A program made the translations under genes and the position numbers. The notes under the pieces were generated by a model. The model ran no database searches and had not been told where the DNA came from. It saw only the letters and a program-made list of their open reading frames with translations. 64,000 nucleotides of DNA, taken from NCBI RefSeq assembly GCF_014195535.1, contig NZ_JACIBY010000007.1, positions 186,001-250,000 on the forward strand. Direction: 5' to 3'. Numbering within the stretch: the first letter of the stretch is position 1; each line of letters starts with the position of its first letter. This document shows, in pieces, positions 1 to 64,000 of the stretch. The DNA is from Runella defluvii (GTDB taxonomy: Bacteria; Bacteroidota; Bacteroidia; Cytophagales; Spirosomataceae).

Positions 1-375
1 AAAAACTTTACTTTGACCGATTCTTGGAAACTTGAAACGAGTATCGGTTATGGAAGTCCGTATTACATTTACCGAGCAGTGTCCAATAACTCTAACTCAA
101 CGTTTTTAAAAGGGTTTGTTTTACAAAAAAAGAGCACCAATAATTTTAAAAACCACTACCTCGAAGGCCCCTTCGGAGGGGTAATCCTTCACTTTAGGAA
201 AAAAGCGGGTCTCATGGCTGAGTATGATTCAAAGCACCTCAACATCGGAGGCTACGTTACCTTTTTTAAAAAATGGACGCTACAAGCAGGTCTGCTCAAC
301 GGCGACCAAGTGATGTTTGGAACGTCGCTGAACACCAATCTTTTAAAAGCCCCCACTTTTCTCAAAAAGAAGTAA
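1..375 (+). CDS. YjbH-like exopolysaccharide outer-membrane protein, C-terminal part (5' end outside window)
   Basis: The reading frame is open from base 1, so the true start lies upstream; the first TTG (position 13) is not a convincing start. About 124 residues are visible. They contain the pattern GLMAEYDSKHLNIGG followed by WTLQAGLLNGDQ, which resembles the beta-strand pairs of the YjbH (exopolysaccharide biosynthesis) outer-membrane family. YjbH proteins are usually single chains of about 700 residues; here the protein ends and a second YjbH-like protein starts 3 nt later, suggesting a two-gene split. The downstream glycosyltransferases support a role in polysaccharide secretion or assembly. 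The family call rests on pattern recognition only. Confidence 0.5.
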   Translation, partial: KNFTLTDSWKLETSIGYGSPYYIYRAVSNNSNSTFLKGFVLQKKSTNNFKNHYLEGPFGGVILHFRKKAGLMAEYDSKHLNIGGYVTFFKKWTLQAGLLNGDQVMFGTSLNTNLLKAPTFLKKK

Positions 376-378
376 CCC

Positions 379-1485
379 ATGACCCGACTTTTATGCTTAG
401 GGATGCTGGTATTGGTAGGTTGCCTCAGGGGGTATTCCCAGCAAAAGCCCCTTTCTGTTGCGTTCGAAAATGTGAGCCAACAACAAAACCACTTTTATTA
501 TGAACAGCGTTTGTATCGCAACCCCTTGAAGGGAATGGTAGCGTTAAGTAAAACCCTTGCTACTCCCAACGATTCTATTGCTTACACCCCTCTTTTTCAG
601 GGTATTCCCCTCGCTACCTATCGTTTTTCAGGCATTGGTGACGTCCGACCTATTACAGCCATTGAACAAAAAAAAATCACCAGCAATTATCGCTTTCCTC
701 TCCAAAGAAATTATAAAGTTGACGTTTGGCTTCAACCCGTTTTTCGGGCAAAATTTGGTTACTACAAAAAACCCGTACGTAGCAACACCAGCCTTTTACT
801 TCAAAGTCAGTTGTATCTATTGGCGGGTTTGAGTGTCAATTTTGGTGTTCTTTTTCCCCTTACCAACGACTTGGACAATCGTCCCCACATCATCCGTCCC
901 GCCCCGCTGTTTATTAATCAGTTTTACAAAAGAGACAACCATTTTGTGAGTGCCACGGTTGGCTTATTTCACAACGACCAGTACGGAGTTAACCTTCAGT
1001 ACCGCCAGACCGATTTTAAGAGCGCTTGGTCGTACGGGGTCGAACTTGGCCTAACAGGTATGTATTATTATCCCCGCGGCGGTTTGTACTACGAAAAAAT
1101 GGACAAACTATTGGCGTTAGTGGATGTGGAGTACCGCTTTCAAAAGCTGGATTTACTGCTAAAAGCAACCGCAGGGCAGTTTATGTACGGGGATAAAGGG
1201 ATTCGGTTCGATTTTATTCGGCAGTATTCAAACGTTGAAATTGGGCTTTTTGCCGTTGGCACTCAAAACGGCGCAACGGCAGGATTTAATTTTGCCGTGC
1301 CTATTCCTCCTGGTAAAATTGTCCAAACCAAGAAGTTTCAGTTTCGTACTGGACAGGAGTTTCGTTGGGAATATTTGTACGCAGGAGGTTATCGCATTGG
1401 AGAACGCTACCAAACGGGTTACCAACTCGACCAACGGTTGCGGCAGTATCACCAGTGGTATTTGAACCGTCAGTTTACAAAATGA
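379..1485 (+). CDS. YjbH-like outer-membrane protein, second half
   Basis: A 368-residue protein with an N-terminal signal peptide (MTRLLCLGMLVLVGCLRG, probable cleavage after GYSQ) and a body of alternating aromatic/polar strands typical of an outer-membrane beta-barrel. The C-terminal segment (about residues 275-310: FDFIRQYSNVEIGLFAVG then GFNFAVPIPPGK) resembles the end of the YjbH family. It starts 3 nt after the preceding gene and overlaps the next by 4 nt (ATGA), so it is translationally coupled. With gene 1 it may form one split YjbH-type assembly. The C at position 15 looks like part of the signal peptide, but a lipoprotein cannot be excluded. Confidence 0.5.
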   Translation: MTRLLCLGMLVLVGCLRGYSQQKPLSVAFENVSQQQNHFYYEQRLYRNPLKGMVALSKTLATPNDSIAYTPLFQGIPLATYRFSGIGDVRPITAIEQKKITSNYRFPLQRNYKVDVWLQPVFRAKFGYYKKPVRSNTSLLLQSQLYLLAGLSVNFGVLFPLTNDLDNRPHIIRPAPLFINQFYKRDNHFVSATVGLFHNDQYGVNLQYRQTDFKSAWSYGVELGLTGMYYYPRGGLYYEKMDKLLALVDVEYRFQKLDLLLKATAGQFMYGDKGIRFDFIRQYSNVEIGLFAVGTQNGATAGFNFAVPIPPGKIVQTKKFQFRTGQEFRWEYLYAGGYRIGERYQTGYQLDQRLRQYHQWYLNRQFTK

Positions 1486-2189
1486 AATACCTTCTCTCTT
1501 TTTTACTGCTCTTGGGTGGCAACCAAACTTTGGCGTCGTCCGACGATGAAAAGGGTCCATCGCGTTGGTGGCCGCAAGGGCTGAGTCTCCAAGCTGGTGT
1601 GACGGGGGTAGGGGTACAAGGTGCATGGCGGTTGCCTAAGCGTCCGCAGTGGGTAGTACGCGCAGGAGGTAGCTATTTGGGCTACAAAAAAAAGCATCAA
1701 TTTGATTTGGGAGATAGTTCGATTGTGGAGTTTCGGCCCGATTTTGTCATTGGCTTGGTGCAGGGTTCGGTCAAATGGCAGCCTTTTCGTCGTTCCTCCT
1801 TTTTTCTAACGGCAGGAGCAGGCTACACTTGGCGGCCCGACGTTCGGCTTCAGCTCCAAGCACTGAGTCCCATCGAACTGGGCGGCATTCAAATGAAGCC
1901 CGAAGAATTTGGCACCATCGATTTACGCGTCAGATGGTCTTCGGTGGTGGGCTACGCAGGACTAGGCATGGGGCGTTCGATTCCTAAACGTCGTTGGGGC
2001 TTCGGGTTTGAGCTAGGTTGTTATTATTGGGGCAAACCCAAACTAAGCGCTGATTATGAAGGGTTTTTAGAAACTACTACCCTCGACGAACAACTCCCAA
2101 TGATAGAGCGCAACATGCGAGGGTATCGGTTTTTGCCCAATCTCCAAGTCGTTCTTTCGTATTCGCTCGTTAGAAAAACTCAAAAATAA
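1482..2189 (+). CDS. Hypothetical secreted/outer-membrane protein
   Basis: The start chosen is the ATG at 1482, which overlaps the stop of the previous gene (ATGA) and gives a clean signal peptide (MKYLLSFLLLLGG, cleavage near TLAS). The frame is open further upstream, but that segment lies inside the previous gene. The product is 235 residues, rich in Gly, Trp and Tyr (LSLQAGVTGVGVQGAWRL, FFLTAGAGYTWRPD, GFGFELGCYYWG), consistent with a small 8-12-strand beta-barrel. I recognise no named family. The position between YjbH-like genes and a lipoprotein in the same tightly packed operon suggests an envelope role in polysaccharide export. Confidence 0.6.
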   Translation: MKYLLSFLLLLGGNQTLASSDDEKGPSRWWPQGLSLQAGVTGVGVQGAWRLPKRPQWVVRAGGSYLGYKKKHQFDLGDSSIVEFRPDFVIGLVQGSVKWQPFRRSSFFLTAGAGYTWRPDVRLQLQALSPIELGGIQMKPEEFGTIDLRVRWSSVVGYAGLGMGRSIPKRRWGFGFELGCYYWGKPKLSADYEGFLETTTLDEQLPMIERNMRGYRFLPNLQVVLSYSLVRKTQK

Positions 2190-4954
2190 TGTACCGTATT
2201 TCGGCGTTTTGTTTGCTCTTCCTTTGTTTCCTGTGGGCGTGTAAAAACCCCTTGGATGGTTTTGAGCTGCGGTTCAAAAAGCCATTTCCAGTGGCCTTGG
2301 ATGTGCAGTATTACACCAAAGGCGGACTGGAAGTGCCTACCGATGCTCAAGTACTCATTACGGGGCCTGATGCGGCAAGGGTGATTACGACAGTAGAAAC
2401 CAAGAAGTTTCGATTGACGGGTGATGGCACTTTGTTTTTATCCATTGATTCCTTGGGGCCACGGCCTACCGCGCAAAATCCGTTGCGTTTTACGGTGGTG
2501 GTAAAATCGCAGGGAGAGCTAGAGGCGGTGTTGCCTGTTGAATTAAGGGATGATAAGCAACGATCGGTTACGTTGGTTTTTCAACCCCAAGAGACAATCA
2601 ACACGAAAGTCAACGTTTCCCAACGGTCGAGCAGCAATGCGGGCCGAATCGACTCAGATTGGGTACTCGAAACCCCCGAACTTGTCGGAGCTAATCAATC
2701 AAAAGTCAAAGCTACGGTTTCGCAAGGAAGCATCGTAAAAGATGCGGTGGGAAAAGAAATTGCGGGGACTTTAACGGCCCGATTTCAGGTAGTCGATATT
2801 ACCAAGCCGCATGATAATTTTTTAATCAATCCCATTAGTAACTTTACCATTGCTCGCCCTCTGCTCAAAGATGGCAGCGGAGTAGGTAGTAATCAGCAGT
2901 TTACGCAACTAGCGGGGGCTTTTTTGTTACAAATTTACAATGAGCAGTTTCGTCTTGTCAAATCCTTGAGTAGCCCCATCAACGTTCGGTTTTCGGTTTC
3001 TTCACAGCTTTATCATCCACAAGAACGGCGATTAATCAAGGAGGGGGATGAAATTCCGCTGTATAGCTACGACGCGGCGACAGATACGTGGCAAACGGAG
3101 GCATTTGGGAAAGTGGTAAAAGGGACAGAGGGAAGTTTGGCTTACGAAGCGGAGCTACCTCACTTATCACTCTGGGTAGCAGGGTTTACCAAGCAAAAAT
3201 GCGAAACGGGGCCAAGTTTTAAAATCAAAAGCAGCCTTCCCGCCACCGACGTACAGTATCAGTGTGAAGTACTCGCCGACGGCACCAATACGCGTTTGCA
3301 AGTATTCAAATCGACGATTAATAACGGAGAGGTAATTCGAGTGAATGGTTTGGAGAGTGACCAATACGTGCGCCTTCGAATCACGGATGCGTTGGGCTCA
3401 GCTACGGTTACCTCAGAAATAATCAATGGATGTGGTGGTACCGAACAAGTGTTGGATGTGTCGTCGTTCAAAAAACAGATTATCAAGTGTACGACGGGGC
3501 CAGGTTTTCAACTAAAGAGCAACCTGCCACCAAGCGATTACCGTTATAACTGTGTCGTTGTCAACGCCGAAACCAATGCTACTCTGCAAAGTTTTCAAAC
3601 GACGGCCAACAACGGGGAGGTGATTCGACTCAATGGTTTGGATAGCGACCAGAAAATTCGTTTGAAGCTATCGGACATTGTAAGTAGTGCTGTGGCAATT
3701 TCGGAAGTGGTGGATGCTTGTGCCACCTCCGTACAGCCGTTGGATATTAGTTCGTTTAAACTTCCCCCGCAGCGTTGTACGGCGTCGCCCATTTTTAAGA
3801 TACAAAGTACCTTACCCGCCAGCGACCGTACTTATACCTTTGAAGTAATAAAACCTGATTCCAAAAATCGCTTACAAGTTTTTCAATCGACGGCCAACAA
3901 CGGAGATTTTATTCGTCTGAGCGGATTGTATGATAACACGGGGCCAATTCAGTTACGTATATTTGACATAGTTAGCGCAACTGTTGCCACATCTCCCGTG
4001 GTAGAAGCGTGCAGTAATACCACGTATTTACTGGTTCTCGAAGGGTTTCAAACCCCCGCACCTCGTTGTGCTTCGACCCTGAATTTTAGAATAAAAAGCA
4101 GTTTGCCCAACAGTACGCATCAATACACCTTTGAGGTGATTAATGCCAAGACCAACGGCACGATGCAAAAATTCCAGTCCACGGCCAACAACGGCGACAT
4201 TGTTCGTATCAATGGCTTGTACAGCGACGAAACGGTTCGACTACGGATAACGGATTTGTTTAGTACAGCTACTGTCCAGTCGGTTGGTTTGGCGGCATGT
4301 ACCACCACTACCCAAGAAATAGACCTCACTTCGTTCAAAGCTCCGCCTACCAAGTGTGCTACTCCGCTGACGTTTACGGTGAAAAGTAGCTTGCCAGTTA
4401 GCGATCGGGTGTATGATTGTGAATTGCTTAATGCCACTACAAACGCTATTTTGAAGTCATTTCAATCCAAAATAAGTAGCGGTAGTTCGATAAAAATCAG
4501 CAACTTAGAGTCAGGATCGCAGGTGAAATTGAAAGTTTATGACAATCAAAGCTCGGCCATTGGACTCTCAAGTGCAGTAGATCCTTGTTCGGCCACTGCC
4601 CAAACGATTGACTTGTCGGCGTTTAAAGTGCCTTCCAGTTTACAGTCTGGAGAAGTGCGTATTACGTTACAGTTTCCTTGTAAAGCATTAGATGAACCCA
4701 AACTTCCGACCCGAGAGCTATTTGGAAGATTTCGGGAAACGGGAACGCTGCAATGGAAAAACTTGCCAAGCATGAAATATATATCGGGTCAAACGTCTTT
4801 CAGTATTGTTACCGATTTATTGGTTGTTGGCAAAACTTACGATTTTCAAGTTGGCCCTGCGCCAGGCTACTATTCCTTTAGCGAAAATGCTTACACCCTT
4901 CGAAAAGCCGATTGGGTGATACGGATTGATACGGACGAGTATTGCAAGAAATAG
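2189..4954 (+). CDS. Large lipoprotein with five tandem ~96-residue cysteine-bounded repeats
   Basis: A 921-residue protein whose ATG shares one base with the preceding stop (TAATG). The N-terminus has a lipoprotein signal ending in FLWAC. After about 335 residues of beta-rich sequence come five tandem repeats, each starting with a Cys (residues about 338, 434, 530, 627 and 723; spacing 96-97). Each repeat carries a core like FKIKSSLPATDVQY, then a QS(T/K)xNNGEVIRxNGL block, then a second Cys near its end. About 105 non-repeated residues follow. The repeats look like small Ig/FN3-like beta-sandwiches with one disulfide each. The function is unknown; a surface adhesin or scaffold in the exopolysaccharide operon is plausible. 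Confidence 0.7.
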   Translation: MYRISAFCLLFLCFLWACKNPLDGFELRFKKPFPVALDVQYYTKGGLEVPTDAQVLITGPDAARVITTVETKKFRLTGDGTLFLSIDSLGPRPTAQNPLRFTVVVKSQGELEAVLPVELRDDKQRSVTLVFQPQETINTKVNVSQRSSSNAGRIDSDWVLETPELVGANQSKVKATVSQGSIVKDAVGKEIAGTLTARFQVVDITKPHDNFLINPISNFTIARPLLKDGSGVGSNQQFTQLAGAFLLQIYNEQFRLVKSLSSPINVRFSVSSQLYHPQERRLIKEGDEIPLYSYDAATDTWQTEAFGKVVKGTEGSLAYEAELPHLSLWVAGFTKQKCETGPSFKIKSSLPATDVQYQCEVLADGTNTRLQVFKSTINNGEVIRVNGLESDQYVRLRITDALGSATVTSEIINGCGGTEQVLDVSSFKKQIIKCTTGPGFQLKSNLPPSDYRYNCVVVNAETNATLQSFQTTANNGEVIRLNGLDSDQKIRLKLSDIVSSAVAISEVVDACATSVQPLDISSFKLPPQRCTASPIFKIQSTLPASDRTYTFEVIKPDSKNRLQVFQSTANNGDFIRLSGLYDNTGPIQLRIFDIVSATVATSPVVEACSNTTYLLVLEGFQTPAPRCASTLNFRIKSSLPNSTHQYTFEVINAKTNGTMQKFQSTANNGDIVRINGLYSDETVRLRITDLFSTATVQSVGLAACTTTTQEIDLTSFKAPPTKCATPLTFTVKSSLPVSDRVYDCELLNATTNAILKSFQSKISSGSSIKISNLESGSQVKLKVYDNQSSAIGLSSAVDPCSATAQTIDLSAFKVPSSLQSGEVRITLQFPCKALDEPKLPTRELFGRFRETGTLQWKNLPSMKYISGQTSFSIVTDLLVVGKTYDFQVGPAPGYYSFSENAYTLRKADWVIRIDTDEYCKK

Positions 4955-4975
4955 AAGTTTTAACATTGGAAGACG

Positions 4976-6394
4976 ATGTCAGTATTAAATGTATTATCTC
5001 CCTCACCTGATTTTCGTATCAGGCGCCGAAAAAATCATTTAAGGTTATTAAGTGATTTTATAGTCATAGCTATAGTGTATGTATTTAGTACACTTTGTTG
5101 CCAAAGAGAGTTGAACCAAATAAATACGCTCATTATCATTGGTTTGTTACTTGTTTGGTACTTTTCAAGTAAATTTATTAAAATCTATGACGATTTTAGG
5201 TTTTCATTATTTACGGATGAATTACTAAGCTTACTGCCTAATTTAATTGTTCAACTGGTTGTACTGTCAATTTCATTGTTTTTGCTCGATGATCATTTTC
5301 ACGCAAGAACATTTACGGTAATATATGCGACAACATTAATGGTTACTGTGGGTTTTAAAATGTATTTTACCCGTAGTTTATTATTGTATTGGTACGCACG
5401 AGGTATAAACCAAAAAAAAGTAATAGTTGTAGGGGATTTTTCTTCAGTTCATGAATTTATTGAATTGATTCAAAAGAAGCCCCAATCTGGCTATAAAATT
5501 GCAGGAGCACGCGCCCATGATTTTGTAAAAAATGAAAAATCAACTTTACAAGAAACGTTGAATTTTTTAAAAAATACGCCAATTAATGAAGTAGATGAAC
5601 TGGTTATTGCAATCCAAAAATTTAGCGAAACGTACGTAGCAGGTTTGATTGAATGGGCCGATAAGCAAGGGGTACCTGTTAAGTTTACGCCAGGCTTTTT
5701 TCAGTTAAATGCCTCCCGCTATTCGTTTGAATTATTTGGACAATATCCGTTGGTAACCGTACGGAGTACGCTGTTAGATTTGAATTACTGGCAAGGGGTA
5801 AAACGCGCTTTTGATGCTGTTTTTAGTATATGTTTTTTGTTGTTGATTGCGTCGTGGTTGTTTCCGATACTAGCTTTGGCGATAAAAATTAACTCCAAAG
5901 GGCCCGTGTTTTTTATCCAAGGCCGTTGGGGGCAAAAAGGAAAAATTATCAAAGTGTGGAAGTTCAGGACGATGTATCACGGCGCATCGACCGTAAAAAA
6001 GGAGGGAGGATTTAGCCAAACTACCTCCAATGATCCACGGGTGACGCGCGTCGGTCAGTTTTTACGAAAGACCAATTTGGACGAATTGCCGCAGTTTATC
6101 AATGTCTTTTTGGGGAGTATGTCAGTGGTTGGGCCTCGTCCACATGCCACAAAGCACAGTGAAGAAACCCTACCACTGATTGATAATTACATGATTCGGC
6201 ACCGCGTTAAGCCAGGGATTACGGGTTGGGCGCAGGTCAATGGCTACCGAGGCGAAACCCACGAGATTGGCCTGATGCGCAAACGAGTGGAATACGACAT
6301 TTGGTACATCGAAAACTGGAGCCTTTTGTTAGATATACAGGTAATTTTTAAAACAGTATATAATATGATGAAAGGCGAACCCCAAGCATATTAG
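4976..6394 (+). CDS. Undecaprenyl-phosphate sugar-1-phosphate transferase (WcaJ/PglC superfamily)
   Basis: A 472-residue polyprenyl glycosylphosphotransferase that would start an exopolysaccharide repeat unit by moving a sugar-1-phosphate onto undecaprenyl phosphate at the inner membrane. The first ~150 residues hold four to five membrane segments, residues ~150-260 form a nucleotide/CoA-binding-like domain, and the C-terminal ~200 residues are the bacterial sugar transferase domain. Motifs visible there: KVWKFRTMYHG, the essential-type DELPQ in LRKTNLDELPQFINV, MSVVGPRPHATKH, and KPGITGWAQVNGYRGET. The 5' half is much poorer in G+C than the 3' half, and 99 nt of the 3' half recur at 10122-10220. 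Sugar specificity cannot be read from the sequence. Confidence 0.9.
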   Translation: MSVLNVLSPSPDFRIRRRKNHLRLLSDFIVIAIVYVFSTLCCQRELNQINTLIIIGLLLVWYFSSKFIKIYDDFRFSLFTDELLSLLPNLIVQLVVLSISLFLLDDHFHARTFTVIYATTLMVTVGFKMYFTRSLLLYWYARGINQKKVIVVGDFSSVHEFIELIQKKPQSGYKIAGARAHDFVKNEKSTLQETLNFLKNTPINEVDELVIAIQKFSETYVAGLIEWADKQGVPVKFTPGFFQLNASRYSFELFGQYPLVTVRSTLLDLNYWQGVKRAFDAVFSICFLLLIASWLFPILALAIKINSKGPVFFIQGRWGQKGKIIKVWKFRTMYHGASTVKKEGGFSQTTSNDPRVTRVGQFLRKTNLDELPQFINVFLGSMSVVGPRPHATKHSEETLPLIDNYMIRHRVKPGITGWAQVNGYRGETHEIGLMRKRVEYDIWYIENWSLLLDIQVIFKTVYNMMKGEPQAY

Positions 6395-6420
6395 ATATTA
6401 GGTTATCCACATTGATTACT

Positions 6421-6459
6421 AACCTCTCAAATGTTGTAAGACTTCTGAGAGGTTTTTTA
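6421..6459 (+). terminator. Intrinsic terminator after the sugar transferase gene
   Basis: A 9-bp perfect stem (AACCTCTCA at 6421-6429 with TGAGAGGTT at 6446-6454) is followed by a T-run, 27 nt after the sugar transferase stop. It separates the export/initiation genes from the ArnT-like gene at 6541, which must then have its own promoter or depend on read-through. Confidence 0.7.
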
Positions 6460-6540
6460 TTTTCTGATGCGTTAATTTTTGCAATTTTGCTGACGATTGT
6501 TGGGAGTAATGTAGAGACTGGGTCATCAAAATAAAAACGG

Positions 6541-8181
6541 ATGAGTATTGCAAAAAGTAATAAATGGCACTTATTGGCTGTAATTTTGGCAATACCTGCC
6601 CTTTTTTCACACTTGGGCTATATTCCGTTGGACATGTCAACCGACGAAGCACGGCGGGCGCTGGTGGCTTTGGAAATGGATTTGACGGGAAATTATTTGA
6701 CACCTACCTTAAACGGAGAACTTTACTTTAACAAACCCCCGCTCTATAACTGGCTCATATTGGCCTCGTTTCGGTTATGGGGCGATTACTCATCGTGGAG
6801 CCTTCGATTTCCCATGGCGGTGTCGGTGATTGGGTTTTCGTTCACCATTTTTTACTGGCTACGTCGGTACGTACCTTATCAGATTGCGGCCATGGTGGCG
6901 TTGTTGCAATTGGTCAACGGACGCGTACTTTTTTACGAAACGCTCTATGGTCTCATTGATATTACCTATTCATGGGCGACGTTTACGGCCTTTATGGTGA
7001 TTTATGAGTATGACAAACGCAAAAAATACGGCTTACTGTTTTTGTACTCTTATCTCATTTGCGCTTTGGGGTTTATGATGAAAGGGCTGCCCTCTTTGGT
7101 TTTTCAGGGGATGACGCTGGTGACTTGGCTGGGGTACCAGCGAAAATGGCGGGTGTTGTGGCACCCTGCTCATTTTTTGGGCATAGCGGTTTTTCTCGGG
7201 ATTGTGGGGACGTATTATGCCCTAAGCATTGCGGCGTTTGGTTTCCCACTCCAAAAAGCAATGTATGTCCTGTGGGACGAAAGTGTAAAACGGACAGGTG
7301 TGGCCTTTGGCATAACTGCTACGGTGCTGCACATTCTCACCTTTCCATTTGAATACATTTTTCACTTTTTACCTTTTACGTTATTTATTCTCTTATTTTA
7401 TCCTTCAACTCCCCAAAAATCGTGGTCAACGGTGCTGGCTGCGTTGCGAAGATACACCAGTCCGAAAGACTCTTTTTTACGGTTTTGTGCCATTACTTTT
7501 GTGGCCAATGTGCTCGTTTACTGGGTCTCGCCGCAGGTGTATGCGCGCTACACGTTGATGCTTCAGCCGCTCTTTTTTACGCTAGTGGTGGTGGCTTATT
7601 ACCAACAGGAAGGGCACTGGCAGCGGCGTTGGATTGAAGTTTTTATGGGGGGCGTCATGGGAATCACGGTTTTTGCGGTTTGGATTGCGTTTGGCATTGA
7701 AGCGACCCGAAAACTTCCCTACGTGTGGGGAGCATGCTTGGCAACGAGCGGGGTGGTGGGAGTCATGTGCTGGTGGTATTTTCACCAAAAAGAAGTTCGT
7801 TTGGATATTTTTGTGGTGTTTCTGCTGGTGGCTCGTATTTCCTTTAATTTTTTGTTTGTTCCGCCCCGCGAGGCCAAGCGGCAGCGGTATTTGGAAGACA
7901 ATGTGAAAGCGGCACTGATGACCATGGATGCGGCGGGGAATGCCCTGCCTTTGAAGAGTTATAAAACGACCATTGGTGATGATGGAGCGACGGATGTTAA
8001 TAGTTTTCACATCGAAGCTACGCGGCGGAAAGTCCTTCCCATAAGTTTTAAAAAAGAGAAAGGAGTGTATTACTTGGCTGATTCTAGTAACTTGGCGGGC
8101 GAAAAGTACAAAGAAATCGCCAGGCTGACGCTTTATCCAGAGCGACCTGCCAAAATAGTCCGCTTCGATCAAGCACCTTAA
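6541..8181 (+). CDS. ArnT/PMT-like integral-membrane glycosyltransferase (GT39/GT83 type)
   Basis: A 546-residue polytopic membrane protein. The first periplasmic loop carries the acidic catalytic-type motif of this clan (DMSTDEARRALVALEM, with Asp-Glu at the D-E pair) followed by NKPPLYNW, which matches ArnT/dolichyl-phosphate-mannose protein mannosyltransferases. About ten hydrophobic segments follow, then a soluble C-terminal tail. Family members move a sugar from a polyprenyl-phosphate carrier to lipid A, protein or glycan on the periplasmic face. The next gene, a polyprenyl-phosphate sugar synthase type GT2, overlaps it by one base (TAATG) and would supply that donor. The acceptor and sugar are unknown. 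Confidence 0.85.
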   Translation: MSIAKSNKWHLLAVILAIPALFSHLGYIPLDMSTDEARRALVALEMDLTGNYLTPTLNGELYFNKPPLYNWLILASFRLWGDYSSWSLRFPMAVSVIGFSFTIFYWLRRYVPYQIAAMVALLQLVNGRVLFYETLYGLIDITYSWATFTAFMVIYEYDKRKKYGLLFLYSYLICALGFMMKGLPSLVFQGMTLVTWLGYQRKWRVLWHPAHFLGIAVFLGIVGTYYALSIAAFGFPLQKAMYVLWDESVKRTGVAFGITATVLHILTFPFEYIFHFLPFTLFILLFYPSTPQKSWSTVLAALRRYTSPKDSFLRFCAITFVANVLVYWVSPQVYARYTLMLQPLFFTLVVVAYYQQEGHWQRRWIEVFMGGVMGITVFAVWIAFGIEATRKLPYVWGACLATSGVVGVMCWWYFHQKEVRLDIFVVFLLVARISFNFLFVPPREAKRQRYLEDNVKAALMTMDAAGNALPLKSYKTTIGDDGATDVNSFHIEATRRKVLPISFKKEKGVYYLADSSNLAGEKYKEIARLTLYPERPAKIVRFDQAP

Positions 8182-9155
8182 TGATGACGCATTCGCTTTC
8201 CCACCCAGCTCCACTTGTATCGGTTGTGGTTTGTGTATTTAATGAGGCCGAAAACATTCGCCCGTTGATGATAGAAATAGATGAAGCCCTGCGTGGATGG
8301 TCTTACGAAATCATTTATGTCAACGATGGCTCAACGGATAATACCCTTTGGGAGCTGAAGAATATTGCCCATAAAAGTTTAAAAGTAATTGATTTTCAGC
8401 GTAACTATGGCCAAAGTCAAGCCTTGGCGGCGGGCATAGAGGCGGCATCAGGTGAGTATATCGCTACGTTGGACGGTGATTTGCAAAACGACCCTGCGGA
8501 CATCCCTGCCTTACTCACCGTAGCCCAGCAAGGGGATTATGACATGATTGCCACGGTACGGTTGAAACGAAAAGATAGTTTTGCCACCCGAAAACTGCCC
8601 AGTATCATCGCCAATTGGCTCATCCGACATCTATTGGGAGTACACTGCAAAGATTACGGAAGTACGTTGCGGGTATTTAGGGCATCTTTGGCGAAAAGAC
8701 TGCCCTTGTACGGAGAGTTGCACCGATTTATTCCAGTACTTGCTGCCTTAGAAGGGGCAAAGATGACTGAAGTGGTGGTGAAACATCGTCCACGGATTTC
8801 GGGGACGTCCAAATACAATTTAGGGCGGACAACCAAAGTAATCAGTGATTTGGTTTGGGTATATTTTATGAAAAAATACTTGTTAAAGCCCATTCATTTT
8901 TTTGGAAAAATAGCGATTTGGATGTTTTTAGGGGCATTTTTTGTGTGTTTGTACATGGGTTGCACGCTAGTGGCTCGTCCAGAAGCTAGTTTAGCATCTT
9001 GGCCAATGGCTGCGCTGATTCTTTCCGTTTCAGGGGTGCAATTGGTAGGGATGGGCATCGTAGCTGAGCTAGTAATGCGGTCTCTTTTTGAATCGCAGGG
9101 CAAAAAAACGTACGTCATCCGTCAGATTTATACTTCTCATAACCAACGACAGTAA
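8181..9155 (+). CDS. GT2 glycosyltransferase, polyprenyl-phosphate glycosyltransferase (DPM1/ArnC-like)
   Basis: A 324-residue GT-A enzyme. The nucleotide-binding start is VSVVVCVFNEAENI; NDGSTDNT and the metal-binding ATLDGDLQNDP (DxD) follow, then the GLxxARKxxx-type region ending in a KYNLGRT motif. Two C-terminal membrane helices (around residues 245-265 and 275-300) anchor it. This layout is that of polyprenyl-phosphate mannose/glucose/aminoarabinose synthases. It overlaps the ArnT-like gene by one base, so the pair most likely makes and uses a polyprenyl-phosphate sugar. The following epimerase gene starts 2 nt after its stop. Confidence 0.88.
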   Translation: MMTHSLSHPAPLVSVVVCVFNEAENIRPLMIEIDEALRGWSYEIIYVNDGSTDNTLWELKNIAHKSLKVIDFQRNYGQSQALAAGIEAASGEYIATLDGDLQNDPADIPALLTVAQQGDYDMIATVRLKRKDSFATRKLPSIIANWLIRHLLGVHCKDYGSTLRVFRASLAKRLPLYGELHRFIPVLAALEGAKMTEVVVKHRPRISGTSKYNLGRTTKVISDLVWVYFMKKYLLKPIHFFGKIAIWMFLGAFFVCLYMGCTLVARPEASLASWPMAALILSVSGVQLVGMGIVAELVMRSLFESQGKKTYVIRQIYTSHNQRQ

Positions 9156-9157
9156 GC

Positions 9158-10174
9158 ATGGTCATTTTGATAACGGGTGGTGCTGGTTTTATTGGCTCTC
9201 ACCTTTCGGAACAATTACTTCAGCAAGGACATCAAGTTGTATGTATTGATAACCTTGACGAGTATATCTATTGTTCGGCGTTGAAGCGAGAGAACCTTAG
9301 TACGTTGGCGCAGTACGACAACTTTATGTTTATTAAGGGAGATATTCGTGATAAAGCGGCTTTACAACAGCTTTTGGTGGATTATCAATGTGAACTGGTG
9401 ATTCACTTGGCCGCGTACGCAGGCGTGAGACCGTCGGTAATGGAGCCCGAAAAGTTTTTTGAAATCAACGTAAATGGAACGTTGGCGGTGTTAGAAGCGA
9501 TGAGAAAAGCGGGTGTCCGTCGAATGATTATGGCATCGTCGTCGTCGGTTTATGGCAATAGTACTGCGCGACAATTTAAAGAAACAGACGCCGCCGACCA
9601 GCCGATTTCCCCTTATGCCGCGTCGAAGCGAGCGGCAGAATTGGTGGCATATTCGTACCATTCGCTTCACCAATTTGACGTAACCTGCTTGCGATTATTT
9701 ACGGTCTTTGGCCCAAGGCAACGACCCGAAATGGCCATCCGAAAATTTATTGAACGTATCCAAGCGGAACAACCTATTGACGTCTATGGCGATGGGCAAT
9801 CCATCCGAAATTATACGTACATCTCAGACGTGGTCAATGCCTTTTTAAAGGCGATGGACAAACCCACAGGGTTTGATGTGTATAACATCGCTGGGCCAAC
9901 TACCACAAGCCTCCTGGAAACCATTGAAGTGATTGAAAAACAGGTTGGGAAACAAAGCCAACGCACCTACAAACCAGAACAAGCAGGTGACATGCGGCAG
10001 ACGGCTGCGGATATTTCAAAAGCGCAACAGGAGCTGGGCTATTTTCCGCAAGTTGAATTTGAAGAGGGAATCAGCCGAGTGATTGACTGGATGATGCGAG
10101 AGTCTTCAAAGCAACTGCCGATTGGGACGTATGTCAGTGGTCGGGCTTCGTCCACGTGCCACAAAGCCCAGTAA
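9158..10174 (+). CDS. NAD-dependent sugar-nucleotide epimerase/dehydratase with an abnormal C-terminus
   Basis: A 338-residue extended SDR protein. It has the Rossmann glycine motif (TGGAGFIGSHL), the active-site Ser in SSSSVYGN, and the YxxxK pair in SPYAASKRAAE. The overall pattern fits UDP-glucuronate 4-epimerase/UDP-glucose epimerase enzymes that interconvert sugar nucleotides in the cytoplasm. The reading frame ends inside a displaced copy of sugar transferase DNA (10122-10220), so the last ~16 residues (from GTYVSGRASS onward) come from that copy read out of frame rather than from the epimerase lineage. The core fold looks complete, and activity is probably retained. Substrate not determined. 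Confidence 0.88.
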   Translation: MVILITGGAGFIGSHLSEQLLQQGHQVVCIDNLDEYIYCSALKRENLSTLAQYDNFMFIKGDIRDKAALQQLLVDYQCELVIHLAAYAGVRPSVMEPEKFFEINVNGTLAVLEAMRKAGVRRMIMASSSSVYGNSTARQFKETDAADQPISPYAASKRAAELVAYSYHSLHQFDVTCLRLFTVFGPRQRPEMAIRKFIERIQAEQPIDVYGDGQSIRNYTYISDVVNAFLKAMDKPTGFDVYNIAGPTTTSLLETIEVIEKQVGKQSQRTYKPEQAGDMRQTAADISKAQQELGYFPQVEFEEGISRVIDWMMRESSKQLPIGTYVSGRASSTCHKAQ

Positions 10175-10220
10175 AGAAACCCTACCACTGATTGATAATT
10201 ACATGATTCGGCACGGGGTT
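10122..10220 (+). pseudogene. 99-nt displaced remnant of the sugar transferase gene
   Basis: Bases 10122-10220 align without gaps to 6110-6208 inside the sugar transferase gene, with about nine mismatches by eye and a perfect stretch of about 40 nt near the right-hand end (to about 10214). In the original frame the copy reads from an ATG at 10131 (MSVVGLRPRATKPS..., then DNYMIRHGV) to a TGA, so it is an in-frame but heavily truncated fragment. The epimerase overlaps its first half in another frame. This looks like the scar of a recombination or deletion that removed a second sugar transferase gene. Confidence 0.85.
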
Positions 10221-10240
10221 TGATTGAGTAGCTGGGCCAA

Positions 10241-11506
10241 CTACACTTTCTTCTTAATGACTTCGAAGGCGGCGTTGTATTGACTTTGTACTTTTGCCAT
10301 TGATTGTTTTACGCTCTTTTTAGCTGCCCCATAATCAGCCACTGTTTGTAATAGCCTGTCGGTGATTTGTTGTCCCGTCGTCTCTTCAATCTCAAACGTC
10401 CAATCTTTTAACCCCAAGTCATAATACATCTGTCCTTTGATGGTGTCTTGAGGCTGACGCAAATAAAAGGCGGGAGTACCGTTGGTCAGTGCAATGATGG
10501 GAGAATGACACTCATAGCTCAACACCGCGTGGGCGTGGGAATACAACGACGCCGCTTCATCGGGAAGCCAATAGCCGTGTTTAACCACCAAAGCTTTCAC
10601 ATCTTCAGGGAGCGGGTTGACCAATAATTCATCAATAATATCTACTTGATAGGTCATTTCGGGGCAAACTACGATTTTGTTACCCGTCTTTTGTACCCAC
10701 GCTACCATGGCTTCACGGACTTTGGCGTGGTCGATTTCTTTCCATTTGTCGTTGAGTTCGTTGACTTCCTTGATACGTTCTTCACTCCAGCCGCTGGGCC
10801 TGATTTTGTAATAAGGGGTTACCCGAAGGCGCGGAATCACACAAATGAATTTGCGATGTTCTAACTTATTGTCCTGAATAAATTGATTGGCCTTTTGGTC
10901 GTCATGAATCTCCAACACAAACGTAGCATCAGGCGCAAAAGCGATGTGCGGTCCTTGGACGCCCGCTTCTTTTAGCTTTTCAATTGAAGCAGTTTCCCGC
11001 GTAAAAATAAACGAGGCGTGTTGTAGCAGGTCTTTTAACGCAGGAGAAACAGTTTGTGTCGTGACCCCAAAAATCCCAAAAGGCTTCTGGGTTTGCTTGT
11101 GCCAAGCTTGTAAGTAATCGGTAGCAACGACCGAAGGCCCCGAACCATGCAGGAAAAAATCGGCTTCCTGAAATGCCCGTTTCACTTCTTCTGTTTGGGG
11201 TACCAACTCCTTATCTACCGCCCCGTGAATAATGGAGACGTCGGGGTAATAGTGGTTGAGCATGGTTTCTACCATCTCACTTTTGCTTTTTTTCCAGAGA
11301 ATAATCTTGGCTTTAGGGAGGCGTTTTTTCAATAGGCCAATCAACCCAGGGGTATGGGCAATGTCTCCGATGTTGACATCCTGCCAACCTGAAGTGATGA
11401 GTAACACAGGGTTGTTTTTGTGCGTGGCTTGTGCCAAAAAAGGGAACATGGCAGCGGCTGAAACCAAGCTGCTTTGTTGTATGAATTGACGACGATTGAG
11501 AGGCAT
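10241..11506 (-). CDS. Exported polysaccharide pyruvyl transferase-family protein (Tat signal), paralogue 1
   Basis: A 421-residue protein with a twin-arginine signal (NRRQFIQQSS, then a hydrophobic stretch ending FLAQA). The mature protein starts with the family's N-terminal signature (SGWQDVNIGDIAHTPG) and has the C-terminal SYECHSPIIALTNGTP block, equivalent to the RLHA...G.P motif of polysaccharide pyruvyl transferases (PF04230). Classical members are cytoplasmic and use PEP to ketalate sugars; an exported copy cannot easily reach PEP, so the activity may differ. It is the last of three tandem paralogues downstream of SusC/SusD, 11 nt after its upstream neighbour. Confidence 0.8.
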   Translation of the reverse strand: MPLNRRQFIQQSSLVSAAAMFPFLAQATHKNNPVLLITSGWQDVNIGDIAHTPGLIGLLKKRLPKAKIILWKKSKSEMVETMLNHYYPDVSIIHGAVDKELVPQTEEVKRAFQEADFFLHGSGPSVVATDYLQAWHKQTQKPFGIFGVTTQTVSPALKDLLQHASFIFTRETASIEKLKEAGVQGPHIAFAPDATFVLEIHDDQKANQFIQDNKLEHRKFICVIPRLRVTPYYKIRPSGWSEERIKEVNELNDKWKEIDHAKVREAMVAWVQKTGNKIVVCPEMTYQVDIIDELLVNPLPEDVKALVVKHGYWLPDEAASLYSHAHAVLSYECHSPIIALTNGTPAFYLRQPQDTIKGQMYYDLGLKDWTFEIEETTGQQITDRLLQTVADYGAAKKSVKQSMAKVQSQYNAAFEVIKKKV

Positions 11507-11517
11507 GGGATTGGATT

Positions 11518-12843
11518 TTATTTCGCCAGTTTTTTTACGACTGACATGGTTTCTTTTTGTCGGTTGCGGACTACATCCATGGCTTTTTGGGCTTTGGCTT
11601 TGGCCGTTTTGTAGTCTTTGTAAATTGTTAAAACTGCTCCTGTAATATCGGATGCAGGCGCTTGGTCTATTTCAAATAGCCACTCAGGTACGCCAATGTC
11701 ACGAAACATCCACCCTTTGCGACCGTGTTTGAGCGGACGGGCGTGAACCACAGGCACTCCCAACGCCAAGCCCATGATGAGCGAATGGGGCTCCATGCCA
11801 AACATCGTGTGTGCTCGGGCATACACCGACATGGCTTCGTCGGCACTCCAAAAGGTTTCGCGACATACGACTTTGGCCTTGATGCTATCGTCCAATTGGT
11901 CGTAGAGCATCGTTTTGGCGTATTTAGTTTCTTTCAAAGCCTCGGGAGCAATCAAGACTTTCATGCCCGTAGTCGTGACCCACTGATGGATTAAGTCTTT
12001 GACTTTGCCCAGTCGCAGCGCATCTTGTTGCTGCTGCTCGGGCGAGGGGGCGGGGTTCATCATATCGCCTTTCCCTGTGGCATTCAAATGCGGCGTATTG
12101 GTTCGTACTACTACCACCAAAAACTTCCCTTCTTCCAATCCAGCCTCACGTAGATAGGCAAGCCCCCTGGCTTCGTCCCGCACGTCTATTCCAAAACATC
12201 CATCGGGGCCAAATTCTATGATGGGCGTTTTGAACTGGTTCTCTTTCAAGAACTTGACCGACTCGGTATCACGACAATAGATAAAAGACGCACGGCTCAG
12301 TACATCCCTAAAAAGTGATAATGCAGGCGGCGCAAACTTGTCGAACGACTGCCCGTAAAGCCCAAAAGGAATGTTGTTTTCGAGGCAATAATAAAAGGGA
12401 GCAAGGTTGGACATGACTCCGGTCCATTCATAATTGAACAAACCATAGTTCATCGACATTCCTGAGTTATGAATATAGACGTCGGCTTGCTCGAATGCCG
12501 TTTTTAGTGCTCCTTGCAAACCTTCATCTTGGTTGAAAAAAGCCCCGTGAACGATTTTTACTTTCGGGAAATTTTTGACAATCAATGCTTCTGTAACGGG
12601 ACGAGGTTGGGCGTGCCATAAAATAATTTGCGCTTCGGGAATGTATCTTTCCAACAAACGTAATGTGCCGGGCGTGTGACCAATGTCTCCAATGTTGTTG
12701 TCGTTCCACGACGAGCGGAGTAATATGGTGGGTGCCTTGGCCAATGGTATTCCGGGTACGCTCAGTTGTTCCCGTTGAGGCACTTGAAACGTAGTGGCTG
12801 CAAGGGTAGAAAGTTTAAGAAAGTCTCGACGGGAAGTAGGCAT
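11518..12843 (-). CDS. Exported polysaccharide pyruvyl transferase-family protein (Tat signal), paralogue 2
   Basis: Start chosen at 12843 (MPTSRRDFLKLSTLAATTF), which gives a textbook Tat signal and a 13-nt gap to the upstream gene; an ATG 30 nt further upstream (12873) would overlap that gene by 17 nt and add ten residues. The mature protein has LRSSWNDNNIGDIGHTPG at its start and GMEPHSLIMGLALGVP near the C-terminus, the two family landmarks also seen in the flanking paralogues. It carries an extra low-complexity insert (PSPEQQQQ) absent from the others. Same operon and inferred periplasmic location; substrate unknown. Confidence 0.8.
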   Translation of the reverse strand: MPTSRRDFLKLSTLAATTFQVPQREQLSVPGIPLAKAPTILLRSSWNDNNIGDIGHTPGTLRLLERYIPEAQIILWHAQPRPVTEALIVKNFPKVKIVHGAFFNQDEGLQGALKTAFEQADVYIHNSGMSMNYGLFNYEWTGVMSNLAPFYYCLENNIPFGLYGQSFDKFAPPALSLFRDVLSRASFIYCRDTESVKFLKENQFKTPIIEFGPDGCFGIDVRDEARGLAYLREAGLEEGKFLVVVVRTNTPHLNATGKGDMMNPAPSPEQQQQDALRLGKVKDLIHQWVTTTGMKVLIAPEALKETKYAKTMLYDQLDDSIKAKVVCRETFWSADEAMSVYARAHTMFGMEPHSLIMGLALGVPVVHARPLKHGRKGWMFRDIGVPEWLFEIDQAPASDITGAVLTIYKDYKTAKAKAQKAMDVVRNRQKETMSVVKKLAK

Positions 12844-12856
12844 GGCGTTTTTCGGT

Positions 12857-14131
12857 TCAGGTTGTAAGGACATTCTTTTTCAAGACATTCATGGTTTGTT
12901 CTTGTCGCTGCTTCACAAAGGCTTGGGCTTTCTTTACCTTCATTTTAGCGGCTTTGGGGTTTTGAGCCATTGCGAGTACAGTGGGCACAATTTTGGCGAC
13001 GTCGCTTGGGGTGTCCATGTCAAAGAGCCACTCGCCCAGCCCAATGTCTCGCCACATGTAGCCTTTGCTGGTTTGTTCGTCAAATCGACAAACAATGGCA
13101 GGGATTCCCTGCGCAATGCACATAATGGGCGAGTGCATTTCTAAACCAAACAAGCCTGCCGAACGAATGTACGTACTCACGGCTTCGTCGGTAAGCCAGT
13201 ATTTATCTCGCCACACCACTCTCTTTTTGACATCCTCAGGAAGTGGGTCGTAGAGCATTTCTTTTCCAATCCGCATTTGAGTCGCATTTTCGGGTACGAG
13301 CAAGACTTTGAGCGGTGTTTGGCGTACCACGGCGATGATTGCCTCCCGAATGGGGGCGTTGTCCTGCTCTTTCATTTTTTCGTTGTGCGCGTGCTTGGCT
13401 TCGTTGATGGTTTGTTTTTTGGAAGGCAACTCCCACCAAGGCGAAAACCGTACTTGGGGAATTGCGCACAAAAACTTCCCCGTTTCGAGGCCGTGTTCCC
13501 GTAAAAAAGCATCAGCTGCTTGGTCGTCTCGGACATCCACCGCAAAGGCACCATCGGGACAAAATTCCATGATGGGGCAGTTGACTCCCTGTTTTTTGGC
13601 AAAATCCATGGATACCGAATCCCTGAAATAAGCAAAACGGGCTTGGGTCAAGATGTCTAAGTCGAGCGGAGTTACTTTTTGCCGATCTTCAGGAAAGCCA
13701 TACACACCTGGAAACGTAATGCCATAAATGCCGTAAGGTTTGCCCGTTGTTTTTCGCCAACGCTCCACGTCTTGCTTTGCAACCAGCGAAGGCCCTGAGC
13801 CGTGCAGCAAAAAAACACATTCGCTGAATGCTTGTTGAATTTCTTCGGGAGTTTGGATAATGCGCAGTTTGGGAAAACGCTTTCGTAGCATTTCTTCCAC
13901 GCCATTTTTGACATTAGAAGGCCATAGGCGTACTTCTACTTCGGGTAAATAGTGTTCTAAAAGCGTCAGCACGCCTGGTGTATGTGCAATGTCTCCAATG
14001 TTTTCGGTTTGCCACGACGAACGCAAAATAATTGATTTAGGTGCTGCCGCTGTAGCTTCTCCCAACGCCACGTGCAACGAAGCCGCCAACAGGGAGGTTT
14101 GTTTTAAAAAAGTACGTCTATTGAGTGTCAT
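12857..14131 (-). CDS. Exported polysaccharide pyruvyl transferase-family protein (Tat signal), paralogue 3
   Basis: A 424-residue protein, first of the three paralogues in transcription order. It has a Tat signal (NRRTFLKQTSLLAASL), the N-terminal LRSSWQTENIGDIAHTPG signature and the C-terminal GLEMHSPIMCIAQGIP block. Paralogues 1 and 3 are closer to each other (both have LHGSGPSxVA), while paralogue 2 has IHNSGMSMN at that place. Between SusD and this gene lies a 136-nt gap with a dyad repeat (14158-14253). Export is inferred from the signal; the biochemical role is unknown, but the gene order points to handling of the glycan imported by the SusCD pair. Confidence 0.8.
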   Translation of the reverse strand: MTLNRRTFLKQTSLLAASLHVALGEATAAAPKSIILRSSWQTENIGDIAHTPGVLTLLEHYLPEVEVRLWPSNVKNGVEEMLRKRFPKLRIIQTPEEIQQAFSECVFLLHGSGPSLVAKQDVERWRKTTGKPYGIYGITFPGVYGFPEDRQKVTPLDLDILTQARFAYFRDSVSMDFAKKQGVNCPIMEFCPDGAFAVDVRDDQAADAFLREHGLETGKFLCAIPQVRFSPWWELPSKKQTINEAKHAHNEKMKEQDNAPIREAIIAVVRQTPLKVLLVPENATQMRIGKEMLYDPLPEDVKKRVVWRDKYWLTDEAVSTYIRSAGLFGLEMHSPIMCIAQGIPAIVCRFDEQTSKGYMWRDIGLGEWLFDMDTPSDVAKIVPTVLAMAQNPKAAKMKVKKAQAFVKQRQEQTMNVLKKNVLTT

Positions 14132-14157
14132 ATTTATCTTGAGAATGGAAGTTTATC

Positions 14158-14253
14158 CCCGCAGAAACTCGCAGAAATTTAAAACCGCTGATTTTCGCTG
14201 AATTTCCTGCATCTGCGTCATTCTGTGGCCTTAAATCTGCGTTGGTCTGCGGG
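14158..14253. repeat. Imperfect dyad repeat with multiple GCAGA/TCTGC units
   Basis: The ends are complementary (CCCGCAGA at 14158-14165 with TCTGCGGG at 14246-14253), and the interior repeats GCAGA, CGCTGATTTT and its complement several times. It fills most of the gap between susD and the first pyruvyl-transferase-like gene. It looks like an interspersed intergenic element. There is no T-run, so a simple terminator is unlikely; it could act as an mRNA stability or attenuation element. Confidence 0.55.
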
Positions 14254-14267
14254 TAAAACTGAATGGG

Positions 14268-15965
14268 CTAATAACCAGGGTTTTGCTCAAATTTAGCTCC
14301 AGTATTGGCATCAATTACTTTTTGGGGAATAGGCCAATACTTGTTAAAATCTTGGATTGTTTTTCCCGATGATGGACCATTCGCCACCGATGGTTCGGAA
14401 TTGTATTTTCTCACCCTGTCCACCAAACGTCCCATGCGAATCAAGGTGCGCAATCTGGGCTCTTCCACAATCAACTCCCGCGTTCTTTCGTCCAAAATAA
14501 AGTCTTCGGTTACTTTTGTTGCACTGATTAAGGTAGCTTTTGCCCTTGCTCGCACTACGTTGATGTCTTTGGCGGCATTTTCCAAATCCCCTTTTCTAAA
14601 ATAAGCCTCCGCTCTCAGCAAATAGGTTTCAGCGACCCTCATGCGGCTAAAATCTTTGGAGGTATTGCCCGATAATATATCGTTATTGATGGAAGGCCCT
14701 TCGATTTTTCGATAGTAAGGGTAGTATTGGCGCAATGTATCAATGGCAATGGTTGTGAGCGTACCGTCGTTTCGAGCCAAAAATAGATTTCCATTGGCTG
14801 CTTTTTTGACAATAATCGGCTTACCAAAATACTCTTTATCCGCAGGGTTGTTATAGTAAAAAGTGCGTCGGATGTTATGAACGGAATTTCTCATGTCTTT
14901 GGGGTCTAATGCCCAGACATCATATTTGGCGTAATTGGTAGGACAATTAACCCCAATTCCCCTTCCGATGCTATCAGCTACCACATTCAAGACTCGATTT
15001 GGAGTTTGTAAGCGGTCATATTCGGGTCCCCAGTAACGAATGCTATTATTGGCCGAAGAAGTCGAAAAGCTCCCGCCTACGTTGGTACTTTCAAACTGCC
15101 AAGCCCACATCACCTCTTTGTTGCCCGCCGCGTAGTTGACTTGCCCATTGGCAAAAAGATCAGAAAAAACATCGCCAGCGCGCGAAGCTGCCGCGCCAAA
15201 TCGCGCCGTCATGAGTTGATAATCACCCGCTTCTTTGTTAATTACTTTGCTGGCCGCCCCGATGGACTTATCGTAGAAGGAAGCATCTTTAGATTCCATA
15301 CCCAGTGAGATATAAATTTCGCTCAACAGGTGAAACGCCGCCGCGCGGGGGATGCGGCCGTCTTTGACTTGCAACGGTAGTAAAGTGATGGCTTCTTCCA
15401 AATCTTTGGCCGCAAAATTGAGTACTTCAAGCCGAGAGTTTCTTACAAAATCAAATTTAGGTTCGGTGATTGTTTGCTTTACAATTGGCACACCCCCATA
15501 AATATTCGCCAAAAAATTGTACGTGTAGGCCCGAAAGAAAAGCGCCTGACCTTTGATGTTGTTAAGGTCTTCGGGCTTAATGCTGAGATTGGGGTTATTG
15601 AGGCCGTCCAAAACGGTATTGGCCCGTAAAATCATGGTTTTATACGCCCAATCCCAATACACAATGGTCGCATCTAAGTTGGGGTTAAGCAGACTGTAAT
15701 CTTTATTCCCGCGCGAGTCGTTCCGTCCCCATTGGGTTTGGTCGGTTCCTACGGTCATGTACTCAAAATTGTTGGAAGCAATGATGTGTTCCTGACGTGC
15801 TCCTTCGTACAAACCTACCACGGCGGCATCGAACCCAGCCGTGTTGGTCAGTAAGTTTTCGGGACTAAACCGATCCAGAGGCACTTCCTTTAAAAAATCA
15901 TCGTTGCAGGCGGTTGTAATGCCCAAAAGTGATAGAAGTAAGAATACTTTATATGTTGATTTCAT
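14268..15965 (-). CDS. SusD/RagB-family outer-membrane glycan-binding lipoprotein (PUL 1)
   Basis: A 565-residue protein with a lipoprotein signal (LLSLLGITTAC, Cys 20) followed by the usual NDDFLKEVPLDRFSPE start of SusD proteins. It has TPR-like helices at GQALFFRAYTYNFLANIYGGVP and the C-terminal family pattern LLRAEAYFRKGDLENAAKDI, LDERTRELIVEE and WPIPQ. SusD forms the lid over the SusC barrel and binds oligosaccharide on the cell surface. The gene follows susC by 12 nt, as in other Sus loci. Confidence 0.93.
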   Translation of the reverse strand: MKSTYKVFLLLSLLGITTACNDDFLKEVPLDRFSPENLLTNTAGFDAAVVGLYEGARQEHIIASNNFEYMTVGTDQTQWGRNDSRGNKDYSLLNPNLDATIVYWDWAYKTMILRANTVLDGLNNPNLSIKPEDLNNIKGQALFFRAYTYNFLANIYGGVPIVKQTITEPKFDFVRNSRLEVLNFAAKDLEEAITLLPLQVKDGRIPRAAAFHLLSEIYISLGMESKDASFYDKSIGAASKVINKEAGDYQLMTARFGAAASRAGDVFSDLFANGQVNYAAGNKEVMWAWQFESTNVGGSFSTSSANNSIRYWGPEYDRLQTPNRVLNVVADSIGRGIGVNCPTNYAKYDVWALDPKDMRNSVHNIRRTFYYNNPADKEYFGKPIIVKKAANGNLFLARNDGTLTTIAIDTLRQYYPYYRKIEGPSINNDILSGNTSKDFSRMRVAETYLLRAEAYFRKGDLENAAKDINVVRARAKATLISATKVTEDFILDERTRELIVEEPRLRTLIRMGRLVDRVRKYNSEPSVANGPSSGKTIQDFNKYWPIPQKVIDANTGAKFEQNPGY

Positions 15966-15977
15966 TGTTCCTGAATT

Positions 15978-18900
15978 TTAGAATGACACGTTAATACCGC
16001 CAATAAATGTTTTAAGCAATGGGCCGTTTGTGCCTGGGTCACGGCCGCCGCCCCCAAACTCGGGATCCCATCCGTTCCATTTGGTCCACGTAAATAAGTT
16101 TTTGCCACTTACATACACTTGAAGATTGGCTATTTTCAGCTTCTTTGTCAGTGCGTCCGAAAAATTATAAGACAACGATACATCTTGCAGCCTTGCAAAG
16201 CTTCGGCTTTCGTAAAAACCATACCCGAGTGGATTACGATAGTTGATTCGGGGGTGAGTATTGATAGGGTTAGAGGGCGTCCAATAAGGCGTATTGAGGA
16301 AATTAGCTTGGTCAAAGAAATTAGAGCCAGGGTTGATGAGCGAGTTAGAACTGTAGCCGCCCTCTCTGATAGTGAGCGTAGAAGACAAACTAAACCTCTT
16401 GAAGTTGACGATATTGGTAATTCCTACATTAAAATTAGGTTGGTTGCTGTGCAATACGGCGCGGTCTAAGGGCGTAATTTTGCCATCGGGGACACCATTA
16501 GGGCCACTGATGTCCTTAAATTTTATGTCTCCTGCCTTGGAGCCCGGTATTAGCGAAAAATCATCTCCTTGCTGGAAAACTCCGTCAAATACGTAGTCGA
16601 AATTACTGCCCAACGGCTGCCCGATAAACCATCCACTGGCAATGTCATCGTCTTCTATGCCATCGTTGTTGATGTCTCTGCCCGTGAGCTGAACGATTTT
16701 GTTTCGGTTGAGTGAAAAAGCGAGGTTGGTATTCCATCCCCAGTCTCCTCTTTCAATATTTTTGGTTTTGAGGTCTAATTCAAAGCCTTTGTTTTTGGTT
16801 TTACCAATATTTCTCAAGAAAACCTCAAAACCGTTGGTATTCGGAATAGTTTGGTTGAGGAGTAGGTCAAACGTGTTGGAAACGTAAAAATTGAGGGAGG
16901 CCGAAATTCGGCTGGAAAATGCCTGAACGTCGGTGCCGATGTTGAAACTTTCGGTCGTTTCCCAACCCAAATTAGGATTGGCAAGCGTGGTAGGGACTAA
17001 ACCGATTGATACGGGTTGCCCGTCTCCAAAAACATAATTTCGCTGACCAACTTGGCTCAAAGACGAGTACTCGCTCACGCCTCGGTTTCCGTTACGTCCC
17101 CACGATGCCCGCAGTTTTAAGAAGTCAATTTTTTTGACGTCTTTCATAAAACCTTCATCACTTACGTTCCAACTGAAAGCAACCGAGGGAAAAGTTCCGA
17201 ATTTACGACCCTCTCCAAAGGCCGAAAATCCGTCTCTGCGTACACTCAAAGTAAAGAAGTATTTACTTTTCAACGAATACCCCAAGCGCGCCATGGAAGA
17301 GATTTGTCGGTTTTGAGTTGCGCCTACGTCAATGCTGTAGCCTTCGCCAATTTCCAATGAGTTGTAGCCCAAGGCATCGTTGAAAATATTTTGGCTTGAC
17401 AAAAATGAAAACTGATTTGACAATTGATAAATGCCGTAAAGAACGGTTAAATCAAGACTGTGCTCTTGGGCAAATCTCCGCTGGTATTTAAGAATATTTT
17501 CTAAGGTAAAATTTTGAGTTTCTCCGTGTCTTTTAGAGCCAGAACCCAGTCGGTTGGTAGGGGCATAGGTAGGACTGTATGCGAATGTTTTGGAGTCGGT
17601 TCGGGTATAGCCTCCGTTGAGTTTGTAGGTCAACCCTTCTAACAAGGTTACATCGGCGTAGGCATTGGCAAATAGGATGTTAGTGATTGATTTGTTGGTG
17701 TTTAAGAGCGTTCCTAATAAGGGGTTGGCTACCAAGCCCCAGTTTTGTGGAAGAGGATTTGGCGAAACCCCGTCTTCTAAATATAAACTAGCAAAAGGGC
17801 TCAAATAAGAAGTTGGAACAAGGCTGGCCCTTACCCCTGAATTGTCTCTGGACGAATACCCAGAATTGATGCCCAATTTGAGCCAATCGGTAGCCTGTAC
17901 GCCCAAGTTTAATCGGCTCGACAAACGGTTGAAATTATCGCCTCTGACGGGCGATTTAGAGTCGGTATAAGCTCCTGAAAAAAAGTAACTTAATCTATCC
18001 ATTTTCCCTGAAACATTGAGCTCATAATTCGACATCGGAGCACTTTGTTTGATTTCCTGAAAAGGATTGATTGTTTTTCCCGCAGCAATGTTTGCTTGTT
18101 CAATCACCGAAAACGGTACACTTCCTCCTTCGGCTTCTTCGGCATCTTTGCGCGCAGCTAAGTATTGCTCGGGGGTGCGGTAATTAGGCAAAAAAGCATA
18201 ATCTGACGCCCCCAAATAGGTAGTGAATGTAAACTTAGGCTTGCCTGATTTTCCTTTTTTTGTGGTAATCTCAATGACTCCGTTGGTTGCCAAAGAGCCA
18301 TAAATGGCCGTCGAACTGGCATCTTTCAGAATGTCGATGGTCTCAATATCGTTGGGGTTGATGTCGGCCAAATTTCCTCCCGCGTAGATAATTCCGTCCA
18401 AGACAATCAGGGGAGAACTATTGGCTGAAATGGAGTTGATTCCTCGGATTCGGATCGTTCCTGCTTGTCCAGGGCGACCATTGTCAATGACTTGCACGCC
18501 CGCCGTTGTTCCTCTCAGGATTTGCGAAGCGTTGGTGTTGGGTTGCAATCGGGTGGCTTCCACGTCCACACTGGCGATGGCTCCCGTCAGGTCTTTCTTT
18601 TTCTGGGTTCCGTATCCCACCACCACCACTTCTTCGAGGGCTTTGGTGTCGGGTTTGAGGGATACGTTGAGGCTGGTTTGGTTACCAATGGCATATTCTT
18701 GAGAAATATATCCTACAAATGAAAAGACCAAGACTTCACTGTTGTTGGCAAGAACGATTCGGTATTTTCCTGAAGCATCGGTAGTGGTACCGCGCACGGT
18801 TCCTTTGATGATTACACTGACGCCTGGTAGGCCCATTCCGTTTTCGTCAGTAACTGTACCCGTGATGGCTTGGTCTAATTGTAGGTCGAACATAGTGGGC

Positions 18901-19262
18901 TGATTCTTAGGCTCTAACCCTTCGGGTGCGTTTCCCAAAACCCGACGCGTCAACACAATTTTGTTGGATCGGAGCACTTGGAAGTTGATTTGACGCGGGG
19001 TTAAAATTTGCTGCAACACCGACTCTAAGGTTTCGTCCTTGATGTCGAGGCTCAATTTTTCGTTGGTAGTGAGGACGCCTTTTTGGTAAGAAAATACGAC
19101 ATTGCTTTTTTGCTCAATGGTTTTGAGTACCGTTTTAAGTTCGGTATTTTTCAAATGGAGCGTAATTTTTTCTTGCAGTCGTTCTTGGCCAAAAGTGTTC
19201 TCCGCAAAACTGAGGGTAGTCAGCAGACAAACAAACAACAAGGGGGTGAGGGTGATTTTCAT
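15978..19262 (-). CDS. SusC/RagA-family TonB-dependent transporter with STN domain (PUL 1)
   Basis: Start taken at 19262 (MKITLTPLLFVCLLTTLSFA), a proper signal peptide; the frame extends 13 codons further to 19301. Order of domains: signal, STN/secretin-like signalling domain (~20-100), CarboxypepD_reg-like domain (ITGTVTDENGMGLPGVSV), plug with VVVGYGTQKKKDLTGAIAS, then a ~900-residue barrel ending in an aromatic residue. The STN domain implies signalling to the upstream FecR anti-sigma factor when substrate binds. It imports oligosaccharides through the outer membrane with its SusD partner. Confidence 0.93.
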   Translation of the reverse strand: MKITLTPLLFVCLLTTLSFAENTFGQERLQEKITLHLKNTELKTVLKTIEQKSNVVFSYQKGVLTTNEKLSLDIKDETLESVLQQILTPRQINFQVLRSNKIVLTRRVLGNAPEGLEPKNQPTMFDLQLDQAITGTVTDENGMGLPGVSVIIKGTVRGTTTDASGKYRIVLANNSEVLVFSFVGYISQEYAIGNQTSLNVSLKPDTKALEEVVVVGYGTQKKKDLTGAIASVDVEATRLQPNTNASQILRGTTAGVQVIDNGRPGQAGTIRIRGINSISANSSPLIVLDGIIYAGGNLADINPNDIETIDILKDASSTAIYGSLATNGVIEITTKKGKSGKPKFTFTTYLGASDYAFLPNYRTPEQYLAARKDAEEAEGGSVPFSVIEQANIAAGKTINPFQEIKQSAPMSNYELNVSGKMDRLSYFFSGAYTDSKSPVRGDNFNRLSSRLNLGVQATDWLKLGINSGYSSRDNSGVRASLVPTSYLSPFASLYLEDGVSPNPLPQNWGLVANPLLGTLLNTNKSITNILFANAYADVTLLEGLTYKLNGGYTRTDSKTFAYSPTYAPTNRLGSGSKRHGETQNFTLENILKYQRRFAQEHSLDLTVLYGIYQLSNQFSFLSSQNIFNDALGYNSLEIGEGYSIDVGATQNRQISSMARLGYSLKSKYFFTLSVRRDGFSAFGEGRKFGTFPSVAFSWNVSDEGFMKDVKKIDFLKLRASWGRNGNRGVSEYSSLSQVGQRNYVFGDGQPVSIGLVPTTLANPNLGWETTESFNIGTDVQAFSSRISASLNFYVSNTFDLLLNQTIPNTNGFEVFLRNIGKTKNKGFELDLKTKNIERGDWGWNTNLAFSLNRNKIVQLTGRDINNDGIEDDDIASGWFIGQPLGSNFDYVFDGVFQQGDDFSLIPGSKAGDIKFKDISGPNGVPDGKITPLDRAVLHSNQPNFNVGITNIVNFKRFSLSSTLTIREGGYSSNSLINPGSNFFDQANFLNTPYWTPSNPINTHPRINYRNPLGYGFYESRSFARLQDVSLSYNFSDALTKKLKIANLQVYVSGKNLFTWTKWNGWDPEFGGGGRDPGTNGPLLKTFIGGINVSF

Positions 19263-19312
19263 AAGATAGAAAATCTCTTTTCTGGTAAAGAAATTTGACA
19301 TAATTTTGATTG

Positions 19313-19409
19313 TTTTTGTTTTGGAAAAGACAAAGCACGAACGCGCGGTGCTTCCTACACAACCGCAAGTTCAGTAAGGGAAAGATGTGACCGCATCTTT
19401 CCTCTTTTT
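19313..19409 (+). ncRNA. Candidate antisense sRNA in the fecR-susC gap (PUL 1)
   Basis: Both ends are inferred from sequence. A + strand promoter-like box TAATTTTG (19301-19308) with TTTT 19 nt upstream could start a transcript near 19313, and a strong + strand terminator ends at 19409. The RNA, about 95 nt, would be antisense to the leader of the susC message. DonS-type cis-antisense RNAs that repress PULs in Bacteroides occupy this place. There is no direct evidence of expression. Confidence 0.4.
19379..19409 (+). terminator. Terminator on the strand opposite to PUL 1
   Basis: The stem GGAAAGATG (19379-19387) pairs with CATCTTTCC (19394-19402) around a 6-nt loop, and on the + strand it is followed by TC and seven T. 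On the - strand the hairpin is preceded by A-residues and followed by no T-run, so it is not a terminator for fecR. All genes here are on the - strand, so it must serve an antisense transcript. An equivalent structure lies in the same gap of PUL 2 (33566). Confidence 0.7.
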
Positions 19410-19454
19410 TTGATTATTGGGACTATTTTTTTTGGGTTTACATACTGGTTGGGT

Positions 19455-20549
19455 TTAATGACATCCCTTTGACTCGATAATAATCTGAGCGTCAATCTCT
19501 TTGTAAGCGGCGCCGATGGTTTGGCAAATCACTTCAAGCTGGTCGTAGAGCGAATCATCGCTGATGGTGGTGGTGAGGATACAGTCGGAAAGCGTGTCTT
19601 CATTGTAGCGGATTTCGACGCCAAATAATTTCTCCAACTCTTTGAATACGTCGGCTACTTTCACTTCGTCAAACTGCCTTTTAACCAGCGTTTTTTGCGC
19701 CACAATGGGGATGGGTACTTCTACCAAGCTGCGATTTAGGAGCTCGTTGGCTCGGTTAAAAACCGCCTGTTGGTTGGGTAATAAAAGCAATCCTTTGGTT
19801 TCGGGGTCGGCGATGTCGATGCGGTTTTGTTTAAAAACCGATACCCGCCCCGTTTGGACTTTCACCGTTACTTGTTTGCTGTTTTCTAAGGCTGAGATGC
19901 GGAAACTCGTTCCCAGTACTCTGGTAATCAATTCGTTGGAATAAACATAAAATGGCTTGGCTGGATTTTTGGCTACTTCAAAGAAGGCTTCCCCACTCAG
20001 CACAACTTCGCGTTTTTTGGCTTCAAAATGTACTGGAAAACTCAAACGGCTCCCTTTTTCCAAGTACACTAACGTTCCATCTTCAAGGTGTATTTTCTGG
20101 GTGGTGGGGCCGTTGTTGACTACTTCCTGACGCGGGCTTTTTGCTTCAACCACTGCAATCAAATCTTGGTAATTGACTTGGTGAGCGGGTTGTTTCATGG
20201 TCCAAAGCCAAGCGGCACCTGCCACCAAGACCAAGCTTGCTGCCCATTTGAAAGCCCTTGTTTGCCAAAATCGCGGTAAGAAACTAACCTGTTTTTCTAC
20301 GATTTCTTCCTCAGAAATGAGGGCGGTAATATTGTTCCAAATGGATTTTTGGTCAAGCGAAAGGGAAGTGGCTTCTTCCGCTTTTTGTACGGCCAAAATC
20401 AATTGTTTTGCTTGGGCAACTTCGTTTGCTTTGGCAGGATGTTGTTGCAGAAATTGTTGCCAAAAGACGTCTTCTTCCTGAAACAATACCCATCGGACAA
20501 ACGAGTCGTCGTGTATAAAATCGTTGCGTTTAAATTGGTCATAGTTCAT
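19455..20549 (-). CDS. FecR-family anti-sigma factor (PUL 1)
   Basis: A 364-residue protein. The N-terminal cytoplasmic part (~1-90) should hold the cognate ECF sigma factor, a membrane helix follows (FKWAASLVLVAGAAWLW, about 95-112), then the periplasmic FecR domain (VYLEKGSRLSFPVHFEAK, GEAFFEVAKNPAKPFYVYS) and a C-terminal STN-like DUF4974 domain (VADVFKELEKLFGVEIRY). It would receive the signal from the SusC STN domain and release or activate the sigma factor encoded 21 nt upstream. Confidence 0.93.
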   Translation of the reverse strand: MNYDQFKRNDFIHDDSFVRWVLFQEEDVFWQQFLQQHPAKANEVAQAKQLILAVQKAEEATSLSLDQKSIWNNITALISEEEIVEKQVSFLPRFWQTRAFKWAASLVLVAGAAWLWTMKQPAHQVNYQDLIAVVEAKSPRQEVVNNGPTTQKIHLEDGTLVYLEKGSRLSFPVHFEAKKREVVLSGEAFFEVAKNPAKPFYVYSNELITRVLGTSFRISALENSKQVTVKVQTGRVSVFKQNRIDIADPETKGLLLLPNQQAVFNRANELLNRSLVEVPIPIVAQKTLVKRQFDEVKVADVFKELEKLFGVEIRYNEDTLSDCILTTTISDDSLYDQLEVICQTIGAAYKEIDAQIIIESKGCH

Positions 20550-20570
20550 GATGTCGAAAACAAAAAATGG

Positions 20571-21182
20571 TTAGTTAATAAGGCGGGATAGTTGAAAAAA
20601 AAGCAGTATAAGTGGCTGTATTCCTTTGATAGTGAGGCGCAATACGCTGTATGCTTTGAAGAGTAAGTTACTGACCGACTGCTTACTAAGCCCCATGAGC
20701 TGGGTCATTTGGTCGAGGCTCATGCCGTGATAGAAACGCAAGTTGATGGCCTCCTGCTGACGCTGGCTTAGTTGTGAAATGGCTTTGGCAACGGCTTGCG
20801 TTTGATTGACTTGGGTTTCCTGCTCAATGGATTGCTGCTCGGACGAAAAAGCCACCAAAAAATCAAGAAAATCATTGATGTCTTCCGAGGTTTCAAGCAA
20901 GTCGTTGCGGGTGTTTCGGATGACTTGATGGCGCAAAGCCCGAAATAAATAAAACTTCACACTTTCTACGTCGGCAAGGTGCTGTCTGCGCCGCCACACA
21001 TCCACAAAAACGTCTTGAATGGCGTCCTCAAGCTGTTGTTTATCAGTGCTTAACCGATAGCCATAATTGGCCAACACCTCAAAGTAGCGGTTGTACAATT
21101 GCTCAAAGGCGCGTACATCGCCTTTTTTGAACGCAATCCAGAGGGTGGTTTCGTCGGTATGGTTTGGATGATTTTTCTTCAT
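20571..21182 (-). CDS. ECF RNA polymerase sigma-70 factor (PUL 1)
   Basis: Start placed at 21182 (MKKNHPNHTDETTLW), giving 203 residues, the usual ECF length; the frame continues 17 codons upstream to 21233. Region 2 is visible as DVRAFEQLYNRYFEVLANYGYRL and EDAIQDVFVDVWRRR, and region 4 as AISQLSQRQQEAINLRFYHG with the helix-turn-helix MSLDQMTQLMGLSKQSVSN. The C-terminal tail is unusually hydrophobic (IQPLILLFFQL). It pairs with the FecR gene immediately downstream and should drive the PUL 1 operon. Confidence 0.92.
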   Translation of the reverse strand: MKKNHPNHTDETTLWIAFKKGDVRAFEQLYNRYFEVLANYGYRLSTDKQQLEDAIQDVFVDVWRRRQHLADVESVKFYLFRALRHQVIRNTRNDLLETSEDINDFLDFLVAFSSEQQSIEQETQVNQTQAVAKAISQLSQRQQEAINLRFYHGMSLDQMTQLMGLSKQSVSNLLFKAYSVLRLTIKGIQPLILLFFQLSRLIN

Positions 21183-21548
21183 GTTTTTGCAAACGCTTGG
21201 TTGTCTGCTTGGGATAGTTACATTTATTCTCAAACGAGTGATAAACGCCTCACAAGTACAGGTACAAGGTTCGCTAAAAAATACCCTTCGTTGAGAAATA
21301 TTTTTTTGGGGGGGAGGAGAGAAGGTGGCAGCGGGCGAGGAGGAAGGGTTTTATTAGTTTTCTAAGCCACGCCTTTTGAGGTTAACTTATCGGATTAAAA
21401 AGCTCTATACCTTCGGCTTTGTTGGGTAAGTTGATGGTTATCTGGGGGATAATTACTGTTGGTTTTCTCCGTTAAATCTTTGCAAATTGAATATACCAAT
21501 CCAAGAAACATGTCGAAATCAACGTGTTTGTAAAAATATTGTTCATTT
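21183..21548. other. 366-nt intergenic region with a G-rich purine tract
   Basis: It separates the PUL 1 sigma gene start from the stop of the PIN gene. The notable element is a purine-rich stretch at 21308-21348 with a run of seven G followed by further G-tracts. No convincing coding frame, terminator or Bacteroidota TAnnTTTG box was found, although the sigma gene promoter should lie within about 150 nt of 21182. Confidence 0.5.
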
Positions 21549-21962
21549 TTACGATTTAGGCTGCCATTCTAAGAATTGACGAGGGGTCAGGATTTCAATA
21601 TTTCGATAAGGGTTTAGTACCAATAAATCTTCATCGCCTGACACAATGATTTGGGCTTTCCCTGATACAGCTGTCTCTAAAAATTTGTTATCTTTTGAAT
21701 CGCGGCAGTCGGTAATGACTTCCATAATATCTATCATTTCCACGGTTTCTAAATAGTGAACATAAAACTCTTGCCGCTCTTTAAAACTGACATATTTGTC
21801 AAATTTCTCACGGGTAAGAACATCTGCTAACTCATTGAGCGTTTTTTCGGAAGCCAATAAGTATCCAATCTCAACCGCTTTGTCAAAAGTATCTCGGCTA
21901 ATTGATTTTTTGATTAGTGCTGCACTAATCAAAGTATTGGTGTCAAGAACAATCCTAATCAC
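21549..21962 (-). CDS. PIN-domain ribonuclease toxin (COG1569 type)
   Basis: A 137-residue PIN protein. The conserved acidic residues of the Mg-dependent RNase site are present: Asp7 in MIRIVLDTNTLIS, Glu44 in TLNELADVL, Asp88/Asp91 in DCRDSKDNK and Asp110 in IIVSGDEDLL. It belongs to the group of putative type II toxins that cleave RNA. The gene overlaps the upstream small gene by 8 nt, the typical antitoxin-toxin arrangement. Target RNA unknown. Confidence 0.88.
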   Translation of the reverse strand: MIRIVLDTNTLISAALIKKSISRDTFDKAVEIGYLLASEKTLNELADVLTREKFDKYVSFKERQEFYVHYLETVEMIDIMEVITDCRDSKDNKFLETAVSGKAQIIVSGDEDLLVLNPYRNIEILTPRQFLEWQPKS

Positions 21963-22200
21963 GCTCTTCGTCTATTTCAGCCAAAAGAGAGGCCAATGTT
22001 TCTTCAGTTAAGCCATTTATTTCGGCTTGGTCTGATAGTTTATCCATGGATAACAGTAATCGTTCTTTGGGATTCGGTTTGGAAGCGGTTTTTAATAGGT
22101 TCGTAATCAAAAAGTTGAGTTTTTTACGTTTTTGTTTATCTCGACGTAAATCAGCACCAACTTGGTCATCTACCTTTATTTTGAATGTTAATGTGGTCAT
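21955..22200 (-). CDS. Antitoxin of the PIN toxin pair
   Basis: Start chosen at 22200 (MTTLTFKIKVDDQ), 15 nt downstream of a good promoter box; a longer frame to 22332 would run through that promoter and into the next gene. The 81-residue product is strongly charged (DLRRDKQKRKKLN, then SLLAEIDEERD). The N-terminal strand could be a ribbon-helix-helix DNA-binding element and the acidic C-terminus could block the toxin. No family was recognised for certain; the call rests mainly on the 8-nt overlap with the PIN gene. Confidence 0.7.
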   Translation of the reverse strand: MTTLTFKIKVDDQVGADLRRDKQKRKKLNFLITNLLKTASKPNPKERLLLSMDKLSDQAEINGLTEETLASLLAEIDEERD

Positions 22201-22215
22201 CGCTTTTTTTTTACC

Positions 22216-22223
22216 CAAATATA
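22216..22223 (-). promoter_or_regulatory. Probable -7 box of the toxin-antitoxin operon
   Basis: Read on the - strand this is TATATTTG, a full match to the Bacteroidota TAnnTTTG -7 element, ending 15 nt before the antitoxin ATG. The -33 region at the expected distance is poor (GTGG instead of TTTG). Confidence 0.55.
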
Positions 22224-22326
22224 ACGATTTTACTAATAACTTACCACGCTGGCACGAAAGCCAAAGGTAGAAATGGCGAGCTATTGTCCTTACTGTTTTT
22301 AGGCAGCAATCAAAAAATATCCAACC

Positions 22327-24363
22327 ATGCAACGTAGAAATACCCTGCTTTTTTCACTTTTATTTTTTCTATCCCTGAATCTTTTCGCTCAGAAATCTTG
22401 GCAAAAAATTGTGACGGTGGAGGATGTGTGTGAAAGTTATCCCAAAGAAATGCAACGGCTTTTGAGTCAGCTTGATTTGGAGACCAAAGGCTTGGAACAA
22501 ACCCGTGAAGCATATCAAAAAGGAGACTTGGTAAATGCCTGCAAAGCCTTGTTGGCGTATTATAAAAATAATGGGAAAGTAGGTTTCCTACGCAAAACTC
22601 AGCCTGTTAAAGGCACAAAAACCGTCGCCAGCGCCGACACGATATTGAAGGATGTGTTTGTGGTGCAAAATGTAAAAGGAAAAGTGGTGTATGGTGCCGA
22701 TGGTCACCGCGATTGGTACTACAAAGGTCCCAACAACGACCGTGAATGGGCGTGGCTTTCTAATCGTCATAGTCAAGTGTTGGAGGTGTTTGAGGCGTAT
22801 TTTGACACAGGAAACCCAAAATATGCCCAGTACATTGATGGTTTTTTGCGGGATTTTATCATTAAAAGTTGGCCTTATCCTGCTGCCAAAGGAAGCGAAT
22901 CTATCTGGCGTGGACTGGAAGTGGCGGCCAGGGCAAAGGCTTGGTCGAAGGTTTTTTACGGTTTAATCAACAGTGAATATCTATCGCCAGCTACTCAATT
23001 ACTGATGCTGAGCAGCCTGCCTGACCACGCTCATTACAATCGAAATTTTCACGGAGGGAACAATTGGCTTACGATGGAAATCTCGGCTTTGGCAACGGTA
23101 GCGACCAATTTTTCTGAGTTTAAGTCGTCGAACGAATGGCTTGATTACTCCATTGCAACAATAGCCGAAAGCATGAAAGGGCAGGTCTATCCTGATGGAA
23201 CTCAGACCGAACTAACCTCTCATTATCACAATGTTGCCTTGGATAATTTTGTGCTTTTCAAAGAGATTTGTGACCGTGCCAACAAGCCTTTACCCGATTT
23301 TTTCAACCAAACCATCGAAAACATGTATGGCTACATTGCCCACGCCATACGTCCTGATGGTTTTCGGATTTTAAACAACGACGGCGACCGAGGAAGTGAC
23401 CGAGCAATCGTGCTGGAAGCTGCCCAAAAGTTCAATAAAAGTGATTGGGCGTACATTGCCTCCAACGGAAAAACGGGGTCGAAACCAACGGATGGCCCTT
23501 CTTATTTTTTCCCTTGGGCGGGGCAGCTCATTTCAAGAAGTGGCTATGATGCCCAGGCGCACTGGTCATTTTTTGACATTGGCCCTTGGGGAAGCGGTCA
23601 CCAGCACAACGACAAGCTGCATCTGTCAGTTTCGGCTTATGGCCGCGATTTATTGGTGGATGCGGGACGCTTTGCCTACACGGGTGAAACGGCGGACAAA
23701 TTTCGTCCCTACGCCAAAGGTAGCGAAGGACATAATCTTTTGTTGATAGACGGACACGGCCAAAAGCCAGGCCCGACGCACGCCAAAAGCCCGCTGGGGG
23801 ATTCGTATTTTAAGCTGCACAAAGACTTTGATTACGCCGCCAATTCCATGAGTGATTTTATAGATTTGGAAGGCAAGGCCGAGCACAGAAGGGCGCTTTT
23901 TTACGTGAGAGGGGCGTTTTGGGTGGTGGTTGATCAAATCATAACCGATAAGCCAAGGCAAATTGAGGCGCTTTGGCATTGGCACCCTTCGTGTAATGTC
24001 GTCAAAGATAATACAACGGTAAAAACCCAAAATCAGCCTGGGAACTTGGCCATCGTTCCAGTTAGTTCACAGAAGTTTGACATTACGTTTATTAAAGGGC
24101 AGGAAAAACCGACGATTCAGGGATGGTACAGTCGGGAGTATAATTTATACGAGCCAAACACCATGAGTAAGTTCAGTACCACTATTCAAAGCAATGATAC
24201 GTTGGTTTGGCTACTACTTCCCTCAGAAAAAGAAACGCCCAAGGTCAATGCCAAGATTTTAACCCAAAACGAAACTGAAATGAGCCTTGAAGTGAAAATG
24301 AAGGGAAAAACATGGCAGCTAACCATTCCCTACGCGGATAGCCGTGGTGCAAGGCTCAAATGA
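22327..24363 (+). CDS. Heparinase II/III / alginate-lyase-like polysaccharide lyase
   Basis: A 678-residue secreted protein with a signal peptide (LLFSLLFFLSLNLFA). The N-terminal two thirds form the helical (alpha/alpha) toroid of these lyases, with NRNFHGGNNWLTMEISALA and LTSHYHNVALDNFVLF likely to supply the Asn/His/Tyr catalytic set. The C-terminal half is the heparinase II/III-like beta-sandwich with the metal/structural motif GSGHQHNDKLHLSVSAYG and DAGRFAYTG. Such enzymes cleave uronic-acid-containing polymers (heparin, alginate and related glycans) by beta-elimination. It is convergent with the NamZ-like gene (13-nt gap) and probably degrades part of the PUL 2 substrate. Exact PL family not determined. 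Confidence 0.85.
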   Translation: MQRRNTLLFSLLFFLSLNLFAQKSWQKIVTVEDVCESYPKEMQRLLSQLDLETKGLEQTREAYQKGDLVNACKALLAYYKNNGKVGFLRKTQPVKGTKTVASADTILKDVFVVQNVKGKVVYGADGHRDWYYKGPNNDREWAWLSNRHSQVLEVFEAYFDTGNPKYAQYIDGFLRDFIIKSWPYPAAKGSESIWRGLEVAARAKAWSKVFYGLINSEYLSPATQLLMLSSLPDHAHYNRNFHGGNNWLTMEISALATVATNFSEFKSSNEWLDYSIATIAESMKGQVYPDGTQTELTSHYHNVALDNFVLFKEICDRANKPLPDFFNQTIENMYGYIAHAIRPDGFRILNNDGDRGSDRAIVLEAAQKFNKSDWAYIASNGKTGSKPTDGPSYFFPWAGQLISRSGYDAQAHWSFFDIGPWGSGHQHNDKLHLSVSAYGRDLLVDAGRFAYTGETADKFRPYAKGSEGHNLLLIDGHGQKPGPTHAKSPLGDSYFKLHKDFDYAANSMSDFIDLEGKAEHRRALFYVRGAFWVVVDQIITDKPRQIEALWHWHPSCNVVKDNTTVKTQNQPGNLAIVPVSSQKFDITFIKGQEKPTIQGWYSREYNLYEPNTMSKFSTTIQSNDTLVWLLLPSEKETPKVNAKILTQNETEMSLEVKMKGKTWQLTIPYADSRGARLK

Positions 24364-24376
24364 GAAAAATGACAAA

Positions 24377-25582
24377 TTAATCTGGATATAAAAGATATTT
24401 TGCCCGAATCGCCTTGAATTTTTGCAATCCTGGCTCCCAGCTTTTTCTGATGTCGGCTTCCGACATTCCCGCGATGATTTGCTTTCTAAGTTGATCCGTC
24501 CCGATCCGTAAATCAAAGGGAGATACACCGTTGGCCCGTTCTTGCTGGAAGAAATTAGCTTTGTCAGGATAGGCATTGTAGAGTTCAATGACCCACGCTA
24601 AATTAAGCTGACGACTCTTGCGTAACGGGCTGATGTCATAGCCACGAAGGTCGAGTCCATAACAAACAGAATCTTTTTGATTGGGGCGTTCGCTCATTCC
24701 AGGAATGCTTACTGGTTTGTACGAAAACGAGTATTTACCTTTCAATGCGGGCGCTCCCAAAATAGTAAAGGGCATGTACGTCCCTCGTCCTTCGTTGATT
24801 GCTGTCCCTTCAAACATACATAAACTCGGAAAAAGTACCACCGCTTGCTGCGTATTTAAGTTGGGAGAGGGATTGATAGGCAGGTCATAAGGGGTCGTAT
24901 GGTCGTAATTGGCCACTTTGATAACCTTAATTTTGCATGGTTCTTTTAGGTAGCCTTCGCCGTTGAGGTAGTGGGCAAATTCCCCGATGGTCATGCCATG
25001 GGTCATAGGCGTATAATGTATCCCAATGGCCGATTTATATTTATCTTCCGTCATGACGGGTCCATCCACAACATAGGCGTTTGGGTTTGGCCTGTCGAGA
25101 ATCAGCAGTTCTTTGTTGTTTTCTGCACAAGCTTCCATCACATACTCAAGCGTATTGATGTTGGTATAATAGCGGCAGCCCACATCCTGAATATCAAACA
25201 CCATTAAGTCGATATCTGCCAACTGTTCTTTGGTGGGTTTCTGGTTTTTGCCGTATAAAGAGATAATGGGTAAGCCCGTTTTTGCATCTTTTTCGTCGCT
25301 TACTACTGCTCCATTGCTGGCGTTGCCTCTAAAACCGTGCTCAGGGCCAAACACTTTTACAATCGTTACGCCGAGGCTCAATAAACTGTCCACACTGCTT
25401 TTTTTGCCAATAATAGAACTCTGATTGGCAACCAGCGCAATTCGTTTTCCTTTTAGATAAGGTACATATTTTTCAGTCTGGTCGGCTCCCGTAATAACTC
25501 CCCGCTTGTTGGATGATTGTGCAATACCTGTACAATTGGAGAGAGTCAGAAGGCTAAAAAAAAGGATGGAAGCAAGTCTCAT
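24377..25582 (-). CDS. DUF1343 / NamZ-type exo-beta-N-acetylmuramidase homologue
   Basis: A 401-residue exported protein, possibly a lipoprotein (LTLSNC near residue 17, though Asn before the Cys is unusual). The body carries the hallmarks of the DUF1343 family: LVANQSSI, FGPEHGFRG, FDIQDVGCRYYTNI, LDRPNP, PMTHGMTIGEFA and the C-terminal region containing IAGMSEADIRKSW. Characterised members (NamZ, GH171) remove N-acetylmuramic acid from the non-reducing end of peptidoglycan fragments. It lies downstream of the SusCD pair of PUL 2 after a perfect palindrome, perhaps as a separate transcription unit. Confidence 0.85.
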   Translation of the reverse strand: MRLASILFFSLLTLSNCTGIAQSSNKRGVITGADQTEKYVPYLKGKRIALVANQSSIIGKKSSVDSLLSLGVTIVKVFGPEHGFRGNASNGAVVSDEKDAKTGLPIISLYGKNQKPTKEQLADIDLMVFDIQDVGCRYYTNINTLEYVMEACAENNKELLILDRPNPNAYVVDGPVMTEDKYKSAIGIHYTPMTHGMTIGEFAHYLNGEGYLKEPCKIKVIKVANYDHTTPYDLPINPSPNLNTQQAVVLFPSLCMFEGTAINEGRGTYMPFTILGAPALKGKYSFSYKPVSIPGMSERPNQKDSVCYGLDLRGYDISPLRKSRQLNLAWVIELYNAYPDKANFFQQERANGVSPFDLRIGTDQLRKQIIAGMSEADIRKSWEPGLQKFKAIRAKYLLYPD

Positions 25583-25651
25583 TATTTTAGAGGGACTTTA
25601 TTGTTAGTTTTTGTAGGATACGGTGCTAAGTTAGTAAATTTTGGTTAGTCT

Positions 25652-25684
25652 AGACCTATAAGGTTTTAAAAACCTTATAGGTCT
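25652..25684. terminator. 33-nt perfect palindrome between the PUL 2 secreted protein and the NamZ-like gene
   Basis: Sixteen-base arms (AGACCTATAAGGTTTT and its exact complement) meet around one base. It starts just beyond the stop of the 828-residue protein gene on the - strand. No long T-run follows on either strand, so it may stop transcription weakly, protect the 3' end, or be an intergenic repeat. Confidence 0.5.
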
Positions 25685-25693
25685 GAAGGTGAG

Positions 25694-28180
25694 TTATTTA
25701 TACGTCAACCAAGCCGTTGCTTCGCAGTTTTTGTTGGCCGAAAAACGAATCCATCGCGCTTGAAAACCAGTAGGGAAGGTGTAGTTGAAAGTTTCCCCCG
25801 TCTTCACGGTTACTTCTTTATAGTTCATCCAAGGGCCATGACCAATCGGTTCTACTTCTACCGTAAAGGTGACGGCTTCGCTACTTTTGTGGGAAAGTTG
25901 GAGGCTTTTTTTGTCATAGAAACCAATCAAATACGGGTCAGAAGGGGTATTGGCACGTACTTGACTGTTTTTCCACGGTCCACCTTGTCCTGTAGGTTTT
26001 CCCAATTTCCAAAGGTCGTCGATGGTGCCTGCCCAGACTTTGGCTTTGCCGTCGGTGGAGGCAATGATGTGGTTACTGTTGGGCGTTTGGGCGTCTAGGC
26101 CAGTCATCACAAACAACCCACGGTAAGAGGCGTAATCGTGAATCGTCAATGAGTGCGAAGCAACAGGACGAATTTTGGCAAAACCGTCGGCGTTTTCGGC
26201 GGGGAGTTCGTAAAAAGTGCCGTGTACGTTCATCAAGTCACGCTCAGTAGCCACTTCCCGACAAATCCGCAAGGAAGCACTGTTCGTTTTGGCGGTAAAT
26301 GCTTCATTTCCTTTGGGCACACGCCAGCGGCGGCCTGAGTCATCTACAATCAATACCGAAGCCTCGTCCACACTGACCACGTCTTTGGGAATGGCAAATT
26401 CTTTACGAATAAACTGCGCCGTGGCAGCGTCTTCTTTACGGACGAGGTTAAGGGCGCTGTCGAGTTCATAATAGCCGTTTTCGCTAAATTGCCCATTCAC
26501 AAAATCTCCTGCTAACATCCCCAACTGACGGCGGTTTTTACCCAAGCCGTACAAAAGCCCTGCTTTATAATTGTTGCTATTGATGCTGGTCAATCCGTCA
26601 AATGATTTGTCTTTGGCAACAGCAAAACGGCTTTCATCGGTGTAGTTGAAGTTGACTGTCGCAGTGGTATTTTTGTTGGTTTTTACCCGAATCCATTCAC
26701 CTTGTTCGGTTGCGGAGAACGCAACTGACGCCGCTTGTCCCGCTTTTACGGTGACCGATTTGGCCGATTTCCAGCTCCCTTTTCCGTTCGTGTCGGTCTC
26801 AAACGTAAACGTCACGTCTTCGTTGCCCGCATTTTTTATCCACGCTATGCGCTGTTTCCAACCCGCAAACAAAAACGGGTCGGAAGCCACGTTTGCTTCT
26901 ACCTTATCGTTGAGCCAAATCGCTCCTTGGGCAGTGTTAGGGCCTAATTGGTCGGGTAGATTGAAAGAGGTAAACCACAAATTAGAGTTCGACTGGCCAG
27001 GGCCTTCGATGTTTCCTTTGGTTTTGCGTTTGTTCAAAAACTCTTTTTGAGCTGAATCATCGCAGCCAAAAACGAGGCCATTTTGCCAGCGGGTGTAGTC
27101 GCCAATGACTTTCAAATACGCCGAACGTGGACGAATACCAGCGGTGTTTTTAGACGAAAATGTTTGAGGGAAACGCCAAAATAGCCCGTGCATGGTCATC
27201 AAATAATCAGGCTGCGTGGTGGTGCCAATGTCGCGGATGCGTGGCCATTCGGTATTCCAGCCGTGCGCACCGTCGTAGCTGTGGCTCGCTTTGGGAAGTC
27301 TGAAAAACGACCATTTTCCGCTGTCACGTACGGCCAAAAGTACCGAACGATGGTCCCAGCCCGTTGCCCAAATAGGGTCGGTTTCGGGGTTTTTGTTGCC
27401 ATAAATTCCCCCAGGTCCCGTCACTTCCACAAACTGATTGCGACGCACGACTTTCCAATCTTTTCCATTCCATTCGGCCAGCACACCCGCCTCAATGTCA
27501 AACTGTTTGAGGGCCTGCGGGCCAGGTTCGCCGTTGTTGGAATACACCATCACGCCTTGTCCCGAGTACAAACCTTTTCCGTGTGCTCCAGGTAGCAACG
27601 TACCGTTGTGGTTGTTGGCGACGTCGTTGTCTTTTTTGGTTTTGACGTTGCCGTCTTGGTACAAAAGTTTTGATTCTAAGGTGTTTACATCCACTTCATA
27701 AAACCCTTCTTCCATCGTACCGTAGTAAATCTTGTGGGCGGGGTCGGTCAAGTGCCGTGCATTTCCCGTATGACGGCCAGGCATTTGGGTATAAGGTATG
27801 GTTCTGACCTTCCCGTTGTTGGCAATGGCATACGGGCCAATGAATAACTGATTGCTTTCGGCATGAATCATGCGATTGGCGGGTGTTCCACCGATGCTTT
27901 CCGAACGAATGGTTTTGTGCAAATCTGGCGTGATTTCGTAAAGTTTGTCCGAAGAGCCGTTGGGCAAGTGCGGCCCGTACGTAATGACCCAGAGCTTTCC
28001 AGCCCAAGGGACTACTGCGCCCGTGCCGCATTCGCCTTCGTTGTTATAATAAGCAAGGTGTGGATATATGCCGCTGATTTGTCGGAAAGATGTTTTGGGT
28101 TGGGCGTAAGAAGTCTGGGTGGTTAGTTTCAAGCCAATAATGACGCTTGTTACCAACCATTTTAATGGTATTTTATGCAT
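25694..28180 (-). CDS. Large secreted PUL protein with two copies of an ~82-residue beta module
   Basis: Start taken at 28180 (MHKIPLKWLVTSVIIGL), 828 residues; a Met seven codons upstream is less likely. After the signal peptide, residues ~30-350 contain repeated short strands with WAGKLWVITYG, NQLFIGPYAI and KIYYGTMEEGFYEVD, suggesting a beta-propeller. A module at about 433-517 (SDPFLFAGW...WIRVKTNKNTTATVNFNY) recurs at about 747-828 (SDPYLIGFY...WIRFSANKNCEATAWLTY), each after a W(L/K)N...(V/A)(A/T)xSDP lead-in. I recognise no characterised family. Its place right after SusD suggests a surface or periplasmic glycan-binding or degrading protein. Confidence 0.75.
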   Translation of the reverse strand: MHKIPLKWLVTSVIIGLKLTTQTSYAQPKTSFRQISGIYPHLAYYNNEGECGTGAVVPWAGKLWVITYGPHLPNGSSDKLYEITPDLHKTIRSESIGGTPANRMIHAESNQLFIGPYAIANNGKVRTIPYTQMPGRHTGNARHLTDPAHKIYYGTMEEGFYEVDVNTLESKLLYQDGNVKTKKDNDVANNHNGTLLPGAHGKGLYSGQGVMVYSNNGEPGPQALKQFDIEAGVLAEWNGKDWKVVRRNQFVEVTGPGGIYGNKNPETDPIWATGWDHRSVLLAVRDSGKWSFFRLPKASHSYDGAHGWNTEWPRIRDIGTTTQPDYLMTMHGLFWRFPQTFSSKNTAGIRPRSAYLKVIGDYTRWQNGLVFGCDDSAQKEFLNKRKTKGNIEGPGQSNSNLWFTSFNLPDQLGPNTAQGAIWLNDKVEANVASDPFLFAGWKQRIAWIKNAGNEDVTFTFETDTNGKGSWKSAKSVTVKAGQAASVAFSATEQGEWIRVKTNKNTTATVNFNYTDESRFAVAKDKSFDGLTSINSNNYKAGLLYGLGKNRRQLGMLAGDFVNGQFSENGYYELDSALNLVRKEDAATAQFIRKEFAIPKDVVSVDEASVLIVDDSGRRWRVPKGNEAFTAKTNSASLRICREVATERDLMNVHGTFYELPAENADGFAKIRPVASHSLTIHDYASYRGLFVMTGLDAQTPNSNHIIASTDGKAKVWAGTIDDLWKLGKPTGQGGPWKNSQVRANTPSDPYLIGFYDKKSLQLSHKSSEAVTFTVEVEPIGHGPWMNYKEVTVKTGETFNYTFPTGFQARWIRFSANKNCEATAWLTYK

Positions 28181-28248
28181 GGTAAAATGAAGTTTAATCA
28201 AAAAATGAATAACGTTTCTACTTAACTAATTAAGCAGAACTAATCGAG

Positions 28249-28292
28249 ACATTCCAAGTTTATCAAGTACTTATTTCTAAAACTTGGAATGT
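28249..28292. repeat. Inverted repeat immediately downstream of susD (PUL 2)
   Basis: Perfect 13-nt arms (ACATTCCAAGTTT at 28249-28261 and AAACTTGGAATGT at 28280-28292) with an 18-nt loop begin 5 nt after the susD stop on the - strand. No T-run follows in the direction of transcription, so partial attenuation or mRNA 3' end protection is more likely than a full terminator. Differential expression of susCD over the downstream gene would fit. Confidence 0.6.
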
Positions 28293-28297
28293 CTTAC

Positions 28298-30010
28298 TTA
28301 ATACCCGTCGTTTTGCTTCATGTTGGGGTTGATTTGGATTTCGGCGGTGGGGATAGGCCACAAATACTGGCGGTCGTTCCAAGTAGTAGGAACCAAGTTT
28401 TTGATAAGCCCCGTTTTTTCCATTTCGCTGAAATCAGGCGTGCCGTCTTCGTCAATTTTAGGTGTTCCAGGAAAAAACCAGAGATTTTTGTCAACCACTT
28501 TCGCGCGCAAGTCAACTGGGTCGAGCATTCCATAAATCGGACGATTGAGTACTTTGCCCGCAATGCGCCAACGCACGATGTCCATGTAGCGTAAACCCTC
28601 AAAAGCCAACTCCATGCGGCGTTCCATGCGAAGTTCGCGGCGCAATTCGGCTTGATTGGTGGTCGTAATAGCAGGGTAGGAGGCCGTGGCGGTAAGTGCT
28701 ACTTTATAGGCCCTTGCCCGCACAGCGTTAATGGCGTCTAACACCGATTTGTCAATTTGATTTTGTTCAATTTTGGCTTCGGCGTACATCAACAGCACGT
28801 CGGCATAGCGGATGATGATTTGCTCAGGATCAATCAATCGGCCATTGAGCAACCACGAATCGTCAACGCCTTTTTTCCAAACCAAACCGTTGAATGACGC
28901 AAATTGCGCATTAGCACGGTTATCGTTGTTGGTCACTTTGGTGTTGGTGCTGATACGTGTCACTTGTAGGGTATTGGGGTGGGGATCATAAATAAATCCT
29001 AAGTGGGGTTGACCAAACTCTACGATGGTGGCCGTGCAACGTGGGTCGCGATTTTTGAAGGGGTTACGTGGGTCATAAAGCGGCGATTTGTCAATTGTTT
29101 TACCGTCTGTACACAAATACGAACAAAACAAATCCCATGAAGGGTTGGCTGCGGCAAAGCCCCCCGAAGTACGACTGATAATATCGGAAGTCGGCCCTGT
29201 AGTTACTTTCAATTCCAATGAACGAGGAATGGAGAAAATGATTTCTTTGGAGTTTTTGGTACTCTGCAAAAACAAATTGGGATAGTCCGAATGTAACACG
29301 TATTGGTTCAAATCGATGCACGCTTTGGCGGCGTCGCTGGCCGTTTTGTAATCTTTTTCATAAAGCGCAAAACGCGCTTTCAGAGCCATTGCGACACCTT
29401 TTGTAGCACGCTTTACTGCCGAGGTAGCATAACTCGTGGGTAAATTGGCAATGGCAAAATCAAAGTCTTCGTAGATTTTGGTCATCACCGTTTTTTTGTC
29501 GGTACGGCCTTTGGTATAGGCCTCTTCAATACTGACAACGTTGTCGCTGTAAACCACATCACCAAACTTATTGACCAACTTAGCATACTGCCCTGCCCGA
29601 TGAAGCCGAGCTTCTGCTAAATAAACATCTAATTTTGCCTGACTTACTTTAGCCTTGGTTTCGGCGCTATTTAAGGCTACAATCGCTCTATTTGCCCTAG
29701 CTATGGCCTTATAAGAGTTGCGCCAAAGCGTAGTCGAAAAAGCCCATTGGCTCGTCACTGTGCCAGATTTGATGGGCGTAAGGGTTTGACGATAAAAACC
29801 ATCATCCGAAAGATAATTGATACCAGTACCGTCTTCGTCCCACTGCCAAAAATCAATGCGATAGAGGTCGTTGAGGGCTAGTTGGATTTCGGTTTCGTTA
29901 GAGTACCATTTTTCGGCGGAGGGTTCAGCCAACGGATAAAGGTCGAGGGAGTTTTGGCAGGAAGCTAACAATAGAAAGCTGAGAGCTGCGATATATATGT
30001 TCTTTTTCAT
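28298..30010 (-). CDS. SusD/RagB-family outer-membrane glycan-binding lipoprotein (PUL 2)
   Basis: A 570-residue protein with a lipoprotein signal (SFLLLASC, Cys 18) followed by QNSLDLYPLAEPSAEKWYS. The family features are LAEARLHRAGQYAKLVNKFG, the conserved IIIRYADVLLMYAEAKIEQNQ, INAVRARAY, RRELRMERRMELAFEGLRYMDIVRW and the terminal WPIPTAEIQINPN. It follows susC with a 19-nt gap. It shows little obvious similarity to the PUL 1 SusD beyond the family motifs, so the two PULs probably bind different glycans. Confidence 0.93.
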   Translation of the reverse strand: MKKNIYIAALSFLLLASCQNSLDLYPLAEPSAEKWYSNETEIQLALNDLYRIDFWQWDEDGTGINYLSDDGFYRQTLTPIKSGTVTSQWAFSTTLWRNSYKAIARANRAIVALNSAETKAKVSQAKLDVYLAEARLHRAGQYAKLVNKFGDVVYSDNVVSIEEAYTKGRTDKKTVMTKIYEDFDFAIANLPTSYATSAVKRATKGVAMALKARFALYEKDYKTASDAAKACIDLNQYVLHSDYPNLFLQSTKNSKEIIFSIPRSLELKVTTGPTSDIISRTSGGFAAANPSWDLFCSYLCTDGKTIDKSPLYDPRNPFKNRDPRCTATIVEFGQPHLGFIYDPHPNTLQVTRISTNTKVTNNDNRANAQFASFNGLVWKKGVDDSWLLNGRLIDPEQIIIRYADVLLMYAEAKIEQNQIDKSVLDAINAVRARAYKVALTATASYPAITTTNQAELRRELRMERRMELAFEGLRYMDIVRWRIAGKVLNRPIYGMLDPVDLRAKVVDKNLWFFPGTPKIDEDGTPDFSEMEKTGLIKNLVPTTWNDRQYLWPIPTAEIQINPNMKQNDGY

Positions 30011-30029
30011 TGAAAGTCAAAGGATTACA

Positions 30030-33000
30030 TTAAAAGCCAATGGTAAAGCCACCCAACACGGTTGTTACGATTCCCATTCCTTCTGGATCCCAACCTTTGG
30101 GGTATTTGTTGAGTGAAAATACGTCGGTAGCATTGAGATACACCCGAATGTTGTTCGAGAGAATTTTGCGCGAAATCCGTTGTGGAATGGTGTAACCCAA
30201 CGTGATGTTTTTCAAACGGAAATAGCCTCCATTAAACAACCAAAAATCCGACATGGCGCGGTTCAAGCCCTTGTTGGTTTCGGTAAATCTTGGGTATTTG
30301 GCGACAAGGTTTTGGTCGGCAGTATTGTTCATACTCCAAGTGCTTCCGTCCAAATACACAGGAAAGACACCCCAGTTTTCGGCGTTGTAGTCCGTGTAGG
30401 ACAACAGTGAGGTATTTTGGTAGCCAATGCCCTGAAAAGTTACTCCCAAATCAAATCCGTTGTAGTCTAACTTAAAATTTCCACCGTACATCCACTGAGG
30501 TTGTGAATTGCCCAATAAAACACGGTCATACTCTGGCGAAATTTTGCCATCAGGGACGCCATTAGGGCCGCTGATGTCGGTGTATTTCATGTCACCAACT
30601 TTGACGTTTGCGTTGATTTTGGGAGAATTATTGACGTCTTCTTGGGTTTGGTAAATTCCTTCTGAACGGTAGCCGTACCACTCGTCAAACTGGCTTCCTA
30701 ACCTTCGGATGCGGTCGCCAATAAACTCAGTTCCGCCCAAATCGCCCATGACAGATTTAAACTGCGATAGGTTGAAAGAAGCTGAGTAACGTAGTTTGCC
30801 GATGTTGTCGCTCCAGCCTAAATCCAAATCAATGCCTTTGGTAGTCATGGTGCCTGTATTTTGGTTAGGGTTTTCAAATCCTACAAACATCGGAATCTGC
30901 AAGGCCAACAACATGTCTTTGGTTTGCTTGTAATAGGCATCGGCCGTGAAGCGCAAACGATTTTTTAGAAAATAAGCATCCAAGCCAACGTCGGTAGATG
31001 CGGTCTTTTCCCACGAAATATCCTGAATGGCGTATTGCACTTGGGCGGCGGTTTGCTGAGCTACCGCTACGTTGTTTTGATAAAAAAGTGCATTACTAAA
31101 GTTCATGATACCCACCGATGGATAGTTTCCAATACGCTCGTTACCAAGATTTCCCCACGATGCCCGCAGTTTCAAAAACGACATCACGTTTTGTCTTTTG
31201 AAGAAATCCTCTTCGCTTACTACCCAGCCTGCCGACACCGACGGAAATGTACCCCAACGGTAGTTGGCATTGAAACGCGACGACCCGTCACGGCGCACAT
31301 TGGCCTGAATCAGATATTTATCTTTGAAACTATAGGTCAAACGGCCGAAATAAGAGCGATAGGCCGTTTCAAAGGCTGACCCGAAGTTATCTCTTAACGC
31401 AGCGGGGCCTTGGTTGAGATAAGGATAGGTGTCAAACAAATATTGGTCGCGCGAAGCCCCCATCGACTCGCCTTTGAAATAGTAGTTTTCGTAACCTGCC
31501 AACGCCGTAAAGTCGTGGTTACCAATAGTTTTTAGGTAATTGCCCAAAAACTGGGTTGTCACACTAAAATTAGTCGTGCGGTTTTCGTCCAAACGTGTCG
31601 TAAGACCACCTCCAATTAGCGATACCAAATATTGGTTGGGGTCGTTGGCGGCATAGACATCTACTTGGCGATTAAAGCGTTTTTGAACATTAAAATCAAA
31701 AATAGGCGCAATGATTCCCGATATTTTCAGTCCTTCAATGGGTTTAATATCAAGGGCAAGTCGTCCACCAATTTGATTGTAATTGATTCGGTCAGTGCCA
31801 CCATATTTAATCTTAGCATACACGTTTTCACCTGCTTTTCCATCAGCAATGCGGCCATCTGCCCAGACTGCTGGATAAATAGGAGATGAGATCAGAATGC
31901 GCTGCAAAGGAGTTGCCACCGAAGGGTTACTTCGGGTATCAATTCCAATGTTTCCAAAATCTGTTGGGCTGGTGTTTGCGGTTGGGTCGAGCGTGTTCGT
32001 TCTTTTGAAGTTAAAATCAACCGTTCCTCCAATGAGCTTATTGATGGTAAAGTCGTTGTTGGAACGGACAAAAATCCGATTGTAGTTTTTGTTGTCGTAA
32101 AAACCGCCCACTTTCTCAAAACGAACCGATGCGTTTGATTTTACAAATTTTGAACCTCCTACGATGCTGATGCTGTGGGCTTCTCTAGGGGCTACTTTGT
32201 TGAGGGTCAAGGTCATCCAATCGGTGTCGGGGTATCGATTAGGGTCAGACAAGTGTTTTTGGTTGTAATCCGTCAACAAATCTTGGCTAAAAGTCGGGAA
32301 GCGGTTTGCGCCGTTGCCCGCATCGTTCCAGCGGAGTTCGTTGACAAGCTCCATGTAGCGCTGCGCCCGCATGTAGTCGGGGAGCTGAGTGGGGGTATCA
32401 AACCCATTTTCGTAGCTGTATTGAATAGAAGCTTGGTCGGTTTTGGCCCGTTTGGTCGTAATCAAAATCACCCCTGCTGCTGCTCGCGAGCCGTAAATAG
32501 AGGCCGACGCCGCATCTTTCAATACAGTAAGGTTCTCGATATCATTGGGGTTTACTTGGTTAACATCACTCACAGGTACACCATCGACAATCACCAGTGG
32601 GTCAGAACTACCAATCGTCGTAATCCCCCGAATCCGAATCGTGGCGCCGCCCATCGCACCATTGGCACCACTTCGCGACACCATCACGCCCGACATCGCC
32701 CCCTGCAGTGCTTGTGCTACCTGCGTTTCTTTGCGCTCCTTAAACATCTCCGAATTGATGGTGGACACGGCACCCGTGAGGTCTTTTTTCTTTTGAACGC
32801 CATAACCTACCACCACCACTTCTTCCAGCGATTTGGTGTCAGGCTTGAGCGAAATAGTCAAAGAAGTCTGATTGGCGACATTTATTTCTTGACTCAAATA
32901 ACCGACAAATGAGAAAACGAGGATGATGTTGTCGTCGGGAATCGAGAGACGATAATTGCCATTGACATCGGTATTGGTGCCACGCTGCGTACCTTTTACC

Positions 33001-33443
33001 AAAATACTTACCCCAGGTAGCCCTACACCTTTTTCGTCCGAAACGGTCCCCGTGATATTTCTATCGACATTGCGGAATAATTCAAGGCTTGAGGCGTCGC
33101 CGTTTGGGAGTACTTCTTTTTCGTTTTTTACTTTTTTTAGCAAAATCCGATTTTCAATCACTTCGTACGTGACTTCGATGGGCTTCAAAATTTGGTCCAA
33201 TACGGTCGAAAGACGGCGGTTGTTGAGACTCACAGAAAGGCGCTGGGTTGACTTGATTTTGGTGCTATACACAAACTTAACGTTTGCTTGCTTTTCAATG
33301 TCGCTCAAAATTCTACTTAACTCAAGCTGCTCCCCCGCGACGGAAATGGTGCGGTTGAGCACCTCTTGGGCACGTGTATCGTGTGCGATTGCCATACCAC
33401 TGCACAACACGATTAGCAACAATTGTGATAAGGTAATTTTCAT
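30030..33443 (-). CDS. SusC/RagA-family TonB-dependent transporter with STN domain (PUL 2)
   Basis: Start placed at 33443 (MKITLSQLLLIVLCSGMAIA), a clear signal peptide; the frame runs 14 codons further upstream. Domains: STN (~25-105), CarboxypepD_reg-like (ITGTVSDEKGVGLPGVSI), plug with VVVGYGVQKKKDLTGAVST and VLKDAASASIYGSRAAAGVI, then a long barrel. The domain plan is the same as PUL 1 SusC, and the N-terminal thirds share long similar stretches; the barrels differ. It would import oligosaccharides and signal to the FecR protein upstream. Confidence 0.94.
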   Translation of the reverse strand: MKITLSQLLLIVLCSGMAIAHDTRAQEVLNRTISVAGEQLELSRILSDIEKQANVKFVYSTKIKSTQRLSVSLNNRRLSTVLDQILKPIEVTYEVIENRILLKKVKNEKEVLPNGDASSLELFRNVDRNITGTVSDEKGVGLPGVSILVKGTQRGTNTDVNGNYRLSIPDDNIILVFSFVGYLSQEINVANQTSLTISLKPDTKSLEEVVVVGYGVQKKKDLTGAVSTINSEMFKERKETQVAQALQGAMSGVMVSRSGANGAMGGATIRIRGITTIGSSDPLVIVDGVPVSDVNQVNPNDIENLTVLKDAASASIYGSRAAAGVILITTKRAKTDQASIQYSYENGFDTPTQLPDYMRAQRYMELVNELRWNDAGNGANRFPTFSQDLLTDYNQKHLSDPNRYPDTDWMTLTLNKVAPREAHSISIVGGSKFVKSNASVRFEKVGGFYDNKNYNRIFVRSNNDFTINKLIGGTVDFNFKRTNTLDPTANTSPTDFGNIGIDTRSNPSVATPLQRILISSPIYPAVWADGRIADGKAGENVYAKIKYGGTDRINYNQIGGRLALDIKPIEGLKISGIIAPIFDFNVQKRFNRQVDVYAANDPNQYLVSLIGGGLTTRLDENRTTNFSVTTQFLGNYLKTIGNHDFTALAGYENYYFKGESMGASRDQYLFDTYPYLNQGPAALRDNFGSAFETAYRSYFGRLTYSFKDKYLIQANVRRDGSSRFNANYRWGTFPSVSAGWVVSEEDFFKRQNVMSFLKLRASWGNLGNERIGNYPSVGIMNFSNALFYQNNVAVAQQTAAQVQYAIQDISWEKTASTDVGLDAYFLKNRLRFTADAYYKQTKDMLLALQIPMFVGFENPNQNTGTMTTKGIDLDLGWSDNIGKLRYSASFNLSQFKSVMGDLGGTEFIGDRIRRLGSQFDEWYGYRSEGIYQTQEDVNNSPKINANVKVGDMKYTDISGPNGVPDGKISPEYDRVLLGNSQPQWMYGGNFKLDYNGFDLGVTFQGIGYQNTSLLSYTDYNAENWGVFPVYLDGSTWSMNNTADQNLVAKYPRFTETNKGLNRAMSDFWLFNGGYFRLKNITLGYTIPQRISRKILSNNIRVYLNATDVFSLNKYPKGWDPEGMGIVTTVLGGFTIGF

Positions 33444-33565
33444 GAGATTCCACCAGATTTTGGGAATTGGTAACGGTTTTTGCATACATTTACTTGTTTT
33501 TTGATTGGATAAATTGGAAAACTAGCCCCTCCCACAGATTGGCGTTTGTAGAGGGTTTTACTCTT

Positions 33566-33603
33566 GGCCGAAAATGTTCGCTGCATTTTCGGCCGCTTTT
33601 TTT
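33566..33603 (+). terminator. Terminator on the strand opposite to PUL 2
   Basis: The stem GGCCGAAAATG (33566-33576) pairs perfectly with CATTTTCGGCC (33584-33594), followed on the + strand by GC and seven T. All nearby genes are on the - strand, where the hairpin is preceded by A and not followed by T. Its place between fecR and susC matches that of the hairpin at 19379 in PUL 1. No good + strand promoter was found for this copy; TAATTTTC at 33434 is the nearest candidate. Confidence 0.7.
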
Positions 33604-33605
33604 AG

Positions 33606-34610
33606 TTAGCAACCGTCTCCATAAATGAAGACCACCGTGCCACGTTTTTCGTAAGTGGCGTCAATGGATTTGCAGATAAGTTCGAGTTGGGTAAACATCG
33701 AAAGCCCGTTGAGGTCGGCAGTGATGTGACAATCCTTGGCGTTGGGATTGGCAATCACAAACTCTAGCCCGTACCGTAAAGAGAGGGAGTGGAGGACGTT
33801 CTCCAACGAGGTTTCTTTAAACACCAAAGGAAGATTCACTACCTCTGGTGCAGCAATTGGAACAGGGTTTTCAACAATGCCTGGGACAATGTTTTTGGAG
33901 GTAACGTCATAGAGCACCTTTTGATTTTGGGTTAAAATAACGCCATTTTTCTCCGCTTTCTGGTTGGGCTTTTCGGTATAAACCGACACTTTGCCCGTCG
34001 TTACCGATACTTCGATGGTGTTTGATTTTTCGTGGTGACTTACCCAAAAGCTCGTTCCCAATACCTCGGTCGTCAGCTCTCCCGCGTGTACCACAAAGGG
34101 TTTGGTAACGTTGCGTTTTACCTTGAAAAAGGCTTGCCCTTTCAAATAAACGGTGCGTTTGGTTTGGTTGAACGTTTTGTCATACACGATGCTGCTGTTT
34201 TGTTTGAGGAGCACAATCGTACCGTCTTCGAGGCGTACTTCTTGCTCGTGCGTGGTCGTGTTTTTTACTTCAATACCCTTATTTTCGGCTTGTGTTGTAA
34301 GGGCTTGTAAAGCGGTGTTTGAGGTTGTGGGTTCGTTGGCATTCCACCAAATGAAGCCCATCACCAAACAAGCCGCCGCGGCCGAAACCCACGTCCAAGG
34401 CATTTGTAGGAGGCGAGCGCTAGGGCGGATATGCCCGTGGATACGTTGCCAAAGGCGTTTTTCAAGCGTATTGCGCTGGTTTTCTGCTAGATTGGTTGGG
34501 TATGAAGAAGGCTGCTGCCGAAGCCATTGCTCCAAAAACCGCTCCTCCTCTTCGGTAGTTTTCCCTTCAAGGTAGCGCTTTGATAGCTCGTTAAATTCTT
34601 GTTGAGTCAT
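33606..34610 (-). CDS. FecR-family anti-sigma factor (PUL 2)
   Basis: A 334-residue protein with a cytoplasmic N-terminus (EEERFLEQWLRQQPSSYP), a membrane helix (WVSAAAACLVMGFIWW, about 75-90), the FecR domain (VRLEDGTIVLLKQNSSIVYD, GQAFFKVKRNVTKPFVVHAG, VLGTSFWVSHHEKS) and a C-terminal DUF4974 domain (ETSLENVLHSLSLRYGLEF). It holds the sigma factor encoded 23 nt upstream until the SusC STN domain signals. The paralogue in PUL 1 has the same architecture. Confidence 0.93.
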   Translation of the reverse strand: MTQQEFNELSKRYLEGKTTEEEERFLEQWLRQQPSSYPTNLAENQRNTLEKRLWQRIHGHIRPSARLLQMPWTWVSAAAACLVMGFIWWNANEPTTSNTALQALTTQAENKGIEVKNTTTHEQEVRLEDGTIVLLKQNSSIVYDKTFNQTKRTVYLKGQAFFKVKRNVTKPFVVHAGELTTEVLGTSFWVSHHEKSNTIEVSVTTGKVSVYTEKPNQKAEKNGVILTQNQKVLYDVTSKNIVPGIVENPVPIAAPEVVNLPLVFKETSLENVLHSLSLRYGLEFVIANPNAKDCHITADLNGLSMFTQLELICKSIDATYEKRGTVVFIYGDGC

Positions 34611-34633
34611 CTTTATAGGGGTGTGTTTATAGC

Positions 34634-35191
34634 CTAGTTGTTGGATTGATACGATTTTAGGTTCTCTTTCAAGAACTTGAGTGATTTGGTGATGTGGTAC
34701 TCGACCGCTTTTTCACTCAGGTTGAGGCCATGGGCGATTTCTTTCACCGACTGATTCTCAAAACGGCTTCTCTTGAAAACCTCCGCGCTTTTTTCGGGCA
34801 AAAGATTGAGCACTTTGTCCACTGCTTCGGCCAATTCTACGTAATTGACGATTTCGTCGGTGGTATAATTTTGGTGGATTTCCTGAAAAATGAGGTACTC
34901 TTGGTATTTTCGGTAGTTTACTTGCGACTTGATGTAATCATATACCTGATTTTTGATGGCAATGGTCAGGTACAAATCCAGATGGCGAATGACTACCTCG
35001 GAGCGGCGATTCCAGATAGTTAGAAATACCTCCTGTACCAGCTCCTCGGCCTCTTCCCGCACTCCTGTTTGGTGGTAAGCAATGCCGTAGAGTTTGTACC
35101 AGTACCGACGGTAGATTTCTTCAAAAGCAGGAATCTTGCCTTCTCGTAAAAACTCCACCAGCCGCTCGTCATCCCATTGCTTCATTGTCAT
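34634..35191 (-). CDS. ECF RNA polymerase sigma-70 factor (PUL 2)
   Basis: A 185-residue ECF sigma factor. Region 2: EFLREGKIPAFEEIYRRYWYKLYGIAYHQ and EAEELVQEVFLTIWNRRS. Region 4: LNLLPEKSAEVFKRSRFENQSVKEIAHGLNLSEKAVEYHITKSL with the helix-turn-helix in the last part. Translation may begin at the first Met or at Met3. It is first in the sigma-fecR-susC-susD series and follows the GDPD-GH16 terminator (35294-35326), so it probably has its own promoter in 35192-35290. Confidence 0.93.
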   Translation of the reverse strand: MTMKQWDDERLVEFLREGKIPAFEEIYRRYWYKLYGIAYHQTGVREEAEELVQEVFLTIWNRRSEVVIRHLDLYLTIAIKNQVYDYIKSQVNYRKYQEYLIFQEIHQNYTTDEIVNYVELAEAVDKVLNLLPEKSAEVFKRSRFENQSVKEIAHGLNLSEKAVEYHITKSLKFLKENLKSYQSNN

Positions 35192-35293
35192 TGTTGTGTG
35201 ATTTACCAGTACAGTAGAGGAAAGGGAACAAATCCCTAAATAATTTTAAAAAATAATTGAATTATCTTGTTTTGAGCCAGCAGAGCCATAAAA

Positions 35294-35326
35294 ACAAAAA
35301 AGGAGGTCACGTTCTGTAACCTCCTT
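35294..35326 (-). terminator. Intrinsic terminator of the GDPD-GH16 gene
   Basis: On the - strand, AAGGAGGT (from 35326) pairs with ACCTCCTT (ending at 35300) around an 11-nt loop and is followed by a T-rich tract. It lies 22 nt past the stop of the GDPD-GH16 gene and separates that gene from the PUL 2 sigma factor. Confidence 0.75.
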
Positions 35327-35347
35327 CGGAAAAACAATCGGGTGGGT

Positions 35348-36856
35348 TTATTGATAAACGCGCACAAAATCCACTTCCATCGAAGCAGGGAAAACGCTTT
35401 CATCAACCCCCTTTGCACCGCCCCAATTGCCACCAACGGCTAAGTTGAGCAACAAATAGTGGGGTTTGTCAAAAGGCCATTCGTTGACCGTTTTGTGTTC
35501 GTTGGGAATACTCAAATAAACAACGCCATCCAACAAGAAATCCATCTTCTCGGGTGTCCAGTCCACGGCATACACGTGAAACTCGTTATAAGGGTTTTTG
35601 ATGAAAATCTTCTTCGATTTCTGCGTTCCTTTGACGTGGTTGTAGGCTTGAGTGTGAATCGTCCCGACGAGCGTATCGGGGTCGTAGCCAACGTGCTCCA
35701 TGATGTCGATTTCTCCGCATTTGGGCCAGCCGACTTCTTTAATGTCTTTGCCAAGCATCCAAATCGCGGGCCAAGTTCCTCGTCCTTTCGGTAATTTCGC
35801 CCGAACTTCAATTCTGCCGTACGTCCATTCCCCTTTGTCGCGCGTAACCAAACGAGCGGAGGTGAATTTGCGATTTTCCATTGCCTCTGGACGGGCTGTA
35901 ATGGTTAAGATGCCCTTCCGAACGACGGCGTTGTTGGTGTCTTCCTTCGTATAATATTGCAGTTCGTTGTTTCCCCAACCATTTCCTCCGACGTCGTAGC
36001 CCCATTTTTTTGAATCAGGTAAACCCGTATAATTAAACTCATCACCACCTACCAGCTTGCGTTTGGTTTTGGCAAAATAGGCATCGTGTTGCAGCCCTTT
36101 TTCGGGTTCATCGGTCGTAAGGAAATCAATGTTTCTACCTAAAAAATAATCCATGAGCAAGGTATCGTTGACCGTCCAAGCGTTCGTAACAATGCCCTCT
36201 TTTTTCGCTTCATCCAGCCATTGTTCATCCCGTTGAAAAACACTAAAATGATAATCTGCCCCGCCAATGTTGTCGGCTTTCAACTGTGCTGCAGAAATGT
36301 TACCATTGAGGTATTGAAGTTTGGCGTCTTTGTCGAGCTCGCGTACTTTTTTCAAAATATCATAATCAAAGCTGATGTAAACAATCCACTTTTGAGCCTT
36401 CATTTTGCGCACCATTTGCACCACTTTTTCGGCCAAAAGCACCGCCCGTTCTTTGCCCGCAGGCGACGGTTTGATTTCGGTAACGAGCATGGTTTTTTTC
36501 TGCTTTTTGCCTTCTTTTAAGTACTCCTCCAGCGTAGGTAGTAGTTCGCCGTTTTTGAGCGGTTTTTTACGCAGTTCGGCAAAATCGGTTTGTTCGATGT
36601 CCATGCCTTCGTGGTGCGCGTCGTGGTTGATGACCAAGACGTCATCTTTGGTCATCCGCACGTCAAATTCAGAGCCTACGCATCCCAAGCGAACGGCTGC
36701 TTGCAGGGAAGCGATGGAGTTTTGAGGAACGCCCGTTTTTTTCCACGCTCCTCGGTGTGCCACGATTTTGTTGTTGTGAAACTGCTGCGCACTACTTAAT
36801 TGAGTGCTTAAAAGTAGGATTGTGAAAAGGGAAATCAGATGGATTTTTGGAGTCAT
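35348..36856 (-). CDS. Secreted fusion of a glycerophosphodiester phosphodiesterase and a GH16 glucanase
   Basis: A 502-residue protein with a signal peptide (LISLFTILLLSTQLSSA). Residues ~28-245 form a GDPD TIM-barrel: IVAHRGAW, EFDVRMTKDDVLVINHD, TEIKPSP and TNAWTVNDT, matching the catalytic His/Glu/Asp/His set. Residues ~270-502 are a GH16 beta-jelly roll with the catalytic GEIDIMEHVG (ExDxxE, the laminarinase form) and LNLAVGGNWGG. Both sites look intact. It could act on glycans bearing phosphoglycerol groups, cutting the ester and the beta-glucan backbone. It follows the beta-helix gene by 32 nt and ends in its own terminator. Confidence 0.88.
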   Translation of the reverse strand: MTPKIHLISLFTILLLSTQLSSAQQFHNNKIVAHRGAWKKTGVPQNSIASLQAAVRLGCVGSEFDVRMTKDDVLVINHDAHHEGMDIEQTDFAELRKKPLKNGELLPTLEEYLKEGKKQKKTMLVTEIKPSPAGKERAVLLAEKVVQMVRKMKAQKWIVYISFDYDILKKVRELDKDAKLQYLNGNISAAQLKADNIGGADYHFSVFQRDEQWLDEAKKEGIVTNAWTVNDTLLMDYFLGRNIDFLTTDEPEKGLQHDAYFAKTKRKLVGGDEFNYTGLPDSKKWGYDVGGNGWGNNELQYYTKEDTNNAVVRKGILTITARPEAMENRKFTSARLVTRDKGEWTYGRIEVRAKLPKGRGTWPAIWMLGKDIKEVGWPKCGEIDIMEHVGYDPDTLVGTIHTQAYNHVKGTQKSKKIFIKNPYNEFHVYAVDWTPEKMDFLLDGVVYLSIPNEHKTVNEWPFDKPHYLLLNLAVGGNWGGAKGVDESVFPASMEVDFVRVYQ

Positions 36857-36888
36857 GATGAAAATCAGGAATAGAGCTACTAGGTTGA

Positions 36889-39312
36889 CTACTGTACTTT
36901 TATTACTTTCAAAATCGTTTGTTTATCTCTCAAATGAACACGTAAAAAATAGACACCATTGGATAACTGACTGACGTTAAATTCTTCGTGGTGGATACTC
37001 GTTTCGGGGACAAAAACCCGTTTAAAAACCTGACGACCCGAGGCGTCTAATAAAATAGTTTGCACATCTTGCCCTTTGCTCTCTTGTACTTTTAGGCGAA
37101 GGGTGTTGGTGACGGGGTTGGGTATCACTTCGGCCAAAGCCCCGTTGTCTGTCATTTGTTGTCCATTCTCCGAAACAATTGCTTTTTGTCGTAAGGCGCC
37201 TGCTCCGACGCCGTCTTTGGATTGAATTCGGAACCAATATTCTTGATAGGCCAAAACTGTTCCTTGTGGTTGCCGCGTTGAGGGGTAATTGCTTCCCCAG
37301 CCTTTCTGATTCCAGTAGCGGATGGACAACTTAAACAAACCTTTGGACAAACCTGCATCGTGAATATTTACCCCTTTGTCATCCAGCTGATAAAAGCCGT
37401 AGGCAGGGTGGTTTTGGGCATAAAGTTCGGTAAAACCGTCGCGATTGGCAAACATAAAATAAGGGGCATTGTTTTCATGGGTATTGTACGAACGCACAGT
37501 GCCTGTTTCCGAAACGGTTAGCATGTCAAAGGTAAGCGAGCCGTCGGTGCCAAGCGCGCAGGTTTCTACGAAGGCTGTCCAAAAACGGGGTGCGGTTTTG
37601 TTGGGGTTTTCGCTGTAATAAATGGTTGGATTTGATTCAGTACTTAGTGGCAATGTGGGGCCTGCATCGGGAGAAATGTACTGAGAAGCCCAAGCCGTCA
37701 AGTCATTTGTTTTGATGGCCGATTTTGATTGCCCAATGTTGATAAGGCTAATAGTGATTGGTGTAACCCTTACGAGTGCGTTGCCGTTTAAGCTGGCTGA
37801 GGGTAGGGTTGCGCCATTGGCATCTGTCACCGACACCAAGGTGTAAGTGGTGGTCAGGGTAGGAGCTACACTTATTTTCTGACCGCTACTGTAATTATTG
37901 ACGGTAAAAGTACTACTGCCATTGCCATACACAAGGGAATAGGGAGCGGTGCCACCCGTAATAGCCACCCTAATATCGGTACTTGCACCTGCACAAATGG
38001 TGGCTTCGCCGCTGAGGATGGCATTGGTGAGCGGCATTGACGAACAGCCAGCGATGGGTTGAAAACCGACGTCAGTACTTTGGTCAGAACCACTACCCAG
38101 CACTTGGTTGAGGCTGATGGTCCCGTTGCCTGCACTTTCAAACCCATTTCTGATGGTAGAGGGCGTCGTGGAGCCGTGCCAGTTACAGTTTAGGGTGACA
38201 GTACCTTGGGTTCGGTGGATGAGTGCTTTGTAGGTGAAGCCAAAACTTAAATCGTTTTGTTCAACGATGATTCCAACGGGAGAGGCATTGATTTTCCCAA
38301 ATTCCCCAAAACGAATGCCATTTTGCGGCCCATCAATCCGATTGTTTTTCAGGATAACCCCCGACAGCACCGCAGGGAGGGTATGGTACAAAGGGGCATC
38401 GTCGCGGGCTTTGATGGCAATGGCCGCAGCACTTTGTGAGTCTAGGGCCGCACCATTTGCCCCCGAATTGGTAATGTCTGAGTTTTGGAGGGTAATGTTG
38501 GCGTAAGTGCCGTATTTCAAGTTGATATCAATGCCGTTGTTGAACTCATAAGTGGGGTCGGTGCCGTTGTTTTCCATCGTTAGATTTGATAGCAACGCGT
38601 TGCTCAGTTTTTCAAAATATAACCCCTTCTGAAAATTATTGCTAATGGTGCTGTTTTGAATAGTGATTTGGTCAAAGGCAACGGGTGTGGTTGACTGGGT
38701 GACCAACATTCCTTGGGTATTGCCCGAAATTAGGCAATTGTCAATCAGCATTCCGTTGACTGCGTTGGTGGTAAGTACTTGAATCCCGACTGTACTTGCT
38801 TTTGCGCTGGTGCGTTGAATGCTTGTTTTTGAAATGGTAACATTGGTGGTGAGGCCACTAAAATTGATTCCTTTTTGACAATAATCTACCAAAGCCATGT
38901 CTTGGAGCGTCGGACGAGCAACTCCGCTTATTTGTACAGCTACCTCATACTGGGTAAGGTACATTTGTTGAAGGGTGACGTTGGGGGCGGTAATGGTAAA
39001 TCCGATTCCTTGGCAAGCCGATGCGGGAGTCAGAATGGTATTGGTAGCAGGGGAGCTTTCTTTACCTGCTCCTTTGATGGTCAGTTCTTTCGACACCATG
39101 ACGTTTTCTTGGTAAGTTCCTGCTGCTACGTTGATCACGTCGCCAGTTGACGCAGCATTGATTGCGGCTTGAATCGTACGTTTGGGCGACCCCGCCGCTC
39201 CCGCATTTGAATCGTTACCTGTTGTAGAAACGTACCAATCGGCCGACCAACATACATGGGTAGCTACTAAAATACCGACTAAGCTCAACAAGAAAGAGGC
39301 TGTTTTTTTCAT
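36889..39312 (-). CDS. Type IX-secreted right-handed beta-helix protein
   Basis: Start placed at 39312 (MKKTASFLLSLVGILVATHVCWS), giving 807 residues; an upstream extension to 39384 lacks signal character. After DWYVSTTGNDSNAGAAGSPKRTIQAAINAA (the usual opening of DUF1565/pectate-lyase-like helices) come many short turns such as ITIQNSTISNNF and LTMENNGTDP, typical of a right-handed parallel beta-helix of about 350 residues. A linker of beta domains follows. The C-terminus (VIPNPVTNTLRLKV, LDASGRQVF, LSNGVYFLRVHL, TILKVIKVQ) is a type A T9SS sorting tail. A polysaccharide lyase/epimerase or a surface adhesin are both possible. Confidence 0.85.
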   Translation of the reverse strand: MKKTASFLLSLVGILVATHVCWSADWYVSTTGNDSNAGAAGSPKRTIQAAINAASTGDVINVAAGTYQENVMVSKELTIKGAGKESSPATNTILTPASACQGIGFTITAPNVTLQQMYLTQYEVAVQISGVARPTLQDMALVDYCQKGINFSGLTTNVTISKTSIQRTSAKASTVGIQVLTTNAVNGMLIDNCLISGNTQGMLVTQSTTPVAFDQITIQNSTISNNFQKGLYFEKLSNALLSNLTMENNGTDPTYEFNNGIDINLKYGTYANITLQNSDITNSGANGAALDSQSAAAIAIKARDDAPLYHTLPAVLSGVILKNNRIDGPQNGIRFGEFGKINASPVGIIVEQNDLSFGFTYKALIHRTQGTVTLNCNWHGSTTPSTIRNGFESAGNGTISLNQVLGSGSDQSTDVGFQPIAGCSSMPLTNAILSGEATICAGASTDIRVAITGGTAPYSLVYGNGSSTFTVNNYSSGQKISVAPTLTTTYTLVSVTDANGATLPSASLNGNALVRVTPITISLINIGQSKSAIKTNDLTAWASQYISPDAGPTLPLSTESNPTIYYSENPNKTAPRFWTAFVETCALGTDGSLTFDMLTVSETGTVRSYNTHENNAPYFMFANRDGFTELYAQNHPAYGFYQLDDKGVNIHDAGLSKGLFKLSIRYWNQKGWGSNYPSTRQPQGTVLAYQEYWFRIQSKDGVGAGALRQKAIVSENGQQMTDNGALAEVIPNPVTNTLRLKVQESKGQDVQTILLDASGRQVFKRVFVPETSIHHEEFNVSQLSNGVYFLRVHLRDKQTILKVIKVQ

Positions 39313-39788
39313 GACATTTGGAATAGAAAAGGTGTATGGGGGGAGGAGGCTAACGCTAACAAGGATGTAAAAATACGCAGGCACATCAGAATTGCCTAGT
39401 TTTTTATTTCTTTTAAATAGAAGATTTTGATTGTCGCTCTAAGTCATCCTAAATGAGTGTATCCAAGGTGGATGAGATAGGCATGAGTATAGGTGACTTT
39501 GTGTTTAAAGTGCCTGTTAATCATCGCTTTAAAAAAGGTGTCTTTCTGACACAAAGCAAAGTGGCTCCATACACCTTTAAGTACCATCGCAATTTTATAG
39601 TTTAGGCTTTAAAAAAATGGAAAACCGTTAAGTAATATTTAGATAACATAGCCTTTGTAATACCAAACGAAATTCCTTAATTGCCATCAAAAGGCAAATT
39701 AAGCACAATTAACTAATGAAATTACCCATCAAAACCATTGATTTCTGCTGCTTAAAAGACTATTTATCCTTTTGACAATTAGTGCTTA
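39313..39788. other. 476-nt divergent intergenic region
   Basis: It lies between the beta-helix gene (-) and the FAD/Fe-S oxidoreductase gene (+) and must hold both promoters. It contains a short G-rich stretch near 39339, a 50-codon open frame (39453-39605), and AT-rich sequence to the right. A near-match to the -7 box (TAGCCTTTG, one base too long) sits about 130 nt upstream of the + strand gene. No terminator was seen. Confidence 0.5.
39453..39605 (+). CDS. Possible 50-residue ORF, unrecognised
   Basis: An ATG-started frame of 51 codons in the middle of the divergent gap. The product begins MSVSKVDEIGMSIGDF and ends YKYHRNFIV-like (KYHRNFIV), basic and without signal peptide or known motif. 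There is no promoter or ribosome-binding evidence, so it may be chance or a gene remnant. Confidence 0.2.
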   Translation: MSVSKVDEIGMSIGDFVFKVPVNHRFKKGVFLTQSKVAPYTFKYHRNFIV

Positions 39789-41636
39789 TTGTTAAAAAAC
39801 TTACGAATAGCAGATTTTTCAAACCATACTTCCTTGAAACCGACAGAGATTAAAAACCCTGAGTATTTCCACAAAGTGGTGGATTGCCAGTACGCTTGCC
39901 CTGCGCATACGCCTGTACCAGAGTACATTCGGCTGATTGCGGCAGAGCGCTACACGGAGGCGTACATGGTCAACTGGGAATCCAATGTTTTCCCAGGTGT
40001 GTTAGGTCGTACTTGCGACCGTCCGTGTGAGCCTGCTTGTCGCCGTGGGCGCGTGGAGGAGGAACCCGTTGCGATTTGCCGCCTCAAGCGCGTTGCTGCC
40101 GACAACAAAGGGGACGTAAAGGCATTTATGCCGCAAGGCCCTTTTACGTCAAACGGTAAACGTATTGCCTTGATTGGTGGTGGCCCTGCGGCCCTGACCG
40201 TGGCGCGAGATTTGGCGCCGCTTGGTTATCAAATCGACCTTTACGACGACCAAGACCGTGGGGGAGGAATGATGCGCAGTCAAATTCCTTCGTTTCGTTT
40301 ACCCGAAAACGTGCTGAACGAAGAGGTAAACTTTATCCTTGATTTGGGGATTCATACACATTTCAAAACGCGCGTTGATAGCCTTCGTGGCGTGTTGGAC
40401 AAAGGGTATGATGCGGTTTTTGTAGGAACGGGCGCGCCCAAAGGAAAAGACTTGGCCGATTTGCCAGGGCGTTGGGATTCGACAGGCAACATCCACATCG
40501 GGATTGAGTGGCTGGCGAGTGTCGCGTTTGAACACACCCAAAAAATTGGTAAGAAAGTACTTGTACTGGGTGGTGGAAATACCGCCATGGACTGCTGCCG
40601 CACGTCTCGCCGCTTGGGGGGAGAGGAAGTAAAAGTGGTGGTTCGTAGCCCACGCAAAGAAATGAAAGCCTCGCCTTGGGAAATCGAAGATGCCTTGCAC
40701 GAAGATATTCCTATTTTTGAAAACCACGTTCCAAAATCATTTGTGACCGAAAACGGTAAGCTGGTGGGAATGATGTTTGAAAAAGTAGAACCTAAATATG
40801 AAAACGGTCGCCGTAAGCTTGTTCCAACGGGCGAACCTGAGGTGTTTTTTGAGGCTGATGATGTATTGATTGCCATCGGACAAGAAAACTCCTTCCCTTG
40901 GATTGAGCGTGATTTAGGCTTGGAGTTTAACCAATGGGGCTTGCCTGCGTTGGATGAAACGACGTTCCAATCGACGGTTCCGAACGTATTTTTTGGTGGT
41001 GACGCTGCACTGGGGCCGAAAAACGTCATCACGGCCGTAGCACAAGGACACCAAGCGGCGGTTTCGATTGATTTGTACTGTAATCAACAATCGCTTACTG
41101 AGCGCCCGTCGCCTTACACCAACTTGATTAGCCAAAAAATGGGTATTCACGAGTGGATTTATGATAGCGATGTGACGACTGATATTCGCTACAAAGTGCC
41201 GCACGCCGATAAAAGCTTGACCCTAAAAGACCGCAAAAAAGAAGTGGAGTTGGGCTTTAGCCAAGATACGGGCTTCAAAGAAGCGCAACGTTGCCTCAAC
41301 TGTGACGTTCAAACGGTCTTCTCGGAAAGCCGTTGCATCGAATGTGATGCCTGCGTGGATATTTGTCCTACTACTTGTATTACGTTTACCACAAATGGTG
41401 AAGAAGAAGACCTTCGTACGCGTTTGAATGCCCCCGCCAACGATACTGACCAAGATTTGTACGTGTCGGATACGCTGAAAACAGGGCGGGTGATGATCAA
41501 AGACGAAAACGTGTGCTTACACTGTGGCCTTTGCGCCGAACGCTGTCCTACATCGGCTTGGGACATGCAGAAATACTTATATTCAGTTACCAAAGCAGGG
41601 AATCAATGCGGAATCTTACAGGAATTAACGACTTAG
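39789..41636 (+). CDS. FAD/4Fe-4S oxidoreductase (GltD-like) with C-terminal ferredoxin domain, partner of 2-oxoacid oxidoreductase
   Basis: A 615-residue protein with a TTG start at 39789, needed to include the N-terminal cluster cysteines (C33, C37, C76, C80, C84 in VVDCQYACPAH and GRTCDRPCEPACRRG); the first usable ATG would lose two of them. Next come the FAD site (ALIGGGPAALTVARDLA), the NADPH site (VLVLGGGNTAMDCC) and, near the C-terminus, two 4Fe-4S motifs (CIECDACVDICP and CLHCGLCAERCP). It resembles the small subunit of glutamate synthase but sits with KorAB genes, so it probably passes electrons between ferredoxin clusters and NAD(P)H. It overlaps the next gene by 31 nt. Confidence 0.88.
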   Translation: MLKNLRIADFSNHTSLKPTEIKNPEYFHKVVDCQYACPAHTPVPEYIRLIAAERYTEAYMVNWESNVFPGVLGRTCDRPCEPACRRGRVEEEPVAICRLKRVAADNKGDVKAFMPQGPFTSNGKRIALIGGGPAALTVARDLAPLGYQIDLYDDQDRGGGMMRSQIPSFRLPENVLNEEVNFILDLGIHTHFKTRVDSLRGVLDKGYDAVFVGTGAPKGKDLADLPGRWDSTGNIHIGIEWLASVAFEHTQKIGKKVLVLGGGNTAMDCCRTSRRLGGEEVKVVVRSPRKEMKASPWEIEDALHEDIPIFENHVPKSFVTENGKLVGMMFEKVEPKYENGRRKLVPTGEPEVFFEADDVLIAIGQENSFPWIERDLGLEFNQWGLPALDETTFQSTVPNVFFGGDAALGPKNVITAVAQGHQAAVSIDLYCNQQSLTERPSPYTNLISQKMGIHEWIYDSDVTTDIRYKVPHADKSLTLKDRKKEVELGFSQDTGFKEAQRCLNCDVQTVFSESRCIECDACVDICPTTCITFTTNGEEEDLRTRLNAPANDTDQDLYVSDTLKTGRVMIKDENVCLHCGLCAERCPTSAWDMQKYLYSVTKAGNQCGILQELTT

Positions 41637-43429
41637 TAGTACGATTTGCCAACGTTAACGGGACAGGGTCGGCCAGTGCCAACAATATGTTTGCAATGTC
41701 CATTTTTAGAATGGGCATTCCCATGACGGCTAAAAATATTTTCCCCTCTAATATCCAAGGACTACCAACTTGGTACGAGGTTCGGGTGAGCGAAAAAGGC
41801 TATTTGGGCCGCCGTGAAGGGGTGGACGTGCTTGTGTGCGTCAACCCACAAAGTATGAAACAAGACATCGCCTCGGTCAAATCGGGGGGATATTTTGTGT
41901 ATGATAACACCAAAAATTTACACAAAGATTTTATCCGCGAAGACATCAACTACATCGGAATCCCGATGATTGGTATCTGTATGCGTTTGTACCAAGATCC
42001 CCGTCAGCGTCAGTTGTTCAAAAACATGATTTACGTGGGTGCATTGGCTGCTTTGTTGGACATTGAGTTGGAGGTGGTAAAAGGAATCATTGCCGATGAG
42101 TTTGCCAAAAAACCAAAACTCATTGAGCCTAACGTGCAAGCAATGATGGAAGGTGTAAAATATGTGCAGGACAATTATAGCTATCCGCTCCATGTACGCG
42201 TCGAACGCCGTGATTTGGTGGGCGACAGCATCGTGATTGACGGAAATACAGCGTGCGGCCTTGGTGCAGTGTATGCGGGAGCGACCGTCGCGGGTTGGTA
42301 CCCGATTACTCCTTCGACCTCATTGGTAGAAGCTTTTGCCAAATACGCCAACAAATACCGCCTTGACCCCGAAACTGGACTCAAAAAAGTAGCCATCGTG
42401 CAAGCCGAAGATGAGCTGGCAGCCTTCGGGATGGTGTTGGGTGCTTCGTGGAACGGAGCGCGGGCGTTTACGGCAACGAGCGGCCCTGGCGTTTCGTTGA
42501 TGAACGAATTTTTGGGCTTGGCCTATTTTGCCGAAATCCCAGCGGTACTGGTGGATGTACAACGTGGTGGCCCTTCAACGGGGATGCCAACGCGTACGCA
42601 GCAGTCTGATTTGTTGTTGGCTGCTTATGCCTCGCACGGGGATACCAAACACGTTTTGTTGTTGCCAAGTACACCTACCGAATGTTTCAATTTGATGGCA
42701 GATGCGTTTGATTTGGCAGAACGTTTGCAAACGCCTGTCATTGTGATGACGGATTTGGATTTGGGAATGAATGACCACTTGACGGCACCCTTGAAATGGG
42801 ACGATAGTCGTCGCTACGACCGTGGTAAAGTATATACCGCGCAAGATTTGGACGATTTGACGGCAGTAGGTAAGCAATTTGGGCGTTATTTGGACGTGGA
42901 CGGCGACGGAATTCCGTACCGTACCATTCCAGCCACCCACCCAACCAAGGGTTCATTCTTCACACGCGGTACGTCGCACGACGAATACGCTCGCTATACC
43001 GAAGACGGGGTAAAAAATGCCGAAGTACTCGACCGTTTGCTTAAAAAGTGGGATACCGCCAAAGAAATTACGCCAAAACCCGAGTTTTACCAAACCGAAA
43101 ACAAGAGCAATGTCGGGGTGATTTTCTTCGGAACAACGACCTACGCGGCGTTGGAAGCGATGGATTTGCTCCGTGAAGAAGAAGGGATTGCGCTAGATGC
43201 GATGCGTGCCACGGCCTTCCCGTTCCATTCGTCGGTAGAGGAGTTCATTTCGGCGCACGATCAAGTGTTTGTGATTGAGCAAAACCGTGATGCGCAGTTC
43301 CGTACGTTGTTGATCAATGAACTGGAAGTGAATCCGAAAAAACTCATCAAAATCCTCAATTACGACGGAATGCCAATCACCGCAGAAGCGATTCGTCGTC
43401 AGATTGCGGGGGTTTTAGCGACGGTGTAA
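41606..43429 (+). CDS. korA: 2-oxoacid:ferredoxin oxidoreductase, fused gamma-alpha subunit
   Basis: Start at the ATG 41606 (MRNLTGINDLVVRFANVNG), giving 607 residues; the frame is open upstream inside the previous gene. Residues ~10-190 are the gamma (CoA-side) domain, and the alpha domain begins near 210 with the family signature WYPITPSTSL (about 231-240). EDELAAFGMVLGASWNGARAFTATSGPG and a transketolase C-like end follow (VFVIEQNRDAQF). The fused gamma-alpha form is that of 2-oxoglutarate oxidoreductase KorA. With the beta subunit at 44557 it decarboxylates a 2-oxoacid to acyl-CoA using TPP and ferredoxin. Substrate (2-oxoglutarate or another) is not proven. Confidence 0.9.
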   Translation: MRNLTGINDLVVRFANVNGTGSASANNMFAMSIFRMGIPMTAKNIFPSNIQGLPTWYEVRVSEKGYLGRREGVDVLVCVNPQSMKQDIASVKSGGYFVYDNTKNLHKDFIREDINYIGIPMIGICMRLYQDPRQRQLFKNMIYVGALAALLDIELEVVKGIIADEFAKKPKLIEPNVQAMMEGVKYVQDNYSYPLHVRVERRDLVGDSIVIDGNTACGLGAVYAGATVAGWYPITPSTSLVEAFAKYANKYRLDPETGLKKVAIVQAEDELAAFGMVLGASWNGARAFTATSGPGVSLMNEFLGLAYFAEIPAVLVDVQRGGPSTGMPTRTQQSDLLLAAYASHGDTKHVLLLPSTPTECFNLMADAFDLAERLQTPVIVMTDLDLGMNDHLTAPLKWDDSRRYDRGKVYTAQDLDDLTAVGKQFGRYLDVDGDGIPYRTIPATHPTKGSFFTRGTSHDEYARYTEDGVKNAEVLDRLLKKWDTAKEITPKPEFYQTENKSNVGVIFFGTTTYAALEAMDLLREEEGIALDAMRATAFPFHSSVEEFISAHDQVFVIEQNRDAQFRTLLINELEVNPKKLIKILNYDGMPITAEAIRRQIAGVLATV

Positions 43430-43436
43430 ATAAAAT

Positions 43437-43481
43437 CTAACCAACCTCCCGAAAGTTTTAAACTTTCGGGAGGTTGGTTAG
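43437..43481. repeat. 45-nt perfect palindrome downstream of korA
   Basis: Twenty-two-base arms (beginning CTAACCAACCTCCCGAAAG) are exact complements around a single central base, 7 nt after the korA stop. It would form a very stable hairpin but has no T-run. It may be a terminator-like 3' end, a transposition scar, or an interspersed palindrome, and it marks the left edge of the AT-rich insert that splits korA from korB. Confidence 0.75.
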
Positions 43482-43628
43482 GAATGGTTTCTCAGATGTA
43501 AAGTATTGCGGAGTTGTAGTGAAAATTAATGTATTTATTTTGACAAAATGCACTAGGAGTCATTAAATTGCACAAGGCATTCTTTTTAATGATGTGTAAG
43601 CTTCAAGTCAAAATAGATTTATAAACAA

Positions 43629-44465
43629 ATGAAGTCAAGATACATAAATCCGTTTACGGACTTTGGATTTAAGAAGTTATTTGGAGAAGAAGCTAGTAAG
43701 CCAATGCTTATTGACTTCTTGAATGCACTTTTGTCTCAAACAAACAAAATTGTTGACTTGAATTTTAAGAACACTGAACAACTCGGCCAAACTGATACGG
43801 ATAGAAAAGTAATTTATGACATTTATTGTGAAAACGAAAGCGGAGAAAAATTCATTGTAGAGCTTCAAAAAGCAAAACAAAATTATTTTAAAGAAAGAAC
43901 CATTTATTATTCTACTTTCCCAATCAGAGAACAAGCTGAAAAAGGAGAATGGAACTATAACCTAAAATCTGTTTATTGTATAGGTATTTTAGATTTTACC
44001 TTTGATGACTACGAAAACGAACCCGAAAAAAGTCACGTAGTGCATACTATCAAACTTAAAAACCAAAATGGGAAGATTTTTTACGATAAATTAACGTACA
44101 TCTATCTTGAAATGCCCAATTTCAAAAAGCGTGAACATGAGTTAAATTCAAGGCTTGACAAGTGGTTGTTTTTTATTAGGCACTTAGAAGATTTTCAAAC
44201 GATACCAGCTATCTTCTCTGACGAAATCTTTACACAAGCATTTGAAAAAGCAGAGCTTGCGAAATTTGGACAAGCAGAGTTGGATAGTTACGAAAATAGC
44301 TTAAAAAACTACCGTGATTTGAAAGGTGTAATTGATACGGCATTTGACGATGGAAAAATGGAAAGAAGTAAAGAGATTGCAAAAGCACTGAAACAAAATG
44401 GCGTTTTGATAGACATTATTATAAAATCAACAGGCTTGACTCAAGAAGAAGTTGATAAACTTTGA
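43629..44465 (+). CDS. Rpn-family recombination-promoting nuclease / PD-(D/E)XK transposase-like protein
   Basis: A 278-residue protein that opens with the family signature INPFTDFGFKKLFG. The PD-(D/E)XK nuclease core follows, with Asp64 (VIYDIYCENE) and Glu78-x-Gln80 (FIVELQKAK) as metal ligands. The C-terminal tail is helical (KEIAKALKQNG, TGLTQEEVDKL). These proteins cut DNA and promote RecA-independent recombination. The gene is far poorer in G+C than its neighbours (about 23% in one sample line against about 62% in korB) and lies between korA and korB, which are adjacent in most relatives of this system. Recent acquisition is likely. Confidence 0.88.
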   Translation: MKSRYINPFTDFGFKKLFGEEASKPMLIDFLNALLSQTNKIVDLNFKNTEQLGQTDTDRKVIYDIYCENESGEKFIVELQKAKQNYFKERTIYYSTFPIREQAEKGEWNYNLKSVYCIGILDFTFDDYENEPEKSHVVHTIKLKNQNGKIFYDKLTYIYLEMPNFKKREHELNSRLDKWLFFIRHLEDFQTIPAIFSDEIFTQAFEKAELAKFGQAELDSYENSLKNYRDLKGVIDTAFDDGKMERSKEIAKALKQNGVLIDIIIKSTGLTQEEVDKL

Positions 44466-44556
44466 TGATAGTTAATAGGAAAGCTAATTTAGTCTCATTT
44501 ATAAAAGTTCGACCTTGTATATTTAAACCCGTAGCATTTACCGCTCGACATTCAAA

Positions 44557-45609
44557 ATGACTTACATAAAACCAAAATTTCGTCACCCTGAAATGCCCAA
44601 AAATACCATTGGGTACGCCAAAGCCGATTACGAAGGGGTGATTTCGACGCTTTGTGCAGGTTGTGGCCACGATTCCATCAGTGGGGCCATTGTACAAGCT
44701 TGTTATGAAATGGCGATTGAGCCGCATCGCGTGGCCAAATTGTCGGGGATTGGTTGCTCGTCTAAGACGCCCAACTATTTCTTGAACAATTCGCACGGCT
44801 TTAACTCGGTTCACGGCCGTATGCCTTCGGTGGCGACGGGCGCTAACATGGCCAACCGCGACTTGATTTACCTTGGTGTTTCGGGCGATGGCGATACGGC
44901 TTCCATTGGGATGGGGCAGTTTGTGCACGCCATTCGTCGGAATTTGAACATGCTTTACATCGTGATGAACAACGGCTGCTACGGACTGACCAAAGGGCAG
45001 GATTCGGCAACGGCCGACCAAGGTTCGGTGAGCAAAAGTGGCTCGGTCAACCCCTTTGAGGGTATTGACTTGCCAGGGATGGCGCTTGAACTGGGAGCGA
45101 CTTTTGTGGCGCGTAGCTTTTCGGGAGATAAAACGCAATTGGTTCCACTCATCAAAGCCGCGCTTTCGCACAAAGGTTTTGCGTTGATTGATGTGATGTC
45201 TCCGTGCGTTACGTTCAACAACAATGCGGGCTCAACCAAATCGTACGACTACGTTCGCGACCACATCGAAGCCTTGGCCGAAATTGGTTTTGTACCTGAA
45301 AAAGAAGAAATCACGGTTTCGTACGAGACAGGTACCACGGTAGATGTAGAGTTGCACGATGGTTCGGTAGTGCATTTGCAAAAATTAGCCGATGGCTGGG
45401 ACCCGCGCGACCGTCAAGCGGCGATGCGTCGTTTGCAGGCAGCCAAAACAGAGGGAGAAATTCTGACGGGGTTGTTGTATATCGACCCCAATAGCAAAGA
45501 TTTGCACGAAGTGATTAAATCGGATTTGCGCCCGTTGAATAGCCTGAAAGAAGAAGACTTGTGCCCAGGTTCTTCTATTTTAGACCTTATAAATGAGGGT
45601 TTTAGATAG
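44557..45609 (+). CDS. korB: 2-oxoacid:ferredoxin oxidoreductase, beta subunit
   Basis: A 350-residue TPP-binding subunit. Four cysteines likely to hold a 4Fe-4S cluster are C33 and C36 (STLCAGCGHDS), C67 (GIGCSSK) and C217 (MSPCVTF). The TPP/Mg motif is GDGDTASIG (about 110-118) with NNGCYGLTKGQ completing the site. It is the partner of the alpha subunit at 41606, from which it is separated by the Rpn gene. Upstream lies TATATTTA, one mismatch from a -7 box (about 44518), so it may now have its own promoter. Confidence 0.92.
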   Translation: MTYIKPKFRHPEMPKNTIGYAKADYEGVISTLCAGCGHDSISGAIVQACYEMAIEPHRVAKLSGIGCSSKTPNYFLNNSHGFNSVHGRMPSVATGANMANRDLIYLGVSGDGDTASIGMGQFVHAIRRNLNMLYIVMNNGCYGLTKGQDSATADQGSVSKSGSVNPFEGIDLPGMALELGATFVARSFSGDKTQLVPLIKAALSHKGFALIDVMSPCVTFNNNAGSTKSYDYVRDHIEALAEIGFVPEKEEITVSYETGTTVDVELHDGSVVHLQKLADGWDPRDRQAAMRRLQAAKTEGEILTGLLYIDPNSKDLHEVIKSDLRPLNSLKEEDLCPGSSILDLINEGFR

Positions 45610-45630
45610 TAATAAACGCTAACGTATTTT

Positions 45631-45665
45631 AAAAAAGTGGACCCTAACAAGTCCACTTTTTTGTT
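45631..45665 (+). terminator. Intrinsic terminator after korB
   Basis: A perfect 12-bp stem (AAAAAAGTGGAC with GTCCACTTTTTT, 45631-45662) with an 8-nt loop and T-rich right arm begins 22 nt after the korB stop. Confidence 0.8.
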
Positions 45666-45690
45666 TTTAATTCATGAAGGGCTAAGGTAA

Positions 45691-45721
45691 TTTCGCTCAA
45701 ATTTTTTCTACTTTATATTTG
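45691..45721 (+). promoter_or_regulatory. Probable promoter of the imelysin/TonB operon
   Basis: TTTC (45691-45694), 19 nt, then TATATTTG (45714-45721) match the Bacteroidota -33/-7 pattern with one mismatch. Transcription would start near 45728, leaving about 54 nt of leader before the DUF4856 gene. Confidence 0.6.
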
Positions 45722-45781
45722 TAATAAGTCTAAATAATAGTAATCTTTGCGGCTGTATTTCTCACCAAGCCAATAAATACT

Positions 45782-46936
45782 ATGTTTAAGCATCTTTTAT
45801 CTATCCGTTTTGCCGCAGCCGTGTTGGTAGCCATCAGCCTGACATCCTGCGAAAAAGAAACGACCACACCTCAACTTCGCAAAACGATTGACTACGCAAC
45901 GTTAACAGAAACGACCCCTTACAGTAGCTTATTTGTGGACGAAACGGGCAAAACAACCGTTGACTTGAGCAATGGCAACAACCGTTACAAGATGTTTCAG
46001 GCGTTGAATACCTACATTAGTTCTTCTATTAGTGGAAATAAGCAAGTGGATGCTACTGTGTTGAAAAACATGTTTGGCAATACAGGAAATGCGTTTGCAG
46101 ATAGTACAAAACTCAATACTTCAGGAGTACAATTACGGAATGTAACTGCTTCGTCTTGGTCAACTACCGAAGCAGAGAAAGTAAGAGCTTATTTTGAAAC
46201 ATACTTTACGCTGACTGCCGAAGCCAGCAAATCGGTGACAGCTACTGCTGCCAAAGGAAAAGCAGGCAAGCTTGGAACGTACTTAGTGGACGAACGAGGA
46301 ATTGAGCCCATTCAAATCATTCAAAAGTCTTTGATTGGCGCTATGCAGTACGATTATATCGGGAATGTTTTGCTAACCAAAGGGTTGGATGCCGATAATT
46401 CTACGTTGGTGTCGGGCAAAAATTACACCCAATTGGAACAAAACTGGGACGAAGCCTATGGATTGTTGACCCTGAACCAAGTATATCTTAAAGGTTCAAC
46501 GGATGCTACCAGAGGAACTACTGAGTTTGCATTGGGTTCTTATATTTGGGAATACAACAAAGGGGCGTATGCTAAAATCCACCCAGCTTTCTTAAAAGGA
46601 CGTGCGGCGATTATCAACAACGACAAAGCCGAACTCAAAAAACAAGCCGACTTTATCAAAGCTGAAATAGAAAAAGCGCTTGCGGCTTCAGCCTTGGGAT
46701 ATTTAGGCCCTAAATACATCGCAGCTACCACCGATGCAGCCCGTGCACACGCCATTGGCGAAGGTCTTGGATTTATCTATTCACTGCGTTTTGCCACGGT
46801 AAATGGGGCAGATGCGGCTTTCTCGGATGCAATTATCAAAGCGTTGGTCTTGGATTCAGCAGGTGGTTTTTGGGATTTGACTCCTTCAAAACTCACGGCA
46901 GCTTCTGACGCCATCAAAGCCAAATTCAAATTGTAA
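45782..46936 (+). CDS. DUF4856 lipoprotein
   Basis: A 384-residue lipoprotein (signal ending ISLTSC, Cys 23). The mature part opens with the family-like IDYATLTETTPYSSLF and contains GTYLVDERGIEPIQIIQKSLIGA and NNDKAELKKQADFIKAEIE, which I associate with DUF4856 proteins. These commonly sit next to imelysin-like proteins in Bacteroidota. First gene of the operon after a good promoter; possibly a surface or periplasmic iron-handling component. Molecular role unknown. Confidence 0.8.
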   Translation: MFKHLLSIRFAAAVLVAISLTSCEKETTTPQLRKTIDYATLTETTPYSSLFVDETGKTTVDLSNGNNRYKMFQALNTYISSSISGNKQVDATVLKNMFGNTGNAFADSTKLNTSGVQLRNVTASSWSTTEAEKVRAYFETYFTLTAEASKSVTATAAKGKAGKLGTYLVDERGIEPIQIIQKSLIGAMQYDYIGNVLLTKGLDADNSTLVSGKNYTQLEQNWDEAYGLLTLNQVYLKGSTDATRGTTEFALGSYIWEYNKGAYAKIHPAFLKGRAAIINNDKAELKKQADFIKAEIEKALAASALGYLGPKYIAATTDAARAHAIGEGLGFIYSLRFATVNGADAAFSDAIIKALVLDSAGGFWDLTPSKLTAASDAIKAKFKL

Positions 46937-46971
46937 CTTTCTGACTTATCCACACCATTGATTTCTAAGCA

Positions 46972-47010
46972 AGAGGGTAATTGGTTTTCAGCCTTTTGCC
47001 CTCTCTTTTC
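46972..47010 (+). terminator. Hairpin with T-rich tail between DUF4856 and imelysin genes
   Basis: AGAGGG (46972-46977) pairs with CCCTCT (46999-47004) and is followed by a broken T-run. With a 21-nt loop it is a weak terminator at best and could lower expression of the three downstream genes. Confidence 0.45.
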
Positions 47011-47023
47011 TGTTTAAAAAGCT

Positions 47024-48169
47024 ATGTTTAAAATGAATACTTTCAAACGAACTATTGCAGTTGTAGCGCTATTGAGTGGTTTTTTGTGGGCATGTGGAGA
47101 GAGCTCAACGACCGAGCCAGCGCCAGATGACGATTCTAAAGACCGTAAAGCCGTTTTGACTCATCTAGCGGACGAAATTATTTTACCAGCTTATGCCAAT
47201 TTTAAGCCGAAATTGGAGACGATGATTTCAAAATCGCAGGCATTTTCGGCTAAGCCTGATGCGACTACCTTGAGCGAATTTCGTCAAGCGTGGGTGGATG
47301 CTTATACTGAATGGCAAAAAGTAGAACTGTTTGACGTGGGGCCTGCCAACAAAACGGGAATTCGGAATTACTATAATATTTATCCAACAAATGTGACGGG
47401 TATCAATGACTACATATCCGACCCATCGGTCAATCTGGAAGTGGCTACTTCGTACGACAAACAGGGATTTCCAGCGTTGGATTATTTGATTAATGGCGTT
47501 GGAGCAACCGATACACAAATCGTCGCCTATTATACTGCATCGGTGGAAGGCCCCAAGCGATTGGCTTACATAAAGCGAATTACTGACCACATGAATGCGT
47601 TGATTACGAAGGTGATAGCCGATTGGAATGGTTCGTACCGAACAGAGTTTACGACCAAAACTGGACTTGACATTGGCTCGCCGATGGGTGAGTTGGTCAA
47701 TGGGTATGTGCTTCATTATGAGCGCTATATTCGTTCGGGGAAATTCGGTATTCCGTCGGGAGCAATGCTCAATGGCGTGGTCGCCTCCGATAAAGTAGAA
47801 GGTTTTTACAAAAAAGATATTTCCAAGATACTTGCCCAGACTGCTCACCAAGCCGCCGTTGATTTTTTTAATGGAAAAAGTGTAAAAACGGGGACAAATG
47901 GCGCAGGGTTTAAAACGTACCTCGATGCGCTTGGAGCAAAGGACAGTGCTACTGGCAAAACCCTTTCTGAAATGATCAACGCACAGTTTGACATTGCCAA
48001 TCAGAAAATAAATGGGCTCAAACCTAATTTTTATGAGGAAGTAAAAACAAACAATGCTGCCATGGTGCAAGTTTATACCGAAATGCAAAAAGCGGTACGT
48101 ATGCTAAAAGTGGACATGACTTCGGCCATGAGTATCGTGATTACCTATACGGATAACGATGGTGATTAG
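47024..48169 (+). CDS. Imelysin-family (M75) lipoprotein
   Basis: A 381-residue lipoprotein (signal ending GFLWAC). The imelysin fold is seen in FRQAWVDAYTEWQKVELFDVGP, the GFPALDYLINGVG block that replaces the GxHxxE motif in the Bacteroidota subgroup, and the second half-repeat ending in AHQAAVDFFNG. Imelysins are linked to iron acquisition and some bind iron; proteolysis is doubtful in most members. A second in-frame Met three codons on is also possible. It overlaps the HTTM gene by 11 nt. Confidence 0.85.
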   Translation: MFKMNTFKRTIAVVALLSGFLWACGESSTTEPAPDDDSKDRKAVLTHLADEIILPAYANFKPKLETMISKSQAFSAKPDATTLSEFRQAWVDAYTEWQKVELFDVGPANKTGIRNYYNIYPTNVTGINDYISDPSVNLEVATSYDKQGFPALDYLINGVGATDTQIVAYYTASVEGPKRLAYIKRITDHMNALITKVIADWNGSYRTEFTTKTGLDIGSPMGELVNGYVLHYERYIRSGKFGIPSGAMLNGVVASDKVEGFYKKDISKILAQTAHQAAVDFFNGKSVKTGTNGAGFKTYLDALGAKDSATGKTLSEMINAQFDIANQKINGLKPNFYEEVKTNNAAMVQVYTEMQKAVRMLKVDMTSAMSIVITYTDNDGD

Positions 48170-49508
48170 GGAAGTAAAAACAACTTCAGCAGCCCCTTTG
48201 GCCGTTTTTAGGATTGTCTTTGGGGCTATGATTTTTTTGAGTGTGATTCGGTTTTGGTACCAAGGTTGGATTCAATCATTGTACATTGACCCCAAGTATT
48301 TTTTTCCATTTTATGGCCTTGAATTTATAAAGCCCTGGGGCGAATATACCTATATTCTGTTTGTTAGTTGTGCTTGTTGTGCCTTGATGTTGGCTTTAGG
48401 TATGTTTTATCGGATAGCTTCGATTGGTTTGTTTTTAAGCTTTACGTACATTGAGCTAATGGATAAAAGTACCTACCTCAACCACTATTATTTTGTAAGT
48501 TTGGTGTGTTTGATGTTGATTTTTTTGCCAGCTCAGGTGTATTTCTCAGTAGATGCGTATCGGAACAAAAACCTGCTTTCTGATGCTATCCCCGCTTGGT
48601 GTCTTAGTTCGCTTCGGCTTTTTGTGGGGCTTCTCTATTTTTTTGCAGGTTTGGCCAAAGTAAACAGCGATTGGTTGTTGTTAGCGCAACCCCTAAAAAT
48701 TTGGCTACCAGCAAAAAATGACCTGCCAATTATTGGTTTTTTGTTCAATTATTCGTGGATTCCCTTCGTATTTAGCTGGTTTGGCTGCCTTTATGATTTG
48801 CTCATTCCTTTTTTATTATGGAATGCAAAAACGCGACTTTGGGCCTACGGAGCCGTGGTTGTGTTTCATGGTTTAACGGCTATTTTGTTTCCCATTGGGA
48901 TGTTTCCCTACGTGATGATGGTAACGGCCTTGGTCTTTTTTTCGGGAGAATTCCACCAAAAAATCATCTCTCACTTAGGAAAATGGTTGCAACTTCCATC
49001 GACTTTTTTACATCCCAATCGAATCTATGCTTATGCACCAACTAGGCAACGAATCTTGCTTTTGGGATTTGGAGCCTTTTTTTGTTGGCAATTACTTATG
49101 CCATTTCGGTATTGGTTGTATCCAGGAGAATTGTTTTGGACAGAAGAAGGTTATCGGTTTTCGTGGAGAGTGATGCTGATGGAAAAAGCAGGCTATGCCC
49201 AATTTACAGTGCTTGATAAGCAAGGGCGTCGAGAAGTAGTTAATAATCAGCAATTTTTGACGCCATTACAAGAAAAAATGATGTCAACTCAGCCTGATAT
49301 GCTGTTGCAGTACGCCCATATTTTACGCGATTTTTACCACCAGCGTGGTTATAATAACCCCCAAGTTTACGTTGATTCTTACGTAACTCTCAACGGGCGG
49401 ATGGGGAAGCCACTGGTCGAACCTACGACCAATTTGGCGCAAGAAGAAGAGTCTTTCAAACCTAAAAAATGGATTACTTCCTTTGATGATACAATTACGG
49501 GTTTTTAG
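48159..49508 (+). CDS. HTTM-domain integral membrane protein (gamma-carboxylase-like)
   Basis: A 449-residue protein with about eight to ten membrane segments in the first 300 residues and a soluble C-terminal domain. Markers of the HTTM/vitamin K-dependent gamma-carboxylase-like family: PLAVFRIVFGAMIFLSVIRF, YIDPKYFFPFYG, YLNHYYFVSLVCLMLIFLP and LFVGLLYFFAGLAKVNSDWL. The carboxylase activity is not established for bacterial members. It overlaps both neighbours (11 nt upstream, 26 nt downstream), so the operon is tightly coupled; a role in making or handling a metal ligand for the receptor is a guess. Confidence 0.85.
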   Translation: MVIREVKTTSAAPLAVFRIVFGAMIFLSVIRFWYQGWIQSLYIDPKYFFPFYGLEFIKPWGEYTYILFVSCACCALMLALGMFYRIASIGLFLSFTYIELMDKSTYLNHYYFVSLVCLMLIFLPAQVYFSVDAYRNKNLLSDAIPAWCLSSLRLFVGLLYFFAGLAKVNSDWLLLAQPLKIWLPAKNDLPIIGFLFNYSWIPFVFSWFGCLYDLLIPFLLWNAKTRLWAYGAVVVFHGLTAILFPIGMFPYVMMVTALVFFSGEFHQKIISHLGKWLQLPSTFLHPNRIYAYAPTRQRILLLGFGAFFCWQLLMPFRYWLYPGELFWTEEGYRFSWRVMLMEKAGYAQFTVLDKQGRREVVNNQQFLTPLQEKMMSTQPDMLLQYAHILRDFYHQRGYNNPQVYVDSYVTLNGRMGKPLVEPTTNLAQEEESFKPKKWITSFDDTITGF

Positions 49509-51909
49509 TTTTTTAATGACATTTAGCGTCATTTTTTCGGCTTTTGGCCAATATCAGCTTACTGGACAACTTTTAGCCAAACAAGATAGTAGTTTTGTGA
49601 AGGGCTGTATCGTTTCGTTGAATGTGGGTAATCGAACTGCTACTACGGACGAAGAAGGGCGTTTTTCGTTTGGAAAATTGGCAAAAGGTACCTACGAGCT
49701 CTATACCAATTGTGCAGATTTTAAGTCTGCAAAAATCTCGACGACGCTTTTGGACGATACTCATTTTGTGGCTATCTGGTTGGTGGGGCGTAACGAAACG
49801 TTGAATGAAGTGGTCGTTACGGAGAAACAAGCCGACTTTGGTTTTACACGGATGCGTGCCGTCGAAAGCATGGGAATTTATGAAGGGAAAAAATCGGAGG
49901 TAATCATCCCAGAACAGTTAGTTGCCAATCTCGCAACCAACAACGCCCGTCAGGTGTATGCCCGCGTTGCAGGGCTGAATATCTGGGAAAATGAAGGCGC
50001 AGGGTTGCAACTGAGTATTGGTGGCCGTGGTCTTGATCCCAACCGAAGTTCAAATTTTAACGTACGGCAAAATGGTCACGACATCAGCGCAGATGCGTTA
50101 GGCTACCCCGAAAGTTATTATACACCTCCCATCGAGGCCGTTGGAAAAATTCAAATCGTGCGGGGAGCTGCCTCGCTTCAGTACGGTACGCAGTTTGGGG
50201 GATTACTCAATTTTGTCATGAAAAAACCTGTACTGAACCGTAAGCTTGAGCTGGTAGCGCGACAATCTATTGGTTCATTTGGGTTTTATAATGGCTTTGT
50301 CAGTGCAAGCGGAACCATCGGAAAACTGAGTTATTATACCTTTGGACAATACAAGCAAGGCAACGGTTGGCGTCCCAACTCGCATTTTACAAATGGGACA
50401 TTTTATGCCGATGTGGACTATCGACTGTCCGAAAAAACAACGCTTGGGGTGGACGTAACGCATACGTCCTACTTAGCCCAACAGCCTGGCGGGCTCACCG
50501 ACCAAATGTTTCGGGATAATCCGCGTCAAAGTAACCGAGAACGTAACTGGTTTAAGGTAAATTGGAACATGCTCGCGGTGCATTTTGACCATAAATTTAA
50601 CGTAAATCACGAATTTAACCTTCGTTTGTTTGGTTTATCGGCCTATCGCTATTCGTTGGGCTTCCGACCCAACCGCGTCGCAAGTATCGACGACAACAGC
50701 GAGCGTGATTTAATCAAAGGCGATTTTACCAACTGGGGAGCCGAAGCGCGCTTTTTGAAACGGTATTTTTTGGGTAAAAAACAAGGTGTTTTACTCGTCG
50801 GAACGCGTTATTACCACGGTTTTAACCATAGCATTCAAGGGCTAGGAAGTAAAGGGAAAGACGCTGATTTTACCTTTGTAGATGACCCGCAGTCGGTGGC
50901 TTCGGACTACCGTTTTCCCAATCGAAACGTGTCGGCATTTGTAGAAAATATATTGTATCTCAATGACAAACTTTCAATTACACCTGGGCTTCGTTATGAA
51001 TACATTTACACAACGGCGGATGGGTTTTATGGGACGATTTTACGCGATTTGGCAGGGAATATCATCAGTTCAACCCGCACCAACGAACGCCGCACCAACG
51101 GGCGTCAGTTTGTGATAGGGGGGATAGGTGTCAGCTTTAAACCTACGTCAACACTAGATGTGTATGCCAATGTTTCGCAGAATTATCGTTCTATTACGTT
51201 TAGCGACATGCGCATCACCAACCCTTCGTCGGTGATTGACCCCAACATGAAAGACGAGCGTGGTTATTCGATGGATTTGGGCATACGAAGCACGCAAACG
51301 ACGCTGTATAATTATGACGTAAGTGGGTTTTATTTGAATTACAATAACCGCATCGGTGAAGTACAATTTTATGATGAAAACCAACGGGTGTTACGCCGCC
51401 GTAGCAACATTGGACAAGCCATTATTTATGGGTTAGAATCGTACGGAGAAGTGGATGTTTGGCGGGCGTTTTCGCCTGATTTGTCGAAAGCGAGTGGGGT
51501 ACTATTTGCCAATGTTGCCGTAATTCGCTCCAATTATAAGGCAAGTGAGATTGCGGGAGTCAAAGGGAAACAGGTGGAGTTTGTCCCAAAAATTAACCTC
51601 AAAAGTGGGCTTCGGATAGGCTATAATCATTGGAAAGCATCGTTTCAATATACCTATTTGTCGGAGCAGTTTACGGAAGCAACCAATGCCCGCGACGGTG
51701 GTGTGTCGGCGGTCGTTGGAATAATCCCTGCTTATACCATTTTGGATGTAAGCGCATCCTACGAATTTCGCCGTTTCCGAATCGAAACAACGGTAAATAA
51801 TTTAGCCAATCGCGCCTATTATACTCGTCGCGCCACGGGGTATCCAGGCCCAGGGATTCTTCCTTCCGATGGGCGCAGTGTGTATGTTACTGTCCAAGTG
51901 AAAATATAA
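49483..51909 (+). CDS. TonB-dependent receptor (FecA/siderophore type, non-SusC)
   Basis: An 808-residue outer-membrane receptor. Start at 49483 gives a signal peptide (LRVFSFLMTFSVIFSAFG); an ATG at 49516, just after the upstream stop, would also do. A CarboxypepD_reg-like domain (~20-105, TDEEGRFSFGKLAKGTYEL) is followed by the plug (NEVVVTEKQADFGFTRM, IVRGAASLQYGTQFGGLLNFVMK) and a 22-strand type barrel ending VYVTVQVKI. It lacks an STN domain. With imelysin and DUF4856 it fits a ferric-chelate uptake operon. Convergent with the LacI gene with 6 nt between stops. Confidence 0.9.
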   Translation: MMIQLRVFSFLMTFSVIFSAFGQYQLTGQLLAKQDSSFVKGCIVSLNVGNRTATTDEEGRFSFGKLAKGTYELYTNCADFKSAKISTTLLDDTHFVAIWLVGRNETLNEVVVTEKQADFGFTRMRAVESMGIYEGKKSEVIIPEQLVANLATNNARQVYARVAGLNIWENEGAGLQLSIGGRGLDPNRSSNFNVRQNGHDISADALGYPESYYTPPIEAVGKIQIVRGAASLQYGTQFGGLLNFVMKKPVLNRKLELVARQSIGSFGFYNGFVSASGTIGKLSYYTFGQYKQGNGWRPNSHFTNGTFYADVDYRLSEKTTLGVDVTHTSYLAQQPGGLTDQMFRDNPRQSNRERNWFKVNWNMLAVHFDHKFNVNHEFNLRLFGLSAYRYSLGFRPNRVASIDDNSERDLIKGDFTNWGAEARFLKRYFLGKKQGVLLVGTRYYHGFNHSIQGLGSKGKDADFTFVDDPQSVASDYRFPNRNVSAFVENILYLNDKLSITPGLRYEYIYTTADGFYGTILRDLAGNIISSTRTNERRTNGRQFVIGGIGVSFKPTSTLDVYANVSQNYRSITFSDMRITNPSSVIDPNMKDERGYSMDLGIRSTQTTLYNYDVSGFYLNYNNRIGEVQFYDENQRVLRRRSNIGQAIIYGLESYGEVDVWRAFSPDLSKASGVLFANVAVIRSNYKASEIAGVKGKQVEFVPKINLKSGLRIGYNHWKASFQYTYLSEQFTEATNARDGGVSAVVGIIPAYTILDVSASYEFRRFRIETTVNNLANRAYYTRRATGYPGPGILPSDGRSVYVTVQVKI

Positions 51910-51915
51910 AAACAC

Positions 51916-52935
51916 CTACGTTTTTCGCAGCGAAGACGCCCGAATCACCACATTAGTATGTAAAACTTTGGTGATTGATTGGGTGTTTTCGTTGGGTTTT
52001 TTGATGAGTTTAATGAGCAGTTCTGCGGCCGAACGACCCATTTCAAAAGCAGGCTGGGCCACTGAACTCAACGGCGGGTTGAGCATGGCGGCCATGGGCA
52101 AATCAGAGAACCCAATCAAGGCAATGTCCTTGGGCATGGTCAGACCCGCTTCGGTAATGGCCGCGTGGCACCCAATGGCAATGTTGTCGCTTGCGGCAAA
52201 GATACCGTCGGGATGAATGGCACTTTTGAGTAGTTGCCGCGCCACTTCAATCGACTGCTGTGAGTCAAAATGGGTGGACCAGACATATTCTTCGTGGTAC
52301 GGCAACCCGTGGTCGAGCAAGGCGGTTTTGTACCCTTGAAGTCGCCTTTTGCTGATTAACAAATGCGGCGGCCCTGAGATGTGAACAATCCGCTGACAGC
52401 CTTGGTCAATCAGGTGTTTAGTGGCATTGTAAGCACCTTCATAGTCATCGACGGCCACTTTATGGGTGTCTATTTCTTCGTAAATGCGGTCAAAAAAAAC
52501 AATCGGAAAGCCTTTGTCGTGCAGGTTTTTGAAGTGCGAGAAGTCGGTGGTATTGGTCGCGACGGCCACTAAAAAGCCGTCTTTTCTTCGATTGTAAATG
52601 TGCTTGACGTTTAATACTTCGCGTTCGTAGTCGTCGTGGCTTTGGTAAATTACGACGTGGTATCCTTCGGCAAAAGCGACGTCTTCGATTCCCGCAATCA
52701 CAATCGCAAAAAATGGATTAGAAATGTCAGGAACAATCACCCCGATGTCGTTACTGTGGCTGTTTAATAAGCTTAGGGCAACGGGGTCGGGGGTATAGTC
52801 TAGCTGTTCGGCAAGTTCAAGAACCTTGCGTTTGGTTTCGATACCAATTTCGTGACTATCTCGTAGCGCCCTCGATACGGTCGAGGTCGAGAGGTTCAGC
52901 TGTTTGGCAATGTCTTTTATCGTGACTTTTCTCAT
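51916..52935 (-). CDS. LacI-family transcriptional regulator
   Basis: A 339-residue regulator. The helix-turn-helix is at residues ~4-25 (TIKDIAKQLNLSTSTVSRAL), the hinge helix follows (YTPDPVALSL), and the periplasmic-binding-like effector domain runs from IGVIVPDISNPFF to the end. The ligand is probably a sugar from the adjacent catabolic genes. The gene has a well-matched promoter that would leave almost no leader (52943-52974). An imperfect 24-bp palindrome at 53054-53077, in the divergent gap, is the likely operator. Confidence 0.92.
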   Translation of the reverse strand: MRKVTIKDIAKQLNLSTSTVSRALRDSHEIGIETKRKVLELAEQLDYTPDPVALSLLNSHSNDIGVIVPDISNPFFAIVIAGIEDVAFAEGYHVVIYQSHDDYEREVLNVKHIYNRRKDGFLVAVATNTTDFSHFKNLHDKGFPIVFFDRIYEEIDTHKVAVDDYEGAYNATKHLIDQGCQRIVHISGPPHLLISKRRLQGYKTALLDHGLPYHEEYVWSTHFDSQQSIEVARQLLKSAIHPDGIFAASDNIAIGCHAAITEAGLTMPKDIALIGFSDLPMAAMLNPPLSSVAQPAFEMGRSAAELLIKLIKKPNENTQSITKVLHTNVVIRASSLRKT

Positions 52936-52942
52936 GGGAGTG

Positions 52943-52974
52943 CAAACCTAAAAAAGTCCTATTTAATTCTCAAA
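52943..52974 (-). promoter_or_regulatory. Promoter of the LacI regulator, nearly leaderless
   Basis: On the - strand TTTG (52974-52971), exactly 20 nt, then TAGGTTTG (52950-52943) match the Bacteroidota consensus fully. The box ends 7 nt before the ATG (52935), so transcription should start within a few bases of the start codon. Confidence 0.75.
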
Positions 52975-53053
52975 GTATGGTCTTTAAATAAGAAACATAA
53001 ATATAACAGTAGGCGCTTATTTTCCAATTTTAAATCAAAGAAAGCTGGGTGGT

Positions 53054-53077
53054 GCAACCGTTCCCGAAAACGTTTGC
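53054..53077. promoter_or_regulatory. LacI-type operator in the divergent gap
   Basis: A 24-bp dyad centred on a CG step at 53065/53066; 18 of 24 positions are symmetric. It contains GAAAACGTTTGC, close to the AAACGTTT core common to LacI-family operators. It lies 137 nt upstream of the DUF1080 gene and about 120 nt from the LacI start, so it can control either or both. Confidence 0.6.
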
Positions 53078-53213
53078 GTAAATAAATGAATCTTACTTCT
53101 TTCATAAGCGGGCATTAAATTCTAACATCATGGAAGAAAAATGCCCTATCGCTCTTATTTAAGCGATACAAAATCTAAACATAATACCATTTTATTTACT
53201 AAAAATTGTACGA

Positions 53214-54569
53214 ATGAAAAAGCAACTAGCTATTCTTTTCACTTTACTTTGGGTATCGAGTACTGTCTTTGCCCAAAAAGAAAAATGGACCCCTTTATTT
53301 GATGGAAAATCATTTAAAGGATGGAAGCAACTCAATGGCCAAGCAAAATATACCATTGAAAATGGGGAAATTGTGGGAACAACCGTTGCCAATACGCCCA
53401 ACTCTTTCATGGCTACCGAAAAAGAATACGGCGATTTTATCTTGGAATTAGACTTAAAGGTCGATAATTCGATGAATTCGGGCATTCAAATTCGTAGTTT
53501 GTCAAAGCCCGATTACCAAAATGGCCGCGTACATGGCTACCAAATCGAAATCGACCCGTCAGACCGTGCTTGGTCGGGTGGGGTGTATGACGAAGCACGC
53601 CGTGGCTGGTTGTACAACTTGAACTTTAACCCCGAAGGTAAAAAAGCGTTCCGCCGCGACCAGTGGAACCATTACCGCATTGAGGCCATCGGAAACGTGA
53701 TTCGGACGTGGATAAATGGTATTCCAACGGCGCATTTGATTGACGACATGACACCTCAGGGCTTTATTGCGTTGCAGGTGCATGCCATCGGAAAAGACCA
53801 AAAAGAAGGAACGCAGATTCGTTGGAAAAACATTAAAATTCAGACAGAAAACCTCAAAGCGAGTCCCGTTGATAATTGTCCTGTGGAGAACTGGATGATA
53901 AACAGCTTGTCGGAGCAGGAAAAAGCGCAAGGTTTTAAATTGTTGTTCAACGGCAAGGACTTTACAGGTTGGAGAGCCGTACACAGCGATAAAATGTCGG
54001 GTAAGCACTGGAATGTGGTGGATGGCACAATGAACGTAAGCCCATCGGATGGGTCTGAGACGGGCAATGACATTGTGACGACTGACCAATACGGCGCGTT
54101 TGAAATGAAGTTTGAGTTTAAACTTTCAGAAGGAGCTAACTCAGGTGTGAAGTATTTTGTGAACGAAGCCTTTGATTCGGGAGGTAAGTCGGGTATTGGG
54201 TTGGAGTTCCAAGTGTTGGACGACGAAAAACACCCCGATGCCAAAATGGGCGCTGCTGGAAACCGTACGTTGGCGAGTTTGTACGATTTGATTCCATCGT
54301 ATAAATTGGACAAACGCTTCCAAAAGAAAATTGGTGAGTGGAACCAAGGCCGCATTGTGGTGTATCCAAATAACATCGTTCAGCACTGGCTCAATGGTTT
54401 TAAAGTGCTAGAATATGAGCGTAAAAGCAATATTTATGATGCACTTGTTGCACGTTCAAAATACTCAAAATACCAAGGTTTTGGCGCGGGCGACAAAGGC
54501 CATCTCCTTCTTCAAGACCACGGCGACAATGTGTCGTTCCGTAATTTGAAAATCCGCGAATTGAAGTAA
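53214..54569 (+). CDS. Secreted protein with two DUF1080 (3-keto-disaccharide hydrolase-type) domains
   Basis: A 451-residue exported protein (signal ending SSTVFA). It holds two jelly-roll DUF1080 domains: residues ~25-210 (WTPLFDGKSFKGWKQL, SGIQIRSLSKPDYQNGRVHGYQIEID, IRWKNIKIQ) and ~235-450 (KLLFNGKDFTGWRAV, SGVKYFVNEAFDSGG, VSFRNLKIREL). The family includes 3-keto-glycoside hydrolases/lyases and concanavalin-like carbohydrate-binding proteins. It is the first gene after the LacI operator, about 105 nt before a GH3 gene. A role in periplasmic glycoside breakdown is likely; which of the two domains is catalytic is unclear. Confidence 0.88.
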   Translation: MKKQLAILFTLLWVSSTVFAQKEKWTPLFDGKSFKGWKQLNGQAKYTIENGEIVGTTVANTPNSFMATEKEYGDFILELDLKVDNSMNSGIQIRSLSKPDYQNGRVHGYQIEIDPSDRAWSGGVYDEARRGWLYNLNFNPEGKKAFRRDQWNHYRIEAIGNVIRTWINGIPTAHLIDDMTPQGFIALQVHAIGKDQKEGTQIRWKNIKIQTENLKASPVDNCPVENWMINSLSEQEKAQGFKLLFNGKDFTGWRAVHSDKMSGKHWNVVDGTMNVSPSDGSETGNDIVTTDQYGAFEMKFEFKLSEGANSGVKYFVNEAFDSGGKSGIGLEFQVLDDEKHPDAKMGAAGNRTLASLYDLIPSYKLDKRFQKKIGEWNQGRIVVYPNNIVQHWLNGFKVLEYERKSNIYDALVARSKYSKYQGFGAGDKGHLLLQDHGDNVSFRNLKIRELK

Positions 54570-54573
54570 TACT

Positions 54574-54651
54574 TTTACCACATAGGACACACTAGGTAAG
54601 AAGCACATCAGAAAACCTATGTGTAAATACTAATGTGAACTATGTGGTAAA
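54574..54651. repeat. Dyad repeat with 12-bp perfect ends between DUF1080 and GH3 genes
   Basis: TTTACCACATAG (54574-54585) is the exact complement of CTATGTGGTAAA (54640-54651), with nested CCTATG/CATAGG inside. A related element with the same TTTTACCACATAG start lies at 58917. No T-run. Confidence 0.65.
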
Positions 54652-54674
54652 CCATAACTAACCAAACCTTACCG

Positions 54675-56678
54675 ATGAAAAAATTACTGTTATTTTTATC
54701 AATCGTAGGCGTAGCCAACGCCCAAAAACAACCTCAGTTAAGTCACCGTTCGGTCAAAGTGTTAAAAGTGAACGGTTTAGAGTTTAAAGACTTAAACAAA
54801 AACGGTAAGCTCGACCAATACGAAGACTGGCGTTTGTCTGCCGAAGAACGGGCAAAAGATGTTTTGTCGCAAATGACCTTGGAAGAAAAAGTGGGTTTTA
54901 TGCTCATCAGCACGACGCGGATGGCAGGCGAGATGACTTTTCAAGGAAATGCGGGCAACGAACGCCGTGAAATCACGGGCAGTTTCAACGAAGAAGATTT
55001 GGTACAGGGCACCAACATGTTTACCCGCAAACCGTTGGCTGTGCCTATGCTTTCGGCGTCTGGTACTACAAAAGGCGTGAACGAGCGGCATTTGCGGCAT
55101 TTTATTTTACGGGCCAATACCAGTGTAAAAAACCTTGCTGAGTGGTCAAACAACTTGCAAGCGTTGTGCGAAAATACGCGTTTGGGCATCCCTGCGGTAG
55201 TGGCCTCCAACCCCCGAAACCACATAACCTTTGACGCTTCCGTGGGCTTGAGCGTAGGAGCAACGCCTTTTTCAAAATGGCCTGGCGAACTCGGAATGGC
55301 CGCCATGCGCGATTTCAAATTGACGCGTGAGTTTGCCCAGATAGCCGCGCAAGAGTGGGCAGCCGTAGGGTTACGCAAAGGCTACATGTACATGGCTGAT
55401 TTGGCTACCGAACCCCGCTGGAACCGCACCGAAGGAACGTTTGGAGAGGACGCCGATTTGTCGGCCAACATGATTCGGGAGATTGTACTTGGGTTTCAGG
55501 GAACAAAATTGGGAAATCAGTCGGTGGCGATGACGACCAAACATTTTCCAGGGGGAGGCCCGCAAGTGGGGGGACAAGATTCTCACTTTGATTGGGGGAA
55601 ATTTGCCCACTATCCAGGCGGGATGTTTGATTACCATGTAAAACCGTTCAAAGCGGCGATTGAGGCAGGTACCTCGTCGATGATGCCCTATTACTCGGCT
55701 CCCCAAGGCAAAGAGTTTGAGGAAGTTGGATTTTCGTACAACAAGGCCATCATTGACGATTTATTGCGCAAAAAATTGGGTTTCAAAGGTATTATTAACT
55801 CCGACACGGGGCCAATCGACATGATGCCGTGGGGAGTGGAGTCGTTGACCCTTGAGCAACGTTACCAAAAAGCATTGAACGCGGGTGTTGATATTTTTTC
55901 GGGAACAGCCGACCCTACTCTTTTGCTCGAAACGGTGAAAAAAGGACTGGTGACTGAAAGCCGAATCGATGCGTCCGTAGCTCGTTTATTGAAAGAAAAA
56001 TTTGAATTAGGGTTGTTTGAAAATCCTTATGTGGATGTTGAAAAAGCCCAAAAATTGGTAGGAAATACTGAATTTCAACAAAAAGCCGACCTCGCCCACC
56101 GCAAATCAGTTGTTTTGCTTCGCAATGACGCGAAGTTGTTGCCTTTGACCCAAAAAACAAAAGTATTACTCGAAGTCATTCGTGATGCGGGCGGGCGCAA
56201 TGCCGAATCTCCCATCAAAGTGATTAAGCCCACTGCTTCGTATCCAAACGTGGAGTTTGTGTCAACGAAAGAAGAAGCCGATGTCGTGGTGGAATGGCTG
56301 TATCCGACAACTGGAGGACTTTTCAGCTCGAATGGAAAAGCGATTGAATTGAGCTTATCAAAAAACCGAATTGACGTGGTGCGCCTCAATGAGTTGTGTA
56401 AAGCCAAACCTACAATTGTGGTCGTAAATTTTACGAATCCTTGGGTAATTGAAGAAATTGAGGGAAATACTAAAACACTTTTAGCTACTTTTGGCACTAC
56501 GCCCGAGGCGGTGATGGATGTAATTACGGGGAAATTTAACCCAACGGGTAAGATGCCGTTTGCGATTCCTGTCTCAGAAAAAGCCGTCGCAGAGAACAAA
56601 TCTGACGTTCCTGGCAGTAAGGAAAACGCAGGCTATGCTTTGTTTAACTTTGGAGCTGGCTTAAATTATAAGAAATAA
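54675..56678 (+). CDS. GH3-family beta-glycosidase
   Basis: A 667-residue exported protein ([16 protein letters not shown]). Right after the signal is an EF-hand-like calcium loop ([14 protein letters not shown]), often seen in Bacteroidota GH3 enzymes. The (beta/alpha)8 domain follows with [11 protein letters not shown], the substrate-binding [18 protein letters not shown] and the nucleophile region [13 protein letters not shown] (Asp in SD), then the alpha/beta sandwich with [13 protein letters not shown]. Likely a periplasmic beta-glucosidase/xylosidase type enzyme. It precedes uxuA by 17 nt, suggesting co-transcription. Confidence 0.9.
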
Positions 56679-56695
56679 ATCGTACTAATTTTTTT

Positions 56696-57883
56696 ATGGC
56701 ATTAGAACAAACATGGCGCTGGTACGGCCCCAAAGACCCTGTAAGTCTCTGGGACGTTCGTCAGGCGGGAGCAACAGGCGTGGTGAACGCATTGCACCAC
56801 ATTCCGAATGGCCAAGTGTGGACCATCGCTGAAATCGAAAAAAGAAAGACTGAAATTGAAGCAGTAGGGCTGACGTGGTCAGTGGTAGAAAGTGTACCCG
56901 TTCACGAAGACATCAAAAAAGCGACGGGGAACTACAAACAATACATCGAAAACTACAAAGAAAGCTTGTCCAATTTGGCAGCTTGCGGCATAGACACCGT
57001 TTGTTATAATTTCATGCCTGTGTTGGATTGGACGCGTACCGATTTGGATTTTCGTTTACCCGACGGCTCAACAGCTTTGCGGTTTGATATGACGGAATTT
57101 TGTGCGTTTGAAACCTATATTTTGAAACGCCCCAATGCCGAAAAAAGCTATTCGGAAGCCCAATTACAGAAAGCAAAAAGCTGGATTGACCATGCTTCGG
57201 ACGCCTCGGTTCAAAAACTAATCCGAAACATCATTGCGGGTTTGCCAGGAAGTGAAGAAAGTTTTACGGTAGAGGAGTTTGCCGAAGTGTTGAAGTCGTA
57301 CGACAACGTGGACGATACGGCACTTCGCACCAATTTATACAACTTTTTGAAAGAAATTACTCCCGTAGCTGAGGACGCAGGCGTATTGTTGGCCATTCAC
57401 CCCGACGACCCCCCGTATCCGATTTTGGGTCTTCCTCGGGTGGTAAGTACCGAAGCCGATGCTCAGCAATTGTTGAAAGCCTACGAAAGCAAGCACAACG
57501 GCCTTTGTTTTTGTACGGGAAGTTACGGCGTGCGGGCTGACAACGATTTGGTAGGAATGGTCGAACGCATGGGAAATCGCATCAATTTTGTGCATTTACG
57601 GGCTACCACGCGCGATGCGGAAGGTAATTTTTATGAGGCGGATCACCTCACGGGCGACGTGGATATGTATGGCGTAATGAAGGCGTTGGTGACCGAACAA
57701 CGACGTCGGATTGCCGAAAACCGTCCCGATTACCGTTTGCCTTTCCGTCCCGATCACGGGCACCGAATGTTGGACGATTTGAACCCCAATAAAAAAACAA
57801 ACCCAGGCTACACGGCCATCGGTCGCCTTCGTGGGTTGGCGGAGCTTCGTGGGTTGGAATTGGGGATTGAAAGAAGTTTATAA
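56696..57883 (+). CDS. uxuA: Mannonate dehydratase
   Basis: A 395-residue cytoplasmic enzyme converting D-mannonate to 2-keto-3-deoxygluconate in glucuronate catabolism. The match is clear over the whole length: [86 protein letters not shown] and [11 protein letters not shown], which contain the metal-binding His/Cys/Asp residues. Length is normal for the family. Its presence implies that the region handles hexuronates; uxuB/uxaC and KDG kinase/aldolase are not in the window. Confidence 0.95.
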
Positions 57884-57895
57884 GTTGTTGAAAAA

Positions 57896-57980
57896 TGGAA
57901 CACGGGTTTAATGGATTAAACAGATAACCACGGATTTTAAATCAGTGCAAATCCGTCTCATCCGTTAAATCCGCGTTCCA
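57896..57980. repeat. Imperfect dyad repeat between uxuA and the AraC gene
   Basis: The ends TGGAACACGG and CCGCGTTCCA are near-complementary, with inner GGATTAAA/TTAAATCC and ACGGATTT/AAATCCGT pairs, the same style of element as at 14158-14253. It ends 17 nt before the next gene. Confidence 0.55.
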
Positions 57981-57997
57981 TAAAACCTTGCACCTCT

Positions 57998-58906
57998 TTG
58001 AAAACCGATGCAGTTCCTATTCTAAACCCCTTTGAAATGGGGCAGCTCCATTTTGAGGAGCATTTGGCGTGGCAGTCGTTGTTTGCGCCAACGCATCACT
58101 ATTTTCACATCAATCGTCTCGAAGATTACAAAGACATGATGCGCTTTCCTTTGCCGCCGCATCGAAAAGTGGTGTATGATTTTGTGTTTTTGACGGAAGG
58201 GCAAAGTGTGCGTAGCAAAGGATTAGATAGCTTCTCGTTTTCGGCCAATACTTTTTTCTTTTTACCCGCTTACCAAATCACCAGTCACAAGTCGATGAGT
58301 GCCGACGCGCGAGGGTTCTACTGTCACTTCGACCTTGATTTATTGACCAAAAATATCCACCACAAAGAAATTTTGCAGGATTTTCCTTTTCTTCAATTTA
58401 TTGGAAATCCGTTGGTGTCTGTTGATGAAACAACGCGAGAAACCATCCTATTTTTGCTTCAACGCCTCGAAAAAGAGTACCAAAAGCCCGAAAAACCTGA
58501 TTTTCGACTTGCACAATTGTATTTGTTGGCATTGATGACCGAAATAAAGCCCTTTGTCGTGGCGGATAAAAAGGTAAGAATCAACGCCGCATCGCAAATA
58601 ACCGAGCGTTATAAAAATGCACTGGAGCAATTTATTTACCAAAAGCAAAAAATCACAGATTTTGCCGAAATCCTAGCCGTGACGCCCAATCACCTCAATA
58701 AATGTGTCAAGGCAACGACGGGTAAATCGGCGCATGAGCTGTTGGACGATATGCTTTTATTGGAAGCCAAAGTGCTTCTAAAACAAACAACGCTGCCCAT
58801 TGCTGACGTGGCGCTTCGTATAGGCAAAAGCGAACTAAGTGACTTTGGACGTTTTTTTAAGCAGAAAACAAGCTTTACCCCCAGCGAATACCGCAAAATG
58901 GATTGA
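57998..58906 (+). CDS. AraC-family transcriptional regulator
   Basis: A 302-residue regulator with a TTG start at 57998; an ATG at 58037 is an alternative that loses 13 residues. The N-terminal ~190 residues form a cupin-like sensing domain (FVFLTEGQSV, FSANTFFFLPAYQ). The last ~100 residues contain two helix-turn-helix units (FAEILAVTPNHLNKCVKATTG and IADVALRIGKSELSDFGRFFKQKTS, then FTPSEYRK). It probably controls neighbouring sugar or esterase genes. Flanked on both sides by dyad repeats. Confidence 0.88.
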   Translation: MKTDAVPILNPFEMGQLHFEEHLAWQSLFAPTHHYFHINRLEDYKDMMRFPLPPHRKVVYDFVFLTEGQSVRSKGLDSFSFSANTFFFLPAYQITSHKSMSADARGFYCHFDLDLLTKNIHHKEILQDFPFLQFIGNPLVSVDETTRETILFLLQRLEKEYQKPEKPDFRLAQLYLLALMTEIKPFVVADKKVRINAASQITERYKNALEQFIYQKQKITDFAEILAVTPNHLNKCVKATTGKSAHELLDDMLLLEAKVLLKQTTLPIADVALRIGKSELSDFGRFFKQKTSFTPSEYRKMD

Positions 58907-58916
58907 TGTGGATTCG

Positions 58917-58994
58917 TTTTTACCACATAGACCATAGTAGCTTTACACATAGAAAAACATAGATTCGCATTGTTTATTGGCCTATGTGTTTACC
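58917..58994. repeat. Dyad repeat related to 54574-54651
   Basis: It starts with TTTTACCACATAGACC and ends with CCTATGTGTTTACC, with nested ACATAG/CTATGT. It resembles the element between the DUF1080 and GH3 genes, but the stem is more degenerate. Confidence 0.5.
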
Positions 58995-59023
58995 AACCAG
59001 CTCTTAACCAAAATTGATACAAA

Positions 59024-60586
59024 ATGAAAAAAGCTTTCTTAATTGTTGCCGCTTTACTTTTAGGAGCAAGCCTCGAAAGCCAAGCACAACAAGTCATTCC
59101 GTTGTACGAGGGCAAAGCCCCAGGCTCCGAAAACTGGACGTGGACTGAAAAAGAATACGCTAATAATGGATCTAAAAATCGGGTGATTTATAATGTCGTT
59201 CAACCGACCTTAACAGTCTATTTGCCAAAGCCAGAAGTGGCCACAGGAACGGCCGTCATTGTAGCACCTGGCGGAGCGTTTCATATTTTATCCATTGATA
59301 ACGAAGGTATTGATGTAGCAAAGTGGCTAAATTCCAAAGGAATTGCTGCGTTTGTGTTGAAATACCGTTTGGTGCGTATCCTGACCGATAACCCTGTGGC
59401 GGAGTTGATGCCTAAAATGCAGGATTTTAAGAAACTGGATGAAATCAATGCACCTGTGGTTGAGATGGCCGTGGCGGATGGTAAAAAAGCCATCGAGTAC
59501 GTTCGGAGTCATGCCAAAGAGCTTGATATTTTGCCCAACCAAATCGGAATCATGGGATTTTCGGCAGGAGGAGCCTTGACGTTAGGGGTGGGACTGAGTT
59601 ACACGGCTGCCAATCGCCCCGATTTTATTGCTCCGATTTACCCTAAAACCGATATTTTTGGTCCGCTTAAAGTCCCCGCCGATGCCCCGCCCGCGTGGAT
59701 TTGTGCCGCTTCCGACGACCAATTGGGCTTTGCTCCGCACGCAACGGCATTGTACGACGCTTGGATTGGCGCAAAAAAAATCGCAGAATTACACATGTAT
59801 CAAAAAGGAGGACACGGTTTTGGCATGAATAAACAAAAAATACCGACCGATACGTGGTACGAGCGTTTTGGAGAATGGATGAAATTGCAGGGTTTATTGA
59901 AAAAACTACGCCCATCTGCCTTGGAATTGAACTATTCGGAAGAGCAGATTGCGAATTTTGAACGCAACGATTGGGCTAATTTCAGTCGCTACAGTGAGGC
60001 CAACAAAAAGCTGCCCGCTCCCAAAGAAGGTGAAAATCGCGTCGTATTTTTGGGAAACTCCATTACACAAGGTTGGGTGAGCAAACAACCCGATTTTTTT
60101 GCCAAAGGCAACTACATCGGTCGTGGTATCAGCGGACAAACTTCTCCCCAAGCGTTGCTGCGTTTTCGCCCTGATGTGGTGGACTTGAAGCCTAAAGTGG
60201 TGGTAATCAACATTGGCATCAATGACATCGCCGAAAACACAGGGCCGTATAACCCCGATTTTACGTTAGGAAACATTGCGTCGATGGTTGAAATTGCCAA
60301 AGCCAATGGCATCAAAGTTGTGTTGGCGTCGGTACATCCAGCGTTTGAATTTCCGTGGCGGAAAGATATCAGTGACGTTCCCAATAAAATTATTCGCTTC
60401 AACGAGCGCCTCAAGCAGTATGCTCAGTCGCAAGGAGTTGTTTACCTCGATTACCACAGTGCTATGAAAGATAGTCGTAACGGCATGGCGCCCGATATTG
60501 CCGAAGACGGCGTTCACCCAACCCTGAAAGGATACCAAATAATGGCACCACTGGCCGAAGCAGCAATTGCCAAAGCGCTGAAATAA
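59024..60586 (+). CDS. Secreted fusion of an alpha/beta-hydrolase esterase and an SGNH hydrolase
   Basis: A 520-residue exported protein (signal ending SLESQAQ). Residues ~25-295 are an alpha/beta-hydrolase of the acetyl-xylan/xylan esterase type: VIVAPGGAFH oxyanion loop, nucleophile Ser180 in GFSAGG, and His264 in KGGHGFG. Residues ~335-520 are an SGNH hydrolase: Ser346 in FLGNSITQGW, Gly and Asn in GIND (398-401), Asp495 and His498 in EDGVHPT. Both active sites look complete. The combination suggests removal of two different acyl groups from one plant or bacterial glycan, in line with the GH3 and uxuA neighbours. Confidence 0.9.
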   Translation: MKKAFLIVAALLLGASLESQAQQVIPLYEGKAPGSENWTWTEKEYANNGSKNRVIYNVVQPTLTVYLPKPEVATGTAVIVAPGGAFHILSIDNEGIDVAKWLNSKGIAAFVLKYRLVRILTDNPVAELMPKMQDFKKLDEINAPVVEMAVADGKKAIEYVRSHAKELDILPNQIGIMGFSAGGALTLGVGLSYTAANRPDFIAPIYPKTDIFGPLKVPADAPPAWICAASDDQLGFAPHATALYDAWIGAKKIAELHMYQKGGHGFGMNKQKIPTDTWYERFGEWMKLQGLLKKLRPSALELNYSEEQIANFERNDWANFSRYSEANKKLPAPKEGENRVVFLGNSITQGWVSKQPDFFAKGNYIGRGISGQTSPQALLRFRPDVVDLKPKVVVINIGINDIAENTGPYNPDFTLGNIASMVEIAKANGIKVVLASVHPAFEFPWRKDISDVPNKIIRFNERLKQYAQSQGVVYLDYHSAMKDSRNGMAPDIAEDGVHPTLKGYQIMAPLAEAAIAKALK

Positions 60587-60592
60587 ATTAAT

Positions 60593-60757
60593 GTGCAGGA
60601 GGTTTCTCAAAACCTCCTTAAATAAGCCTCGGTAGAGGCGTAAAGTTTGTAGTTAACGTGTAGGAGGTTTCTCAAAACCTCCTTAAATAAGCCTCGGTAG
60701 AGGCATAACGTTTGTACCTAACGTGTAGGAGGTTTCTCAAAACCTCCTTTTTTTGTG
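60593..60757. repeat. Three-copy tandem repeat, 65-nt period, each with a hairpin
   Basis: Copies start at 60593, 60658 and 60723. Each has AGGAGGTTT-CTCA-AAACCTCCT as a hairpin followed (in copies 1 and 2) by AAATAAGCCTCGGTAGAGGC. The first two are nearly identical; the third is cut short and runs into seven T. It fills about half of the 347-nt gap between the esterase fusion and the dioxygenase gene. The rest of that gap (60758-60933) is AT-rich with no clear feature. Confidence 0.85.
60727..60754 (+). terminator. Intrinsic terminator formed by the last tandem copy
   Basis: AGGAGGTTT (60727-60735) pairs with AAACCTCCT (60740-60748), followed by a T-run to 60754. The two upstream copies of the same hairpin lack the T-run. 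Confidence 0.75.
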
Positions 60758-60933
60758 TAAAGGCATAAAAATTGATATAAAATTAGGAATATTAGAAGAC
60801 TAAATTTGAAAATGGATTGATTTTGTAGAATAGTTGCGTCTTTTAGATTAACAACTGCTGCGTAAAATATTGAAACTTTGCATTGAAAAATAGGACTAAA
60901 TAAAGCGATATTCAACTTTAAAAACATACGTTA

Positions 60934-61923
60934 GTGGCAAAGAATCCGCATTTCCTTTCGCAAATGGCCCACATAGAGGTGCTAACAACCGACCTTGAAA
61001 AGTCGGTCTATTTCTTCCGAGATGTCGTTGGCATGGACGAGACAGGGCGTGAAGAAAACTCAGTGTACCTCCGTGCTTGGGGTGATTATTTTCATCATAC
61101 GTTAAAATTAACCCAAAGTGAGCAATCGGGTTTGGGGCACATTGGATGGCGGGCGGATAGCGCCGAAGCGCTGGAAGAATGTGTAGCGCATTTGGAAAGC
61201 TTAGGCGCGGGTAGAGGCTGGGTAGATGGGGATTTAGGACACGGGAAAGCGTATCGTTTTCAGTCGCCCGATGGTCACATACACGAGGTATTTTGGGACG
61301 TAGTTTGGCTTCGCGAAACGGGCGAGCGCGGCAGTGTCTATGCTGACCGTTATGCAAGCAATCGCTTGAAAGGAGCGAACCCTCGCCGATTTGACCACGT
61401 AACCTACATGGTAGCCAAAGGGAAATACGCCGCTGAAAAGGCATTTTGGCAAACATTTGGACTCAAAAACCCTGACGAAATACGAATTGCGGACGAAATA
61501 CCACCTGTCGGTGGATTGTGGACCATTGGAAACCTCTCGCATGACATTGCCGTCTTTACTGACCCTAATATCGGTGAAAATGAGGCCGTTTTGAACCACA
61601 TTTGTTGGAACGTCGATAGCCGCGAAGAGGTACTTTTAGCATTGGATTATTTCATCGAAAAAGGCTTCAAGAGTGTAATGGGAGCACCCACGCGTCACAA
61701 GGCCGACGAAGGCTTCTTTATTTACATCCAAGACCCAGGCAGCGGGGTTTTATTTGAATACTATGCTTGCGCTCGTTTGGTGTTTGCGCCTGACCATCAG
61801 GATGTTCACTACCTAAAAGATAACCCGAACGATGCGTGGGGAAGCGTGAATCCATTTGCCGAAATGGCCAAAGGAAAAAAACTCGGCCTTACCGACGGAC
61901 AAGTAAAACCAGTTGATATTTAA
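60934..61923 (+). CDS. Two-domain extradiol-type (VOC) dioxygenase, catechol 2,3-dioxygenase-like
   Basis: A 329-residue protein with a GTG start at 60934; an ATG at 60964 would also keep the first strand. It has two VOC domains (~10-125 and ~150-285). The metal ligands expected for type I extradiol dioxygenases are in the second domain: His155 (RRFDHVTYMV), His222 (LNHICWNVD) and Glu275 (VLFEYYA). Such enzymes open catechol-type rings next to the hydroxyls. The following alpha/beta hydrolase and dehydrogenase-like gene suggest a meta-cleavage-type route; the aromatic substrate is unknown. Confidence 0.85.
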   Translation: MAKNPHFLSQMAHIEVLTTDLEKSVYFFRDVVGMDETGREENSVYLRAWGDYFHHTLKLTQSEQSGLGHIGWRADSAEALEECVAHLESLGAGRGWVDGDLGHGKAYRFQSPDGHIHEVFWDVVWLRETGERGSVYADRYASNRLKGANPRRFDHVTYMVAKGKYAAEKAFWQTFGLKNPDEIRIADEIPPVGGLWTIGNLSHDIAVFTDPNIGENEAVLNHICWNVDSREEVLLALDYFIEKGFKSVMGAPTRHKADEGFFIYIQDPGSGVLFEYYACARLVFAPDHQDVHYLKDNPNDAWGSVNPFAEMAKGKKLGLTDGQVKPVDI

Positions 61924-61933
61924 TGTAGTGATA

Positions 61934-61977
61934 AGTGATGAGAGTTAAGAGATAAGTGTTTCGTAACTCTCATCACT
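61934..61977. repeat. Inverted repeat with 14-bp perfect stem between dioxygenase and hydrolase genes
   Basis: AGTGATGAGAGTTA (61934-61947) pairs exactly with TAACTCTCATCACT (61964-61977) around 16 nt. More copies of CTCATCACTC/ATCTCTTA follow up to the next ATG at 62017, forming a degenerate repeat cluster. It could sequester the start region of the hydrolase message. Confidence 0.65.
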
Positions 61978-62016
61978 CATCTCTTATAGCCCATCTCTCA
62001 TAACTCATCACTCAAA

Positions 62017-63129
62017 ATGTGGCATTATTTTCCTGGGCAGTATATGCCCTCATATCAAGTCAATCGTGCATTAACTCAGGCCCATTACGGGGGTGGAGAG
62101 TTTGCCGAAATTTTGGAAGTAGCAAGTGAAATCGACCCACTCGACCGCGAGAGTTTTAACCGTGCTTGGGTAAAAATGGGCGATAAAGTCTATGACAAAG
62201 CAGAAGCCTATGCACAGGCCAATCAGCGCGTGTCGGCGCGACGTACCTACTTGCGGGCGTTCAATTACTTACGTACGGCTGAGTTTTTTATGACTCTGCA
62301 CGACGAACGCAAAATTCCTTATTACCTCAAATGCCGCGATGCCTTTATCAAAGCCATTGATTTGTTCGATGAACGACCAATAACGGTTGATATTCCGTTT
62401 GAAGGCTCAATACTTCCTGCCTATCTTTTTAAACCAGTTGGCGTTGCAAATCCGCCAGTAGTGGTCATGTTTGGTGGGTTGGACAGTTTGGCCGAAGAGC
62501 TTTACTTCGGAATTGCCCAACACCTTAATGAACGCGGAATAGCCATGATGGCCGTCGATGGCCCTGGACAAGGAGCGGCTTTGCGCTTGAATCACATTCA
62601 TACCCGCTATGACTATAATGTGGCTGGGACGGCAGTATTGGACTATATTATTGAAAATCTCGGCGAGCATGTCGATACCGCTCGGGTAGGGGTTGGGGCT
62701 GTTTCGATGGGGGGCTACATGGCGGCACGCTGTGCGGCGTTTGAGCCTCGTTTTAAAGTGTGTATGATTTTTGGCGCGGTTTGGTCGTACTACGACATTT
62801 GGAAAAACCGTCCAGACAATCACCCATTGGCCGAAATCGTACAACATATCGTAGGAGCCGACAACATGACCGAAGCCCGCGAGCGTCTTAAATACTTTAC
62901 GTTAGAAGGTGTTGCCGAAAAAATTCAATGCCCAACTTACATTCTCCACGGCGAAGACGACCGCCAAAATTTTGTGGAAAATGCCTACAAAGTAAACGAC
63001 GCCTTGACTTGCGAACACGTGATGGAAATCGTGCCGAAAGAAGAAAGTGGCTCTGCTCACTGCTCAGTCGATGATTTTACCAAGACTTTTAATATGTACG
63101 ATTGGATTGAAAAAAAGATTAAGAGTTAG
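62017..63129 (+). CDS. Alpha/beta hydrolase (FrsA / 2,6-dihydroxypseudooxynicotine hydrolase-like, C-C bond type)
   Basis: A 370-residue cytoplasmic protein. About 125 helical residues precede the hydrolase fold, as in FrsA and in C-C hydrolases such as dihydroxypseudooxynicotine hydrolase. The fold shows the MFGGLDSLAEE loop, DGPGQGAA, nucleophile Ser230 in GAVSMGGY, Asp314 or Asp315 in LHGEDDRQNF and His348 in GSAHCS. It follows the ring-cleaving dioxygenase by about 90 nt, so cleavage of a ring-opening product is a reasonable role. Simple esterase activity is the alternative. Confidence 0.85.
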   Translation: MWHYFPGQYMPSYQVNRALTQAHYGGGEFAEILEVASEIDPLDRESFNRAWVKMGDKVYDKAEAYAQANQRVSARRTYLRAFNYLRTAEFFMTLHDERKIPYYLKCRDAFIKAIDLFDERPITVDIPFEGSILPAYLFKPVGVANPPVVVMFGGLDSLAEELYFGIAQHLNERGIAMMAVDGPGQGAALRLNHIHTRYDYNVAGTAVLDYIIENLGEHVDTARVGVGAVSMGGYMAARCAAFEPRFKVCMIFGAVWSYYDIWKNRPDNHPLAEIVQHIVGADNMTEARERLKYFTLEGVAEKIQCPTYILHGEDDRQNFVENAYKVNDALTCEHVMEIVPKEESGSAHCSVDDFTKTFNMYDWIEKKIKS

Positions 63130-63135
63130 TCACTG

Positions 63136-63189
63136 GTGATTGGTTACTGATAATTGGAGAAACCTTACCTGCACCTAATTACCAATCAT
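63136..63189. repeat. Weak inverted repeat before the hisD-like gene
   Basis: GTGATTGGT (63136-63144) is complementary, with a G-T pair at the end, to ACCAATCAT (63181-63189). It is of the same type as the other gap elements in this region, and the least convincing of them. Confidence 0.3.
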
Positions 63190-63200
63190 AAACTACTAAA

Positions 63201-64000
63201 ATGGTTACCCAAATAAAAAAAGGAATTACGTACGCCGAAAGCAAAGAAGCAGATCTCAAAGTGCGTGCTTTGGTAGAAGAAATGCTCGAAAATGTGGCGC
63301 AAAATGGTGATAAGGCCGTACGTGAGTATTCGACAAAGCTTGATCATTGGTCGCCCGAAAGTTTCCGACTTTCGGACGAAACGATTGAGGAAATTGTCGC
63401 GTCGTTGCCCGAACAAGTGATTCAAGACATTACGTTTGCCCAAACCCAAATTCGGAATTTTGCCCAAATCCAACGCGAATCTATGCGTGATGTGGAGGTC
63501 GAAACCCTTCCTGGGGTGATTTTGGGGCATAAACATATACCTGTCAACTCGGTGGGTTGTTACGTGCCAGGTGGGCGCTACCCGATGGTAGCCTCAGCGC
63601 ACATGAGCGTACTTACGGCTAAGGTTGCGGGGGTGAAGCGCGTGATTGCGTGTACGCCACCCATCAAAGGTGAAATCCCCGCCGCTACTGTTGCAGCGAT
63701 GTACATGGCAGGTGCTGATGAAATTTACCTCCTTGGGGGCGTTCAGGCCATTGCTATGATGGCGTTGGGGACGGAAACCGTAAAGCCCGTTGATATGCTC
63801 GTAGGCCCAGGAAACGCCTACGTGGCCGAGGCCAAACGGCAATTGTTTGGAAAAGTAGGAATTGACCTTTTTGCGGGTCCTACCGAAACCTTGGTGATTG
63901 CCGATGATACCACGGATGTCGAAACCTGCGCCACCGATTTGCTCGGACAAGCAGAACACGGGCCTACGTCGCCTGCGGTATTGTTAACCACGAGCAAAAC
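63201..64000 (+). CDS. Histidinol dehydrogenase-family protein, catabolic type (3' end outside window)
   Basis: About 266 residues of an expected ~430 are visible from the ATG at 63201. Family motifs: [62 protein letters not shown], and LLGQAEHG, which supplies the Gln and His zinc ligands. Instead of the SSVLMN/IPA block of biosynthetic HisD it has [17 protein letters not shown]. It is not near other his genes and follows a dioxygenase and a C-C hydrolase, so a role as a zinc-dependent alcohol dehydrogenase in a catabolic route is more likely than histidine synthesis. Confidence 0.82.

Follow-up and report, generated by a model that had tools for sequence, protein, structure and literature searches.

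The polysaccharide pyruvyl transferase family (PF04230) includes the ketalpyruvyltransferase CsaB of Paenibacillus alvei (TIGR03609), Pvg1 of S. pombe (structure 5AX7) and WcaK, which belongs to the colanic acid system of E. coli. Docking models of CsaB and Pvg1 give four contacts to phosphoenolpyruvate (PEP), which in CsaB are R148, R306, H308 and K328 (PMC10435577). The importance of the second contact (CsaB R306, Pvg1 R337) rests on docking, because R306 is absent from the twelve mutants described in the accessible part of the literature and, in the same material, Pvg1 R337A failed to express. A first-pass annotation of the DNA treated here had placed the family in the cytoplasm with PEP. 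The location has an exception in Pvg1, which according to the available text works in the Golgi on PEP brought in by transporters (PMC4872226).

On the degradative side, xanthan lyases release pyruvylated mannose, and the available part of the source names no ketal hydrolase (PMC10881899). The GH1 enzyme PvGal-ase (ORF1119) targets pyruvylated sugars and frees the sugar while leaving the ketal attached, and the accessible text calls enzymes for the breakdown of pyruvylated oligosaccharides poorly known (PMC6090015). An enzyme that removes the ketal is not named in the accessible portions of two reviews. For the E-branch defined below, nothing relevant was found among the papers listed by a literature search that left bioRxiv and most subscription papers outside its scope.

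The window, the whole stretch of DNA that was analysed, comprises 64,000 nucleotides of one Runella defluvii contig. Its minus strand carries a run of seven genes: an ECF sigma factor (20571..21233) and a FecR anti-sigma factor (19455..20549), both recognised by profile search, a SusC/RagA TonB-dependent transporter (15978..19301; TIGR04056, 784 bits), a SusD-family lipoprotein (14268..15965; PF07980, PF14322), and three PF04230 proteins, PPT1 (12857..14131, 424 aa), PPT2 (11518..12873, 451 aa) and PPT3 (10241..11506, 421 aa). PPT1 follows SusD after 136 bp, PPT1 and PPT2 overlap by 17 bp, and 11 bp separate PPT2 from PPT3. The run has the SusCD pair and the regulator of a PUL, with PPT1–3 behind SusC and SusD in a single tight operon. 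Glycan-degrading enzymes, which a PUL is expected to hold in its operon, were not recognised across 10241–21233. The nearest degradative gene, heparinase II/III-like, lies on the other strand at 22327–24363.

Each of the three proteins begins with an N-terminal RR signal (NRRTFLKQTS, SRRDFLKLST and NRRQFIQQSS in PPT1, PPT2 and PPT3), continues with NIGDIxHTPG and ends with a C-terminal ExHS...GxP. The Tat-type signal of PPT1 spans approximately residues 1–31, that of PPT2 comes after an internal Met (residue 11), and PPT3 also has one. Pairwise identities are 36, 38 and 30%. PF04230 scores of 36.1, 77.8 and 63.3 bits exceed the curated cut-off of 25.3. The three RR-bearing paralogues directly after susD, and the start and end motifs, are as the first-pass annotation had them. 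At E ≤ 0.001 no further PF04230 match was found in the Runella genome (50 contigs).

By score the three proteins fall far outside the named subfamilies: 24.8, 29.7 and 22.5 bits against the cut-off of 213.1 for the CsaB equivalog TIGR03609, and at most 17.0 against cut-offs of 399 and 727.1 for the WcaK equivalogs. They form part of a separate pyruvyl-transferase branch, here named the E-branch, with members in Bacteroidota, Verrucomicrobiota and Planctomycetota. Its listed relatives are named polysaccharide pyruvyl transferase, WcaK-like or hypothetical, and the first two names should not be taken as function, given the sequence evidence against them. The predicted model of PPT1 has a GT-B fold (pLDDT 95.9). 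Among the matches listed, the solved structures closest to it in fold are UDP-GlcNAc 2-epimerases and GT4 enzymes, more than one family; Pvg1 (5AX7) is not among the best 50 listed and was reached only through a profile of canonical members. A sequence search of the PDB gave nothing convincing for PPT1 (one match, E 0.68) or for the branch profile (best E 0.65), nor did a small search of a pSymB stretch for S. meliloti ExoV (best E 0.0021).

Like CsaB, the branch has the PF04230 domain, an NxGD start, the R148 and H308 places, and a Lys at or near the K328 place, but it differs in a Glu for R306, a signal peptide and a mostly catabolic context. With Pvg1 it shares family, GT-B-type fold and, probably, work in a secretory compartment, whereas Pvg1 keeps R337 (in DRLH), has its PEP supplied by transporters and serves biosynthesis. 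Of the three profile alignments, the one with WcaK extends furthest (361 columns) and places ...TRLHSAI... opposite ...LEMHSPI... of the E-branch; WcaK has Arg where the branch has Glu, lacks an RR signal at its start and sits in an EPS operon.

Profile alignments set R170, E331 and H333 of PPT1 on R148, R306 and H308 of CsaB and on R217, R337 and H339 of Pvg1 (CsaB and Pvg1 residues as given in the accessible part of PMC10435577), so that equivalents of Arg148 and His308 of CsaB are present in register in PPT1–3. The codon of Glu331 lies at 13139..13141 and that of His333 at 13133..13135, both on the minus strand, as are the codons of the Glu331 equivalents in the branch alignment, E361 of PPT2 (11791–11793) and E332 of PPT3 (10511–10513). 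Of 24 further profile alignments, 20 cover the motif, and all 20 pair E331 with Arg and H333 with His, at probabilities from 5 to 98.6; 5AX7 and WbbZ both read DRLH there. Position 331 is Glu in 511 of 512 aligned E-branch rows and Asp in the other. R170 (515/515), H333 (512/512), K356 (512/512), E281 (514/514) and W312 (514/514) are kept throughout, several Trp and His residues are also invariant, and this conservation spans three paralogue clades. The codon of Glu281 is at 13289..13291 (minus strand), and the two canonical rows that align at its place have Ser and Phe.

A first alignment of canonical members (n = 8) was poor and was replaced by a later one. Read by eye, 19 canonical members can be scored at the Glu331 place: 14 have Arg, 4 Ser, 1 Lys and none Glu. 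Standing beside strictly kept Arg and His, this Glu is a direct mutational target. Lys356 (codon 13064..13066, minus strand) is less simply placed: it lies at, or two residues from, CsaB K328 and Pvg1 K361 depending on the alignment, being in register in 2 of the 10 alignments that reach the canonical Lys and two residues off in the other 8; two further profile alignment sets also place it two residues off. With Glu for CsaB R306 and Pvg1 R337 in 511 of 512 rows, PPT1–3 do not resemble PEP-dependent transferases at this contact, and the earlier suggestion that they do something other than the family's known work is probably right.

An RR motif followed by a hydrophobic stretch was found in 388 of 441 evaluable relatives, as opposed to 43 of the 779 remaining ORFs (150 aa or longer) called in those loci that were surveyed, and the Runella genome (50 contigs) has one match to TatC. 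PPT1–3 thus have the motif, the hydrophobic region and, in the same genome, the machinery of putative Tat substrates, which bears out the export-type signals first noted.

In the window's family, Spirosomataceae, 73 of 200 genomes carry the E-branch. Among 73 loci examined there, SusD is immediately upstream in 37 and within six genes upstream in 52, against a SusD background of 45 matches in one 8.0-Mb genome. Placement in uptake loci recurs. The further idea that these proteins could define such a system is not supported in that form: in 21 of the 73 loci the six genes upstream include no recognised SusD, none of 52 loci not titled Bacteroidota is in a SusC or SusD cluster, and Verrucomicrobiota have members without room for a signal (below). 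The E-branch is not confined to SusCD loci. A phylum-wide survey found it in 1 of 296 genomes, a figure that may be an undercount since only five candidates per genome were scored. Frequent other neighbours are PL8, heparinase II/III-like, alginate lyase-like, GH28, GH38 and SASA genes; PF14099 lyase and sulfatase genes, a GH5 match and a GH88-like match that narrowly misses the cut-off also occur. The families of xanthan-type degradation sets (PL8, GH88, GH38, GH5) are thus matched near E-branch genes, but no E-branch locus examined holds the whole set. Xanthan was considered as the single target glycan; because the PL8, GH88-like, GH38 and GH5 matches fall in different loci, it is a lead only.

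Arg and His kept, a Lys, and Arg changed to Glu form a pattern that would fit an active enzyme no longer using PEP, and PPT1–3 are probably catabolic enzymes of that kind. Because the PEP-site Arg is reversed in charge, trimming imported acidic glycans seems likelier than building them. We know of no PEP or NDP-sugar pool to be expected in the bacterial periplasm. As to chemistry, we tentatively propose that the three proteins are active, Tat-exported enzymes that hydrolyse pyruvate ketals on imported acidic oligosaccharides. In this organism PPT1–3 would most likely be exported folded via Tat to the periplasm and act there on the acidic oligosaccharides that SusC and SusD of their own operon import. 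Arg170, His333 and the invariant Lys356 would make up a retained anion pocket, and Glu331, in the place of the docked PEP-contact Arg, could serve with Glu281 as acid/base. Pyruvate-ketal hydrolysis, the reverse of the family's known chemistry, would be the most economical option, and removal of the ketal would let lyases and glycosidases proceed.

The weakest step is the substrate: a pyruvate ketal, taken alone, is doubtful. PvGal-ase, as a GH1 enzyme that leaves the ketal on, differs from this proposed role. Less probable again is the broadest version, in which the E-branch makes up a new class of mostly exported GT-B-fold pyruvate-ketal hydrolases (depyruvylases), made by swapping the PEP-binding Arg of a PEP-dependent transferase for a catalytic Glu, with which Bacteroidota, Verrucomicrobiota and Planctomycetota would remove pyruvate from acidic polysaccharides of microbes or algae. 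Counted against ketal hydrolysis are the lack of an in-operon lyase or glycosidase, the 21 of 73 loci without SusD, the loci adjoining EPS genes and the canonical members without the Arg. A single purified protein and a small set of pyruvylated glycans would suffice to answer the substrate question.

The strongest alternative, with slightly better odds than ketal hydrolysis though short of an even chance, keeps GT-B catabolic enzymes on acidic glycans but gives them a chemistry that does not involve pyruvate, be it glycoside hydrolysis, transglycosylation, phosphorolysis or epimerisation, with the Arg/His/Lys pocket holding a uronate carboxylate or a sulfate. The PL8, heparinase II/III-like, alginate lyase-like, PF14099, GH88-like and sulfatase neighbours point to uronate-rich or sulfated glycans, the nearest listed folds come from no single family, and E281 and E331 are invariant carboxylates, E331 being Asp in one row. 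The PEP-site Lys is in register in some alignments only, and this partial register slightly lowers the odds of ketal hydrolysis and raises those of a chemistry without pyruvate. On the other side, the PEP-site Arg and His are strictly kept and an invariant Lys lies at or near its place, for which a pyruvyl-like ligand is a simple explanation, and we know of no precedent for a periplasmic GT-B glycosidase.

Improbable in our view are non-catalytic periplasmic binding proteins that use the pocket for a ligand and hand oligosaccharides on. The place right after SusD and the number of paralogues per locus (one in 36 of the 73 loci, two in 24, three in 10, four in 3) would suit them, but polar pocket residues and two carboxylates that are near-invariant at 30–40% identity across three phyla are typical of catalysis, and forms without a signal exist.

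Slightly less probable still is a role as exported pyruvyl transferases, working in the periplasm to decorate exopolysaccharide of the cell itself from a hypothetical donor. This would agree with the family name, with a Golgi enzyme supplied with PEP as a precedent (Pvg1; available text of PMC4872226), with a Bac_transf gene (EPS sugar transferase) that adjoins a member in four loci (L154, L156, L159, L186), and with the gene run at 4976–10174 (sugar transferase, GT2, epimerase), to which PPT3 is convergent. The window's PPT operon, however, runs against these EPS-type genes, most loci in the window's family have SusCD upstream, and the PEP-contact Arg is replaced by Glu in 511 of 512 rows. 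To our knowledge these bacteria have no PEP exporter. In another locus (L119) an EPS sugar-transferase gene is likewise the convergent neighbour of an E-branch member.

That the RR signal does not function in Tat export and leaves the proteins in the cytoplasm is very improbable for PPT1–3, given the enrichment of the signal over background ORFs and the TatC match, despite 53 of 441 evaluable relatives that lack it in the form searched and at least eight in Verrucomicrobiota without room for one. In 20 regions from that phylum there are 21 E-branch ORFs, all with E281, W312, R170, H333 and K356; position 331 is Glu in 20 of them and Asp in one. The eight (L220, L221, L227, L228, L229 twice, L232 and L233) have 21–41 residues of open frame before NIGD and no RR. 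Since they keep Glu or Asp, export does not explain the charge reversal, a strict rule that Glu goes with export was dropped, and the Glu need not mean that use of PEP is lost. L230 is not counted with the eight, since its frame is open for 145 residues and an RR lies inside.

The operon runs in one direction from an ECF sigma factor gene through FecR, SusC and SusD to three pyruvyl-transferase-like paralogues on the minus strand, PPT1 (12857-14131, 424 aa), PPT2 (11518-12873, 451 aa) and PPT3 (10241-11506, 421 aa). A 136-bp gap separates SusD from PPT1, the PPT1 and PPT2 frames share 17 bp, and 11 bp lie between PPT2 and PPT3. All three exceed the PF04230 cut-off of 25.3 bits (PPT1 modestly at 36.1, PPT2 at 77.8 and PPT3 at 63.3), share 30-38% pairwise identity, and carry an N-terminal RR motif and hydrophobic stretch. 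The first-pass annotation had placed three RR-signal PF04230 paralogues directly after SusD, and the ORFs, profile scores and gene order confirm this. Searching the 50 contigs of the 8.0-Mb genome gave no further PF04230 match, one TatC match and 45 SusD matches. A convergent gene run (4976-10174; sugar transferase, GT2, epimerase) lies 66 bp from the end of the operon.

Neither the superfamily and its fold nor SusCD loci are new; among the matches listed by a literature search, none described an exported or catabolic branch of the pyruvyl-transferase superfamily. The PF04230 members of two locus sets split sharply by their score against a profile of the branch containing PPT1-3, with full-length relatives of the window proteins at ~520-625 bits and canonical members at no more than 37. 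PPT1 has many relatives: of 7999 scored candidates, 5649 proteins reach E <= 0.001. A 40-row tree places PPT1, PPT2 and PPT3 in three separate groups with support of 99/98 or higher, and the rows nearest to the window proteins are Runella proteins, at up to 96% identity. The PPT1 group ranges over Bacteroidota, Verrucomicrobiota and Planctomycetota, and the PPT2 group contains proteins with Pirellulales, Tundrisphaera and Kiritimatiellaeota names; the order of the PPT2 and PPT3 groups is unsure because their long branches meet, as the tree program warned. One MAG contig titled Klebsiella pneumoniae (L064) carries a branch gene ~60% identical to the query, a level shared by the Verrucomicrobiota and Planctomycetota genes; its title is probably a binning label rather than the organism.

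The branch departs from canonical members at one place in the PEP site. Docking and mutants indicate R148, R306, H308 and K328 as PEP contacts of the pyruvyltransferase CsaB, equal to R217, R337, H339 and K361 of Pvg1, and the abstract of the CsaB study describes R148, H308 and K328 as critical for binding PEP; the R306 contact comes from docking, this residue being absent from the twelve mutants listed there (PMC10435577). The Pvg1 mutants R217A and R337A could not be expressed (PMC4872226). When the branch profile is aligned with six canonical members (probability 98.5), R170 (PPT1 numbering) falls on R148, E331 on R306 and H333 on H308. Of 24 further alignments between branch and canonical subsets, 20 cover the motif (probabilities 5 to 98.6), and in all 20 Glu falls on Arg and His on His. 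The branch has the same Arg (R148/R217) and His (H308/H339) as CsaB and Pvg1, but Glu where they have Arg (R306/R337). K356 falls on the canonical Lys in two of the 10 alignments reaching it, both made with the most divergent members (probability 98.6). In the remaining eight it is displaced by two residues, an offset that recurs in the six-member alignment and in a further profile alignment. 5AX7 and WbbZ, found by the canonical profile, both have DRLH at the place of the branch Glu. Read by eye, that place holds 14 Arg, 4 Ser, 1 Lys and no Glu in the 19 canonical members of the two locus sets with a readable motif.

Within the aligned branch these residues are nearly invariant: R170 in 515/515, H333 and K356 each in 512/512, and E331 in 511/512, the exception being Asp. 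Also invariant are E281 and W312 (514/514 each), W40 (511/511) and H50 (512/512); at the E281 and W312 places, both canonical rows that could be aligned differ. Because its members were collected for their similarity to PPT1-3, the set is uninformative on forms too distant to find. On the combined evidence, the branch proteins are probably not PEP-dependent transferases and are probably active enzymes.

The RR motifs of PPT1-3 are predicted export signals. The alignment holds 517 distinct relatives, of which 52 show no recognisable NIGD motif and a further 24 leave fewer than 28 residues ahead of it; 388 of the remaining 441 have RR and a hydrophobic stretch, 8 have RR alone, 24 have RK or KR, and 21 have none of the forms searched. 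For background, the surveyed loci contain 779 other ORF calls of 150 aa or more, surely including spurious ones, and 43 of these show RR plus a hydrophobic stretch. A lipobox-like Cys occurs in eight of the RR signals, and in one further branch member (L213) a Cys follows the RR signal as in a Tat-exported lipoprotein. Verrucomicrobiota members at L220, L221, L227, L228, L229, L232 and L233 have no room for a signal peptide, and one genome (G773, a 3.75-Mb contig) has four branch matches. The signal-less members show that the Glu belongs to the branch as such and does not simply follow from export.

The branch was found in 73 of 200 Spirosomataceae genomes (20 of 36 genera), in 16 of 145 genomes of Chthoniobacter's phylum (Verrucomicrobiota) and, among 296 genomes across Bacteroidota, in the window's own genome alone, a lower bound at five scored candidates per genome. 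Sampling 69 of the 73 family genomes with the branch gave 73 regions; with the window added and L188 removed, these gave 73 loci. Of these, 36 have a single branch copy, 24 have two, 10 have three and 3 have four. SusD is the adjacent upstream gene, on the same strand, in 37 of these loci and occurs within four genes in 50 and within six in 52, the loci not being independent because their source genomes are related. These are lower bounds, because three of the 21 remaining loci (L133, L146 and L162) have an upstream SusC but no recognised SusD, and in two loci a contig end lies no more than four genes away. The chance expectation for a gene to follow a SusD directly is ~0.7% (45 SusD, ~6,600 genes estimated from the size of the window genome). 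Of the 25 named loci titled Bacteroidota, 22 have both SusC and SusD upstream; the exceptions have recognised SusC only (L019), the pair downstream (L026) or a 3-kb contig (L061). None of the 52 named loci with other titles has a member of the SusC or SusD clusters. The branch is therefore common in polysaccharide utilization loci but not confined to them.

The setting is often catabolic, for acidic glycans. Bacteroidota neighbours include PL8 lyase, heparinase II/III-like and alginate lyase-like proteins, SASA esterase, MFS, a GH88-like match just below its cut-off, FAD oxidoreductase with RR, alpha-L-fucosidase, GH10, PF14099 lyase, GH28, GntP permease and beta-helix proteins. The PL8 lyase at L024:5070-7316 carries an RR signal; its cluster recurs in L009, L010 and L022, and in L009, L010 and L024 the gene separates SusD from the PPT genes. 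The gene at L023:5715-8879 (also in L020) shares its run with SusCD and PPT genes and encodes a 1054-aa protein that has an RR signal and a FAD_oxidored domain with an interruption. Verrucomicrobiota and Planctomycetota neighbours include GH38, GH5, RraA-like, Gfo/Idh/MocA, sulfatase, DUF1501 and PSD1. Eight Verrucomicrobiota loci, signal-less by eye (L230 ambiguous), have GH1, GH2, GH3, GH10, GH39, SASA, sulfatase, SSF and MFS_2 transporters and LacI and GntR regulators, each family occurring one to three times among 65 proteins. Twelve other Verrucomicrobiota loci have mixed neighbours: of the 96 listed, 60 were scanned, and no family exceeded two.

Retention of the Arg and His alongside an invariant Lys suggests that the ligand is a carboxylate or resembles a pyruvyl group, and the new Glu, E331, with E281 suggests acid/base catalysis. 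Ketal hydrolysis would combine the two most simply, but different reactions on glycans are no less likely. Two known enzymes are described as leaving the ketal in place: a GH1 enzyme frees whole pyruvylated galactose (PMC6090015), and xanthan lyases free pyruvylated mannose (PMC10881899).

An EPS sugar transferase adjoins the branch gene in four loci (L154, L156, L159 and L186), where a PPT3-type gene also stands beside a LytTR regulator, with a PF14099 lyase-like protein nearby and no SusCD in view. Elsewhere in the window, genes for a heparinase II/III-like protein, a NamZ-type exo-muramidase and a protein of 835 aa with no clear family (22327-28201) separate the PPT operon from a second sigma/FecR/SusCD set (28298-35191). 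A single ORF (35348-36856) fuses GDPD phosphodiesterase and GH16 domains, a PD-(D/E)XK transposase-family ORF (43629-44465) is flanked by genes of two 2-oxoacid:ferredoxin oxidoreductase subunits, and a vitamin K-dependent gamma-carboxylase-like (HTTM) protein (48159-49508) adjoins imelysin and a TonB receptor.
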